A stretch of DNA of 64,000 nt from Endomychus coccineus (Eukaryota; Arthropoda; Insecta; Coleoptera; Endomychidae): NCBI GenBank assembly GCA_958510875.1, contig OY294068.1, positions 200,867,997 to 200,931,996 on the forward strand. Direction: 5' to 3'. A model generated the notes under the pieces. The model worked only from the letters and a program-made list of their open reading frames with translations, ran no database searches and had not been told where the DNA came from. Shown piece by piece: positions 1-64,000 of the stretch (position 1 is its first letter; the number at the start of each line of letters is the position of its first letter). The position numbers and the translations under genes were made by a program.

Positions 1-781
1 AAAAAACTCTCTAAAAGTAAGTCTAACCAATGTTTAACAATAGCGCTAACATATTTGATTTTAGATATGAAGATACAAATCATTTATCAACGTTTAACCT
101 ACACACATATTCTTGAACAAATTAAAGTTCATAGGGATGAAAGAAACACAAAAACGATTTGGAAAGGTATGTAGGTACATCATTTACGAGAAGGGTACTA
201 TAGATATTAAAGGAAGATATCAAGATATCTGTCATATTCTACAGTATATGTAGCATCTTCCAGAGATACTTAGCACTACGTACAATGGATTCACTCAGAA
301 TCACATCAGATTCATAGTATAAGCCTTTTAAAGTAGTATTAGGATAATTTCATTGTATTTACAATAAAGATATCTTTCTTTATATACATGTGCATGGTGT
401 ATTGTGTTTCAGAAATATAAAATGTCATTTGACATTTTCAATGTAGGTAGCCGAAAGCATATTTATATAGTAACACATAAACTATGAAGAAGATGTATAG
501 AAGAGTATTTCATCAATCAATCAAGACTAATTATATGGATGTTAATCTGTATCGAAATGATTATGAAAGTGGTCAAAAATGAATTTGACATCACAAAGTG
601 TATCATTTGAAGGATGTTATATAACGTTAGCACAAATAACGAAATGGCATTCAAAGTATAGATTGTACAGTTTCAATACTAACAATTGGGCTTTGCAGAA
701 TATATATATAACAAGAATAAAGGTAGGATTAAAGTTTAATAATGAAATACATCCATTTACTCATTTGTTCCTTGCATTATA
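1..781. repeat. Unclassified dispersed repeat, copy 1 (cut by window edge)
   Basis: The stretch aligns by eye, with much divergence, to 6748-7600 and its first bases also to 7700-7740. Shared landmarks are AAAGTAAGTCTAA-like sequence at the start, the ACAGATATATTCTTG-like segment, and the block ending in AAGAATAAAGGTAGGA. No coding potential is convincing. It stops where a Helitron-like element begins at 782. Class unknown. Confidence 0.5.
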
Positions 782-947
782 TCTATGTAACCTACAACTG
801 TCAAGTTGACGTTTGTCCAAGTGACAACCTAAAGGTGCCGGTACGCCTCACATAAAGGTTACCACGCACCATCCGACTAAACCCTTACAAAGGCGTTGCA
901 CATAAAAAACTGCATCTTAGCAGGGCGTAGCCCGTAAAATCAACTAA
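782..947 (+). mobile_element. Non-autonomous Helitron-like 3' terminal segment, copy 1
   Basis: This is one of four copies (others end at 5285, 11600 and 18638) of a block of about 167 bp. It starts TCTATRTAACCTACAACTG and ends with a short hairpin, GGGC-GTA-GCCC, some 10 nt before CTAR. Helitrons are known to end in a hairpin followed by CTRR and to insert between A and T. This copy ends CTAA rather than CTAG and is the most diverged. It is the only copy whose similarity to the others begins exactly at an A|TC boundary, hinting that TC here may be a true 5' end. Confidence 0.45.
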
Positions 948-1792
948 ATAGGGGGTATAGTTACAAATTTGCAAATAACATTGTTTGATTTCAAGGTGGG
1001 TTCAAGACATATGAAAATCCAATAACCCATAAAATAGTTCACATTGTGTATAAACTATAACACTGTGAATAATCACCCTTATCCACTAAGAATACTATTA
1101 AAATACTGAGGACCTTTCGACTAGCAGCATGCACCATCCGAGTTGGGAGCTCCTCTGTACTTTTAACAGTTCTTTTACGGGATAAGGTTGATTATTTCTT
1201 ATTTATATTTGAATGTTATATCAAATTACGTTATGAGAAGTAAAAACCTTCCTACATACTGGTTCTATTTAGGTTCTTTCTTTACTGGGAAACTTTTCCA
1301 AACAATAAGTCACAACCAAAAGGGGGTGGGGTAATTTTCTTCGATTACTTAAATAGTATTGTATGTTACTCCATAAGAGGTAAGAAAATTATTGATTTAA
1401 GTATTATGTAGGTAGGTAACTACTTTTGAAGAAATAGAGTTACCCTTCATTCAAATGATTAATTAAATTTCTATTTTCTTTGTATGAAGTTGAATGATTC
1501 AAAGACACCTTTCACTTTTGAAAAAGTTAATAGAGTTGCAACATTTCATATTTGTTGTCTATAGTATTCTAGGAGCAAAGTAAATCCAAGTTGTTTTCAA
1601 ATTCAGTGAAGTAGTAGAGCGAGTATTTTTTTTAAACATTTTGTTCACAACTTCGTATTACATAAATTGAAGGTCATTGTATTATATGATCTACAATTGG
1701 CACTTGCAACTTGATCTGGTGTTTGAAGCTATCAACTTTCAATATTTAAGAACATAAATCAATAAACTATAAGAGACTTCACTGAGAATAAG
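948..1792. repeat. Mosaic of unclassified repeat fragments
   Basis: Contains an ATCACCCTTATCCACTA motif (about 1073) that recurs in inverse orientation at 38160 and 45815, a GGGGGTGGGGTA block (1321) related to blocks near 2010, 2330, 8912 and 9175, and a stretch from about 1410 similar to 4550-4800 and 10790-11100. No gene is seen. Confidence 0.45.
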
Positions 1793-2258
1793 AAATAATC
1801 TTCCGTATCCACTAAAAATACTATTAAAATACTGAGGACCTTTCGATTAACAGCATGCACCATCAGAGTTGGATGTACTCTGTATTTTACTTTCTTATTT
1901 AATTTTGAAAGTCATGTCGAATTACATTATGAAAAGTAAAAACCTTCCTGCATACTGGTAGGTACTTTCTTCAATTGGAAAACGTTTCCAAATAATATAC
2001 CACAACCAGGAGGGGGTGAGGTATTCTCCATCGATTACTTAAATAGTAGGCTATATGTAACTTCAGAAAAGAGAGAAGTATATATAGTTGTAATTTATTA
2101 CAACAGTACAGTAGATAATTGAATATTATATATTACGATTTAATAGTCAGATAATAAATATAATTGATATTTCGAGTGAGGAATATAACAATAATTAAGA
2201 AACGCTGAGACAACTCACAAATATGTGGGCGTTATCAATGAGATAAGTATAGACTTCA
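1793..2258. repeat. Duplicated segment Y, copy 1 (includes a LINE 3' end)
   Basis: Near-identical to 8969-9424. The last 150 bp (2105-2258) match the 3' end of the minus-strand LINE at 9266-10288, and the copy is cut off inside it at 2258. Copy 2 lacks about 11 bp early in the segment. The join to the next block, GACTTCAT|TGTATC, shows 2-3 bases of microhomology. Confidence 0.7.
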
Positions 2259-2380
2259 TTGTATCTTACAATAAGGTAAAATAAAAATTATTCTTATTCT
2301 TATTCTATTCTTATATTCAACCAAGAAGGGGTGGAGGTTCTCCCTCGATTATTTGAAGTGTAGCTATTTGCTAGATACCA
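2259..2380. repeat. Duplicated segment X, copy 1 (LINE tail plus GGGGTGG block)
   Basis: Near-identical to 8846-8964. The first 60 bp are the 3' tail of the plus-strand LINE seen whole at 8084-8905, ending in ATTCTT-type simple repeats; the rest is a repeat block with AAGGGGTGGAGG. Here X follows Y, while at 8846 X precedes Y. Confidence 0.7.
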
Positions 2381-4550
2381 CCTGATTTTGTCGGTCAATA
2401 ATTCACCCTACACAACCCCTCTTATAAATTTCAAGTTCCTTAAATTGTACGTGAATGGGATTTTTTTCTAACGAATATATGCTCCAAAAGAAGCTCTATA
2501 AGACTTATATATTACCTGATTTTGTCGGGCAATAATTCACCCTCCACAACCCTTTTATGAATTTCGAAGAGTGTACCACAAGTTCCTTAAATTGTAAGTG
2601 GATGGGATTTTTTTCTGTCAAATATATGCTCCAAAAGAAGCTCTATAAGACCCATATATCACCTGATTTTGTCGGGCAATAATTCACCCTACACAACCCC
2701 TTTTATAAATTTCAAAGAATAAATCATAAGTTCCTTAAATTGTACGTGAATGGGATTTTTTTCTAACGAATATATGCTCCAAACGAAGCTCTATAAGACT
2801 TATGTATTACCTGATTTTGTCGGGCAATAATTCACCCTACACAACCCCTTTTACAAATTTCAAAGAATAAATCATAAGTTCCTTAAATTGTACGTGAATG
2901 GGATTTTTTTCTAACGAATATATGCTCCAAAAGAAGCTCTATAAGACTTATACATTACCTGATTTTGTCGGGCAATAATTCACCCTTCACAACCCCTTTT
3001 AAAAAATTTTAAAGAATAAATCATAAGTTCCTTAAATTGTACGTGAATGGGATTTTTTTCTAACGAATATATGCTCTAAAAGAAGCTCTATAAGACTTAT
3101 ATATTACCTGATTTTGTCGGGCAATAATTCACCCTCCACAACCCTTTTATGAATTTCGAAGAGTGTACCACAAGTTCCTTAAATTGTAAGTGGATTGGAT
3201 TTTTTTTCTGTCAAATATATGCTCCGAAAGAAGCTCTATAAGACCTATATATCACCTGATTTTGTCGGGCAATAATTCACCCTACACAACCCCTTTTATA
3301 AATTTCAAAGAATAAATCATAAGTTCCTTAAATTGTACGTGAATGGAATTTTTTTCTAACGAATATATGCTCCAAAAGAAGCTCTATAAGACTTATATAT
3401 TACCTGATTTTGTCGGGCAATAATTCACCCTCCACAACCCTTTTATGAATTTCGAAGAGTGTACCACAAGTTCCTTACATTGTAAGTGGATTGGATTTTT
3501 TTCTGTCAAATATATGCTCCGAAAGAAGCTCTATAAGACCTATATATCACCTGATTTTGTCGGGCAATAATTCACCCTACACAACCCCTTTTATAAATTT
3601 CAAAGAATAAATCATAAGTTCCTTAAATTGTACGTGAATGGAATTTTTTTCTAACGAATATATGCTCCAAAAGAAGCTCCATAAGACCTATATATCACCT
3701 GATTTTGTCGGGCAATAATTCACCCTACACAACCCCTTTTATAAATTTCAAAGAATAAATCATAAGTTCCTTAAATTGTACGTGAATGGGATTTTTTTCT
3801 AACGAATATATGCTCCAAAAGAAGCTCTATAAGACTTATATATTACCTGATTTTGTCGGGCAATAATTCACCCTCCACAACCCTTTTATGAATTTCGAAG
3901 AGTGTACCACAAGTTCCTTAAATTGTAAGTGGATTGGATTTTTTTCTGTCAAATATATGCTCCGAAAGAAGCTCTATAAGACCTATATATCACCTGATTT
4001 TGTCGGGCAATAATTCACCCTACACAACCCCTTTTATAAATTTCAAAGAATAAATCATAAGTTCCTTAAATTGTACGTGAATGGGATTTTTTTCTAACGA
4101 ATATATGCTCCAAACGAAGCTCTATAAGACTTATATATTACCTGATTTTGTCAGGCAATAATTCACCCTACACAACCCCTTATATAAATTTGGAAGAATG
4201 TACCACAAGCTCCTTGAATTGTAAGTGGATGGAATTTTTTTCTGTCAAATATATGCTCCAAAGGAAGCTCTAGAAGACCTATATATCACCTGATTTTGTC
4301 ATGCAATGATTCACCCTACACAACCCCTTATATAAATTTCGAAGAATGTATCACAAGATCCTTAAAATGTACGTGGATGGGATCTTTTCTGTCGAATATA
4401 TGCTCCAAAGGAAGCTCTATAACACTTATATACCAACTGATTTTGTCGGGCAATAATTCACCCTCCACAACCCTTTTTACGAATTTCGAAGATTACTTAA
4501 AATGTACGTGGATGGAAATTTTTTCTGTCAAATATATGCTTACAATAGGT
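2380..4550. repeat. 148-bp satellite array, about 15 units
   Basis: Direct tandem repeats whose units begin with ACCTGATTTTGTCGGGCAAT at 2380, 2514, 2661, 2809, 2957, 3106, 3254, 3402, 3549, 3697, 3845, 3992, 4140, 4288 and 4435. Spacing is 147-149 bp except for the first unit (134). Two subtypes are visible: one with TTTCAAAGAATAAATCATAAG and TTCTAACG, the other with TTTCGAAGAGTGTACCACAAG and TTCTGTCA. They partly alternate, so the array has higher-order structure. Units at the right edge are the most diverged, as is usual for satellite borders. Open frames inside it are by-products. Confidence 0.95.
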
Positions 4551-5285
4551 AGGTACTTTTGGAGAAATAGAGTTGCTTTTCATTCAAATAAGTAATGAAA
4601 ATGATACTCGATTAACATCCATATAAGCAAGTAACTGTTATAGTAACTATATGTAATTCTTTCTAAAGTGCCAAAGATTTTTGAACAAGTTAATATCAGA
4701 ATGTACTTCCGGCAATGAATCAATTAAATTTGTATTTTACAATATCAATGATTCAAAGACATTTTAATTTTGAAAAAGTAGAGTTGCAATATTTTAATTT
4801 GTTGTATAGTATTTGAGGGGCCATGTAGTTATAGAGCGACTATATTTTATGAGCATTTTCTTTTGCAATACTTGAAGTTTCAATGATTGAATTATATAAC
4901 CTACCATTGGCAAAGTGACGTACGTCACAAATTCAGGAGAGAACTAGAACTAGAACTACTCCTTCGACTAAGATTTGACTCCATTCTAATTTTATACTCT
5001 TCTATGAATACCTACAACTCTATATAACCTATATATGTCAAAGTGACATACGATTTATACCATAGAATAACTTGTGACACGTGCTAATAGTAAAAGTTTC
5101 TATAAACGCGTACCCATCTCTATATAACCTACAACTGCCAGAGCGACGTCTGTCACAGTGACAACCTAAAGGTGCCCATACGCCTCACATGAAGGTTACC
5201 ATGCACCATCCGACTAAACCCTCACAAAGGCGTTGCACGTAAAAAAACTGCATCTTAGCGGGGCGTAGCCCGTAAAATCAACTAG
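4551..5285 (+). mobile_element. Helitron-like non-autonomous element, copy 2
   Basis: Collinear with 10990-11600 over most of its length, ending with hairpin GGGC-GTA-GCCC and CTAG followed by T, the expected Helitron 3' terminus and target base. Inside it the motif TATATAACCTA..GTCAAAGTGAC occurs three times (about 4893, 5020, 5121), so the element carries internal subrepeats. The 5' end is not certain. No protein is encoded. Confidence 0.5.
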
Positions 5286-6290
5286 TCAACTATAATACTG
5301 GCCTTATTGAGTTGGTACCTAAGTTCCTAGAAAACTCACTAAAAATATGCGATTTTCGACCATATCGACGTACATTTTTGAACCCGACAAGCTAAAATTG
5401 GCAACGGGTTCGAGCCCGAGAAAGGGTCGAAACGTTAACTTTGAACCTTTTAAAAGGTCGCGATAGCCCCAAACCGGAACAAAAACTGTTCTAGAATAGT
5501 CAATTTTCGATAAATCGAATGACGTTCACGTGAGAAGGCCGTAGCACGCGAGTTGGAAAAGTGCAAATCTTCGGAACATAGAACGACTTTACGAGGACTT
5601 TTTGCGGGCCGTTTCCGCTTCATGTCGTTAGATTATGAACGGGGCCAACTAAATAGCATAGTCTCGGGCCCCAAAATGTCTTTTAAATAGGAAAATTTAA
5701 TTAAAATAGAAACAGGTACTCTCAGGTCTCAGCTATGCACGTCTGACGTGCGAAGCACCAAAGGGGATTTTCTAACTACTAAAATATACCCGAAGCGGAT
5801 AAATGCTAGCGGCCCATAGCCGAAAAGACTTTATTACAGCTGGCGCCGACCGCACGGGCCACGAAACGGCCCCAAATTAACAAGATCGAGGTAAAATGTA
5901 TAAACTCTAACTGACGCGTAGCGAGCTCCTCGAGGGTTATGTCGAAATCATTTCGTTCGTAGCTTTTTACATAGGAGGTTTGGCCTTCATGCAATTGTGT
6001 TTTTATACAATTCCAACCTTCTAATTTCGATAGGCCGAGTGAAAATCCCGGAGCCAGAAGCGCTATCGAGATCTGAATGTTTAAACTTTCGTATAAAATT
6101 GCGAAATTTGGCATTCTTAGAAACGTCAAATTAATTAATCTGACACAAGAGTTGGGGATATTTTTATTTAAATCGATATAATACCAATTTTTGTCGGCCA
6201 TATTGTAATAATAATAATAAAATATTCTCAAATCGAAAACTAGAGCCTGTACCTTCAATTAAAATTCACCATTCGAAAGATCGTCATCGA
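5286..6290. repeat. Unclassified repeat, inverse copy of 26830-27470
   Basis: Matches the reverse complement of 26830-27470 over several hundred bases, including blocks with GAGCTCGCTACGCG-like, GGGGCCCGAGACTATG-like and CACGTGAACGTCATTCG-like sequence. It is noticeably richer in GC than its surroundings. A 150-codon minus-strand frame (5806-6258) is open here but is broken in the other copy, so I do not call it a gene. It starts directly at the CTAG end of the Helitron-like element. Confidence 0.6.
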
Positions 6291-6660
6291 TAATGCAAAA
6301 AAATTATCGTAGTCCAACATTTAACCTAAAAATGCCTCTAAATAGGTCAAATAAATTGATAAAGATTCGACGTCGTTTGAAGGTAACCTATGTAAGAATT
6401 ACCTGATAATTTACGAAAGCGACTGATTTCGGAGGTGTATGTATAATAAAACGATGTAGAAATAATGTCAAGAGATCTTAAATAGCTATATACTGCTCAG
6501 AAATTTCCAAAATGGTCCATGGACGAAGGTATACTTCCGAGGGAAATATGTACATTTCCACATCTATAGTTTATGTGGGGCTACTGAAACTATTTCTATC
6601 GTCGCAAAATGTTCTAGCGAACCTCTATGGTCTCACAGATAACCTCCTCTCATGTATTTA

Positions 6661-7750
6661 ACCTCTGGCAAGCGTAAATTGTGAACATCATGTTTCCATT
6701 CAAAAGTACTTGAATATGATACAACAAAGGGGCCCCATCTATTAAAAAAAGTTCTAAAGGTAAGTTTAAACAATGTCTAACAATGATATTCATCATACTT
6801 TATTTCAGATTTGCATATATGAATTTTATTAATGTTTGGAACCTACAGATATATTCTTGCAGAAATTAAAGTACATAGGTAGAATGTAGAATGACAAAAC
6901 GATTTAGAAAGGTATGGACATCATGTACGAAAAGAGTTCAATACATTTTCAAGGAATACATCAAGATATCTGTCATATTCTACAGTAAACGTAGCAATTT
7001 TCAAGTAACGTAGCAGCACGAACATTGGATTCACTCATAATTAATTCAAATTCATATTACAAGATTTTCAAAGTATTCAAATAATGTTATTTCAGTTACA
7101 ATAAAGACATTTTCATATATGTGTATGGTGTATTATGTTTCAGGATCTAAATTGTCATTTCACATTTTCAACGTAGATTCAAGGTTATGATATAATAGCA
7201 TCTTTTAGGAATCGGATGCTAATTAGGCCTAAATCATATTAAATAAAGGAAGGAAAAGATGTATACAAGAGTATTTCATATGTTATTGGAAAGAAAAGCA
7301 TTCTTAATGTTCAATTTACATGTATCAATTTATACATCTGTCGGTTGGTGGAAAAATGTCACCAAGACTGATCAAAACCGATTGTATGGATTTACATGCA
7401 TGAAAATGATTATAAAAGTGTTAAACAATTAATCTGCTACCACAAGGTATACTTTCAACAAAGTATACATCACTTTATGGATGTTATACAATATTGAGAG
7501 ATATGACAGAAATACATTCAAAGGATAGATGGTACAGTTTCGATACTTTAAATTGAGCTTTGCAAACGTATATATGAAAAGAATAAAGGTAGGAGGAAAA
7601 CTTAATAATTTTAACCTCTGGCAAGCGTAAGTTGTGAATATCATGTTTCCATTCAAAAGTACTTGAATATGATACAACAAAGGGGCCCCATCTATTAAAA
7701 AACGTTCTAGAGGTATGTCTGAACAATATGTAACAATAAGATTCAACATA
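6661..7750. repeat. Unclassified dispersed repeat, copies 2 and 3
   Basis: 6661-6790 and 7612-7745 are close copies of each other (both contain ACCTCTGGCAAGCGTAA and AAAGGGGCCCCATCTATTAA). 6748-7600 also aligns with 1-781. The layout suggests a short terminal block at both ends of an internal part of about 830 bp, as in an LTR-like or terminal-repeat element, but no coding sequence supports this. Confidence 0.5.
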
Positions 7751-8083
7751 AAATATTCATAAGAAGTTTTATGGTACGATTAATGTTTTTTTTATAAAGT
7801 AACTTCACAGATACTGCAAATAGCATTGAAAATAATTGAAAAAGCAGCTTGAGAGATAAACATACAAAATTGTATTGCATTTAGCATGGCAATGCTGAAA
7901 ATTAATTAGCTTGATATTCATAAGGTAGGTATTACAATTTTTTTTCTTACAAGGAGAGGTAATTGTGTGTACCTATTTGTTAGAATGTTGAGAATTAGAG
8001 GGTACAATTACAAAGCAGCATAGGACATTGTCTGAGAAAAGAGGGAAAGCAATACAAGCTAATCTTGTACTGATCATATTTAA

Positions 8084-8905
8084 ATGAAAAATAAACTTTA
8101 TACAGAATTTACTGCTGCTATCATAAAGACAACCATAACAGATCACTATTCCACTTTACTAGCATTAAATACAAATCATATTAAAGGTGTAAAAAATGAC
8201 TTATTGGTGACAAGATGTCATAAAACGATAATGCAAAGTACATTTACATATTTAGGGCCAAGACATTGGAATCAACCACCAGCAGAGTTGAAAAATGTCA
8301 ACGGACCTACTAAGGCCTTTAAAAATAAAATAAAAAAACATGTCTTACAGAAAGGATTTCATTTAGATAAATACCGTTTTACATTATATTAATTCTGCTT
8401 AATAGTTTTGCTAGAATCCAATTATTATTGTTATTGGTGCTAGACTCTTTTACTTAATCATAACATATATGTTAAACTCTGTTTATAAGTTCCCTAAATT
8501 TTTACTTCAAATCACTAATAAACCACTCATTCCCTCACTTAATTCTTTTAAAAAATTTCTTATACGCTTTTTGAATTTTTGTTCTGATCCTCAATAATTG
8601 GTCTACTTATTTACCTACTTATTTAATTATCTATGTATTTATGTATGTATAGGTATACGTTTTGTTTATATCTGGTTGTTATATTGCTAAATACTAATTA
8701 ATGGTACTTATCCTAACTTTTTACAACTCTATTCCCATAAAACAAATTCCAATGAGAATTTACATGGGATTCCAATTTTTCTTTTATTTTACAAATGTCA
8801 CATAAACTACTATACTTAATGCAATTATTTCTCTTATTGTAAATTTATTGTATCTTACAATAAGGTAAAATAAAAATTATTCTTATTCTATTCTTATATT
8901 CAACC
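8084..8905 (+). mobile_element. LINE 3' fragment: reverse transcriptase C-terminus and 3' tail
   Basis: The 102-codon frame 8084-8392 resembles the extreme C-terminus of insect non-LTR retrotransposon polymerases: a TRCHKTIMQSTFTYLGPRHWN-like block (basic patch, then GP+.WN..P..L), then a basic FKNKIKKHVL tail. The AT-rich 3' untranslated part runs to a short ATTCTT/ATTCTAT repeat near 8900, typical of some LINE tails. The 5' part including the catalytic domain is missing, so the copy is dead. The last 60 bp also occur at 2259. Confidence 0.6.
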
Positions 8906-9424
8906 AAGAAGGGGTGGAGGTTCTCCCTCGATTATTTGAAGTGTAGCTATTTGCTAGATACCACAGAAAATAATCTTCCGTATCCACTAAAAATACTGAG
9001 GACCTTTCGATTAACAGCATGCACCATCAGAGTTGGATGTACTCTGTATTTTACTTTCTTATTTAATTTTGAAAGTCATGTCGAATTACATTATGAAAAG
9101 TAAAAACCTTCCTGCATACTGGTAGGTACTTTCTTCAATTGGAAAACGTTTCCAAATAATATACCACAACCAGGAGGGGGTGAGGTATTCTCCATCGATT
9201 ACTTAAATAGTAGGCTATATGTAACTTCAGAAAAGAGAGAAGTATATATAGTTGTAATTTATTACAAAAGTACAGTAGATAATTGAATATTATATATTAC
9301 GATTTAATAGTCAGATAATAAATATAATTGATATTTCGAGTGAGCAATATAACAATAATTAAGAAACGCTGAGACAACTCACAAATTATGTGGGCGTTAT
9401 CAATGAGATAAGTATAGACTTCAT
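8846..9424. repeat. Segments X then Y, copy 2
   Basis: 8846-8964 equals X (2259-2380) and 8969-9424 equals Y (1793-2258), in the opposite order to copy 1. Here X runs back into a longer LINE and Y runs on into another LINE, so this looks like the older arrangement. Confidence 0.7.
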
Positions 9425-10288
9425 ATTTGAATCTTTTAACATCATTATTAATTGATCTCAATGCTAACGGAAGTTTGTTATAGACTTTTGATCCGTTGAA
9501 GGAAATACTATTTTGACATTTTCTTTTGGCGAATTTATTAATTTTGATTTCTTCATTGTAAGCTGCTCTTGTGTGATAGGCATGATCTATGCACTTAGTT
9601 TCCACTTTTAGATGCATGTAGATTAGACATTGATATATGTAAAGTGTTCTTACTTTTAGCACATTCATTTGTTTGTATAAAATATCCGTAGAAAATCTTT
9701 TAGATTTGTTTAATATTATTTTTAAGACGTAATTTTGTACAACATTAAGAGGTTCCATTGCATTTTTATATAGACCCCCCACGCTTCGATGCCATATTTC
9801 AATAAAGATTCCACCAGAGCTTTGTATATATTTTTAAGCATACGCATGTATTCTCTTATTTGGTAAAATTTAGAAATTAGTTTTCTTACTTTGCTTGCTA
9901 AATGTTCTACTTGAATATTCCACCTAAGATTTTTGTCAATGATTATACCAAGATATTTAATGTGGTCTGCAGCTTGTATGTAATTTTCACATTCACAGTT
10001 CGTATGGATGTATAGTTTGTTTACGTTATTGCATTCACTAACGTTCGTGATTGAGAAACTTATGAATTTAGTTTTATTTGAATTAAGGGTGAGTTTGTTT
10101 GATTGTAACCAGCAATTCACAGTACTAAGACCACATGTAGCTTCATTCATGAGTGAATGTGAATATCTATCACTGAATATAATAACTGTGTCGTCAGCAT
10201 AGTTTATCAGTTTTGCATCAATCGGGAGGCTCCCTATCGAATTTATATAAATTAATAACAATATTAGTAGTATAGTTGCGTATATCAT
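9266..10288 (-). pseudogene. LINE reverse transcriptase fragment, frameshifted
   Basis: Read on the minus strand, 10288-9722 encodes the end of a reverse transcriptase palm domain with the catalytic box as LINYADDTVI, followed by the usual LNSNKTKF and HIKYLGIIIDKNLRW motifs. The frame shifts near 9770-9782 and continues in 9782-9297 with the KYGIEAWG/GLYKNAMEPLN-type thumb region and a KVYNKLPLALRS tail. It starts abruptly at 10288, so the N-terminal endonuclease and RT fingers are missing: a 5'-truncated, broken non-LTR element (Jockey/CR1-like by motif style; clade not settled). Confidence 0.8.
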
Positions 10289-10989
10289 TGTCCATTTCAG
10301 TTATGTAATGTTTCACATATGTTGCTATTTTATCTGTGACTTTTAATTTAATATTCTTTACATCTGATCTATTGTTTTATGACTTTCGCGTAGTACCAAA
10401 AGACGCCACGTAGGAGTATTTTCTGAAAATTGTCAGTTGACTTGTAAATTCAAGGCATATCTGCGTTTTCAAAATCGTTTTACCACGTCGTGATCCAAGC
10501 GCCAGCTGGTGACTGAGCGAGGGACTACGAGTTTGACGACGCGTAAGCGACTCATGTCAACCATAGAGTTTCCGGACCTGTATGTACGACCGTGTTTTAT
10601 GTTTATTAATTTAGTGAGCCACTGTACTATCGCTTTAGGTACATAGAAAATTATTGATTTATCTATTATATCAACAACATTCCAAGAACCAAAATGAGTA
10701 AATAACAGGGAACAATAGTTATTAATTAAGAGAACAAGGAATCATTCAACAAAATAAAAACTAAGGTATTGTTATTACTGTAGTGGTAAGAACACTCCAG
10801 GTACAAGACTCCTTACATTTGAAAAGTTGCATTCTCTAAAGGAAGATGAATGATTCAAAGACATTTAATTTCAAAGTAAAGTTGCAAATATTTTAATTTG
10901 TTGCAAAGTATTCTAGGAGCCAAGTTGTTCCAAATGGAATGTAATTTTTCTGCGTACAGAGAAAATAAACGGTTTTTAATAGTGTATCT
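10289..10989. other. Intergenic, no gene seen
   Basis: 10380-10600 is richer in GC than its flanks and may be another transposon piece; 10790-10990 resembles 1410-1600. No frame or RNA is recognised. Confidence 0.4.
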
Positions 10990-11600
10990 TCCTCTGTTTA
11001 CTGTAAATAGGTAGCTACTTTTGAAGAAATAGAGTTGCTTTAAATTTGTATTCTACAATATCGATGATTCAAAGACATTTTAATTTTGAAAAGTACAGTT
11101 GCAATATTTTAATTTGTTGTATAGTATTTGAGGAGCCATGTAGTTGTAGAGCGACTATATTTTATGAGCATTTTCTTTTGCAATACTTGAAGTTTCAATG
11201 ATTGAATTATATAACCTAGAATTGGCCAAGTGACGTACGTCACAAATTCCAAAGAGTACTCTAGAACTATACCTTCGACTAACATTTGACTCCATTCCAA
11301 TTTTATACTCTTCTATGAATATCTACCACTCTCAATCTATCTAACCTATGAATGTCAAAGTGACATACGATCCAAACCATAGAATAACTTGTGACACGTG
11401 CTAATAGTAAAAGTTTCTATAAACGCGTACCCATCTCTATATAACCTACAACTGCCAGAGTGACGTCTGTCACAGTGACAACCTGAAGGTGCCCATACGT
11501 CTCACATAAAGGTTACCACGCACTATCCGACTTAACCCTCGAAAAGGCGTTGCACATAAAAAACTGTTAACAGCGGGGCGTAGCCCGTAAAATCAACTAG
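10990..11600 (+). mobile_element. Helitron-like non-autonomous element, copy 3
   Basis: Collinear with 4551-5285. Ends in hairpin GGGC-GTA-GCCC, ten further bases, then CTAG at 11597-11600 followed by T. The terminal block starts TCTCTATATAACC at 11434, preceded by A. Non-coding. Confidence 0.5.
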
Positions 11601-11743
11601 TACAAAAAGATGCAGAGAACAGTTTCGTTCGAGAGTTGAAAGCAACAACGACCGAATGAAAAACTTGAAACGGACGTTACCTTTAGGATCTAGACGTTCA
11701 GGGTTGAACCATGTATCTGAAACAAAGTGACTTGGTTAATATT

Positions 11744-11968
11744 TCATTCTGTAACGATTTCAAGAAAGAACAAAGATTGCAAACCAAAATTAGTACAATT
11801 TAAAAACTGGGATCTCTTCCTGTCATCGAAAACAGTGTTTTCCTCATTTTTGAGAGCAATCCCATGTTTTTTTTTATAAGCCTCAACGGCGGCCACGACG
11901 TCTGAGAGAGTAAATAACATTTTTCCAATGTTAAAATAAAACCAAGGTATTCTGAAGTGTATCTTCAT
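11744..11968 (-). CDS. Short unrecognised frame, possible transposase N-terminal relic
   Basis: From an internal Met the frame reads LSDVVAAVEAYKKKHGIALK and then a charged stretch. This resembles the N-terminal block (F.S..EV..A...YE..N...L) of some insect MULE-like or FLYWCH-linked transposon proteins, but the match is short and could be chance. No splice partner is seen. It may equally be a non-gene. Confidence 0.2.
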   Translation of the reverse strand: MKIHFRIPWFYFNIGKMLFTLSDVVAAVEAYKKKHGIALKNEENTVFDDRKRSQFLNCTNFGLQSLFFLEIVTE

Positions 11969-12924
11969 GAAACATGATGTTGATTGAAACGTCTGATGTT
12001 GATTGATGAAAATTGTTAGTCAAACAAATTTATTCAAAAATGATACATTATTTACAATCAATTGTGTGAATTTCAAATAGAGTACATTAATTTTATTTAG
12101 CTAATTTCAAAAATTTACCAGAATATGGACGATAGTGATCTTGCCTATTATACGACACGGTACAACGATTAAAAACCGTATCATCAACAGATCCAGAAGC
12201 AAATTAGCTAATCCTAATTGAGTAGAACCGAACCAATTACTTTATCTTTCCAAATTATCTTTTAATGCATACACGATATCAAATTATTTTGAAACTGTTG
12301 AATTTGTGGAGATTTAGTTTCGAAATTGTTTTTGCTTTGATATTTTGTTCGTTAAAGATGAATTACTAATTAGATGAAGGAACAATGCCAATTTTTGGTA
12401 ACGTAGGTGTCTTTTGAGTTGCTTTTGATACAGTGGATTTTTCTAAGTCATACATATGCAATTAGATACATGTTTGAACATACGTTTATAGAAAAAAATC
12501 TTGGCACAACTCGTATCGCTACAAAATAGCTTTTTCAAGTAATGCTTACGGATAACTAACTTGAATTCTCGAATTTCCACTTGTTATATTAAGGTGGACT
12601 TAAGCTAGTGCAAATCGGAAGTCCGGTTAAGGCAAATCTAACATCTATAACAATGCGGAAGTAGAAGCTGAAAATGGTCAGTTATCGTAACTAATTTAAT
12701 AATAGGAGACTATTTACAACATTCTAATATTTATTTACTTCTAATGGTTCTAGTAGGTTTGATTCACAACTTAATTTGTTTTTCTATACAAATACATGAA
12801 GATTTCGAACTTGGACTAAGGTTTTCCAAGATTAAATTTATCATTGGTGAAACTTCTTCCATGTGCATCAATTCAACTGAATAACTACAGTAACTTTTGT
12901 GGCAACTAACTACCACAAGTCAGG
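11969..12924. other. Intergenic, nothing recognised
   Basis: AT-rich unique-looking sequence with no convincing frame, RNA gene or repeat structure. Confidence 0.4.
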
Positions 12925-13077
12925 GATACCAAGAAGATCCTCAACAGGCTAGCCGGTGAAAACACGTTCAACCTGACCTGGATCCCGGGTCAATCAGGTT
13001 GGAGAGGGAATGAGAGAGCGAACAAATTGGCCAGAGGAGAGGCCAGTTTGGATGGACCCATTTCTCCGATCGGTTAA
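12925..13077 (+). pseudogene. LINE RNase H domain relic
   Basis: A 50-codon frame contains LTWIPGQSGWRGNERANKLA, which matches the C-terminal part of RNase H domains of non-LTR retrotransposons (usual form W.PGHSG..GNE.AD.LA). The usual His is Gln and the catalytic Asp is Asn here, and nothing else of the element is left. A dead fragment. Its GC content is far above its surroundings. Confidence 0.8.
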
Positions 13078-15766
13078 TTCGGCTTATTTAATCGAAAGGA
13101 AAAGTTCTTGTCCCCAACTTCCTAGTTATTATACATTGGTAACAACCAACGATTTAGCAGATTTTGAAGTATAGGAATCGATTGAAGTAAAGGTATATCA
13201 GACATTTTCATAAATACCACTAACAACTTGAGAAACAGTCGAGAAAATAAAGCAGAAAAGGTCGAAAAAAAATCGGATCCGAAAAACCCGGAGAGACGAA
13301 TTTGGTTTTATTTCAGAGCATATTAAAAATCAATCCATGAAGATGACCTAGGCCATCAGGGTATCCTGACCACCAGGTTACTATTGAGTGTCATGGTTAT
13401 GGTTTCATTCCTTTGCAGAAGGTATTTCTGCGAATTCCCTGGAGAGGACGATAGTACCAGGATGTCCTGAGCTTCAGGTGCGTTGTAGTCCAAATATTGC
13501 ACCGGAATCGTGATCAGCGACCCCACAAACCCACGAGTGAGAAATTTTGATATATTTGTAAATTTTTTCAACATTTTTAATATTATCTCCTGAAAATGCA
13601 TTCGAAATGATGCATTTTCCTCTGTAGAAATGCTAAGATGCACATTAGAAAAAAAATGGTAACATTTTTTTAAATGACTTTCTGAATGCATTAAAGAAAG
13701 CCTTTATTCTGCTTTATTTTCTCGACTAAAAGCCTTGATGTGAAGGCCTCTTGAAATTAAAAAGGGACATACAATACTCAGGCGAAAATAGCTACAATGA
13801 AATAAAAACTTGTTGGCAAAAATGCTAATGAAAGATTCTTAGATGGAAAAACATGTTTTCATCAATTATTCAGAACCGTGAGAGAATAATCAGTAGGCCA
13901 GAAGATTACTGACACGAGATAAAGGGTCTTTCCCGGCTTGTCTCGATTTCAAGACGAAATTCTTTATCTTGTCCTCTGTATGAGATGCGAGGAAAACAAA
14001 GACTTCTTAGGATTCTGTCGTGCAGCGGGGTATCCAAATACCCCAGAAAAACGTAGCAGGGGATAGTGTATAACGGTCTTCGGCCAAGTACACTGAACTT
14101 TTTATAAAGTTCTCTACCATCCCAACCAATACCAACCATGACCTACCACAAGTTAACATCGGAAGTCGACTCTGTCGTTCTTTCTTGTTTTCCACAAGGT
14201 TTCTATATATCTACATAAATTATTATTTGATTGGTAGGCTACTTCGGTATTAATTATTTTTGAATGTTTTCACTCCGCACTAAGTTACAAAGTTTGCGAT
14301 TAAAGTATAGTACTCAAGTAGTTTCTTTCGGGGATGGATAAGTATATAAAAACACACCTTACTAGAAACTGAGTAAGCTATGTTCAGATTTGATATTTTT
14401 TAAAAGGTTTGTCGCAGAGTAACTTTTCATACTTCTCATTCGATAGATTCGTCGTCATCATCGTATCTCTAGCCAAGTAATCGTTCCAGGTCACATATTT
14501 CCGACAAAAAATCCCATAAGAAAGTAAAGGATTATATGATCAACGACTATAACTACAAGATATTAGCTATAGAAAACTGGAAGAGGAACTTGAGGAACAT
14601 CCAAAGCAATAAATAGTCCAACACAAATCAAATATTAACATGTATGTGCACACACGCAGTCACGCACACTGTTCTTGTTTGCATCTAGACTGCTGATAAA
14701 ATATATTGACTTTGAAACATTCCAAGTTTATCTTGAAGTCGTGTAGTGTTTCAATCGTATTCGACCTATAGACCACTATTGTTTCGAGTATGGAGAAAGC
14801 GAAACGTTATTACCTAGATCAGCAAGCCAAATTATAGTCTACAGGGCAAATTCGGAACAATGACGATGGATGATTACAGATTTTATCTCTCAATGACCGG
14901 CAAGCATTTGTCTAGTCATCGTCAAGTGACATAATCACGCAATGCTACTATTTAATATCAAACAAACTCGACATGGAATCTTCCAGAGATTATCAGCTCA
15001 AACATGAGGAAAATTGATTTCTATTTGCTATATAGGCAAATACAATAAATACACACCCAAGTTTTCAATTTCAAGCTATGTATTATGAATTTGAGTGAAC
15101 AAGGGACATGCTTATAAATTTACCCTAACTCTCATTATTTTATAAAAAAAAAGCTGCAGTGTCCTCCCCAGTGGATGCGAATTTATGTACTTACTAATTG
15201 AGCTACTAACTTCTTCAGAAAACTTAGGTGATTTTCTAAATGTTTGTTGTAAAACACCTAGTTTTGTTATAATAGTTAATAGAATGTGACATTCATAATT
15301 AGATTGAAATTCAAAGATACAAAAGAAACTCTGGGATAATAAGCGTGCCAAAATTGAGGAAATTAGTTAGGTATCTACTAGCAAAAAAAATAAATCAAAT
15401 AACCAACTTTGAAACTAGTATGATACCGTTATTTTAGAGTTTTGGGAAAAATGTCTTAGGCACTTTTGTCGCATTAATTTCCCAAGTAGATTTCGAGACA
15501 CCTGTATACTTAACCTCTGAAGAAATGTATGGCAAAACAATTGTCAATTTTGTTTTATACGCCAAATTTGAAAATCAAAATCAAATTCCAAGGTTACCTG
15601 CTCACCACTTATTATTGCACCTTTTATATATAATTACTCTGTTGTAACTAGCGATTAATCCTATATTACAACCAGGAACTTAAAACAATAACTATTGAAA
15701 CGACTAAACTAGTTCATTGTTGTCTAATAATTACGTTCAAGAATAATAGAATATAATAGAACCTAC
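13078..15766. other. Intergenic, no gene assigned
   Basis: Several short frames on the minus strand (for example 13356-13691 and 13906-14195) are not recognised and lack support. A short CA-rich microsatellite is at about 14645-14670. If the exon at 15767-15905 is real, part of this stretch may be its intron. Confidence 0.35.
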
Positions 15767-15905
15767 TTGGACAGAACATCACACAAAGCAACGATCTGTT
15801 GCAGCATTTGTCTCCTTTAGTTTTTTCCATTTTCGAACATTTCAAGATCTCTTCTTCAATCGCCTTCGCTCCTTCCATGATCCCATCCACAAAATTTTCC
15901 GCCAT
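15767..15905 (-). CDS. Possible short alternative first coding exon
   Basis: Minus-strand ATG at 15905 opens 46 codons, starting MAENFVDGIMEGAKAIEEEI and ending in a Cys-rich stretch, then a good donor, AA|GTAGGT, in phase 1. The phase 1 end equals that of the large exon 20277-21243 on the same strand, so the two could be alternative first exons of one gene with a common downstream acceptor. The protein is not recognised and the link is inference. Confidence 0.3.
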
Positions 15906-18417
15906 GATAATACACTTTGACGAACGTGTGTGTGTGTATTAAATAAAAACGACAATTTACAATTCGAGCACCTGCACACTTCAGACGGGTATTTACCAAC
16001 GAGAGAGAATCACGCACTGGATCGGTGCCTTTTAATGGAACCCGACAATGATAAGAATTTTATAGTCGGATGCGAAACGCACGTAAAAGCAACGTCAAGA
16101 GGTCGAATGCACTGAGCAAGCGTCAGATATTCAAACTACACTTTTATCGACCGCGAGAAATAATAACGCATCGGCCGGGCACGGTGGGGAACTTTAAACT
16201 ATGCTCTCTGGTTCACGTTGTCAGTAACCTTTGATCGCGTTGACCCAGTCCGAAATTGTCAGTGGAATTTAAACGGCAAGGGACCAACTAGTCGTATACC
16301 GTATGATTTAGGGGACAGTACATAGTGCGATTGTTATAAGATCATAGAGAATCGGTGAAATAGCGATCAGTAACGGATCCTCGGTTGAAGCAAGGGAGGC
16401 ACTAAATAAATCTCAATAATAATTATTCATTGTCTTTTATCTAAATTAACAGGAGAAAATAATGGAGAAGTTTATGTATCTAATGATAAAAAACTTGCCT
16501 CCTAATTCTCATATAATTTCTCAAGCTAAATTACAAATTTTAACAAAATTGTAAAGAATCACCTTTTACGTGATGGAAATTCATTATAAATTTTAATTAA
16601 AATGACTATTAAAAGTTTGATTTCCATTATTTAATATATCTTACAACATAAGAGCTAATCTAATGGATATTAGGTCAGTGGAATTTTATCTAATTGTGGT
16701 TTATTTAATCCATCATGGGATTAAATTATAAACTGTTAGCTAACAGAAAATCTAATTATATAAATTTAATTTTAAGGGAGAAAGTACTTGTTGATCATTC
16801 ACTATATCTAATCATTCACACCAAATACTTAATTACTGATCAATTTCTAGGAATTCCAGCAAATTTATTTTATTACTTTTATCCTGAACCTGCAGAACTT
16901 TAAAATTATCATTAAAGTTATAGTTTTCCATAATTTGATGTTCTGCAAAGTTTGAATCGGTTTTATCAAGTTAAATTAGCCACATTTAATGTATTGTAAA
17001 GTTCGAGAAATCTATCAGACAATGTATAGTACATTGTTTGATTTATTAGTGGGACATCTATTCATAGATGGCGTGAGATACTTTTGGTCTTTTTACCATG
17101 TTGTTGGCCGGTTACCTTCAACGAGGGATCGTTCAGTAACGTTGCAAACTTGCTGGACTAGAAAGACTTTATCATTCACATTTAATGTATTAAATTTTAT
17201 TCGAGGTTACTAACTCGTGATCGTTATGCTCTTTTCAAGGTAATCGATATGGACAACACCGTGTGCATCCCAAAAAAAAAGTCACCATGACTTTGTTGGC
17301 CGGAAAAATCTGAAAACTCAATCCCAAACGGAGTAAAAAGGATTGGCTATATATTTTGACGTTTTTGACAGCTAATATAATCACGTACGATTTAAATGGC
17401 AGTTCCATAGATTAATGGATCACAGTTCAGGCTTTCTACGACAGACAACACCATAACACCTCAACAAGACAAGTAACGTTTAAATGACAGACAGCTGACA
17501 CAGTGACAGTCCATAATATCAGTGACAGACCACTATATAACATAGGATATGCCTGTCAATTCAAATAAACATTCAAATTACATAAGAGTACAATTTGACG
17601 TCCTTCCATGCTTTTAACTGTTTCTACTCATTTGAAAAATGCATTAAGTCCGACGCCATTATCTGTTCCTTTAGGTGTTAGATGTTTCTATGGAAGTGAC
17701 TAATAAAATATAATTCATTGACATTTGATTTAAAATCCCAATCCACCTTTCTCTTTTCCGTTTGATGTGTTCTTTTTGTAATGAGGCTTTGAGACGAACA
17801 AACCAATCAATATCTTTTAAGGGCATTATTAAGTATAGCTTAAACGATGTCTTAAAAGTAAACGTTTATCTAACGGTATCTCTGACAATGCAGCTATTGT
17901 TGTATTGAAACAAGTTGCATGACCCGCTCATTACCAGACGCAAGATTACAGTACAAACTAAGGACGTTGACTCGTCCAAAATGAAAAAAACACTGCCTTA
18001 TTTGTTCAACGATGACGAAACGGAAGCGCAACTCCACGAATATGATATAGGACATCCAGATTAGCCAAAGGTCGTTTCTGTATACCAAAGATAAATACGA
18101 GGATATCGATAAGGAGACAATACACATAAAAAAATATTCCGCGACATAATGTTACTTAAATAAACCAAACAGGTAGTTTGTAAAGTGCCATAAAGCATGT
18201 TTAAAGGTAGCAAGCGGAAAAGAATGAAAAAAAACTGGGGGCATGCAAACAAATAGATATACTCCGGCGGATTCAGCTACACCATTTAATTATGAAACGG
18301 CTCCATTAAATAGTCTTGTTAATAATAAATAAAAATTTAAAACAGAGTGTTAATGTGACCTATTTCCCGAGAATTTTTATATAAATAGTCTTGTTAATAG
18401 ATTATTGGGGTATTGAA
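15906..18417. other. Intergenic or intronic, no gene seen
   Basis: 15940-16400 is GC-richer and not obviously repetitive and could be the promoter/5' region of the exon at 15905. 16420-16990 is AT-rich with no strong coding signal. The rest shows nothing recognisable on either strand. Confidence 0.35.
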
Positions 18418-18638
18418 TATAGAATAACTTGCTAATAGTGAAATTTTCTATAAACGCGTACCCATCTCTATATAACCTACAACTGTCAGAGTGACGTCTG
18501 TCAGAGTGACAGCCTAAAGGTGCCCATACGCCTCACACAAAGGTTACCACGCACTATCCACGACTAAACCCTTACAAAGGCGTTGCACATAAAATAAACT
18601 GTACGTCAGCAGGGCGCGTAGCCCGTAAAATCAACTAG
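18418..18638 (+). mobile_element. Helitron-like non-autonomous element, copy 4 (short)
   Basis: Shares ATAACTTG..GCTAATAG, TTCTATAAACGCGTACCCA and the whole terminal block with copies 2 and 3. Ends CTAG at 18635-18638 followed by T. The hairpin loop is longer by two bases (GGGC-GCGTA-GCCC). Non-coding. Confidence 0.5.
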
Positions 18639-18716
18639 TTTTATTATATCAATATGATAAATTATCACAGAGTAACGGTTTCTACCATTGAACTGATATA
18701 AAAAACAATTTTTGAT

Positions 18717-18835
18717 TGTTAATACATAACATAACCTAACCTAATCTAACCCAACATTTCTACATTAAGGAGAAATCCGATCCTGTTAGGTTAGTTTAGG
18801 TTAGGTTATATTAGATTGGGTCATGTTATGTATTA
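18717..18835. repeat. Small foldback element with telomere-like arms
   Basis: Left arm TTAATACATAACATAACC and right arm GGTCATGTTATGTATTAA are inverted repeats. Inside them lie CCTAACCTAATCTAACCC and, inverted, TTAGGTTAGTTTAGGTTAGG, i.e. near-(TTAGG)n, the common insect telomere repeat. Most likely a miniature inverted-repeat element about 115 bp long rather than an interstitial telomere. Confidence 0.6.
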
Positions 18836-19804
18836 ATAATTAATAATTAATTAATCAAACATTTTTTCTATCAAATACTGCTCATATCAATTGTATTTTC
18901 TATCATTTATGTTTCTATTAAATGTATTTTCTACCATAAAATATTCGATAAAATGTACTTTCTTTAAAAAGTTTATTCTTATATCTTCTGATGTTCTATA
19001 AAATTTCTCTCGAACAAATTTCCGCCAACCAGATTATTGAACGTCCCTTTGAGCCAGCAAACTTATATCAACAAAGTTGAGAAACTTCAGCAAATAGCGA
19101 TGGAAAATGGTTACGACAAATCTGTGATCAATAATTTAATTTCTAACCAAAAATGGAAATTGGAACGCAACCAACTAACTTAATTAGAGACACTTCCTTC
19201 AAGTAGTTCAATAAAATTCAACAGTTTCGTTTATCATCCTTCAATAATTAATACATTCCATAATTTGTTCTAAATGTGCAATACAACCTGTTTATAGATG
19301 TAAGAAAGGTACTCGGTAGCTTAACGGTATTTCTTATTTATACATTTCAATATGTTAAATTACCTCAATCTGCAATGAACATTTATCTCGTGCTACACAA
19401 AGAAAAATGAGAATGTTTCACAATCAACTGCATTATTCGTCGTCGTGGTCTGATAAATATAGACTCATTACCACCAGTAACCTGCTTTTAATTCGCGAGC
19501 ATCCTAATACACAGGTAAATTATTTTAAAGCCGCTACTGTCCACTTAAATGAGTACAAATTCATACCGAAACTTGGGATACCATTCTTTTATTAGATTCT
19601 AATCGTATTCGTGTTTACATTTTTACTTTTATTATAATCGTTGTACACTCTTGTAACATGCAAGTTTAACCTGTAATAAATATTCCTCCATTGTATTTGC
19701 ATAAATAAATTAAATATGAAAGTAAACACTGTGGTTTTACTACTTAATAAGTACCCTTGAACATTTAGTTTGTTAGCAACGTACTGAAAATAGAAATTAC
19801 TCAC

Positions 19805-19852
19805 CGAAACTGGATATGTTGGTACGAGTTGCACGTCGCGTTTTGAAGCCAT
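19805..19852 (-). CDS. Possible short first coding exon (16 codons)
   Basis: Minus-strand ATG opens MASKRDVQLVPTYPVS followed by a strong donor, TCG|GTGAGT. Short first exons of this kind are common for alternative N-termini such as those of reticulons, and the site lies 425 bp downstream of the end of the large exon on the same strand. Its end phase is 0, unlike the phase 1 of the large exon, so both cannot use the same acceptor without changing frame. Weak call. Confidence 0.25.
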
Positions 19853-20276
19853 AATAATTTATACCACTAATAAAGCATTTGTTATAAATAGAATTGCTAC
19901 CGATTCGCAGATTTCATTCTACTATTAGCCCCAGGTTTATGATTTTTCTTAAATAAACATACTCATAAGACCAAGAACAATTATTCCCTATTTACATAAT
20001 CCAACGTTATACTAAATGATATATTCGAAAAAAAGAAAATGAAATATTAAGACAGTATTTCCGTGGGTTCGAACTTGGGACTTGCGCTTTTCACAACTTA
20101 TGAAGGTAAAACATCTGCATCGCTATTCCAAGACATCATTGATTGACGCATATGAACTCAATGGTAATTTTGTCATCGACAAGTTGTGACAGTTCTAACA
20201 TATTAGGCTACTAGAGAAAACGCGGAATAGCCAAATTTTTATAGACACCGGAAATAAGTGTAAAACGTGTACTCAC

Positions 20277-21243
20277 CGAGTCCCATTTTACAGAAAATCA
20301 CTTCGGCTTCCGTCACGTTTGCTTTAGGAACCATCTTTTTGAATTCGGCCACCGGAGCCGAAGGAGCTGGAGCCGCAGGAGCTTGAGCAGGAACGGGTTT
20401 GGGTGGATGTTCAATCGCTGGCTCTTTTTGAAGTTTCTCTTTGAGTGGTGGTGCAATCGCTTGAGGAGGAACCGGCGCAGCGACTGTTACCTGCGGTTCT
20501 TTTTTAACAATAGGAACCGATTCGATTTCGTGGACGTCCTGGAAATCTTTGGAATCGTCGTATTTTTCAACGTGGCTTTTCTTATCTGGAACAACCTTCA
20601 CTTCGGGCTTAGTGGAAATATCCTCTTTAACGGTGGCAGTTACGAAATCACCAATAGCTCCACTATCGACACCCAGTATATCGAGTCCTTTCTTCGAAAC
20701 TTTATCGATGTTCTTACGTTCTTCCTCCATGAAACTGTTAGTCAAGTCTTTGAAATCGCCAATATGAAAATCTTTGTCTTTAATTTCCGGGGCCTCGTGA
20801 TGTTTCGATTTGGTGTATTGCATTTCTTGTAAGAATTTATCTAGTTTTTCGTCGGCGTCTTTTCTATCGGGAAAACTCTCGCTCGTATCGAACAAATTGG
20901 AATCCATCGTTACTTTGTCGCCGGTATGGAGCGGATCAAAGCTGGATAAGGAACTTGACACTTCGTCGGTAAATTGGTACCCTGCACTAGCAACTGAATC
21001 AACCCCTTTATTGATTGTTCCGAAAGGGTCACGTGGGAATTCTGATTTCAAATCGTCCAACAAATCATCCGTTGTCACTTCTTTGTTTGTCGCAGAAGTA
21101 AAAGTTTCTTTCAATGGCGAAATATCGTGCCCTAGATGTTCGAAATCGTCGACGGAATCGACTTCTCTATGAATTGCTCCTTGAAGGGAGTGGTGCTCCT
21201 TTGAATTGTCTGGATGTTCCGCGCTCGCTTCTTTATTATCCAT
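20277..21243 (-). CDS. Long N-terminal coding exon, probable reticulon-like protein (Rtnl1)
   Basis: Start ATG at 21243; 322 codons, ending at a strong donor ATGGGACTCG|GTGAGT in phase 1. The protein is acidic and low in complexity, with VDDFEHLG near residue 30, a SFDPL box near residue 100, and a Pro/Ala-rich run (PKPVPAQAPAAPAPSAP) near residue 290. This make-up, with the FEHL and FDPL boxes, resembles the long N-terminal exon of insect reticulon genes, whose C-terminal reticulon domain (two hydrophobic hairpins that shape ER tubules) is encoded by later exons. Those exons are not seen in this window and would lie to the left, so the family call rests on the N-terminal part only. Frames on the opposite strand here are shadows. 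Confidence 0.5.
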
Positions 21244-22440
21244 GATATAGTTGAATTAAAAATGTACTTACTGCAATAGGTATTCACTTTCAAATTTGTG
21301 ATGAAATTGATCGAAAACTGTCGGCACCGGTAGAACTGTCAAGTAACGTCAACACTGCTTAGTACTGTACCGACAAGCACATAACTTTCTGATAATTTGA
21401 TTCGGAGGTATGAAAATCTTCGTTGTCTACTGCACTGTATTCTCAGTTAGTTGTGTACTGCTCTTGAAATTGTGTACCATAGGTAAACGGACTGACTGGT
21501 TAAACTTGGGTCGGCGACGACGTCTCCTGAAGCTTCATGCTTTGTTGAAGCATGAGTTTTCCACAGTTTGTAGAGGGGATGGTGAATCACTGACATAAAA
21601 GAGAGAGACAGGTGTAGCTATCAGAAAGGCGTAAGGCGTAAAGAATTGCAAATGGCTGCGAAATCATTGTTTAAAGGGGAATTCCTAAACAGAAAACAAT
21701 ACTAATTAGTAATAATTCGTTGGAAAATTAGTGAAGAAGATATATTAGGTATTACTTCTCAGATAATTTTGCTTATTCTCTTACGACAGTTCAGTTCGAA
21801 ACAGAGGCGTAGCCGAGATACGATATAGGAGTTAACATGTTTGTTTTGGAATTGGAAATAAAACGATATAAATCGAAAAGAACATAACAATAATTGATAC
21901 ATTATACGTACAATAAGCAATGTTGTTAAATTTAAAAATCCACATAATTTGAAAACGCCAGGCCAATTATCATTATTGAACATATACTTAAATAATTGAC
22001 AGGTGGCAACAGAGACTGAGGTTTCTCATAATTTGAAGAAAATGGCTAGGTATTCTAATATCAGACATACAATAAGAGTTGTGAGCTGTGCTGTGCAGTT
22101 TTTAGCATTAAGTATTGTGGTTATTAGGAAAGCAATAGTCTTAGTATAGTTATTATACTATTATTTATCTTAAATAGTAGTAAATCTTCAGCATACTTGG
22201 CTTCCAGATGTATTACAGTTCTACAGAGTGAACATAAATAAATGGGTCAAGCTGGCAAAGATTATCAGTTTCTACACAAAAAACTGTTATCAATACATCA
22301 CTTTTGTCAGCAAAATAGCTTTCGGAATGATCTGCGGGTCAAATGTATGATTGTAGGAAAATATATTGGAAATGATTTAGAAACAGCTATGAAATACTTT
22401 AAATTATACTCTATGTTACATTGAAATTGCATTCAAATGG
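21244..22440. other. Upstream region of the minus-strand gene, no other gene
   Basis: On the minus strand a donor-like GCA|GTAAGTAC lies about 30 bp before the start codon at 21243, so an upstream untranslated exon ending there is possible. The remainder is AT-rich without recognisable genes. Confidence 0.3.
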
Positions 22441-22509
22441 ACTACATAATGTATTTTACAACTCTATGTTTTATACTCACACCTGCAGTCTATAATATAA
22501 CCTTGTTTT

Positions 22510-22610
22510 GTATCCGCTTCGGTGGTACTAAAATTGGAACGATACAGAAAAGATTAGCATGGCCCCTGAGCAAGGATAACACGCAAAATCGTGAAGCGTT
22601 CCACATTTTT
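22510..22610 (+). ncRNA. U6 spliceosomal snRNA-like copy, divergent
   Basis: 22530-22605 matches U6 snRNA closely (ACTAAAATTGGAACGATACA, GATTAGCATGGCCCCTG, AAATCGTGAAGCGTTCCACA) and ends in TTTTT, the pol III stop. Differences from canonical insect U6: the invariant ACAGAGA box reads ACAGAAA, and about 6 nt are missing after the 5' stem-loop. Yet the 5' stem still folds: GTA-(T)-CCGC-TTCG-GTGG-TAC. A TATA-like TATAATATAA lies at -19 to -10, closer than normal for U6 promoters. U6 pseudogenes are common, so a retrocopy is the first reading; a diverged functional variant is possible. Confidence 0.75.
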
Positions 22611-22919
22611 AAATTAATTTGAGCTATAATATAAATCTTTAATCGTCTCTTTCAGATATACCGATCCCTTACGGGGCCCATTCCGAGGGAATATTTCGGG
22701 ATATGTAATGCTTCGCCCTCTAGAATCCCTGTTGTGATGTCTTATCAATAATCTACTTGTAATTGGGATTAGGAAATTACATTGGAAGAAACTGTGCTGG
22801 CCAATTATCACAGTGCAAGGGTGAAAAATCACTTGAATGTTATGAGAATTTCGGACAAATATGCAGGTTAAATATAAGCGTGTGATATATACAGCTATAG
22901 CCAGAAAAACTACTGCTCA
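22611..22919. other. Intergenic, nothing recognised
   Basis: A GC-richer patch at 22660-22730 (ACGGGGCCCATTCCGAGG) may be a transposon remnant. No gene is supported. Confidence 0.3.
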
Positions 22920-23037
22920 TTATGGCTCAAGAATTCCATTTAAAAAACTAAGGATGGATGTCAAAAATACCGCTGAAATAGTTAGCACGTTCAAAAACAA
23001 CTCGGTTCCTATTTTTACCACTTCAGAGCGGTGGGAA

Positions 23038-24064
23038 CATAGAGATCATATAGTATAGAGGAGTAAAGCCCCTATATATGCCTATGTATTCGTTGCGTAC
23101 CATATTCGATCCATCGACATATACATATGGACTGCGCGTGGCAATGATAAGCGCGGGTAGTGCCGGCGTGAGAGAGGGGAAAACGAAGAGGACTAATACT
23201 GTCTTTATCTACTTTATCTATCGCGTTTCTATTGGCCGCTGCGTTGCCATGGAAATGCAACCTGACTGTAGCTAGTATGTTTCATCGACATATACATATG
23301 GACTGCGCGTGGCAATGATAAGCGCGGGTAGTGCCGGCGTGAGAGAGGGGAAAACGAAGAGGACTAATACTGTCTTTATCTACTTTATCTATCGCGTTTC
23401 TGTTGGCCGCTGCGTTGCCATGGAAATGCAACCTGACTGTAGCTAGTATGTTTCATCGACATATACATATGGACTGCGCGTGGCAATGATAAGCGCGGGT
23501 AGTGCCAGCGTGAGAGAGGGGAAAACGAAGAGGACTAATACTGTCTTTATCTACTTTATATATCGCGTTTCTATTGGCCGCTCCGTTGCCATGGAAATGC
23601 AACATGACTGTAGCTAGTATGTTTACGTCCCGAGCTGATAGATAAAGACAGTATTAGTCCTCTTCGTTTTCCCCTCTCTCACGCCGGCACTACCCGCGCT
23701 TATCCTTGCCACGCGCAGTCCATATGTATATGTCGATGGTATGTTTACGTCCCGAGCCGATAGATAAAGACAGTATTAGTCCTCTTCGTTTTCCCCTCTC
23801 TCGCGCCGCCACTACCCGCGCTTATCATTGCCACGCGCAGTCCATATGTATTATGTCGATGGTTCGATCTTACGCGATGAGTCATCCGTACCCCACTCTG
23901 CGGTATTTTAACTCGTTCCCCTTACTCTCCTACAACCGCGCGCTTAGATGACCTTGTGTAACTATAGTTACTTATAATGTCCGCAGAGTAGGGAACGGAT
24001 AAGTGTTTGAAACCTTCTCGCGTTAAGACGGGGCTTTACTCCTCTATACTATATGATCTCTATG
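23038..24064. mobile_element. TIR DNA element with 8-bp target duplication and internal array
   Basis: Ends are inverted repeats CATAGAGATCATATAGTATA / TATACTATATGATCTCTATG, extending to about 36 bp with GAGGAGTAAAGCCCC. The flanks are GGTGGGAA at 23030-23037 and again at 24065-24072: a perfect 8-bp target duplication. That size is typical of hAT and P superfamilies. It codes for no transposase. The right 200 bp match the small sibling at 24167-24407; the left and centre are filled by an array of three direct and two inverted subrepeats. Confidence 0.85.
23112..23862. repeat. 171-bp subrepeats, three direct then two inverted
   Basis: Direct copies start with CATCGACATATACATATGGA at 23112, 23283 and 23454 (period 171), each with GATAAGCGCGGGTAGTGCC and ending TAGCTAGTATGTTT. 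Two shorter inverted copies (about 23637-23740 and 23759-23862, period 122) follow, lacking the GCCGCTGCGTTGCCATGG part. Copies differ at only a few bases, so the expansion is recent. Long frames here come from repetition. Confidence 0.9.
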
Positions 24065-24166
24065 GGTGGGAACAGAGCAACCATCTCCATAGTTTTTACC
24101 CACAGAAGCACACACAGACATCATTTCCAAATTAGTTTTTAGTAGATCGATTCAGAAAAGTTAAGC

Positions 24167-24407
24167 CATAGAGATCATATAGTAAAGAGGAGTCAAGTCC
24201 CGTCTTAACGCGAGAAGGTTTCAAAAACTTATCAGTTCCCCACTCCGCGGACATTATAAGGTCATCTAAGCACGCGGTTCTAGGAGAGTAAGGGGAACGA
24301 ATTAAAATACTGCAGAGTGGGATACGGATAACTAATCGCGTAAGATCGAACATCGAATACATAAGCTATATAGGGGCTTTACTCCTCTATACTATATGAT
24401 CTCTATG
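24167..24407. mobile_element. Small TIR element (241 bp), same family
   Basis: Same inverted ends as 23038-24064 (CATAGAGATCATATAGTAAA / ATACTATATGATCTCTATG). Flanks AGTTAAGC and GGTTAAAC match at 6 of 8 positions, consistent with an aged 8-bp target duplication. No coding sequence: a typical MITE. Confidence 0.8.
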
Positions 24408-24756
24408 GGTTAAACACGGATATTTCTGTAAAAATCCGGGAAAAAATTCATACCGATTACAATATTTCATTTATAATACGAATAGGGAATTAAAAATGGA
24501 AGTCGGGTGTCAAACTCTAGCATAGTTATCGTTACATCTGCTTTAGTAATCGGACTTTTTTTATGGTATCCACACACCACATCTAGTCTGTGTAAAACAA
24601 ATCTATCGCTTATCTGTGATAGAAGTAAACATTAGTTTAATCTGTGGTAGCAGTAATATTTCCTGTCATTGGCTATTCTCTAACCGTACTCCGTAGCTTA
24701 TTCGATGGAAGTTTTATTACAACTCGGTAGCCCAATTTTATTAATTGATCTGTAGG

Positions 24757-24762
24757 TCAGTA
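24757..24762 (+). promoter_or_regulatory. Possible initiator of the SPTLC2 gene
   Basis: TCAGTA fits the arthropod initiator (TCAGT), about 275 bp before the start codon, with CGTTC at +28 to +32, a 4 of 5 match to a downstream promoter element. No TATA box is seen. Weak evidence. Confidence 0.3.
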
Positions 24763-25032
24763 TTCGTGTTCGTGTGGTGTCTCGGCGTTCGGTTCTCGCA
24801 CCGATTTAGCTTTTTAACAAGTGGATTTTATTTTTTTATGTTCGAATTCAATTCAAACACAAACAGTGATACGAGAGTGAACAGTCTTATCGTGTCGGCG
24901 TTCGAGCAGATAAGTTGTGAATGTGATCGCGGAAGCTACACCTAGATAACTTTTTGGCTCTTGCTGAATTGTAATGCGTGGTGTTATTGTTGATTGAAAT
25001 ATACATACATTTCCTTCTCAAAACTCGTGGGA

Positions 25033-25956
25033 ATGGCAACACACATCGACCAGCGTGCGAGCGAGAGTGTAACCGAATTTGTAAATGATGAAATCGGTGT
25101 GGGAAAAGATAAAAATTATGGATTTAAAGCAGTATCAAACCCTAATCAATCATCTAGAATTAGAGTAAGCATGATTTTATTCGAAACTGAAGTTTTAAAT
25201 ACCTATTAAACTTACAATTTATTATGTGTTGAAAATCCATAATAAATTATTAAAACGCTATATCATCATTTAATATAAACGTCGCGTCGGTTTGTAGTTT
25301 GTAGAAGAAATACCTGAATCTGTTGTTTTATAACATACGACACTTCATTTAAATTTTTCGTCAATGCTACAGGTTTTGTTAATGAATTTTTTCTTCACAG
25401 AAATACTCCAAGAATTTTAAAAACTCAAATGGGTATGTACTGGTAAGTTCGATAAATTAGCAAAACGAACAAATGTAACCATATTATATTTCAGACTTCC
25501 TCAGAAGATGAATCTGCAAGAACCAGGCATTCGGTAGGTCACATTATATTATTTCTACTGCATGATATGTGATTCAAGTTTATAACATTACTATCATGTG
25601 TGATATTTTTCGCAGGAAACATTGCAAAGCGACGCTCAAGGACTTGACAATGTTACACGAAGACCCATGCGAGAATCCTTCGAACCTCCTACTTTGTTGA
25701 CAGCTCTTCTCACGCAAATCAGCTTTTTCATACTCATGATTTTGGGATTTTTAAGTCAGGCAATATCGCCTCCGAAAATAACAAAAGAAAAATCTCGTGA
25801 AGGTTATCCACCGTTGTTTGATAAATTTTCGGCTTTCTATTCTCGGTACGTGTACCGTAGGGTTAGAGATTGCTGGAATTATCCAATATGTAGTGTCCCT
25901 TCGAATGAAGTTGTTCTGAAAGAAAGGATAACGAACGATAATGGATGGACTTTCGA
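25033..25956 (+). CDS. SPTLC2: Serine palmitoyltransferase 2, exons 1-4
   Basis: First part of the pyridoxal-phosphate subunit of serine palmitoyltransferase, which condenses serine with palmitoyl-CoA in the ER membrane, the first step of sphingolipid synthesis. Exons: 25033-25164, 25401-25442, 25495-25533, 25616-25956; phases 0, 0, 0, 2 close exactly. The start ATG at 25033 is in GGGAATGG context. The small exons 2 and 3 are less certain: exon 2 could end ten bases earlier, but then the frame would break. Exon 4 has the single N-terminal membrane span (TQISFFILMILGFLSQAI) and the family boxes YSRYVYRRVRDCWNYPICSV and DNGWTFE, as in vertebrate SPTLC2. The upstream leader is probably non-coding. 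Confidence 0.92.
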
Positions 25957-26435
25957 GTAAGTACATTTTGAATTTATCACATTATTTTTTGTTGTAATCG
26001 AAGTTGTATTATTCATTGAATGTGAAATCAACATTTTGTGTTTCGTCTTGTACAAAAGTTATTATGGGCAGTTCCGATGAAAAAAAAATTAAATCACTTG
26101 CTGTATAGTTTAAACTAATGTAAATATGACTTTTTTCATTTCCATTCATAAATTCAATATAAAACTATTAAATTTCAGTTGAAATGTTTCCAATAATACC
26201 ATATAAAAGACAGAACTAAATTTTAATGGCATAAAACTTCATTAAACCCTTCTGTTCAAGATTTATTATGCTTGAGATTTAAGGATATTTCTCAAATATT
26301 GAATTTCTTTTTTGCGCTTGAAGACCATTTTTAGTTACAGTATTTTAGTCTGCAAATAGGTCTCACGTTTTCAAGAATCAGCGTAAAACAAGGATTATAA
26401 CAAACCTTCCCTACCGACAAGACTGTAAGCATGTC

Positions 26436-26723
26436 TTGAAGAACCTAAAAGTTATGTCTCGTCCTTGCATTTACATTCAACATTGTCTAATATATGTTAA
26501 AACACATATTAACGAATATTCTACTCAATGTGATATGCACCATGTCAATATTAGAACGATATATAATTTACATATACGTAGCAGAAATAGCGGTAATAAC
26601 TGGGGTCCAATTCTTTTCAATAAACTACCATTACTGATTAGAGAGCTCCCACTGGACAATTTTTCAAATTTCGTTAAAAAAGTTCTTACTGAACATTGTT
26701 TTTACACTTCAAGGAATTTTTAG
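26436..26723 (+). pseudogene. LINE reverse transcriptase C-terminal relic in SPTLC2 intron 4
   Basis: The frame has CIYIQHCLIYVKTHIN, a NNWGPILFNKLPLLIREL block and a final FSNFVKKVL, the same order of motifs as in the minus-strand LINE at 9297-9782. Only about 95 codons remain, with no catalytic part. Confidence 0.55.
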
Positions 26724-26829
26724 ATTCTCAGTTCTGATTCAACAGTAATAGTTTTGATTCTTCTTGGTTCTATCATAATTTTGAATTTGTTAAGCTATTG
26801 CATATAGCTTTTATCGCGGGCTTTGAGCG

Positions 26830-27470
26830 CGGCGACCGAATCAAGAAATTCCCTAACGAAAAAACCTAAGACCTAAACACCTAACATGTGTCAAATTAAT
26901 TAATTAATTTGAAGTTTCTAAAAGTGAGAAATTTCGCTATTTTATACGAATGTTATAACACTCTAGCGCTTTAGACTCCGGGATTTTCACGTGGCCTATC
27001 GAAATTAGAAGGTTCGAATTATCTAAAAACATAATTGCATGAACGCCAGACGTCCTATGTAATTAGCTACGAACGAAATCATTTTGACATATGCCTCTAG
27101 GAGCTCGCTACGCGTCAGTTAGAGTTTATACGTTAGATGCGCGTAGCAGAGACCTGAGAGTACCTGTTTCTATTTTAATTAAATTTTCCTATTCAATCGA
27201 CATTCTGGGGCCCGAGACTATGTTATTTAGTTGGCCCCGTTCATAAACTAACGACATGGACATGGACCGCATGCGAAAATTCCTTGCAAAGACGTTATAT
27301 GTTCCGAAGATTTGCACTTTTCTAACTCCGGAGCTACGCGCCCCTCACGTGAACGTCATTCGATTTATCGAAAATTTACAAGTTTAAAACAGTTTACGAC
27401 CCCGTTTGTGGCTATTGCGACCTTGTAAAAGGTTCAAAGTTAACATTTCGTTTTACATTCCACAACCACC
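26830..27470. repeat. Unclassified repeat, inverse copy of 5286-6290
   Basis: Reverse-complement relative of 5410-6100. Adjacent to the Helentron-type coding fragment that follows, so it may be an insertion next to it or part of the same element; I cannot tell. Confidence 0.6.
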
Positions 27471-27559
27471 CTTGACCAAGATAATTTTTAATTTGTAGTT
27501 CATTATTGTTTTACAACTGAACTAAGTAGGTATGAAATTTGTAGGTTATTGATGATGTC

Positions 27560-28200
27560 AGTGCGACAGTGACATAATTAAGGCAAAAAGCAGCCGCTCT
27601 AACAGTGCAAAATAGAGTCGGCAATCTCGCTGTTCCAATTGAATTACGAACAGCAAATATTTCATTAACATCGAATAGAAAATGTATAGCCAAACGCAAA
27701 CATTTTCCATTAACTTCAGCTCTTGCTATAACTATACATAAGTCGCAAGGTGGGACTTTTGACGAAATAGTATATGAGTATAGTAAAGCACATTCTCAGG
27801 AACTCGTTTATGTTGCGCTCTCTCGGGTGACTAATATTGGAAAATTGTATATCACGACAAAATACGATAATTCTACATCCAAGTTTTATCATAATCGAAG
27901 GCAAGCTGCATCGACTACATCTTTGTTGCAAGAATTCAAAAGACTGTCGTTAAATAGTGTTCAGACGACAGTTCCAAGTGTCTTAGATTTCATTAGTGAT
28001 AGAAATGGCATTTCAATAATGACATTCAATTGCCAAAGTCTGAATAGTCACAAATACGATTTACAAGATTCAGTTACGAGACAAACAAATGTGTTACTTC
28101 TTACCGAAACTTGCATGGCGCATGATAATCCGATTGGAATACCTAATTTCAATTGTATTGTTCAATTCAAACGAGATACTATTCCAGAAGGTGTGGTAGC
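27560..28200 (+). pseudogene. Helentron/Helitron-type helicase-endonuclease C-terminal fragment
   Basis: The frame (about 27602-28199) carries the last PIF1-family helicase motifs: FPLTSALAITIHKSQGGTFD (motif V region) and HSQELVYVALSRVTNIGKLY (motif VI), then after a linker an endonuclease/exonuclease/phosphatase start, ISIMTFNCQSLNSHKYDL and VLLLTETCM. Helicase followed by this type of endonuclease is the arrangement known for Helentron (Helitron2) rolling-circle transposons. The Rep domain and most of the helicase are missing and the endonuclease is cut after about 65 residues near 28200. A dead fragment inside SPTLC2 intron 4, in the gene's orientation. Confidence 0.8.
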
Positions 28201-28603
28201 TAATGACAGCTTTTGTAAGCATTTTCTACTCATAGTAAGCTATGTTCTGTGCGATAAAATTTTTTTTTTACTTTTAATTGGTGTAGATTTTGGAGGGGTA
28301 GTGGGTGTTTCTCTCCCCAACTTCTACACCACTGGAAAAAGTACGGTTCTGAGACAATCATTTGAACCGCCAATGTTTTCTACACAAATAAGGTACTCCT
28401 GGTTATAAGCTCTAAAGTTGACCTGTACGATAAACGGTTCCGGAGATATTCGCAAAAAACGAAATTGTTTGTTCAATTTCAACACCTGTATCTCGAAAAC
28501 GAAGCCTTCTACGACATATGTTTATAGGAACTTTTCTCCTTAAAAACATCTGTTCTATCTCCTGTTGAAGTTTGTCTACAAAAAACTGACTCGCCCTGTA
28601 TAA
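28201..28603. repeat. Unclassified repeat ending in GCCCTGTATAA
   Basis: Contains GGAGGGGTAGTGGGTGTTTC and, to the right, CTCGAAAACGAAGCC and an end CTCGCCCTGTATAA. Ends of the CCTGTATA type are frequent in insect DNA transposon remnants. The matching left end was not found. Confidence 0.35.
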
Positions 28604-30724
28604 AGTAATTCAATGAACTCCAGCTAAGGGTAATGCCTTATTTGCGTTACTTACTTCGTAAATTATTTAATCAGGCATATTTTGTTTACTCTGATGATGG
28701 TCAATTGGTAGGTGAAACGTTCTCAGAACTCGTAAGAGTACTTTTAGTGGGTAAGGGTAATGATCTGTTACTTATTAGTCTTATAGCATATCTAAGTTGT
28801 AGACTGTTATAGTTTATCAACAATTTAATGTGCAATTATTCAGAATTATCCATAATCACCACTCTCGTAAATAATTTGTTTGGTTTGTGCCAGTCACCGT
28901 AAAATAATCCTTAAAACGATATAACAGTTGCGTAATTCTTCCAATGATAACCGAACACTAACAACTGTCTTAGATATTGAAATAAATTGAAACTATTTTA
29001 CATTGATTGAGATGTTATTAATTTTAATTGTGGAAATGATTCCATATAGATGTTTTCATTGTTTTATATTCAATAATTAGTAAATAGGGCATTTTGCTAA
29101 CTATACAAGCTGTTTCGTGATACTAGAAATTTTTTGACCTACGACCCAAAATTGGAAGTCACTGTCTAGATGACATTTCGAAATACAACTCCCCCCACCT
29201 CAATTTGTCACCCCTTAAAGCAGATAATTACCGATTTTGATGAAATCTTGACCTTCAAAACAAGAGAAAAGTCACTTTCTACATGAGCTTTCGAAATAAC
29301 TACGGATTGCCTCCCACGGTCAATCCCAGAAATTTTAGCTAGTAATACAATGAAGGTAATTGTATCACTCCTTTCAAAAACGTATGTGGTCAATTCGAAT
29401 AAACTTCCAATGTAATGACAATATAATTTATCATCTTCTGTTTCTAATCAACATCTTCGGTTCCTAAGAGTGAGGGAAGGTAAGTGATCAATTGATCACA
29501 GCTTTTTTTATAAAAATGCTAGTGCCTAACCAAGCGATGTTTCCATTCCTATTCCAACTCAAATATGCAAATCATAATTGACATTCTGCTTTATTTCCAC
29601 TCGTAAATTGAATAATCATTGTAAAGGTCGGCATAAATTAACGAAACCTGTTGATTCAAAATGTCTAGTTTTATTCAAATAACATTCAGAACAAACTTCC
29701 GTATGTACCTATGTTTGATAGTTTTCAAGTTATGATGACTTTCTGTTGAATTTGAGGGAAATTCATTTTCGCATAGTTAGCCATGAAAATTAGAAATGTC
29801 TTGATTTTCAAATTCCTTTTTCTGTTATTGTTACGTAGTTTGATAAGAAATTACAAAATCTGGACAGAGGTATTCAAATATATATTTAATGAATTTATTT
29901 TGTATATGGACAATGTAACAAAATGAACCAAACTTGGTTTATTCAACGAGTATCCTCGAATAGATGGAAGTTTTATTTCAATCTACCAGACCTTCAAAAA
30001 AATATGAGAAATTTACTAACAAATTTTCAATAATAAACTATAAAATAGTTATACTAAGTAAGAACTAATCATCCTTATCCACTAAACATACTATTGAAGT
30101 ACTAAGGACCTTTTGGCTGCCAAGTAGCTTTAATCAGAGCAAACAAGGTGTTACACTTAGCTCGGAGTCGGAGAAAAACAGGCTTTTTTGGACCAGGTTT
30201 ATTTGTTTTAAACTATTAAAGTCTAAACATTGTAGAAATTAATAAAACTGTTCAAAAAACAACTGATTCACAAACACAAAAAGTTACATTACAACTTTTT
30301 ATTATTATGCATACATGAACAAATAAGAAACGGTGAAAAAACTTGAATTTGAAACTATTAGTTTATTAGTTAATATTTTACTACTAACTGAATTTAACTT
30401 AACGTAAGAAAAGAAATACTTTATCTTAAAACATTACAAATTCAGTAGGTATAGCCGCTTTAACATTAACAAAAAAATAAAATTGTATTTCATTTCATTC
30501 ATTTGTCTTCGTCATTACAAGAATTATCAAAAATTTCTATTTAGAATTGTTCCAATCCAGATAAATTCAAGAAACGTTCACACCTTAAACTGCAATGATT
30601 TAATTTGCAAATGCAATGCAATTTTTACCGACTGCGGTAACAGCTGATAGGGGAATCCCCTAGAACTGGTAGACGCCCAGCACCACCTATTGATTATTGG
30701 GTACAACTGGTAGACAGAGACGCT
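28604..30724. other. SPTLC2 intron 4, repeat scraps only
   Basis: Short repeat pieces: a CTCTGATGATGGTCAATTGG-like block (28690; relative at 30962), a perfect palindrome TGATCAATTGATCA (29486-29499) within a block that recurs inverted at about 39510, and CATCCTTATCCACTAAACAT (30063) related to the 1073/38160/45815 family. No gene. Confidence 0.4.
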
Positions 30725-30872
30725 GTAACATTTGTTAATGCCTTCTTCCGACTTGAAGTTGGGTTTCGAAAACGCGATGAGTTTCTATATGATTTGTCAA
30801 TTGTTTTGAATGACAATCATGACTTTTCGAAACCTAACTCCAAGCCGGAAAGAAGGCATTAAAGAATGTTAC
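30725..30872. repeat. 148-bp hairpin element in SPTLC2 intron 4
   Basis: Left arm from GTAACATTTGTTAATGCCTT and right arm to AAGGCATTAAAGAATGTTAC are inverted repeats about 50 bp long, with TTCGAAA near the inner ends and about 50 bp of loop. Likely a miniature foldback transposon; as RNA it would make a long hairpin. Confidence 0.65.
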
Positions 30873-31251
30873 TGTATAGGACAGGAAATTTTATGGATTT
30901 TACTCATTATTATCCTCAAATAGTATTTAAATAGGCACATTTCCCTTCATAATTTAGTTTCTTCTGATGATGGACACTTGGTAGCCGAAAGTTCATCTGC
31001 ACTTTAACAGTATTTTCATTTTAATAAGGATTCTTGACCCAGGTTTGAATTATATATAAAATTGTCGGGAAATAGGTCACACTAACACATATGCTTATTA
31101 TTTTCGTCTTTACGTACGTTTCGGTCTCACGACTATCATCAGAAGACGTATAACCGTATAAACGTGATTTCTTGAAACTAATTGTATTTTTAGTCGATTA
31201 TTCATAATTTCAATGATTGCCTGCTAGCAATGTGTCTCGTTCGTTTTCCAG

Positions 31252-31616
31252 ATTCACCGGTTCCAAAATCAAATGTATCAATTTGGCGTCGTACAATTAT
31301 CTGGGCTTCGCCGAAGCGTCCGGTCCTTGTGCCGAATTCGCCATCGAATGTCTTCACAAGTACGGCGTGAGTACGGGAAGTACGCGACAACAATTCGGTA
31401 CGTGCGATCTGCACGTGGAATTGGAGAAACTGTTGGCGGAATATTTGGGTGCCGAAGAGGCCATCACCTGTGGCATGGGTTTCGCCACCAACGCTCTGAA
31501 CATACCGACGCTCGTGACGCCCGGTTGTTTGATCGTAAGCGACGAAAAGAACCACGCTTCGTTGATTTTGGGAATTCGTTTACCGGGAGCTACCGTCAAA
31601 GTTTTTCGACATAACG
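31252..31616 (+). CDS. SPTLC2: Serine palmitoyltransferase 2, exon 5
   Basis: Follows a clear acceptor TCGTTTTCCAG and ends at AACG|GTAAGTG; entry phase 2, exit phase 1. Encodes the glycine- and substrate-binding part of the alpha-oxoamine synthase fold: LASYNYLGFAEASG, the VSTGSTRQQFGTCDLHVELE block, GMGFATNALNIP and SDEKNHASLILG. The NHASL His stacks on the cofactor in this family. Residues match SPTLC2 rather than SPTLC1 or aminolevulinate synthase. Codon use is GC-rich compared with the flanking introns. Confidence 0.96.
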
Positions 31617-34139
31617 GTAAGTGAAGATTTGATTATTTTAATATGCGTTACATGCTTTTTTCCTTTACAAATCAGTTATGAATGGAAATAAAGAAAAATA
31701 ATAGAATTTATATCAAAGTAATAATGAAAATAGGTTTCCTCGCAGCAATATTATCTGAAATCACACTCCTAACCTTAAAATGTCTACAGTTTTACTACTA
31801 AACTAAACCTAGCAATCGAAAAATCGAGTTATCACAAAACCGTGAATAGGTGGAAAATCACTCTTGAGGGTAAATTATTTTGCCCATAATTTAACAATAA
31901 CGAAATTCTTGAGAATAATATTCTGGTAAATATGGAACTTGACATCGAGCATCTTATCATTCAAAAGATATTGAAATATAAATCGGACTAGTATTTTAAG
32001 ATAACAAATATTTCCAATATCAAAAGTAGAAGAATTAAAATAATCATTTTTTTAAATTCAAATCATTGCAAGTAAAATATCCTAATTTCGCAAACTCTTC
32101 TAGAAATTAAGATTGTAATAATATTCATAATTATTAAACCCTCTCCAAAGATTCAAGTATAAAATGGTAAAAATAAATTCAAACTTTAAAATATTGGAAG
32201 TAAATTATTACGTTTAAGTGAAAATCTTAAAATCCAAGATAAGAAATACGTTAAAATTTATATTAACATTTGTTTTGATAATTTAATTAAATAAAATTAC
32301 TTTTTCTCATCAATCTCCAAAATTCATAATTTTTAGAACTATTTATCAGTTTAAATTTTATTTATTATTTTTTCTCATCCCATTAGAATAGGAATAATAT
32401 TAATACCAACATAGCTGCATGAAAAAAAATCAGGAAATCCGGGGAGAAAAATATAATGAAATTTACATCAACATTTGTTTTGATAATCTCAAAAATTAAT
32501 ATTTTTGTTGAACTATTCCCGGTTTATTATAATTTAATTAGTTTCAATTAATTTTATCATTCTTTCTTCATTGTAATAGGAATAATATTATTAATTAACA
32601 TGAATAAATATCAAGAAATCCCAGGAGCAAATATAATAAAATTTATATTTACATTTTTTTCAATAATTTAAATAAAATGTTGATCTTGTGAACAAAAATA
32701 AGAATTTTTTTCAGATCACAGAAAAATTCCTTTTTCGCATTAATCTCCAAAATTAATAATTTTGTTAAACTATTCCCTGTTTATATAATTTTATTAGTTT
32801 CAATTCAATTTCTTCATTGTGATAGGAATAATATTATTAATTAACATGAAAAAATATCACTATCGAAATCCCAGGAGAAAGATATAATAAAATTTATATT
32901 TACATTTGTTTCAATAATTTAAATAAAATGTTAATCTTGTAAACAAAAATAGGAATTTTTTTTTGAGTTCACGGAAAAATTACTCTTTCGAATTAATCTC
33001 TAAAATTAATATTTTTCTGAAATCATTCTCTGTTTATTATAATTTTATTAGTTTCGATTAAATTTACTATTCTTTTTTATCCCATTGCAATAGGAATAAT
33101 ATTATTAATTACAATAATAAATATCACTATCGAAATCAAGAAATCCCAGGAGAAAAACATAATAAAATTTATATTTAAATTTATTTCAATAATTTAAAAA
33201 ATATGTTGATCTTGTAAACAAAAATAAGATTAATTTTTTATTTAAACTTCATAGAAAAATTACTTTTTCGCATTAATCTCTGAAATAATATTTTTGTTAA
33301 ACTATTTTCTGTTTATTATTATTTTATTACTTTCGATTAAATTTATTATTCTTTTTTGTCCCATTGCAATAGGAATGATATTATTAATTACAGTAATAAA
33401 TAACTCTATCGAAATCAAGAAATCCCAGTAGAAAAATATAATAAAATTTATATTTAAATTTGTTTGCATAATTTAAATAAAATGTTGATCCTGTAAACAA
33501 AAAGAAGTTTTTTTTTAACTTCGCATTAATCTCCAAAATTAATATTTTTTTAACTATTTTCTGTTTATTATAATCTTTTATAGTTTCAATTTTCTCATCC
33601 CATTGCAAGAATAATACTATTAATACAAAAATTAAAAAATATCACTATCGAAATGAGTAAAACTCAATTAAAGGATTTATTATCTAAGAACAAAAGGTAT
33701 AGTAGAAAAATAAAATCCTTTTTTTTTACTGTCGATTTTATATATTTTATATATTTTATATTGTACCCAAGTATTGGTACAATTTATCAAGATTTGAACT
33801 CAGAACCGTTTAAAATTTTCATGTTATCTTCTAAATTATTTCGAACTACCTGTTGCCGTATAAAAGGGTTTATTTTTGTATTAATTTTTTCCTCCAAACG
33901 AAAACAATTAATATAAAAGAATGCGATTGCAGTCATGTTTTTTTATTCTGTGATTCTTCGAAGTGAACTTTTAATCCCCGATGAAAGTTTTCCTTAAAAT
34001 TTGATCAAGCAGTGGAAAAAACTTGAGTTCATGCGACATTAGTTTTATTACCTTATTCTTCTATGTGGTAATATGTTAATTTTACATCAGTACAAATGAA
34101 CCCTTTGATTCATTTTATCCCGTTCCCCAATGAATTTAG
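31617..34139. repeat. SPTLC2 intron 5 with degenerate AT-rich tandem repeat
   Basis: 32380-33650 holds about five diverged units of roughly 190-280 bp, each with ATAGGAATAATATTA-type and AATCCCAGGAGAAAAATATA-type landmarks (about 32390/32437, 32578/32618, 32824/32869, 33092/33144, 33371/33421). Units are too diverged for a recent array. No coding sequence is supported; the frame at 33653-33916 has no coding character. Confidence 0.6.
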
Positions 34140-34807
34140 ATGTGAAGCATCTGGAGGAAATTCTCCAGGAGAGCATCATCAAAGGTCAACCCGGTCAGCC
34201 GAAAGGCGAACACAAACCGTGGAAGAAGATCATGATTGTGGTGGAAGGTGTTTACAGTATGGAGGGAACGATAGTCAGATTACCGGAAGTGATAGCCCTC
34301 AAGAAGAAGTACAAAGCGTACTTGTATCTGGACGAGGCGCACAGTATCGGTGCCATGGGCAAACACGGCAAGGGCGTCGTCGACTATTTCGATTGCGATC
34401 CCAAAGACATCGACATCATGATGGGCACCTTCACCAAGAGTTTCGGTTCGTGCGGAGGTTACATCGCGGGATCGAAGGTGAACACAAAAATCCTCCCCAA
34501 AATTCCGTCGTACCTTTTCAATGAAATTTCGTCGTAAATTGCAGGAGCTGGTCGGCTACCTTAGAAAACACAGTTACGCCGCCAAATACGGTTGGGCCAT
34601 GCCGCCGCCGGTCGCCGCTCAGATCATAGCCGTGCTCAAGATACTGATGGGACGCGACGGCACCGACGAAGGTCAGAAACGTATCGAAACGTTGGCGCGG
34701 AACACGCGCTATTTTCGTCAGAGGTTGGAGCAGATCGGCGTGATAATCCACGGTAACGACGATTCGCCCGTCGTGCCAATCATCGTTTATCTCTATTCGA
34801 AAATTGC
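34140..34807 (+). CDS. SPTLC2: Serine palmitoyltransferase 2, exons 6-7
   Basis: Exon 6 is 34140-34477 (acceptor CCAATGAATTTAG, donor AAG|GTGAAC); a 67-bp intron follows; exon 7 is 34545-34807 (acceptor AAATTGCAG, donor TTGC|GTAAGT, exit phase 2). Exon 6 encodes the catalytic core: [24 protein letters not shown] and [15 protein letters not shown], where the Lys in TFTKSFG forms the Schiff base with pyridoxal phosphate. This identifies the catalytic subunit, since SPTLC1 lacks that Lys. Exon 7 carries the [16 protein letters not shown] and [14 protein letters not shown] stretches. The next exon is one of two alternatives. Confidence 0.97.
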
Positions 34808-35179
34808 GTAAGTTGCTTTTTTTATATTAACCATTTCTTCTTCATAAAAGTTTATTCACCTCTCTTTAGCTTCGTACTGGATTTACTGTATAAATACTTT
34901 TAAATCTTCAACAGTGCAAGTTCAGTCTCCCTGATAAAGGAAGGTTGTGCACGCTCTTTTGGGTGATAATTTAAAACATCCTATGGCGCAGTGCAAATAG
35001 TTCGGGGACCAGTAAACACAAATATTTGTTTACAAAATTTAATTTTGATGCGAAACTTAAGTCTTATCAATTTCGGAATGATGTTGTTTTTGCCAGCAAA
35101 CCATCACTTTGGTCAAAGTTGCGCGATATCGTTAAATTCATTTTTTATGTTTTATTTCTAGACGTTTGCGCAATACTAC

Positions 35180-36560
35180 TTTTTACAGATATTCACTCTG
35201 TTTAACTTGTTAACGTTGATACGTCGATAATTAGCAAGTTTCAACCTTTACGAGCGAAAGTAAAGTGTAATGTTTCATTTCAGATTTTTTCGAACATTTA
35301 TTTGATGTTCATCTAACATTTTTGTTGATGTTTGTGCGACATAACTTTATATCGTCAAATTAATGTATGTTTACGAATATTTTAGATATTTTCGGATGAA
35401 TTATTTCATATTATTTTACACTTTTGCGCAATACTACATTTTAAGATTTATTAAACGCCCCATCTTTCAAAATTCAAGCAATAACATTTTTCTAACGAAA
35501 ATCGTCGGTTTTTACAGATATTCCCTCTCATTAACTTATTAACGTTGATACGTCGATAATTAGCGAGTTTCAACCGTTACGAAAGAAAAAATCGTGTAAT
35601 GTTCCATTTCAGATTTTTTCGAACATTTATTTGATGTTCATTTTACATTTTTATTAACGTTTGTGCAACATAACTTTACATCGTCAAATTAATGTATTTT
35701 TACGAACATTTATTTGATGTTCATTTTACATTTTTATTAACGTTTGTGCAACATAACTTTACATCGTCAAATTAATGTATTTTTACGAACATTTATTTGA
35801 TGTTCATTTTACATTTTTATTAACGTTTATGCAACATAACTTTATATCGTCAAATTAATGTATTTTTACGAATATTTTAATATTTTCGGATGATTTATTT
35901 CATATTATTCTACACTTTTGCGCAATACTACATTTTAAGATTTATTAAACGCCCCATCTTTCAAAATTCAACCAATAACATTTTTCAAACGAAAATCGTC
36001 GGTTTTCACAGATATTCGCTCTCATTAACTTATTAACGTTGATACGTCGATAATTAGCAAGTTTCAACCGTTACGAAAGAAAAAATCGTGTAATGTGCCA
36101 TTTCAGATTTTTTCGAACATTTATTTGATGTTCATTTTACATTTTTATTAACGGTTGTGGAACATAACTTTACATCGTCAAATTAATGTATTTTTACGAA
36201 CATTTATTTGATGTTCATTTTACATTTTTATTAACGGTTGTGGAACATAACTTTACATCGTCAAATTAATGTATTTTTACGAACATTTATTTGATGTTCA
36301 TCTAACATTGTTGTTTGTTTGTGCAACATAACTGTATATCGTCAAATTGTTATATTTTTACAAGCCGGTTTTTATGTTTTCGTTACATTTTTCATAGGTT
36401 TGCGCAATATTCTTTTCGCACTATTTTTCAGGATAATACCAGGATTTTTATTCCAACAATAACTCGTTGGTTTTTATTTATTTTTTTCACAGATATTCAA
36501 TCGTTGTTTATCAATGAACGTTGGTGCAGCATTACTTCTTTAATGAACTCAAGATTCAAC
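35180..36560. repeat. Satellite-like tandem repeat in SPTLC2 intron 7
   Basis: Units with ACAGATATTC and TTAACGTTGATACGTCGATA start near 35184, 35516, 36008 and 36491. Within them an 83-bp subunit (TACGAACATTTATTTGATGT and ACATCGTCAAATTAATGTAT) is repeated several times (for example 35701 and 35784), so length differs from unit to unit by whole subunits. No gene; the frames in it are by-products. Confidence 0.8.
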
Positions 36561-36959
36561 CTACACTACAAATCAAAAAATGATACGTTACATTTTTGAT
36601 ATTCTAGCGATGTTGATACAACATTGACAATTAACGCATAAAATTCATCGAGATTCCACCGGCACTACTCACGTTAGTTCAGATTCTTACAAGCATTTAT
36701 TTGACGTTTCTTTCAATTATTTCTAGACGTTTGGGCAACCTTATTGATGTATTATTGCCCAAGATTCAATTGCCAATATTTTCAACAAAGTATATGTCTG
36801 GGTGAGATATTAACTTGCAAATTTGAGAACATTTTGCGAAATATATTTTTATCCCTTTTATATTCATATTCATGTTTATTCTATGTTCATGTTTGGTCAA
36901 TTGTGTGGAGTTTATTCTTATTATTGAAGGTAATTGAGAAGTTGGTAAGACTTTTGTTC

Positions 36960-37145
36960 AATAAATGAATAAATCGAATCGTGGATTAATTAATCAAGAT
37001 TAAATCAAATCCTATTACTGCAACCAGTGGAAATAAATATTATTTAATGAATTTTTAGAAATTTACTTTTCTCGAAACTAAATCTGTTTAATTTGAAGTA
37101 ATTCAGATGTTTCCATGATTTGGGATAACTTTTTCATTCAATTAA
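36960..37145. repeat. Partial copy of the 448-bp repeat
   Basis: Matches part of the tandem repeat at 42381-43725: CGTGGATTA..TTAATCAAGATTAA, ACTGCAACCAGTG and ATTTCCATGATTTGGGATAA in the same order and orientation. Confidence 0.6.
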
Positions 37146-37149
37146 ATTA

Positions 37150-37395
37150 ATAACAATAACAAGCATTCTCTACGCTATTCGCGTTGTTTCCCGTACGGTT
37201 CCTATGCGCTCCTATCTGGCCTCTTGTGTAGAAAAAAGAATCGAGCTCTCGCTCAACTACTGCGGACTGCGGCTCACGCTCTCGATCGGCTTATGCGAAA
37301 GCATAAGCTGATCGTTTCAACAACCTCGGTCACTCCGTCTTAACCCTTCGGGCATATACGCAGCGTACTGACCGATCTAGTAGAATATATTGAAC
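37150..37395. other. GC-rich island with a GAAA-capped hairpin
   Basis: A block of about 245 bp much richer in GC than the surrounding AT-rich intron. At 37283-37314 it forms a 14-bp hairpin (13 Watson-Crick pairs and one G-U) closed by the tetraloop GAAA: CGATCGGCTTATGC-GAAA, then GCATAAGCTGATCG. No frame is coding. It may be a transposon piece or an RNA-structured element; unidentified. Confidence 0.5.
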
Positions 37396-37419
37396 GTGTC
37401 ATGTTCAAAACCATTTAAT

Positions 37420-38120
37420 AAATTTATCAATAAAATTACTTATAAATATTTCAAATAATAATTATAAAAATATACCTTTAAAGTTTCATCTAAAAACGTA
37501 AAAACATTTTACTTAAAAGTTTATTTACTAATAAATGATTAGACATATTTTATTTATTTTAAAATTTAAAATATACTAGTAAATATTAAAGAAATAATTC
37601 TTAAATAAAAAAAATTCAGTAATATTATTTATAAATAAAATTTTAAAATTAAAAATGTTACAAAAAAGCACTTTGAAAATTTCAACAAAAAAAATGCTAA
37701 AAACTGCAATTTCTTCCATTAACAAAACTTTATTATAACAATATTTATTTTTCAAAATTGTTTTACAATACTAATGAAAATAATCAAACTAGTAAATATT
37801 AAAGAAATAATTCTTAAATTAGAAAAAAAATCAGTAAAATTATTTATAAATAAAATTTTAAAATTAAAAATGTTACAAAAAAATGCTGAAAAAGACAATT
37901 TCTTCCTTCAACAAAATTGTATTCATTGAAATAATATTTATTTTTCAAAAGTGTTTTACAATACTAATAAAATGTAATCAAATTGATTTATTCTTAAAAA
38001 TAATAAAAATAAATATATTTCTTTTATGTTTAAATCAAGAAATTTCAAAAACAATTTTTCATAATTTAATAATAAATAATTTATTTATTTATACTTTTTA
38101 TTTAGTTAATTGCTAAAATA
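37420..38120. repeat. AT-rich repeat family, SPTLC2 intron 7 copies
   Basis: Two diverged units (37460-37790, 37790-38110) with AATATTTATTTTTCAAAA, GTTTTACAATACTAAT and AAATATATTTCTTTT landmarks. The same family fills 53270-54890 and 56730-57230 in Gemin5 introns. Confidence 0.6.
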
Positions 38121-38157
38121 AAAATTAATAACAATTATATTACATTATATAATATTT

Positions 38158-38230
38158 TTAGTGGATAAGGGTGATTATTTCTTATTTATAGTGTTATAGT
38201 GTGAACTCTTTTATAATTTAATTGCCGTTT
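38158..38230. repeat. Terminal fragment of a CACCCTTATCCAC-type element
   Basis: TTTAGTGGATAAGGGTGATT followed by ATTTATAGTGTTATAGTGTGAAC matches 45815-45890 and, inverted, 1030-1100. Confidence 0.55.
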
Positions 38231-38824
38231 TTACCAAATTCAATTATTTACCAATCTATATTTTTCTTCATTAATATAAATCATTTTTATTTTCATTATA
38301 AACTTTCATATATTTTATTTCAAATCATTTCTGGGCAGCCGGTGTTAATTTTATTCTCTGATACTTTTATATTGCAAATAATAAATAATGCATTCATGTA
38401 AGTATTAGGTTCATTATTCTACCGAACAAGTTCATTTACTGTGCGAATTCTAAATTGCAATATTTTCATCCATCACACGATATTCGAACTTTCTTATCGC
38501 GTGTGGAAAAGCATCGATCTGAATGATGTAAGTAATGTTTTTCATTCACATTTAATCGAGAATTAATGAGTTGATTGAATTTATTTCCAAATTATTTATA
38601 AAGCTTTATATAACCAATGCCGCCGTTTCTCTTGAATTACATTTAGATCATCACAAAGAAGGATCCTCTCGCCCCTCAAACCAATTTTCATTTAAAAACA
38701 TTCGGCTCTACCAAAAAATTGGCGCGTGGCGCAATACGTCTAAAAAGTTCGACGGTATTTTTTTCGAAATAATCGATTGAATTCAGCAACGAATTGTGTC
38801 ATTCTAACATTTCTTCTTCTTCAG

Positions 38825-39065
38825 GATAATCGTTAGGACTTTGATAAAGAAAAAAATCGCTACGGTGGGTGCGATTTATCCTCTCACCCCCATGTACGAG
38901 GGAAGAATTCGTATCTGTTTATCGGCGGAACTTACCAAACAACAATTGGATTACGCTATGGAAATAATCGACAAAGTAGCCGAAGATTATGGGTTTAAAT
39001 ATTCGAGAAAACCTAAAAATCCTAACGTTATCGATTACGATAAAATCAAAGTTTACCGAGAATAA
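38825..39065 (+). CDS. SPTLC2: Serine palmitoyltransferase 2, alternative terminal exon 8a
   Basis: Acceptor TTCTTCTTCTTCAG, entry phase 2, 241 nt to the TAA. It joins exon 7 in frame (GC|G). Encodes the last 79 residues or so: family-specific MYEGRIRICLSAELTKQQLD, ending KNPNVIDYDKIKVYRE. About 77 percent identical in protein to exon 8b (60 of 78 positions). It differs where the family is conserved: 8b has GYPATP and SAAHTKE, as vertebrate SPTLC2 has GFPATP and SAAHTKE, while 8a has IYPLTP and SAELTKQ. The exon is intact with splice site, frame and stop, so it is either a functional alternative or a very young relic. Poly(A)-type AATAAA occurs near 39370. Confidence 0.9.
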
Positions 39066-39368
39066 GTGGCGAAATTTCGCAGTTATTTTCAATCGAAGCT
39101 CGGGCTTGACCTCCGTCTTTTTCTATAGATAATTGGATATCAGTTTGTTAGGAATCGTCGAAGACATACGCAAATAATATATCATCTAGATTTAACCGGT
39201 AGTTTTCATCAAATCACGTTTTATCCTACAATTTCTCAGGCATTCGTATTTTTAATCAATTGGGCAATGTTACTCATCAGGGTTTACTAACCATCCAAAA
39301 AAAATCATCTAAAGCCCACCGATCGCACACGTTCCGGTGGATCTGACAGACAATTAGTTATTCTAAGT

Positions 39369-39401
39369 AATAAAAAAAAATAATAAACGTATTAAAATTA
39401 C
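39369..39401 (+). terminator. Likely polyadenylation signal for exon 8a transcripts
   Basis: AATAAAAAAAAATAATAAA, containing two AATAAA hexamers, lies about 310 bp after the exon 8a stop. Confidence 0.45.
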
Positions 39402-40096
39402 TACGTGTTTTATTAACTCAAATCAGAAGAAAAATGTCGTGACCTGAAAGTAAGTTTGACGTTGACGGCCTTGGCGTTTCTTGGTCAATACAAAGACAAA
39501 AAAAGCTGTGATCAATTGACCACGTGGCTTCCCTAACTCGTTAATGTTGGTTAGGTTGGATTTGGTTGAATTACTCGACCAATTTCATAATGAACTTAAA
39601 GTAGGTTTAATTTTAAAAGCGTTTTTAACTTTAAATTTATGTTACATTATCTGAGAATTTATTTTATATAAGTTCTTCCGATTCTGAAGATTATAATAAT
39701 GTTTATGTGAAAGAAAATAAAACGTATAGGTAAAGGAAGAACATGAAAATGTATCTCGCTGCATGTTTTGGAAATTCTACTTGCAGAAAAATCAAAAGGG
39801 TAACATGTTATTGCAGCTTTGAGAGACTGTTATATAATAAACTGTTACAAACAAAACTTGAGTTCTTTACTTATCAAACAATTAAATTATTTGTAAATCT
39901 TTAATGTAATTTACAAACAATTGTAGTGTTCACCAACAATTCGAAGAATAAAGTAATTGTATGTAATTATAAGAAATAAGAAAAAAGAACATTGGACATC
40001 CAGTTTCCGGAAGATATACTCTCCGAAGCTGGAACTGAAGAATGATTTTGCTAAAGCAAAATTGTGAAATATGTTTCAGTTCCTTACATATCATGA

Positions 40097-40279
40097 TCAT
40101 TCGAAGTTATGTTTTTGATCACCACCTGGAAGCACAGCATTACGTTTTAGCTGTTTGCGATATGTTTCCACACCACGACACTTATAATCATTATTTGTAA
40201 AGTTATAACTACAAAAACGGTCAGCAGGTTTTGGAATAAAGTTATAACGTTCCCATCTATTTTGTCGTTGTTGCAACAT
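40097..40279 (-). pseudogene. THAP-like zinc finger relic between exons 8a and 8b
   Basis: A 60-codon minus-strand frame reads NRWERYNFIPKPADRFCSYN then FTNNDYK and, after a gap, LKRNAVLPGG. This order (W..., FxP, CS.HF..+DY, LK..AVP) is that of the C-terminal half of a THAP domain, the DNA-binding domain of P-element-type transposases and host THAP proteins. The usual zinc-binding His is Asn. Probably a transposon remnant. Confidence 0.4.
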
Positions 40280-40426
40280 TTCTTAAAGGAACCCTTCTGA
40301 AACTTCAATTAATCACACCGTTACACCACAGAGTAAACATAGAAAATAGAGTGCATCTTCACACTTCAATGACGTCACTTGAATCTTGAATTGAGAATTT
40401 CGAACACTTCTTTAGGTGAAAAACAC

Positions 40427-40906
40427 GTAGTCCAGGCAACGAACCGGAAAATAAAAAAAAAACGTATTTGTCAGAATCGAAATTTTTTGTGGGATTCGAT
40501 CCGTGGGGTTATCAGGACCCCCAGAAGGCTTATTTCGAATTTAAAATACATCAAGTTTTTTTTTTGGGTCGGTGATCATGATTCTGAGACAATTCTAGGG
40601 GTGGAAAATTGGCCATTTTTGCACCTTTATAGATTATTTTGGCAAAATATGTATTATGTTTGGATTTTAAATCCACCAATGGGGTTTTTTGGTTCGCTGA
40701 TCACGATTTTGACGTCAGATTTACTTGGAATCAATTCTCGGGGTGGAAAATCGATCAAATTGGTCAGTTGCGTGACCGGTGAGGTTTTATGAATGATCCT
40801 GATAACCCCACGAATCGAATCCCACAAATATTTTTTTTGTTCTGACCTACATGTCTTTTTTTTATTATAGCTGAAATCCCGGCTCATTGCCTGGACTAAC
40901 GATTGA
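40427..40906. mobile_element. TIR element of about 480 bp
   Basis: Ends AGTCCAGGCAA and TTGCCTGGACT are perfect inverted repeats. Further in, GTGGGATTCGATCCGTGGGG and CCCCACGAATCGAATCCCAC pair as well. Two inner direct repeats (GTGATCATGATTCTGA and CTGATCACGATTTTGA, each followed by a GGGGTGGAAAAT motif) are also visible. No target duplication is clear. Non-coding MITE. Confidence 0.75.
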
Positions 40907-40924
40907 CATTAAGGTTCAATAAAA

Positions 40925-41160
40925 TACTGTAATTCCATTTGAAAAACAAGATGGATGTTAAAAATATCGCTCGAAACGCTACTACCGCAACCAAAAACAA
41001 TATAGTTGATATTTGCAGGAATTTAAAGCGATTACAAATCCATACGACCAATAGGAACGATGCACACACACACAGACATCATGTCAAAAATAGTCTAGAT
41101 CGATTTAGAAACGCTCAAAATTCGGAAATTTTAACATCAATATGTTTTTATGGAGAGCCT
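40925..41160. repeat. Old repeat related to 22920-24166
   Basis: Shares GATGGATGTYAAAAAT, ACACACAGACATCAT and TAGATCGATT with the split copy near 23-24 kb. A 75-codon frame here is not recognised. Confidence 0.5.
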
Positions 41161-41528
41161 AATTGATGGAAAGTGTTACGCGAGAATCGTTACGTGGATC
41201 CGTAACAGGTCTGATTGGTCGAGACCACCAATAGGCTCATCCTTCTCTGATACAAGCTCCGAGCGAGCCCGGAAACAACCGAGCGTAGAGGAGTCTACTG
41301 AGGATCGCGGACCTTGTTCAGAATTATCAATTTATTCTTTTTTTTTGTTAGGAAGAAAGAACATTAAACATGTTCTATGTTATTCGTTTTTATCTAATAA
41401 GAACTGCACATTTTTTTCTGTATTTATTTGTAATCTTAAATATAATTCACAAACTGTTTGAAGAAAAAACGCAACTACATAATTTTTTTAAATACAAAAA
41501 TAAGGTACCTACTTACTGTTATTTCCAG

Positions 41529-41769
41529 GATAATGGTTAGAACTTTGATAGAAAAGAAAATCGCTACCGTGGGTGTTGGCTATCCCGCCACCCCATTATA
41601 CGAGGGAAGAATTCGTATCTGTTTATCGGCAGCACATACCAAAGAACAATTAGATTACGCTCTCGAAGTAATCGACAAAGTAGCCGGCGATAGCGGCCTA
41701 AAACATTCTAGAAGACCTAAAAATCCGAATGTGATCGATTATGATAAAATCAAAGTTTACCAGCAATAA
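41529..41769 (+). CDS. SPTLC2: Serine palmitoyltransferase 2, alternative terminal exon 8b (canonical)
   Basis: Acceptor CTGTTATTTCCAG, entry phase 2, 241 nt to the TAA, exactly the same length and phase as 8a. Encodes IATVGVGYPATPLYEGRIRI and CLSAAHTKEQLD, ending DYDKIKVYQQ; the GYPATP and SAAHTKE boxes and the Arg in RIRICLS are those of the family. With exons 1-7 it gives a protein of 586 residues (vertebrate SPTLC2 is about 560). The 3' flanks of 8a and 8b keep faint similarity, as expected for an old tandem exon duplication. AATAAA follows at about 41931. Confidence 0.95.
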
Positions 41770-41929
41770 GTCACAATGTTGGCGTAAATTTTTTATTGAA
41801 GCTTAAACTTGCACTGCGTATTTTTCCAGTAGATACTTCAATATCACCTTTTTAGGAAGTAACTTGGAACTTTCTCAAACGTCCATTCGGACACACGCAT
41901 TAGTACTTAGATGCCGACTAAGCATTTGA

Positions 41930-41940
41930 AATAAAGTATT
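41930..41940 (+). terminator. Likely polyadenylation signal for exon 8b transcripts
   Basis: GAAATAAAG about 160 bp after the stop at 41769. Confidence 0.5.
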
Positions 41941-42380
41941 TTTTATTTAAATAAATTATTCAGAATCTACACAATTCATATAATAACTTTTAGATGTAGA
42001 TAATCTACCTCGTAAGATTTTAAATATTATATTTGTTTTTGTTCTGAAATATTTATACACTATGTTACTGCTTTTTTTACTTTTTCATTAACCCACATTT
42101 ATAAATGTTGTTATTATATTAAAACGTAACGATTATGTTATTGTCAAATAAATGTGCCTTATTAAGATTATGTAAAATGAGTGAGAAAATATATTAAAGT
42201 TGTTGTTATATTTACGATAAAAGTTCCTCCTCACAATCAAATTGACAGATAAATGGCGAGTAAATTGTGAAATTTTATAATTAAATAATCGCAAAATAAT
42301 TTTTATTTTACTTTAAATAATAATTCAAAATATCCAGAAATAGCAGAAATGCATATAAATGAAACATATCACCATAAAAT

Positions 42381-43725
42381 AATTAATCAGTATTTTTCTT
42401 TTATTTGTTCAAGTATTTAATTTGATCAATACAAGATGATTCAGAATTCAATAATTTTATTGATGAAAAATCGGGGCAATTGATGTATTCAATTTTCCAA
42501 TAATTGATCTATAATTATCAGTATTTTTCTCGTATAAGGATAATTGATCTATAATTAGCAGTATTTTTTTTCCATAAACGGATATTCATATTTTGAGAAA
42601 ATTAACTTATTGAAGGTAATAATTATTGTTCAATAAATAAATCAATTCGTGGATTATTTAATCAAGATTAAATCATATTACTGCAACCAGTGAAAATAAA
42701 TATTCTTTAATGAAACAGTACTTGTATTATAAATATTTTATTTATAGAAATTAATTTTTCTAGAAACTAAACTGATTTGAAATAATTCAGATATTTCCAT
42801 GATTTGGGATAATTTTGTCATTCAATTAATTAATCAGTATTTTTCTTATATTTGTTCAAGTATTTAAATTAGATCAATAAAAGATGATTCAGAATTCAAT
42901 AATTTTATTGATGAAAAATCGGGGCAATTGATGTATTCAATTTTCCAATAATTGATCTATAATTATCAGTATTTTTCTCGTATAAGATAATTGATCTATA
43001 ATTAGCAGTATTTTTTTTTTCCATATAAGGATATTCATATTTTGAGAAAATCAACTTATTGAAGGTAATAATTATTGTTCAATAAATAAATCAATTCGTG
43101 GATTATTTAATCAAGATTAAATCATATTACTGCAACCAGTGAAAATAAATATTCTTTAATGAAACAGTACTTGTATTATAAATATTTTATTTATAGAAAT
43201 TAATTTTTCTAGAAACTAAACTGATTTGAAATAATTCAGATATTTCCATGATTTGGGATAATTTTGTCATTCAATTAATTAATCAGTATTTTTCTTATAT
43301 TTGTTCAAGTATTTAAATTAGATCAATAAAAGATGATTCAGAATTCAATAATTTTATTGATGAAAAATCGGGGCAATTGATATATTCAATTTTCCAATAA
43401 TTGATCTATAATTATCAGTATTTTTCTCGTATAAGATAATTGATCTATAATTCGCAGTATTTTTTTTCCATATAAGGATATTCATATTTTGAGAAAATTA
43501 ACTTATTGAAGGCAAGAATTTTTGTTCAATAAATAAATCAATTCGTGGATTATTTAATCAAGATTAAATCATATTACTGCAACCAGTGAAAATAAATATT
43601 CTTTAATGAAACTGTACTTTTATTATAAATATTTTATTTATAGAAATTAATTTTTCTAGAAACTAAACTGATTTGAAATAATTCAGATATTTCCATGATT
43701 TGGGATAATTTTGTTATTCAATTTA
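42381..43725. repeat. 448-bp tandem repeat, three copies
   Basis: Units start AATTAATCAGTATTTTTCTT at 42381, 42828 and 43277 (periods 447 and 449) and end with ATTTGGGATAATTTTGT. Copies 2 and 3 are nearly identical; copy 1 differs slightly more. Part of the unit also occurs alone at 36960-37145. Confidence 0.95.
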
Positions 43726-45523
43726 ACTGATATTAATAACAAGTATTTTACCAAGAAGTTAAAATTATCAAAAACAGTGCCTTCAATTATGGTTATTCAT
43801 TAAAATATTTGAATTAAATATATCAATATAATCTAATACAGAAAAAATGTTAAATAATCCCTATTAATTTAATAGATTATCAAATAAAAAATATGTTCAG
43901 AATGTTAGAATTTAGAATATTCCAGATTGGAATAAAATTTTATTCTTGGAAATATATACTGTTTGGTTAATAGAAAATATATTTATAAAATGTATCGCGG
44001 TATTTTTTTGAAATAATTGATTAAATTAATTCATTTATTAATTTATTTTTTAATAAAAGGTTCAATATTTTTGTAAAAAAAAATTCTTTAATATCTTCTA
44101 TGATTTTGTATTTGATATAACTGCCATTTTGATGTTTCCTGTATTATTAATGAAAGTATTTATTTATGTATATTTGTTAAAGTTTCAATAAATTGCTACT
44201 CAATATATTAAATATTTTTTTGATCTAACCAAAGTACCCACCTTTCTGGTGTATTAAAATTTTATCATCCAATAATTCCAAAAAGAATTCCATTTAATGA
44301 TGAACATCACTTTGCTAAATGTCGGCAACTATCAATTCAAGCACTAATGTTAATTTCTTTGCTCATAGGAAGTATAGAATACATTTTCGACTTCTAAGTA
44401 AATTAGATATTGCATTTATAATAAATATGTAATATGCCATAGTTAATTCAGTACGTAATATGCAACTAATGATACAAGATGCTGTTATATTAGTTGCATA
44501 ATAAAGGTTCAGTCACTAGTCGAAGTATTCAAGTGCAACTGGTAATACACTCAACTGTTATATTGGTTGCCTAGTTCAGACTCGACTAACACTCAATTAG
44601 TTGCCTGTATACTATGCAATCAGTAATACAATCTACTGTTTTATAAGTTGCGTATTAGTCAGCTTATTGATGATGAGATTGAATTAAACAAACGTTCCTT
44701 CATTGAACACATAGGTAAAGAAAATGTACATTTCTACTACGGTTGAACAATTCTTGTCAAGAAATGTATATAAATACTTACATCTCAGCACTTAAAATTC
44801 CAATTTAGTATCTGTTTGTTTTCTTCATTCAGTTACAGAACATTAAAGGGAGGTAGTCAAAAAAAGCATATTATAAATAAAAACAATCACCCTTAGTGCC
44901 TTTCAGTTACCAAGTAGCATCAGAGTAAACTAAACTATTTAGCAGATTATTTCTTATTATTATTATATCCACAGTGTTAATTCTTTCATCTATGGTTTCG
45001 ACGTTTATTATGAATTCTTTTATAGTTTATTTGGAAAACATAACTGAATTCAACTTATAGTATGAATATATATTAGATACATATATGATGATCGTTTTGA
45101 TACCGTTCCGGTGTTCCATTGAAATTTGATTATTTTTATAGTTTTACAACTTCAATCCATAGATTCAAACGTAGATATTATTCTTTTCCTCTTACTGAAA
45201 CCACGAATGAACTTCCTGATCATTGAATTTAATTTAGTGTTCCTCATTCATCATAAATCAACTATGTTTTATGTTCTATCTATGCTTTAGGCGCATAGAT
45301 AATCCCCCTTTTAGCCGGTTGAGGCGGTTTAATTTTTTAGTGGTTAATTTTTTTGAAACATCAGGATGTGTGCTGGTGTAGTTCAACAAATTCCTAAAAA
45401 ATTCTTTCCTGTTTGATAGATTCAAGTATAGAAGTAATCGATTCCAGAACCGTTTCGAATATTCAAGTTTCAAAATTACAATTTTCGATTGAACATATTT
45501 GCTTACTTATACCTGTTTCAATC
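43726..45523. other. Intergenic space before Gemin5
   Basis: AT-rich, no gene. Contains the hairpin trio at 44461-44651. Gemin5's transcription start should lie in the right part, but no clear core promoter was found. Confidence 0.4.
44461..44651. repeat. Three hairpin-forming repeats
   Basis: Short inverted repeats at 44461-44498 (TGCAACTAAT..ATTAGTTGCA), 44535-44570 (GCAACTGGT..ATTGGTTGC) and 44616-44651 (GCAATCAGT..ATAAGTTGC), spaced 74-81 bp. The inner part is alike: ATACA, four bases, RCTGTT, ATAT or TTAT. In copy 2 the arms pair only if G-U pairs are allowed. Confidence 0.55.
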
Positions 45524-47659
45524 ATGAACAATTTGATAGTACCACCGTCTCCTAATTGGTTTGAAGTGAAAATCCTAGCATGTGCTTCGGATAATACTGT
45601 GATATACGGGTCTAGACATGATTTAATAATTATTTACCCCACAGCTAAAGATCAGCCTCTTTCGATAAAATTTATAGACAGAGCACATACTCAGAAGTAA
45701 GTACTACCTTGACTTATTAGGCGACATTAAACACTAAAGCACAAGTAAATTCTATAAATAGGGAACAATCACCCTTATCTATTGAAAAGTCCTCAGTACT
45801 TTAATAGTATTTTTAGTGGATAAGGGTGATAATTTTGTATTTATAGTGTTATAGAGTATCCACAGTGTGAACTTTTTTATATTTTATCACATGTAAATTC
45901 CTACTGAACTTCATAATATAGGATGAGGTTTAATTGAACAGCAGAATGAAATTGTATCAGATTGTTAATGAATCCAGTAGATTGTTCTGATTCTTTAGAT
46001 GAAATGAGGGTTTTGATTCTATGATGCATCTTTGATAAAGTTCTATTCACTTTTTTCTAAAAGTAATATGGTTTTTTTTACACATTAAACGTAATTTTCA
46101 ATAGGATTTGTAAAAAAACAATGATAATGGAATTGTTTTGTCTGTTCTTAGAATTACATCGGTTGATGTCAATAATCAATGGGGGCAACCCAATAAATGG
46201 GCAGTAACGTCTGGTGAAGATAAAATTATCAAGGTCTGGGATATCGAAAAAAGAGAAAAGCGACATATGCAAAACGCACATACAGTAAGTTTTTCCAGTT
46301 GATCATTCCTGAAACACATTCTACTTCCTTAATTGTAGGAATCGAAGGATAAAGTCATAGGAGCCAGCTTCCTGAACGAAAATCGAATATTGAGCGTTTC
46401 TGAGAACGGACTATTAGTTCTTTGGGTCCTGTCCACTAATGAAATTACAAAATTGAAGGGCCTTTTTGAGTCTAAAGTATCAATTACTTGTTTCGAACCG
46501 TGCCCTCATGCGTCATATAAAACTGCTTTCGGTTTGAAGAATGGTTTGATCATTGTGGCAGATTTACGAAGTAAGTGTAACTGTGATATGTCGAATTGTT
46601 TGTCTTTATTTTGATTAATTGTACTTTTAAGAAAAAGGGAAGGTTCTCTTCAAACTCAGAGGTCACGATAAAGAGGTTGTTTCGTTATCTTGGTGTCCAG
46701 TTCCAATCAATATATTTCCTTCCAAACCAAACCATTATTTGACTGGGACTGTTCCGATCGAAGCCACCCAAGAATCTCCAAAAACTAAAAAAGTAGAAGT
46801 GATAGAAATCGAAATAAAAGGGATGAGTCCACTTGAGTTTATTCTACAACACGCTAACGAAAATAAGAAACCTAATCCATGGATCAATCTCAAACATGCC
46901 GATGACGATGATCCAGAAGTAACAATAGATCCCCCAGTGATGGAAATGAAAGAATATCAGCACGATTTTCTGTCGGAATGTGAAAATGTGATGAAAAAAA
47001 TCGTTGGCGGCGGCAAATCTGAATTCGACGAAAGGGACGAAGATAACGACGCAACCGCAGAAATTCCAAAAGAAATTGCCGTTGCGAAAGACGACGAAGA
47101 GATTGCTTCATCTGGAATCGGCGCTGAAACGAAAGTTAAAGATAAACAGGTGGAGCAACTCGAGAGGAAAGTCGAAGATGCTGACGCGGAATCGCTTCCA
47201 ACTGTTCCGGTAGATGTTCCCGAGACAGCTCCCCAAGAACCGATTCTCGGGCAGGTTGATCTGAAACCTGAAGAAACCATAGAAGAAAGAAACGCAAACG
47301 TTCTCGCTGAACGGGACAACGTTCCGGTACCGTCAGCTCCCGAAATAGTCGAGGAAGAACCGAGAGACGAATGTCTTCTAGCATCGTCAGCTAAAGACAG
47401 GTAAGTCGTCCGAACGTGCCTTGGATCGATCCGATAGTTGTGTAAACGTTTATTTTTTCAGAAATATATACATCTGGCGGGCCGGCACCGACGGAAGAAT
47501 GCAGACGTTCTTCAACATACCGGACTGGAAAGCGAAATCGAGAAATTATAGAGATAAAAGAGAAATCTGGGTGGTCGTCAATTGGATCGCACCCTTGAAA
47601 TTGATATCTACCAGTAAGAAATGTGAACTTTTGCAATGGATCCTGCCGAAATCTAAGGG
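45524..47659 (+). CDS. Gemin5: Gemin5 (rigor mortis), exons 1-5
   Basis: N-terminal WD-repeat part of the snRNA-binding subunit of the SMN complex, which recognises the Sm site and cap of pre-snRNAs in the cytoplasm. Exons: 45524-45696, 46152-46284, 46339-46570, 46632-47400, 47462-47659; phases 2, 0, 1, 2, 2. The start is fixed by VPPSPNWFEV, like the vertebrate LPPSPNWY N-terminus whose aromatic pair contacts RNA. WD features: SGEDKIIKVWDIEKREKR (exon 2), LVLWVL (exon 3), LRGHDKEVVSLSWCPVP (exon 4), NIYIWRAGTDGRM and CELLQWIL (exon 5). Exon 4 also holds an acidic, low-complexity insertion of about 200 residues between two blades, much longer than the equivalent vertebrate linker. Confidence 0.93.
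45768..45832. repeat. Short foldback relic in Gemin5 intron 1
   Basis: AATCACCCTTATCTA and TAGTGGATAAGGGTGAT are inverted ends about 60 bp apart; the inner TCCTCAGTACTTTAATAGTA is the reverse complement of sequence after the same motif at about 1085. A deleted copy of the family seen at 1073 and 38160. Confidence 0.6.
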
Positions 47660-47726
47660 GTAAGTCTGAATTACGTCACGTTATTTGATCGGCACGGTAG
47701 AAACGACAAAATTGTTGTAACGCTAG

Positions 47727-50700
47727 AGTTGCTTTGCTTATTTTTGCATTATTTTGACTTTGAATAGGGTTGCTTTGTTTATTTTTGCATTATTTTGACT
47801 TTGAATAGGGTTGCTTTGTTTATTTTGACTTTGAATAGGGTTGCTTTGTTTATTTTGACTTTGAATAGGGTTGCTTTGCTTATTTTTGCATCATTTTGAC
47901 TTTGAATAGGGTTGCTTTGTTTATTTTAACTTTAAATAGGGTTGCTTTGTTTATTTTTGCATTATTTTGACTTTAAATAGGGTTGCTTTGTTTATTTTGA
48001 CTTTGAATAGGGTTGCTTTGTTTATTTTAACTTTGAATAGGGTTGCTTTGTTTATTTTTGCATTATTTTGACTTTAAATAGGGTTGCTTTGTTTATTTTG
48101 ACTTTGAATAGGGTTGCTTTGTTTATTTTTGCATTATTTTATTTTGAATAGGGTTGCTTTGTTTATTTTTGCATTATTTTGACTTTGAATAGGGTTGCTT
48201 TGTTTATTTTGACTTTGAATAGGGTTGCTTTGTTTATTTTAACTTTGAATAGGGTTGCTTTGTTTATTTTTGCATTATTTTGACTTTAAATAGGGTTGCT
48301 TTGTTTATTTTGACTTTGAATAGGGTTGCTTTGTTTATTTTTGCATTATTTTATTTTGAATAGGGTTGCTTTGTTTATTTTTGCATTATTTTGACTTTGA
48401 ATAGGGTTGCTTTGTTTATTTTGACTTTGAATAGGGTTGCTTTGTTTATTTTAACTTTAAATAGGGTTGCTTTGTTTATTTTTGCATTATTTTGACTTTG
48501 AATAGGGTTGCTTTGTTTATTTTAACTTTGAATAGGGTTGCTTTGTTTATTTTTGCATTATTTTGACTTTAAATAGGGTTGCTTTGTTTATTTTGACTTT
48601 GAATAGGGTTGCTTTGTTTATTTTTGCATTATTTTGACTTTGAATAGGGTTGCTTTGTTTATTTTGACTTTGAATAGGGTTGCTTTGTTTATTTTGACTT
48701 TGAATAGGGTTGCTTTGCTTATTTTTGCATTGTTTTGACTTTAAATAGGGTTGCTTTGTTTATTTTTGCATTATTTTGACTTTGAATAGGGTTGCTTTGT
48801 TTATTTTGACTTTGAATAGGGTTGCTTTGTTTATTTTTGCATTATTTTATTTTGAATAGGGTTGCTTTGTTTATTTTTGCATTATTTTGACTTTGAATAG
48901 GGTTGCTTTGTTTATTTTGACTTTGAATAGGGTTGCTTTGTTTATTTTGACTTTGAATAGGGTTGCTTTGCTTATTTTTGCATCATTTTGACTTTGAATA
49001 GGGTTGCTTTGTTTATTTTAACTTTAAATAGGGTTGCTTTGTTTATTTTTGCATTATTTTGACTTTGAATAGGGTTGCTTTGTTTATTTTAACTTTGAAT
49101 AGGGTTGCTTTGTTTATTTTTGCATTATTTTGACTTTAAATAGGGTTGCTTTGTTTATTTTGACTTTGAATAGGGTTGCTTTGTTTATTTTTGCATTATT
49201 TTATTTTGAATAGGGTTGCTTTGTTTATTTTTGCATTATTTTGACTTTGAATAGGGTTGCTTTGTTTATTTTGACTTTGAATAGGGTTGCTTTGTTTATT
49301 TTGACTTTGAATAGGGTTGCTTTGCTTATTTTTGCATCATTTTGACTTTGAATAGGGTTGCTTTGTTTATTTTAACTTTAAATAGGGTTGCTTTGTTTAT
49401 TTTTGCATTATTTTGACTTTAAATAGGGTTGCTTTGTTTATTTTGACTTTGAATAGGGTTGCTTTGTTTATTTTTGCATTATTTTGACTTTAAATAGGGT
49501 TGCTTTGTTTATTTTTGCATTATTTTGACTTTGAATAGGGTTGCTTTGTTTATTTTAACTTTGAATAGGGTTGCTTTGTTTATTTTTGCATTATTTTGAC
49601 TTTAAATAGGGTTGCTTTGTTTATTTTGACTTTGAATAGGGTTGCTTTGTTTATTTTTGCATTATTTTATTTTGAATAGGGTTGCTTTGTTTATTTTTGC
49701 ATTATTTTGACTTTGAATAGGGTTGCTTTGTTTATTTTGACTTTGAATAGGGTTGCTTTGTTTATTTTGACTTTGAATAGGGTTGCTTTGCTTATTTTTG
49801 CATCATTTTGACTTTGAATAGGGTTGTTTTGTTTATTTTAACTTTAAATAGGGTTGCTTTGTTTATTTTTGCATTATTTTGACTTTAAATAGGGTTGCTT
49901 TGTTTATTTTGACTTTGAATAGGGTTGCTTTGTTTATTTTAACTTTGAATAGGGTTGCTTTGTTTATTTTTGCATTATTTTGACTTTAAATAGGGTTGCT
50001 TTGTTTATTTTGACTTTGAATAGGGTTGCTTTGTTTATTTTTGCATTATTTTATTTTGAATAGGGTTGCTTTGTTTATTTTTGCATTATTTTGACTTTGA
50101 ATAGGGTTGCTTTGTTTATTTTGACTTTGAATAGGGTTGCTTTGTTTATTTTAACTTTGAATAGGGTTGCTTTGTTTATTTTTGCATTATTTTGACTTTA
50201 AATAGGGTTGCTTTGTTTATTTTGACTTTGAATAGGGTTGCTTTGTTTATTTTTGCATTATTTTATTTTGAATAGGGTTGCTTTGTTTATTTTTGCATTA
50301 TTTTGACTTTGAATAGGGTTGCTTTGTTTATTTTGACTTTGAATAGGGTTGCTTTGTTTATTTTGACTTTGAATAGGGTTGCTTTGCTTATTTTTGCATC
50401 ATTTTGACTTTGAATAGGGTTGCTTTGTTTATTTTAACTTTAAATAGGGTTGCTTTGTTTATTTTTGCATTATTTTGACTTTAAATAGGGTTGCTTTGTT
50501 TATTTTGACTTTGAATAGGGTTGCTTTGTTTATTTTAACTTTGAATAGGGTTGCTTTGTTTATTTTTGCATTATTTTGACTTTAAATAGGGTTGCTTTGT
50601 TTATTTTGACTTTGAATAGGGTTGCTTTGTTTATTTTTGCATTATTTTATTTTGAATAGGGTTGCTTTGTTTATTTTTGCATTATTTTGACTTTGAATAG

Positions 50701-51870
50701 GGTTGCTTTGTTTATTTTGACTTTGAATAGGGTTGCTTTGTTTATTTTAACTTTAAATAGGGTTGCTTTGTTTATTTTTGCATTATTTTGACTTTAAATA
50801 GGGTTGCTTTGTTTATTTTGACTTTGAATAGGGTTGCTTTGCTTATTTTTGCATCATTTTGACTTTGAATAGGGTTGCTTTGTTTATTTTAACTTTAAAT
50901 AGGGTTGCTTTGTTTATTTTTGCATTATTTTGACTTTGAATAGGGTTGCTTTGTTTATTTTAACTTTGAATAGGGTTGCTTTGTTTATTTTTGCATTATT
51001 TTGACTTTAAATAGGGTTGCTTTGTTTATTTTGACTTTGAATAGGGTTGCTTTGTTTATTTTTGCATTATTTTATTTTGAATAGGGTTGCTTTGTTTATT
51101 TTTGCATTATTTTGACTTTGAATAGGGTTGCTTTGTTTATTTTGACTTTGAATAGGGTTGCTTTGTTTATTTTGACTTTGAATAGGGTTGCTTTGCTTAT
51201 TTTTGCATCATTTTGACTTTGAATAGGGTTGCTTTGTTTATTTTAACTTTAAATAGGGTTGCTTTGTTTATTTTTGCATTATTTTGACTTTAAATAGGGT
51301 TGCTTTGTTTATTTTGACTTTGAATAGGGTTGCTTTGTTTATTTTTGCATTATTTTATTTTGAATAGGGTTGCTTTGTTTATTTTTGCATTATTTTGACT
51401 TTGAATAGGGTTGCTTTGTTTATTTTGACTTTGAATAGGGTTGCTTTGTTTATTTTGGCTTTGAATAGGGTTGCTTTGCTTATTTTTGCATCATTTTGAC
51501 TTTGAATAGGGTTGCTTTGTTTATTTTAACTTTAAATAGGGTTGCTTTGCTTATTTTTGCATCATTTTGACTTTGAATAGGGTTGCTTTGTTTATTTTAA
51601 CTTTAAATAGGGTTGCTTTGTTTATTTTTGCATTATTTTGACTTTAAATAGGGTTGCTTTGTTTATTTTTGCATTATTTTGACTTTGAATAGGGTTGCTT
51701 TCTTTATTTTGACTTTGAATAGGGTTGCTTTGTTTATTTTGACTTTGAATAGGGTTGCTTTGTTTATTTTTGCATTATTTTGACTTTGAATAGGGTTGCT
51801 TTGTTTATTTTTGCATTATTTTGACTTTGAATAGGGTTGCTTTGTTTATTTTGGCATTATTTTGACTTTG
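47727..51870. repeat. 4.1-kb minisatellite in Gemin5 intron 5
   Basis: Uninterrupted tandem repeats of GAATAGGGTTGCTTTGTTTA followed by either TTTTTGCATTATTTTGACTTT (about 41-bp unit) or TTTTGACTTT (about 30-bp unit). A/G variants (AAATAGGG, TTTAACTTT, GCTTATTTTTGCATCA, TTATTTTATTTTGAATAGG) recur in a set order, and distances between the TTTTATTTTGAATAGG variants are often multiples of about 71 bp (41+30), so there is a higher-order repeat. From length, more than 100 units. The copies are nearly identical. Confidence 0.97.
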
Positions 51871-51960
51871 ACCACCATCACTTTCTTTCTTTTTACTTTG
51901 TGTTCGTTATATTGTTATAGCGACCGCTTTTCGCTATATGTTATTTTGGGTTTGTGTATA

Positions 51961-52291
51961 CAGGGTGTTTCATTTTTAAATGAACAAACTTCTTGCCAGT
52001 TGTATGTGTTAATTTTGGGCCCATTTAAGAAAGAAATGTGGTTATCTGGTTCACTGAGGACTGTTTTTCATATTTCCACTACAGATTCATAGGTAGCCTG
52101 TTTATTGGTAGAACACGTCCACAAAATGCCATTTTTTCAGGAATTTCAAGAAAAAAAGAAATTTTTTCTCATTTTTAGAAGCGTGTAACTTTTCAAAGAA
52201 AGTCCTAAGAGCTTTTGTTAACATGAATTCCTTTTAATTTTCAAAAAGGAATTTCCCCCTAAAAACTTTCGCACTTATTTAGAACATCCTG
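51961..52291. mobile_element. TIR element of 331 bp with TA duplication
   Basis: Ends CAGGGTGTTTC and GAACATCCTG are imperfect inverted repeats, both flanked by TA. This suits a Tc1/mariner-like MITE. No coding sequence. It lies between the minisatellite and exon 6 of Gemin5. Confidence 0.6.
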
Positions 52292-52643
52292 TATGCTAGT
52301 AGTAATTTTATTATCTTTTAATGAACCCCTGTTCTCTTAGCCCAAATATAAAACTACTAAATTTTGGAGCAACTTGGTGAATGTATGCTTTCCAATTCAA
52401 CTTCGAATCTATTTTCAAGCTCAAGGATTTGGTTGTGTTTTTGAAAAATGTTTATATTATGTTAGTAAAAATTATTTAATTCAGAATTACTCTTCATTCA
52501 TAAAATTGATAATTTAGAAATGTACATAAAATTTATTTAGCTCATATCAACTTATTTTTTTAATGAAAGTCCCATAAATGTTTTTTTATTATTATCAATA
52601 TATTGTCTGAATAAAAAAATAAAAAAAAAATAATAAATTGCAG

Positions 52644-53144
52644 ATCTGCGAATCAATACAAAGTTTTGAGCAACGACCACCATTCCGTTGTATTCGGTCT
52701 AGCATCGCCCAAGCATATTTACAACAAAGAAGATTGGTTGGACGAAGTGGATACGAGCCTTTGGTCTTTCGATCAGGACCGTTATCTGTTGAATACATCG
52801 TTGAATTCGGAAAATGAAACTCTGACCACGCTCAACACCATGTGGGGGAGTATACAGTGTTTTGCACAGTCTCCCTGTGATCCCAACAGGTAAGTTTTTT
52901 TTTTAATTTTTCGTGAGAAAGAGATCACGTCTATTGCCGTTTGTGTTATTTATTGTCTCGTATTATTTCCAGGTTAGGTCTCGGTATGGGTAACGGCAGT
53001 ATCAGAATATGGAATATGAGTTGTCCACATTTGAGAAGTTTCACGGCCGCAACCTATTCTAGGCAAATTCAGACCAAGGTCACGTCGTTAGCCTGGCATC
53101 CTACCGTAGAAATGCAATTGGCTTTCGCTACGGAAGAAGGAAGG
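52644..53144 (+). CDS. Gemin5: Gemin5, exons 6-7
   Basis: Exons 52644-52889 and 52973-53144, phases 2 and 0. Exon 6 begins after ATAAATTGCAG and encodes the SNDHHSVVFGLASPK strand region and a long loop. Exon 7 encodes LGMGNGSIRIWNMSC and KVTSLAWHPTVEMQLAFATE, which align with the vertebrate IGVGDGMIRVWNT and [20 protein letters not shown] at the border of the two WD propellers. Confidence 0.94.
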
Positions 53145-53269
53145 GTAAGATACATTACTGTTGCTGTTGCAATAATGTGTGCCTTCACTGCGTTTCAATT
53201 CATAAACTGGGATAACCTGTACATTTTTCAATTTCGTATTCTAATAATAAATAATTATTTATTCAATTA

Positions 53270-54890
53270 ATAAAATAAAAATTAATAATAATTTCGTACA
53301 AATGATATTAAAATTTAATTTTAAAAATTATTAAATTCAAATAAAACTTTCAATAAAAGTATTTAGAAATAATATTTAGAGGTAAAATGTTTTGCAAAAA
53401 AAAAGTTCCAAAATTTCTTACTTAATCAAAACGTTGTTTACTAAAACAATATTTATTTTCCAAAAGTATTTTCCAATACTATAAAATTAAATATGTTTCT
53501 TTTAAATTTAAATGAAGAAATTTCACAATATTTTTCTATATTTCAATAGTAAATAGCTAATTTATTTATTTTTTCTATTCATTTAATTAATAAAATTAAA
53601 ATTAATAATAATTCCATACAAATTATATTTAAATTTAATTCTTAATCATAAATATAAATTTTTTATATTCAAAATCCATAAAAGTTTAATAAATTTATTA
53701 ATAAAATTACTTATATAAAATATTAAAATGAAAAAGGAAAAATATGTATTTAAAATTTCATCTAAAAAACGATAAAGATGAAAAATTTTTACTCAAATTA
53801 AACTTCATTTACTAACAAATAAATAAAATTTCTCACTAAACCAAAACTTTATTTATTAAAGTAATATTTATTTTTCAAAATTCTTGTTCAATACTTATTA
53901 AATATGATTAAATTTATTTTTTCTTGAAAATTTTAAATTTAAATATATTTCTTTTGAATTTAAATGAAGAAATTTTCAAATAATTTCTAATAGTAAATAA
54001 TTAATTTCTTTATTTTTTCCATTTATTAATATTAATATTATTTATTAATTAATGAAATTAAAATTAATAATAATTCTCTACAAATTATATTAAAATTTAA
54101 TTCTCAATTGTAAATATAAATTTGATATATTCAAAACACAAAAATGTAATAAATTTATTAATATAATTACTTATAAAATATCGAAATAAAAAAATATGTA
54201 TTTAAAATTTCATCTAAAAAACTGTAAATATGAAAAATTTCTTATTTTACCAAAACTTTATTTATTAAAGTAATATTTATTCTCAAAATTCTTGTTCAAT
54301 ACTTATTAAATATGATTAAATTTATTTTTTCTTGAAAATTGTAAATTTAAATATATTTCTTTTAAATTTAAATGAAGAAATTTTCAAACAATTTCTAATA
54401 GTAAATAATTAATTTCTTTATTTTTTCCATTTATTAATATTAATATTATTTATTAATTAATGAAATTAAAATTAATAATAATTCTCTACAAATTATATTA
54501 AAATTTAATTCTCACTTATAAATATAAATTTGATATATTCAAAACACAAAAATGTAATAAATTTATTAATATAATTACTTATAAAATATCGAAATAAAAA
54601 AATATGTATTTAAAATTTCATCTAAAAACCGATAAAGATGAAAAATTTCTTATTTTACAAAAACTTTATTTATTAAAGTAATATTTATTTTCAAAATTCT
54701 TATTCAATACTTATAAAATATAATTACATTCATTTTCAAAATAATAAAAATAATTATATTTCTTTTTAATTTAGAACAAGAAATTTTTAAATAATTTTTC
54801 ATAAGTTAGTGATTATTAATTAATTTAGTTAATTAATAACAATTCCCTAATAAAGTAATTGAATTATTTAAATAAAATTTTTTTGCACAA
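53270..54890. repeat. AT-rich repeat family in Gemin5 intron 7
   Basis: About four diverged units of roughly 400 bp, with TCTCTACAAATTATATTAAA (54072, 54482) and relatives at 53612 and 53297, and the AAAGTAATATTTATT and AATATATTTCTTTT landmarks. Same family as 37420-38120 and 56730-57230. No gene. Confidence 0.7.
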
Positions 54891-54896
54891 TTGCAG

Positions 54897-56440
54897 ATTG
54901 GTTTATTGAATACTGGCACGTTCAAGGCTCCGACAATATTTCAGCAATACTTTGCAAATAAAGTGCATAAAATCGAATGGGGACCCATATCGGGAAATAA
55001 GAAGAATATTGGTTTGTACGCCATCGCTGACGGTTCCTTGGTGGTGTATAATCCGTCGAAAGTCAATGATGGTAAGGTATACATTATTTCAGAATTATCC
55101 TAAAATATCGCGAGTAGTTTCCAAACTTATTGTTGTTCTCTTTATTCCCTTCATCATTCTTTGTTTAAGTTATTGAGGTATATTTTCAGTTGACCCCCGT
55201 ACATCAATAACAAAGATACGAGGGTTAATCGTAAGTGCCAATATTTCTCGTTTACCCCTCGTATTAGCGGTTCATATATACGAGGGTCAGTCAATATATA
55301 AAGTAAAAGTGTTCCCTTGGAATGAATGAACTGTTTGATTTTTTTTTCATCCCAACAGCGCCTTTGGTAATTGATTTACCCGATAAGACGTACGCCTATA
55401 CTTTCGCCTGGAAGCCCGATTATAGTATGATGGTACTTTGTGACATAAACGGCCTGGTTTACGTATATTCAACCGATTTGCGGATTATAGCAACTTACTA
55501 CCTGAAAAAGAAGATATATTATCTAACGTGGCATCCGGACGCGCTATCTAGCGGCGAATCGCCCCACTATAACTGGATGGCCGCCTGTCAAGACAACACA
55601 CTGTACATTTACAACTTCGGCAATGTCATCGACACCGGTAAGATTTAAACATGTCGGGGGAGCTTGTACGAATCGTTTCGGCGAATGTTTTGTTGCAGAG
55701 AAAACCAGCATCGAAGATATTCACGTGGCGGTCCTGCAAAAACACCTCAGTTCGATAAACAGTTTGTCTTGGTGTCCTTTCGACGGAACCAAAATGGTAA
55801 CGGCCGGGGAAGACGGTATAGCTCAGGTAAATTTTCGATAAAAGTGATATGCGAAGGCTCAGTAACGCGTTATAAGTCGGAGTGTGTTTCCTAGGTATGG
55901 GATGTGGTGAACCAGGTCGTGTTGGCGTCATATTACGATAGAAATTTCGATCCGATCACGGCCGTCCACTGGAGTCCCGTCAACAAGGATATGGTGATTT
56001 GCGGTACCAAAAGTCAGATGCTGGTCGTTTGGAAAATATCCGATCATTCGGCAATAGTTGATGAGGGTAAGGCGCGGTTACTTTTCCCCGTTGAAATTTC
56101 AGTTTTTTCGATTCGTCTTTCACAGAGTTCATAACGAAACGTAAGGAGTATCTTCAGAGCATCAAAGTGGAAAGGAAAGCGATAGTCGCGACTTCATCGA
56201 ACGGCCCAGCGGCTGAAAAGAAGACTAAACGATTGATCAAAAACACGATCGTTCCCGCTTTCGTCGTCGGTGACGATTCGATCGGTAATAGGGTGCGACT
56301 TTTGGAACGTACGTTGGCGTGGAAAGAACGGCAACGGGGGTCCTTGGATGATGGCGACGCGCAGAAAGAAACGGAAGTGCCGGATATGTTGCAACTTTTC
56401 GGCAATCAAACTGACATGCTCAATTTGTTAACGATAAATG
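54897..56440 (+). CDS. Gemin5: Gemin5, exons 8-12
   Basis: Exons 54897-55071, 55359-55637, 55699-55826, 55895-56066 and 56126-56440; phases 1, 1, 0, 1, 1, all consistent. They encode the second WD propeller: HKIEWGPISGNKKNIGLYAI, YTFAWKPDYSMMVLCD and YYLTWHPDA with the vertebrate-like ISWHHE position, SSINSLSWCPFDGTKMVTAG and AVHWSPVNKDMVICGTKSQ with LVVWKISDH. Exon 12 then gives a basic, Lys-rich linker (KKTKRLIKNTIVPAF) as in other Gemin5 proteins between the propellers and the helical dimerisation domain. Three introns are only about 60-70 bp long. Confidence 0.95.
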
Positions 56441-56449
56441 GTAAGTCTC

Positions 56450-57366
56450 AGTATTAATTTAAATGTTGTTTTATCTAATTTTTATTTCCGCTTGAAGGTC
56501 CCAAATAAATTAAATTAAAATTGAAGGTGAAAAAATAATATAAAAAAAAAATGAATTTCCAAACTAAATGAGTTTATAATAAAAATATTATATATATAAT
56601 TTTTATAATTATAACTCATTTTCTTTAATTATTATTATTTTTTTAATCATTATTTAATAATAATTTTTATTATATAACTCATTTTATTTAATAATTAAGA
56701 ATGCCCACGTCGTCGAAACGAAAAATAAATATATTTTTTTTAAATTTAAATGAAGAAATTTTAACACAATTTTTTATATTTTAAAAATAAATAGCTAATT
56801 TATCTATTTTTTCTATTTATTTAATTAATGAAATTAAAATTAATAATAATTCCTTACAAATTATATTGAAATTTAATTCTTAAGTATAAATATAAATTTG
56901 TTATCCAAAACCCATGAAAATTTAATAAAACACTTATTAAATATTAAAATAAAAAAGTATTAAAATGTGTATTTAAAAACACTATATTTTATTTATTTTG
57001 AAATTTAAATTATAATAGTGAATATAAAAGAAAAAATTGCATAAATTATAAATATTAATAAATTTTTTATATTCAAAAACCATAAAAATTTAATATATTT
57101 ATTATTGAAATTACTTTTAAAAAATTACAAAAATGTACGTTCAAAATTTTATCTAAAAAACGATGATGAAAAATATTTATTTATTAAAGTAATATTCATT
57201 TTCAAAATTCTTGTTCAATACTTATAAAGTACCTGTAAGAGTTATTGACGTTCTATATCTAGACTTTCCTTTTTTTGTTAAGTTTTTTGGAAAATATAGA
57301 CGAAAACATTTCTACTGACATACACTGACTATTAGCTCTAAGTTATTCTCGATACACTTGTTCCAG
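56450..57366. repeat. Gemin5 intron 12 with AT-rich repeats
   Basis: 56730-57230 belongs to the AT-rich family of intron 7 and of SPTLC2 intron 7. The rest is AT-rich. No gene. Confidence 0.55.
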
Positions 57367-58371
57367 AAACGTCACAAAAGGAACGAGGCAAATACAGCGC
57401 CCTCACCTTGATATCTTTATGGAAAGGCGACATCTCCACCAATATCAAGGAAGCCATCGAAGCTCGTAGAGTGACGCCGCAAATAATAGCGTTGGCTCCT
57501 ATGGTGTCGCCAAAGTGAGTGTTAACTTCACAATTGGTGTTTAGATAATTTCTGTTTTTTTCTTCTGTTTTACCAGGATTTGGCAACAGGCATGCGAAAC
57601 TTACGCTTCGCAATTATCCGAAGACAATTCGGCCGATCCGTTGGATATCGCAACTTATTATTTGGCCTGTCACAAGATCGAACCCGCGATCGCGGCTTTA
57701 TGCGAACGCAGCATGTTCAAAGAGGCGCTCGCTCTCGCCAAATGCCGATTTCCAGAGGAGAATCCGTTCGTAGAGCAGATCATTCGAAAGTGGGCGGTGG
57801 ATTCCTCCGTAAAGGGCATTTTCGAAACCGCGGCACAATGGTAAGTTGAAAAATATTTCAAAGCACCCAGTCCACGAATCATTATGTTAATTGTAGTTTC
57901 ATCGTACTGGGCGAATACGAGGAAGCGGTTAAAATGTTATTCCGACGAACGGACGAAGAAGTATTGAAGTTCGCCTTGGAATTGGCTCGAAGGACCGACA
58001 AAAGCGAACTTATCGAAGCTGTCGCGTTCAGATGTAAGGTTTTTAGCGCGGAAGATGGTAAAACTGACGGGGTGGCGACTTTACCATCGCGAACGGAGGT
58101 CGCTTTAGCGGAAACTGAAAGTAATTTTTTCGCAATGCGTTAAATTGGGCTTTGTTAAGAAATATTCATTTTAGGTAACCAAAATTCTTCGTTGGACGTT
58201 AATAAAAGTGTTGGAAGTTCCGATATAAATTCTGACGAATCCATTTTAATTCGGAATAATCCAGAGTCTCCAGATGGTCTACAATCGAAGGGTGATGGAA
58301 AAGAAGAGAAAATTGTTTCGAGTGAAACCCTTGGGGCATCTATTGTTGAAACTTCCACGATTGAAGAGTAA
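57367..58371 (+). CDS. Gemin5: Gemin5, exons 13-16 (C-terminus)
   Basis: Exons 57367-57514, 57577-57840, 57897-58120 and 58175-58371 with the TAA at 58369. They encode the TPR-like helical dimerisation domain: LISLWKGDISTNIKEAIEAR matching the vertebrate LMLWKGDLKGVLQTAAERG, IIALAPMVSPK, IATYYLACHKIEPAI, SMFKEALALAKCRFPEENP and LGEYEEAVKML. The protein then ends with a Ser/Glu-rich tail about 100 residues after the domain. Total is about 1274 residues: shorter than the vertebrate protein (about 1500) and close in size to fly Rigor mortis. The C-terminal RNA-binding region of vertebrate Gemin5 is therefore absent or very short. Confidence 0.95.
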
Positions 58372-58566
58372 ATCGTGCATTTTTATTGCTGACTGAAATT
58401 AATGTTTCAATGTTGTATTATCTTTTCACTCATTAAGAATGACTGTTTAGTTTTAGAAATTGTTTTTTTATTGTTTGAATATGTTAAGGTTGATACTTTT
58501 GTAAGAGAGAGATTGATCTTGAAGAAGTTTAAGTTATAAATGTGTTCTGAAGTTATTAATTTTTTA

Positions 58567-58572
58567 AATAAA
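58567..58572 (+). terminator. Polyadenylation signal of Gemin5
   Basis: AATAAA about 200 bp after the stop codon, in an AT-rich tail; the first good hexamer downstream of the gene. Confidence 0.65.
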
Positions 58573-58609
58573 TATATATTTTCTTGAAATTGGTTATTAT
58601 TAAATATAT

Positions 58610-58686
58610 AAATTCTCGGGAAATAGGTCACACAAATGCTTCATTTTCGTCTTTACGTACTTTACGATTTCTTAAAACTAATTGTA
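58610..58686. repeat. Dispersed repeat piece (GGGAAATAGGTCACAC type)
   Basis: Shares CGGGAAATAGGTCACAC, TTTCGTCTTTACGTAC and TTTCTT(A/G)AAACTAATTGTAT with 31060-31190, and appears inverted at about 62650-62745. It borders the mitochondrial insertion. Confidence 0.55.
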
Positions 58687-59347
58687 TCCAGCACAATTAT
58701 AAAGGTAGTGCTAAAGATAAAGTAAAAGATATATGTCTTGATCTTGTGAAAATATAAGGGAATAATCCTATAAAATCATTAATTAGAATAAAAATAAATA
58801 ATGAAATAAAAATTAAGGTTCTTCCAAAATAATTTTTTTAATATTAAAACTTTTATTTCATTATTTAAAATTTTATTAAAAATATAATTAAATCGAGTAG
58901 GAATTAATCAAAATATTTGAGGAATAATTAAAAAAATAATAAGAGATCTAGTTCAATTTAAAGATAAAATATTTGTTGGAAGGATCAAAAGATGAAAATA
59001 AATTTATTATCATTTTCAGTTATTTTTTAATATTTTAGAAATTAAATTTGAATTTAAGTTTGGTGTTTTTAAATAATTAAAATAATTAATCGAGTTTAGG
59101 ATAATAAATAATATTACAAAATAAATAAATAAGTTAATTCAATTTATAGGTGCTATTTCAGGAATTAAAAATTATTAAATTTTTTATTATTTTAATTTGA
59201 CAAATTAATTAACTAAATTTTTCATTAGAAGTAATTGTTAAATACTATAAAGTGGTTTAAGAGACCAATGCTTACTTTCAGCCATCTAATGAATTATTAT
59301 AAATTGAATTAATAAAACATTTTTGTGAAATTCTTTCAATTATAAGT
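58687..59347 (-). pseudogene. NUMT part 1: cox2 end, trnK, trnD, atp8, atp6 start
   Basis: Nuclear copy of mitochondrial DNA, read on the minus strand. 59343-59295: end of cox2. 59222-59291: trnK with the anticodon loop CTCTTAA (CTT anticodon). About 59165-59220: degenerate trnD (GTC anticodon). 59165-59007: atp8, starting IPEMAPMNW with invertebrate-code ATA as Met and TGA as Trp. From about 59010 down: atp6 with frame damage, containing LFPYIFTSSS and then LSLALPL, where a TGA Trp codon has become TAA. The order is the ancestral insect one. It ends at 58687 next to a nuclear repeat. Confidence 0.9.
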
Positions 59348-61007
59348 GAGCCATTCCACGTCAGAACAGCAACGCCCAATGGTTCAACATCTCCGATTTC
59401 GTTCAAATTTTGGGGATAGGTTCTCATTACCGAAAAAATAAGATCCTGAAAATATCAGGTCGATAGGAAATAAAGTTTTGGATGTATCGGCCATTAAATA
59501 AATTTGGCCAATTTTAACGTCCAAAAATTCAAAATCAAATTTCTTCGGTAAAAATGAACTTTTAGGACCAAAAAATATTTGGAAAAGCCCAAATTGATAG
59601 GAAATTTTCCCAGGAATCCGATTGAATATCTAGCGTATTTATCTGACGCATGCGCAAAAAACTCGAAAATTTTACTTTTTCTTTAAAAATTCATAACTCA
59701 GCTGCTGCCACTTCGATTTTTTTTTAATTTTCAGGGAACGTAGCTGAAACCATGTACTTCCATGTAAAACATGCGGATCCATGCTCTTCATATGAAAATT
59801 TTCGTCAAAAGACCGAAAATACGGAAATTTGATATCTTTTATTTTTTTCGTTATTTTTTGGTACGATGAGCATTGTAGAATTCAATCATAATTCAATAGA
59901 ATTGAAAAAATAGGTTAATAAAATTTGAAATTTTATTTGAATAATTCAATTTAGCAGAACGTGAAAAAACATTGAAATCCAAAAAAAGTTGCAGTCACAG
60001 GTCTGTAGATTTAATGTTTTTAAACTTTTCTAAATAATTTTCATATTTTTTTATTCGGTTTAATTTCCCACAGGAAAATTTATTTAACAATGTTGTGTGA
60101 TACTATGAATACACTTAAAACTTCAATATCAATTTTTGTAAATAATCAAATGAGCATTTTTTAAATTAACAATATCCTAATACAAGTGAGAAACAGTTGT
60201 GAGAGTAGTAATACCCAACTTAAGTACAGTAAAATATAATAATCATATTGGTCACATAATTTATTTTTTGAAAAACTGTTCAAATTACAAGAAAGTGATG
60301 ATATACTTACAATAATTTCAAAGAAATTAATTATCATACTTTCGTTTCTTTTACGTTATTCTGATGAATGGGAAATTAATTACTTCTTGGATATGTAAAT
60401 TTTTGTTTGACGAATCAGAAGATTTACATGGTTACTTATTTCAAGTGCAAGCGCATGCACAGAACGGATTCTCCAATGTTCATCGTACCATAATATAACG
60501 AAAAAAATATCAAATTTCGGTATTTTCGGTCTTTTGACAAAATTTTTCATATAAAGAGCATGAATCCGCAGATTTTACATAAAAGTACATGGCTTCAGCT
60601 ACCTTCCCTGGAAATTTTGAAAAAATCGAAGTGGCAGCAGCTGAGTTATGCATTTTTAAAGAAAAAGTGAAATTTTTAAGTTTTTCGAGTTTTTTGCGCA
60701 TGCGTCAGCTAAATACGCTGGATATTCTGATTTATTCGGATTCCTGGGGAAATTTCCTATCAAGTTGGGCTTTTCCAAATATTTTTTGGTCCTAAAAGTT
60801 TATTTTTACCGAAGAAATTTGATTTTGAATTTTTTGACGTTAAAATTGGCCATATTTTTTTTGTGGCCGATATATCCAAAATTTCAGTTCCTATCGACCT
60901 GAAATTTTCAGGATCTCATTTTTTCGGTAATGAGAACCTATCCCCAAAATTTGAACAAAATCGGAGATGTTAACCCATTGAGCGTTGCTGTTCTGACGTG
61001 GAAACTC
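59348..61007. mobile_element. Foldback transposon of 1660 bp inside the NUMT
   Basis: Long inverted arms 59348-59875 and 60480-61007, about 528 bp each, diverged by some percent, start GAGCCATTCCACGTCAGAAC and end GTTCTGACGTGGAAACTC. The loop of about 600 bp is AT-rich and non-coding. The target AAGT at 59344-59347 is duplicated at 61008-61011, and removing the element plus one AAGT rejoins the cox2 sequence. The ORFs inside are by-products of the arms. Superfamily unknown (4-bp duplication, very long arms). Confidence 0.9.
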
Positions 61008-61199
61008 AAGTATAAATCTATGATTAGTTCCACAAATTTCTGAACATTGTCCAAAAAAAAATCCTGATCGATTTAAAGAAAATCTCATTTGATTTAAACG
61101 TCCAGGTGATGCATCAATTTTTACTCCTAAAGAAGGAATAGTTCATGAATGAATTACATCTCTTGAAGATGCAATTAAACGAATTTTAGAGTTAGAAGG
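61008..61199 (-). pseudogene. NUMT part 2: cox2 middle
   Basis: On the minus strand the sequence reads (invertebrate mitochondrial code) [27 protein letters not shown], then [17 protein letters not shown], the CuA-site region of cytochrome c oxidase subunit II with its Cys-x3-Cys and His. TGA codes Trp and AGA Ser, so it cannot be a nuclear gene. It begins abruptly at 61199 in nuclear sequence. Confidence 0.93.
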
Positions 61200-61870
61200 T
61201 AACGTCGCCGAAACGATCAAACACGAATATGTATCAAGAAGCCACTTAATGGAGTCATTCTACGGGAAAATGAGGCGAGATTCGTAAAAATTTGATGGAG
61301 GTTGGGGAGGTGGAAAAAGTTGTTTCTTGTTATAAGAATAACAATATTCCAGAATATTTGGTGCAACCATCCCAAAAGTCACAAAAACTGGTTTCTAGGC
61401 CTTTTTTTGAGTTTTATTTTTTTTGAACCCTATAGATAGATATAGGGATTGGGAGTTGAACCCTTTTATTGCTTTGGTTCAAATTTGGAGTGTTTGCGAT
61501 CATTACTTCCCCTAGAATAGATATGTTTATACGTTTTTCGGGCTAAAAATTAGAATTGGGATATTTTGGTCAAATCTTCACCACATTGGATGAAATTTGG
61601 TGTCAAAGTAGATCATGGTGTCCACAATAAGTGATCCAAAGATGAAGTTGAAAGATTCAATATTTTTGATAAAAATCCAAATGTGGGGGATTTGGCCCAA
61701 ATTTTGAAGATGCTCCCAAATACGGCCAACAAATTGCAGAGTACTCTACTTGGGCTCAAATTGAAGGTTATTTTAAATAGTTTAACGTGGTATAGGCCCG
61801 TATAACTTGTTTCATAAGATTAGCCCATTTCTTGGCCATTTACGGCATATATATATATGGAAGTTTTTCA
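61200..61870. other. Intergenic, probable transposon debris
   Basis: No intact frame. A fragment near 61210-61290 (ETIKHEYVSRSHLMESFYGK in one frame) and the motif further right suggest a decayed mobile-element ORF. Confidence 0.35.
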
Positions 61871-61876
61871 CTATAA

Positions 61877-62011
61877 AACGTTCAAATATCAGCATTTATC
61901 ACAAATCATTGATTTTTTGCATGCTTTTTCTGGCTGCGACACCACATCAGCTTACGCACGTTTAGGAAAAGTAAAATTAGTTAACGTATTTTTGAAAAAT
62001 AGCAGATATTA
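61877..62011 (+). pseudogene. Relic with LHAFSGCDTTSA motif (mobile-element ORF)
   Basis: A short frame reads SQIIDFLHAFSGCDTTSAYA followed by LGKVK. The block HAFTGCDTTSxxxxxGK is one I recall from large repetitive ORFs of uncertain class in many invertebrate genomes. Only about 40 codons remain. Confidence 0.45.
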
Positions 62012-62039
62012 AGAATTTAACAGAAAAATCACTAGAGAT

Positions 62040-64000
62040 AGGAAACACATCTTACATTATGAAGTGGTAGTGTAGTAAATATTGCATATAATGTTCGAAA
62101 ACAGGATTAATACATTACAGGAAACTTAACACACAATATATGAAGTATAGGAAATTGTTTGTATATTCCTATTTTTTACATTAAAGAAGTCCTTGCTTAG
62201 AAACACCATCATTGTGAAACTAGTGGAGGAAATGAAATGATCAACTTAGTCGATGCAACTGTGATAAGTGAGATATGAGACTTGAAATGATTCGAATAAA
62301 ACGTGATTCTAAGTTTGTTAATCACAGAACCGACGTACGGTCATTGAGTCAAATTCATACAAATTTAATTAATTAAATACTTGCGAATTTATGTTAAAAT
62401 AGTGTGTACGTAGAATGCCGATACAATAAATCGTGAATTTTGGTACAGTTGAAGCCTTCAACTATAGAAACATTACTTTGTTTGTTTTTATTTTCTAATA
62501 CAAATAATTTTACGCATCAATGTGTTACAATTCCAATTTTTCATGTTTCGCTCGTTGTTGCGACTTAGACAATTTCATTTGAAATTAATGCGATGTAGAT
62601 GATCAGCACTTAGTAAGGAATGCCGCGCTTTAGTTGTGAATTGTTGCTCAAACGTTTTCTGATGATGAACGAAACGTATGTAAAGACGAAAAATATAGTA
62701 AACATATGTGTTAAATTGACCTATTTCCCAAGAGTTTACACATTCTTACTTAGGTCAAGAAGCATTATAATGAGATGTCTATATGAATTGTTCTGAATAA
62801 AGCTCCCAAGAATTTACTAATAGATATATAGAAATTATAATTGAGTTCAGCTACGTATTATTCATATAGTGAGGATAGGTAACTTGTGTATAGCCAACAT
62901 GTCTTACACTATGAAGTAACAAGTGTTGCCTACGTACGAAAGAAGACCAGATGAGGGTAAAGGATATCGGATTAAAATATGAATTGAGCCAATTATTATA
63001 ATGGATGCAGATATTTTCAGTTCGTTGCCTAATGAAATTGCTACAATTTCTGAATATGTTATCAGCGTCATACTTGTTAAAGAAGAAATAAGCCAAATCA
63101 AATCAGTATTGGTGTCAGCTTTTTATGCTAGATGGCACTGACATGTAATTGAATTCACAAAACATTCTACCTTGATTATCTTCTCAGATTCGAAATTGCT
63201 ATGGACCTCAAAATAAATAAGCCCCGCACCTCATAGATTCATTAATTTTAAAGTACGCATACAGTGAATATACATAATCTTCGATTACTATACAGAGAAT
63301 CGAGGTTTTTATATACACATCTTATAGCGTCAGCTAGCACGAATTGCATAAAAACTGAGTTTAGAAGTATGAAAGTAATTTTGAATTCGAAAATAAAATT
63401 AGTATATTGCTACAAATTGAGCTAAATGTAGCATTCATGTTAGATTGATTCAGTTAAGTTCATGTAGCTTTAGACAAAACGGATTTAAAGAAATAATTAT
63501 ATATAGGCAACACACCTTACACTAAGAGTCAACACGAATTGCCTAAAAACAGAGTTGGAAGTAGCAAAATAATTTTAATTAACGAAAATGAAATTAGCTT
63601 ATTTCTACAATTGTAGCATTCGCGTTAGCTTGATTTTAATAACATGAAACTTTGAGCAAGATGAATTAAATAAGGAAATCTCTATACGTAAGCAACACAT
63701 CTTACACCAAGAATTGAACACAAACTTTGTGCGAGGGAAGTGAGTTCCATTTCGAATCTGATTAGTAATCACATTGATTTTTATATTCAATGATAATTAC
63801 TATAAATCGATGCTTTCAAATGCGCCTGATTCTTATAATTTTAATAACATGAAAATTAGAGGAAGCTAGGTTCATTGTTGAAATCAATGCTAGGTTTAAT
63901 ATCGAAATCACTACGGATAGGCAACACATATTACACTATTATGAGTATGAAGTAGCATAGACTTCGAAGACAGGATAAATATAATAAATCAGTATTTTTC
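62040..64000. repeat. Degenerate repeat of about 190 bp, reaching the window end
   Basis: The motif GGCAACACATCTTACACTA and the following GAATTGCCTAAAAACAGAGT-like part recur, diverged, near 62041, 62891, 63311, 63505, 63691 and 63919. Spacing is near 190 bp at the right end and irregular further left, where another dispersed repeat (62640-62745) interrupts. No gene is seen; the minus-strand frames at 62851-63101 have no support. Confidence 0.55.

What the first reader, a model, noticed from the sequence alone, without database searches (positions are those of the whole stretch)
38825..41769. SPTLC2 has two intact, equal-length alternative terminal exons
Exons 8a and 8b both have good acceptors, the same entry phase, 241 nt to the stop, and 77 percent protein identity. 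Exon 7 can splice in frame to either, giving two C-termini of the enzyme that makes the sphingoid backbone. SPTLC2 is usually described with one C-terminus in insects. Each exon has its own AATAAA, so choice could be set by polyadenylation. The tandem arrangement could allow tissue-specific change of acyl-CoA choice or of binding of regulators such as ORMDL (the latter is inference).
Basis: partly seen in the sequence, partly recalled or inferred. Interest (0 to 1): 0.75.

Follow-up and report, generated by a model that had tools for sequence, protein, structure and literature searches.

The report
Duplicated last exon of beetle SPTLC2
In one beetle, the gene for the enzyme that starts sphingolipid synthesis carries two alternative last exons, and one of them has changed otherwise near-unchanging residues around the enzyme's substrate gate, so the gene may make a second version of the enzyme or a blocker of it.

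Summary
A complete SPTLC2 gene (25033-41769, +; both products 586 aa) has two 241-nt terminal exons, 8a (38825-39065) and 8b (41529-41769), with the same phase, acceptors and separate AATAAA motifs. 62 of 80 codons encode the same residue. A search of the own 906-Mb assembly found no third copy. 8b is the standard C-terminus: 0 of 24 near-invariant sites changed against 120 retrieved SPTLC2 proteins. 8a changes 4 of 24, turning PATP (the loop gating the substrate tunnel) into PLTP and SAAHT into SAELT. None of the 125 proteins retrieved has the 8a end; one potato-beetle paralogue shares SAELT, apparently independently. Most amino-acid change fell on 8a. Yet 8a is open, indel-free and spliceable, and simulation disfavours neutral decay throughout. 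Most likely 8a is a used alternative last exon giving a gate-altered subunit; changed substrate use, changed ceramide feedback or a dominant-negative are inferred, untested. A dying duplicate remains a serious rival: no RNA and no other beetle genome could be searched. The gene groups with a ladybird's.

The parts
25033..25164 (+). SPTLC2 exon 1 (start ATG 25033)
   Evidence: N-terminus resembles P0001 and P0031 by eye; donor AGA|GTAAGC; frame kept in the full model
25401..25442 (+). SPTLC2 exon 2
   Evidence: KYSKNFKNSNGYVL, like P0031 by eye; acceptor TTCACAG, donor CTG|GTAAGT
25495..25533 (+). SPTLC2 exon 3
   Evidence: TSSEDESARTRHS, like P0031 by eye; end 25533 keeps the frame, 25534 does not
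25616..25956 (+). SPTLC2 exon 4
   Evidence: ORF and splice sites
31252..31616 (+). SPTLC2 exon 5
   Evidence: aligned to solved serine palmitoyltransferase 2 chains; splice sites
34140..34477 (+). SPTLC2 exon 6 (holds GTFTKSFG; that its K carries PLP is recalled)
34545..34807 (+). SPTLC2 exon 7; donor shared by both ends
   Evidence: donor TGC|GTAAGT
38825..39065 (+). Terminal exon 8a: altered C-terminus (AIYPLTPM, SAELT), stop TAA included
   Evidence: open, in frame, no indel against 8b; changes 4 of 24 near-invariant sites
39369..39387 (+). Two AATAAA motifs after 8a (39369, 39382)
   Evidence: motif match only
41529..41769 (+). Terminal exon 8b: canonical C-terminus (VGYPATPL, SAAHT), stop TAA included
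   Evidence: 0 of 24 near-invariant sites changed; in frame
41930..41955 (+). Two AATAAA motifs after 8b (41930, 41950)
   Evidence: motif match only
39066..39155 (+). 3'UTR stretch of 8a that is homologous to 41770-41859 of 8b
   Evidence: 68.5% identity over 89 aligned nt, 2 gap columns, 0 of 300 shuffles as good

Best explanation
SPTLC2 in this beetle has a tandemly duplicated last exon used as a choice of two 3' ends. If the upstream exon 8a is spliced to exon 7 and polyadenylated at its own site, the subunit ends with 8a; if 8a is skipped, it ends with the canonical 8b. Shown: the anatomy, the frame, no third copy in the own-assembly search, and that 8b is the standard end while 8a has rewritten the substrate-gate region (positions 17, 18, 21 and 24, around PATP) and the SAAHT motif (36, 37). 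Inferred: that 8a is expressed, and that the 8a subunit pairs with SPTLC1 as a variant with altered amino-acid or acyl-CoA use, or altered ceramide feedback, in some tissue or stage.
For: Both ends in frame, with acceptors and AATAAA. The 8a acceptor is no weaker to the eye than 8b's (17 against 15 pyrimidines in the 20 nt before AG, my count) and lies upstream; a useless exon there would be expected to steal transcripts (inference). No indel in the 241-nt exon against 2 gap columns in the 90 nt of duplicated 3'UTR. A simulated neutral 8a at 0.2-0.3 substitutions per site per lineage gave no matched run with as few as 18 amino-acid changes (for example 0 of 277), and 94-98% of runs gained a stop; ratios of about 0.3-0.5 fit. 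20 of 24 near-invariant sites kept. Changes sit at the PATP gate, and I504F beside it in human SPTLC2 gives deoxysphingolipids. SAELT also occurs in Leptinotarsa P0049, a paralogue whose cluster has 7 members; grouping 8a with it is rejected at p-AU 0.0375, a group I named after seeing the tree.
Against: No RNA evidence. No 8a end among the proteins retrieved. 8a-lineage changes do not avoid near-invariant sites: 4 of 12 changes at 24 of 80 sites, about the random share of 3.6. A21 and H37 are also fixed in 39 of 39 and 40 of 40 bacterial relatives that cover them, so changing both could simply break the enzyme. At a shorter time (0.15 per lineage) neutrality reaches P 0.09-0.12 on amino-acid count alone.
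Confidence: 0.45

Rival explanations
1. 8a is a decaying duplicate: a tandem copy of the last exon that was constrained for a while, has lost constraint, and has not yet met a stop or indel. 8b does all the work.
For: Strong asymmetry: branch 0.29 (8a) against 0.021 (8b) in the exon tree; 12 changes on 8a, 4 on 8b, 2 unclear. Deeply conserved A21 and H37 both lost. Changes hit near-invariant sites at about the random share. No relative with the exon found.
Against: Open frame, no indel, intact acceptor and AATAAA motifs; neutral decay for the whole time is disfavoured by simulation; same SAELT pair in an independent paralogue.
Confidence: 0.3
2. 8a makes a catalytically dead or weak SPTLC2 that still binds SPTLC1 and so lowers sphingolipid synthesis: a dominant-negative set by splicing or polyadenylation.
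For: PATP-loop and H37 changes are the sort expected to harm catalysis (inference). In yeast, Y110S of Lcb2, thought to destabilise the PATP loop, is dominant negative with lower sphingolipids (PMC10550967, passages). Exons 1-7 are shared by both products.
Against: No expression or activity data; 20 of 24 near-invariant sites kept, including the two arginines of GRIRI.
Confidence: 0.17
3. 8a and 8b are functionally equal ends; the choice matters only for the 3'UTR, for example mRNA stability or place.
For: 3'UTRs lose similarity about 90 nt after the stop; both proteins share PKNPNVIDYDKIKVY near the end.
Against: 8a alone changes near-invariant residues at the gate and evolves far faster.
Confidence: 0.08

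Closest known systems
SPTLC2 / LCB2 subunit of serine palmitoyltransferase (alpha-oxoamine synthase family)
   Same: 8b-ended product: best hit 82% identical (Tenebrio, exons 4-8b); solved 'serine palmitoyltransferase 2' chain 6m4n_B E 3.8e-149 (exons 5-8b; that it is human is recalled)
   Different: a second last exon whose PATP is PLTP and SAAHT is SAELT
Leptinotarsa decemlineata SPT2-like P0049 and P0047; Pyrocoelia pectoralis P0050
   Same: extra SPTLC2-like proteins in beetles with changes in the same stretches: P0049 SAELT, P0047 PFTT, P0050 VAVGYPATPM
   Different: separate full-length proteins, not a second last exon; they group with the SPTLC2 of their own species or kin
Alternative last exons made by tandem duplication (class recalled, not searched)
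   Same: splice-or-polyadenylate choice between homologous terminal exons
   Different: here in a core lipid enzyme, with the rewritten part at the active-site gate
HSAN1 SPTLC2 mutation I504F
   Same: two residues after human PATP (499-502, my count); position 25 of exon 8, next to the changed position 24; linked to deoxysphingolipids
   Different: a disease mutation; residue 25 itself is Tyr in both 8a and 8b

Membership tests
SPTLC2 orthologue (8b form) | full-length homology to solved SPTLC2 | tested here: met
   E 3.8e-149 with the exon 5 to 8b product, aligned over residues 1-378 of 393; exons 1-4 were not in the query
SPTLC2 orthologue (8b form) | PATP loop and SAxHT motif | tested here: met
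   0 of 24 near-invariant sites changed
SPTLC2 with standard C-terminus (8a form) | PATP loop and SAxHT motif | tested here: not met
   G18I, A21L, H37L, L46M
Alternative last exon | same entry phase, acceptor, own stop and polyadenylation motif for each | tested here: met
Alternative last exon | both junctions used in mRNA | not testable with these tools
   no RNA reads available; no 8a-ended protein
Alternative last exon | conserved in relatives | tested here: inconclusive
   no 8a end among the proteins retrieved, but the window's own species did not appear among the listed hits either (best identity 82%), and no other beetle genome could be searched
Pseudo-exon / relic | stops, indels or lost splice site | tested here: not met

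The most novel reading that the evidence does not exclude
A ladybird-lineage beetle uses last-exon choice to switch serine palmitoyltransferase between sphingolipid synthesis (8b) and a second amino-acid plus acyl-CoA condensation (8a) that feeds fatty-acid-derived defensive amines; ladybird epilachnene is reported, by title only here, to come from oleic acid and serine. The same motif change in a potato-beetle paralogue would then mark a recurrent route from SPT to specialised metabolism.
Probability: 0.06. Interest if true: 0.87.

Novelty: new variant of a known kind. Interest (0 to 1): 0.5.

Why it matters
SPTLC2 serves the first step of sphingolipid synthesis, and the PATP alanine and the SAxHT histidine are nearly fixed in the 120 SPTLC2 proteins compared. 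A gene that keeps the standard end and also offers a rewritten gate by splicing would be a natural test of how this loop sets substrate choice and ceramide feedback, which the papers seen here study with disease mutations and engineered changes. If the 8a form is active on other amino acids, it could be an enzyme candidate for fatty-amine defence chemistry in this group of beetles (speculation).

Tried and rejected
Assembly duplicate: rejected, 18% nt divergence and unrelated flanks. 8a and 8b as ends of two separate SPTLC2 genes: no third exon-8 match in the 906-Mb assembly and no second copy of exons 4-7 in the window; a genome-wide count of exon 6 could not be made. Shared descent of 8a with Leptinotarsa P0049 through SAELT: rejected, p-AU 0.0375, group named after seeing the tree. 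Duplication before the split from Henosepilachna and P0001: the best tree puts 8a with 8b (96/87) but the alternative is not rejected (p-AU 0.106 and 0.131), so the age is open. A duplicated exon 4 hinted at near 28349 (RQSFEPPMF): 14 residues, E 1.0, dropped. Clustering of 8a changes near the gate as a formal test: not used, because the regions were chosen after seeing the data; multi-hit codons 10 against 6.3 expected, P 0.03, is suggestive only. Rfam: 0 matches at gathering scores in 34500-42500. Genome contigs gave 40 loci, all with bacterial titles; viral contigs gave none. Species name: not found; the 919.1-Mb Halyzia assembly in a search listing does not match 906.4 Mb. Papers: 0 for 'serine palmitoyltransferase' with 'alternative last exon'; of 36 papers I saw the listing of 20, and of 1,513 the listing of 10; no title there is on this. 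Structure prediction was not tried: by its description the tool takes the window's own translations and fetched proteins, which I took to leave out a spliced product, and it returns no distances.

Full report
OBSERVATION. The window holds a complete SPTLC2 gene on the + strand. I rebuilt it as exons 25033-25164, 25401-25442, 25495-25533, 25616-25956, 31252-31616, 34140-34477 and 34545-34807, then either 38825-39065 (8a) or 41529-41769 (8b). Both spliced products are 586 aa, 1761 nt, with one stop at the end (splice sites). The two exons differ at 43 of 241 nt, 11/9/23 by codon position, with no indel; dN is 0.13-0.15 and dS 0.38-0.56 by four methods. The homologous block starts at the acceptor and runs about 90 nt into the 3'UTR. 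In the own assembly (906,413,582 bases, 129 contigs) a six-frame search with the exon-8b protein had two candidates and two matches, 8b and 8a.

WHAT EACH EXON ENCODES. I aligned both forms with the 120 proteins listed by two database searches. Among the 80 exon-8 positions 24 are the same in at least 97% of the proteins that have a residue there. 8b matches all 24. 8a differs at four: G18I, A21L, H37L and L46M. In words, VGYPATPL becomes AIYPLTPM, and SAAHT becomes SAELT. Counts in the 120: G18 116, A21 117, H37 117. Six rows depart at two or more of the 24 sites or lack the region (P0047, P0048, P0049, P0050, P0088, P0100); they were kept in the counts. In 40 bacterial relatives, mostly Parabacteroides and Tannerella kin and so not independent, A21 is fixed in 39 of 39 and H37 in 40 of 40 that cover the site, while position 18 is V, I or L in 37 of 37 and the motif itself is mostly PAVA, not PATP. 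So G18I is a state seen elsewhere in the family, PATP as a whole is not universal, but A21L and H37L are unusual throughout. By count along the alignment, human PATP is 499-502, H37 is H516, and position 25 is I504 (that the chain is human is recalled).

WHAT THE CHANGED REGION DOES. From passages read: the PATP loop of Lcb2/SPTLC2 gates the substrate tunnel, and an inhibitory ceramide sits beside it, touching Y485, the residue just before PATP in yeast; the paper calls Y485 conserved only in yeast and Dictyostelium, though both 8a and 8b have Tyr there (PMC10550967). In bacterial SPT the PPATP loop moves in catalysis, R378 just before it binds the serine carboxylate, and the I504F mimic (G385F) lowers efficiency for serine about 5-fold; deoxysphingolipids were very high in cells with I504F (PMC3794620; see also PMC11906848, and PMC4505451). 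Counting back from G385 = I504, R378 corresponds to position 18, G in 8b and I in 8a. PMC10865984 states that PATP binds the long acyl chain. So exon choice would switch the gate. The Orm1 contact that I read about is the amphipathic helix of Lcb2, encoded elsewhere; a second, short-helix contact is named in a legend without its place.

AGE AND SELECTION. In a tree of 43 rows (chosen from 121) the window groups with Henosepilachna, a ladybird (recalled), and two unnamed sequences at 99/96. In an exon-8 tree of 30 rows (chosen from 122) 8a and 8b are sisters at 96/87, with branch 0.29 for 8a and 0.021 for 8b. An older origin is not excluded (p-AU 0.106 and 0.131). Polarised by four relatives, 12 changes fall on 8a, 4 on 8b and 2 are unclear; relative-rate chi-square is 3.8 to 13.0 across eight outgroups. 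Simulation of a neutral 8a with a constrained 8b gives too many amino-acid changes at 0.2-0.3 per site per lineage (no matched run with 18 or fewer). That is the range the duplicated 3'UTR (68.5% identity, about 0.2 per lineage by my Jukes-Cantor arithmetic) and dS suggest. At 0.15 the probability is 0.09-0.12, with a stop in 86-88% of runs. Ratios of about 0.3-0.5 fit. Against this, four of 12 8a changes fall on the 24 near-invariant sites, close to the random share of 3.6, so site by site there is no sign of purifying selection. The fair reading is constraint much weaker than in 8b, but not a lifelong absence of it.

RELATIVES. No protein with the 8a end was retrieved: 29 proteins among 53 candidates in a search scored on the C-terminus, the best 120 listed of 5421 in the whole-protein search, and 5 of 7 candidates in a search for short exon-sized proteins, all five with PATP and the histidine. 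The unlisted rest was not seen. The window's species itself did not appear among the listed hits (best identity 82%), so absence there says nothing about its own transcripts. Two other beetles hold extra SPTLC2-like proteins: Leptinotarsa P0049 has exactly SAELT, P0047 has PFTT, and Pyrocoelia P0050 has VAVGYPATPM. P0049 is the only one of the 120 with E36 or L37. It groups with Leptinotarsa's standard SPTLC2 (100/96), so SAELT most likely arose twice.

MECHANISM. Shown: the choice of two ends is possible on the DNA, and the ends differ at the gate. Inferred: 8a is reached first by the spliceosome, has a good acceptor and its own AATAAA, so some regulation is needed for 8b to be made at all if 8a is live; the 8a subunit then joins SPTLC1 as an enzyme with altered substrate use or feedback, or as a dominant-negative. 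A title in a reference list (Attygalle et al. 1994, seen only as an entry) says that epilachnene comes from oleic acid and serine, which is the kind of condensation this family performs; that it is a ladybird alkaloid is recalled, and linking it to 8a is speculation.

VERDICT. The anatomy is real, and no second example of an 8a-like last exon turned up in the proteins retrieved; the reading of two equal ends is wrong; a role for 8a (enzyme variant, dominant-negative or 3'UTR choice together) is more likely than not but unproven. Interest 0.5.

Noticed in passing
window 47749-51871: Four-kilobase satellite of TTATTTTGACTTTGAATAGGGTTGCTTTGT-like units with extreme strand asymmetry (GC skew 0.44, AT skew -0.50 over 48001-52000), lying between an ORF at 46631-47404 (no Pfam match) and a WD40-type ORF at 52917-53270.
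   Followed up: no
window 52917-53267: Exon-like ORF matching Pfam PF23775 (RIG second beta-propeller; 50.1 bits, under the cut-off of 80), so the neighbour gene may be of the Gemin5/rigor mortis type (type name recalled).
   Followed up: partly
P0047, P0049, P0050: Extra SPTLC2-like proteins in Leptinotarsa and Pyrocoelia with changes in the PATP or SAHT stretches that nearly all other retrieved SPTLC2 proteins keep.
   Followed up: partly
P0088: Sitophilus oryzae SPTLC2 'isoform X2' (448 aa) ends ...ARNTRLAS and lacks the exon-8 region altogether; could be annotation or a truncated isoform.
   Followed up: no
window 27578-28405: ORF in SPTLC2 intron 4 with a weak helicase match (UvrD_C_2, 26.7 against cut-off 27.4), probably a mobile-element helicase remnant (recalled: Helitron/Pif1 type).
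   Followed up: no
window 9722-10297 (-): Reverse transcriptase fragment, PF00078, 33.7 bits against cut-off 29.6.
   Followed up: no
window 32484-33522, 35284-36361, 42380-43723, 2433-4492: Tandem arrays in and around the gene, two of them in SPTLC2 introns (units of 279, 494, 449 and 148 nt); 36944-37151 is 76% like units of the 42380-43723 array.
   Followed up: no
window 38895-38926 and 41599-41630: A 32-nt run identical between 8a and 8b (longest run; place read from the alignment) inside the YEGRIRICLSA stretch, silent sites included; gene conversion or chance.
   Followed up: partly
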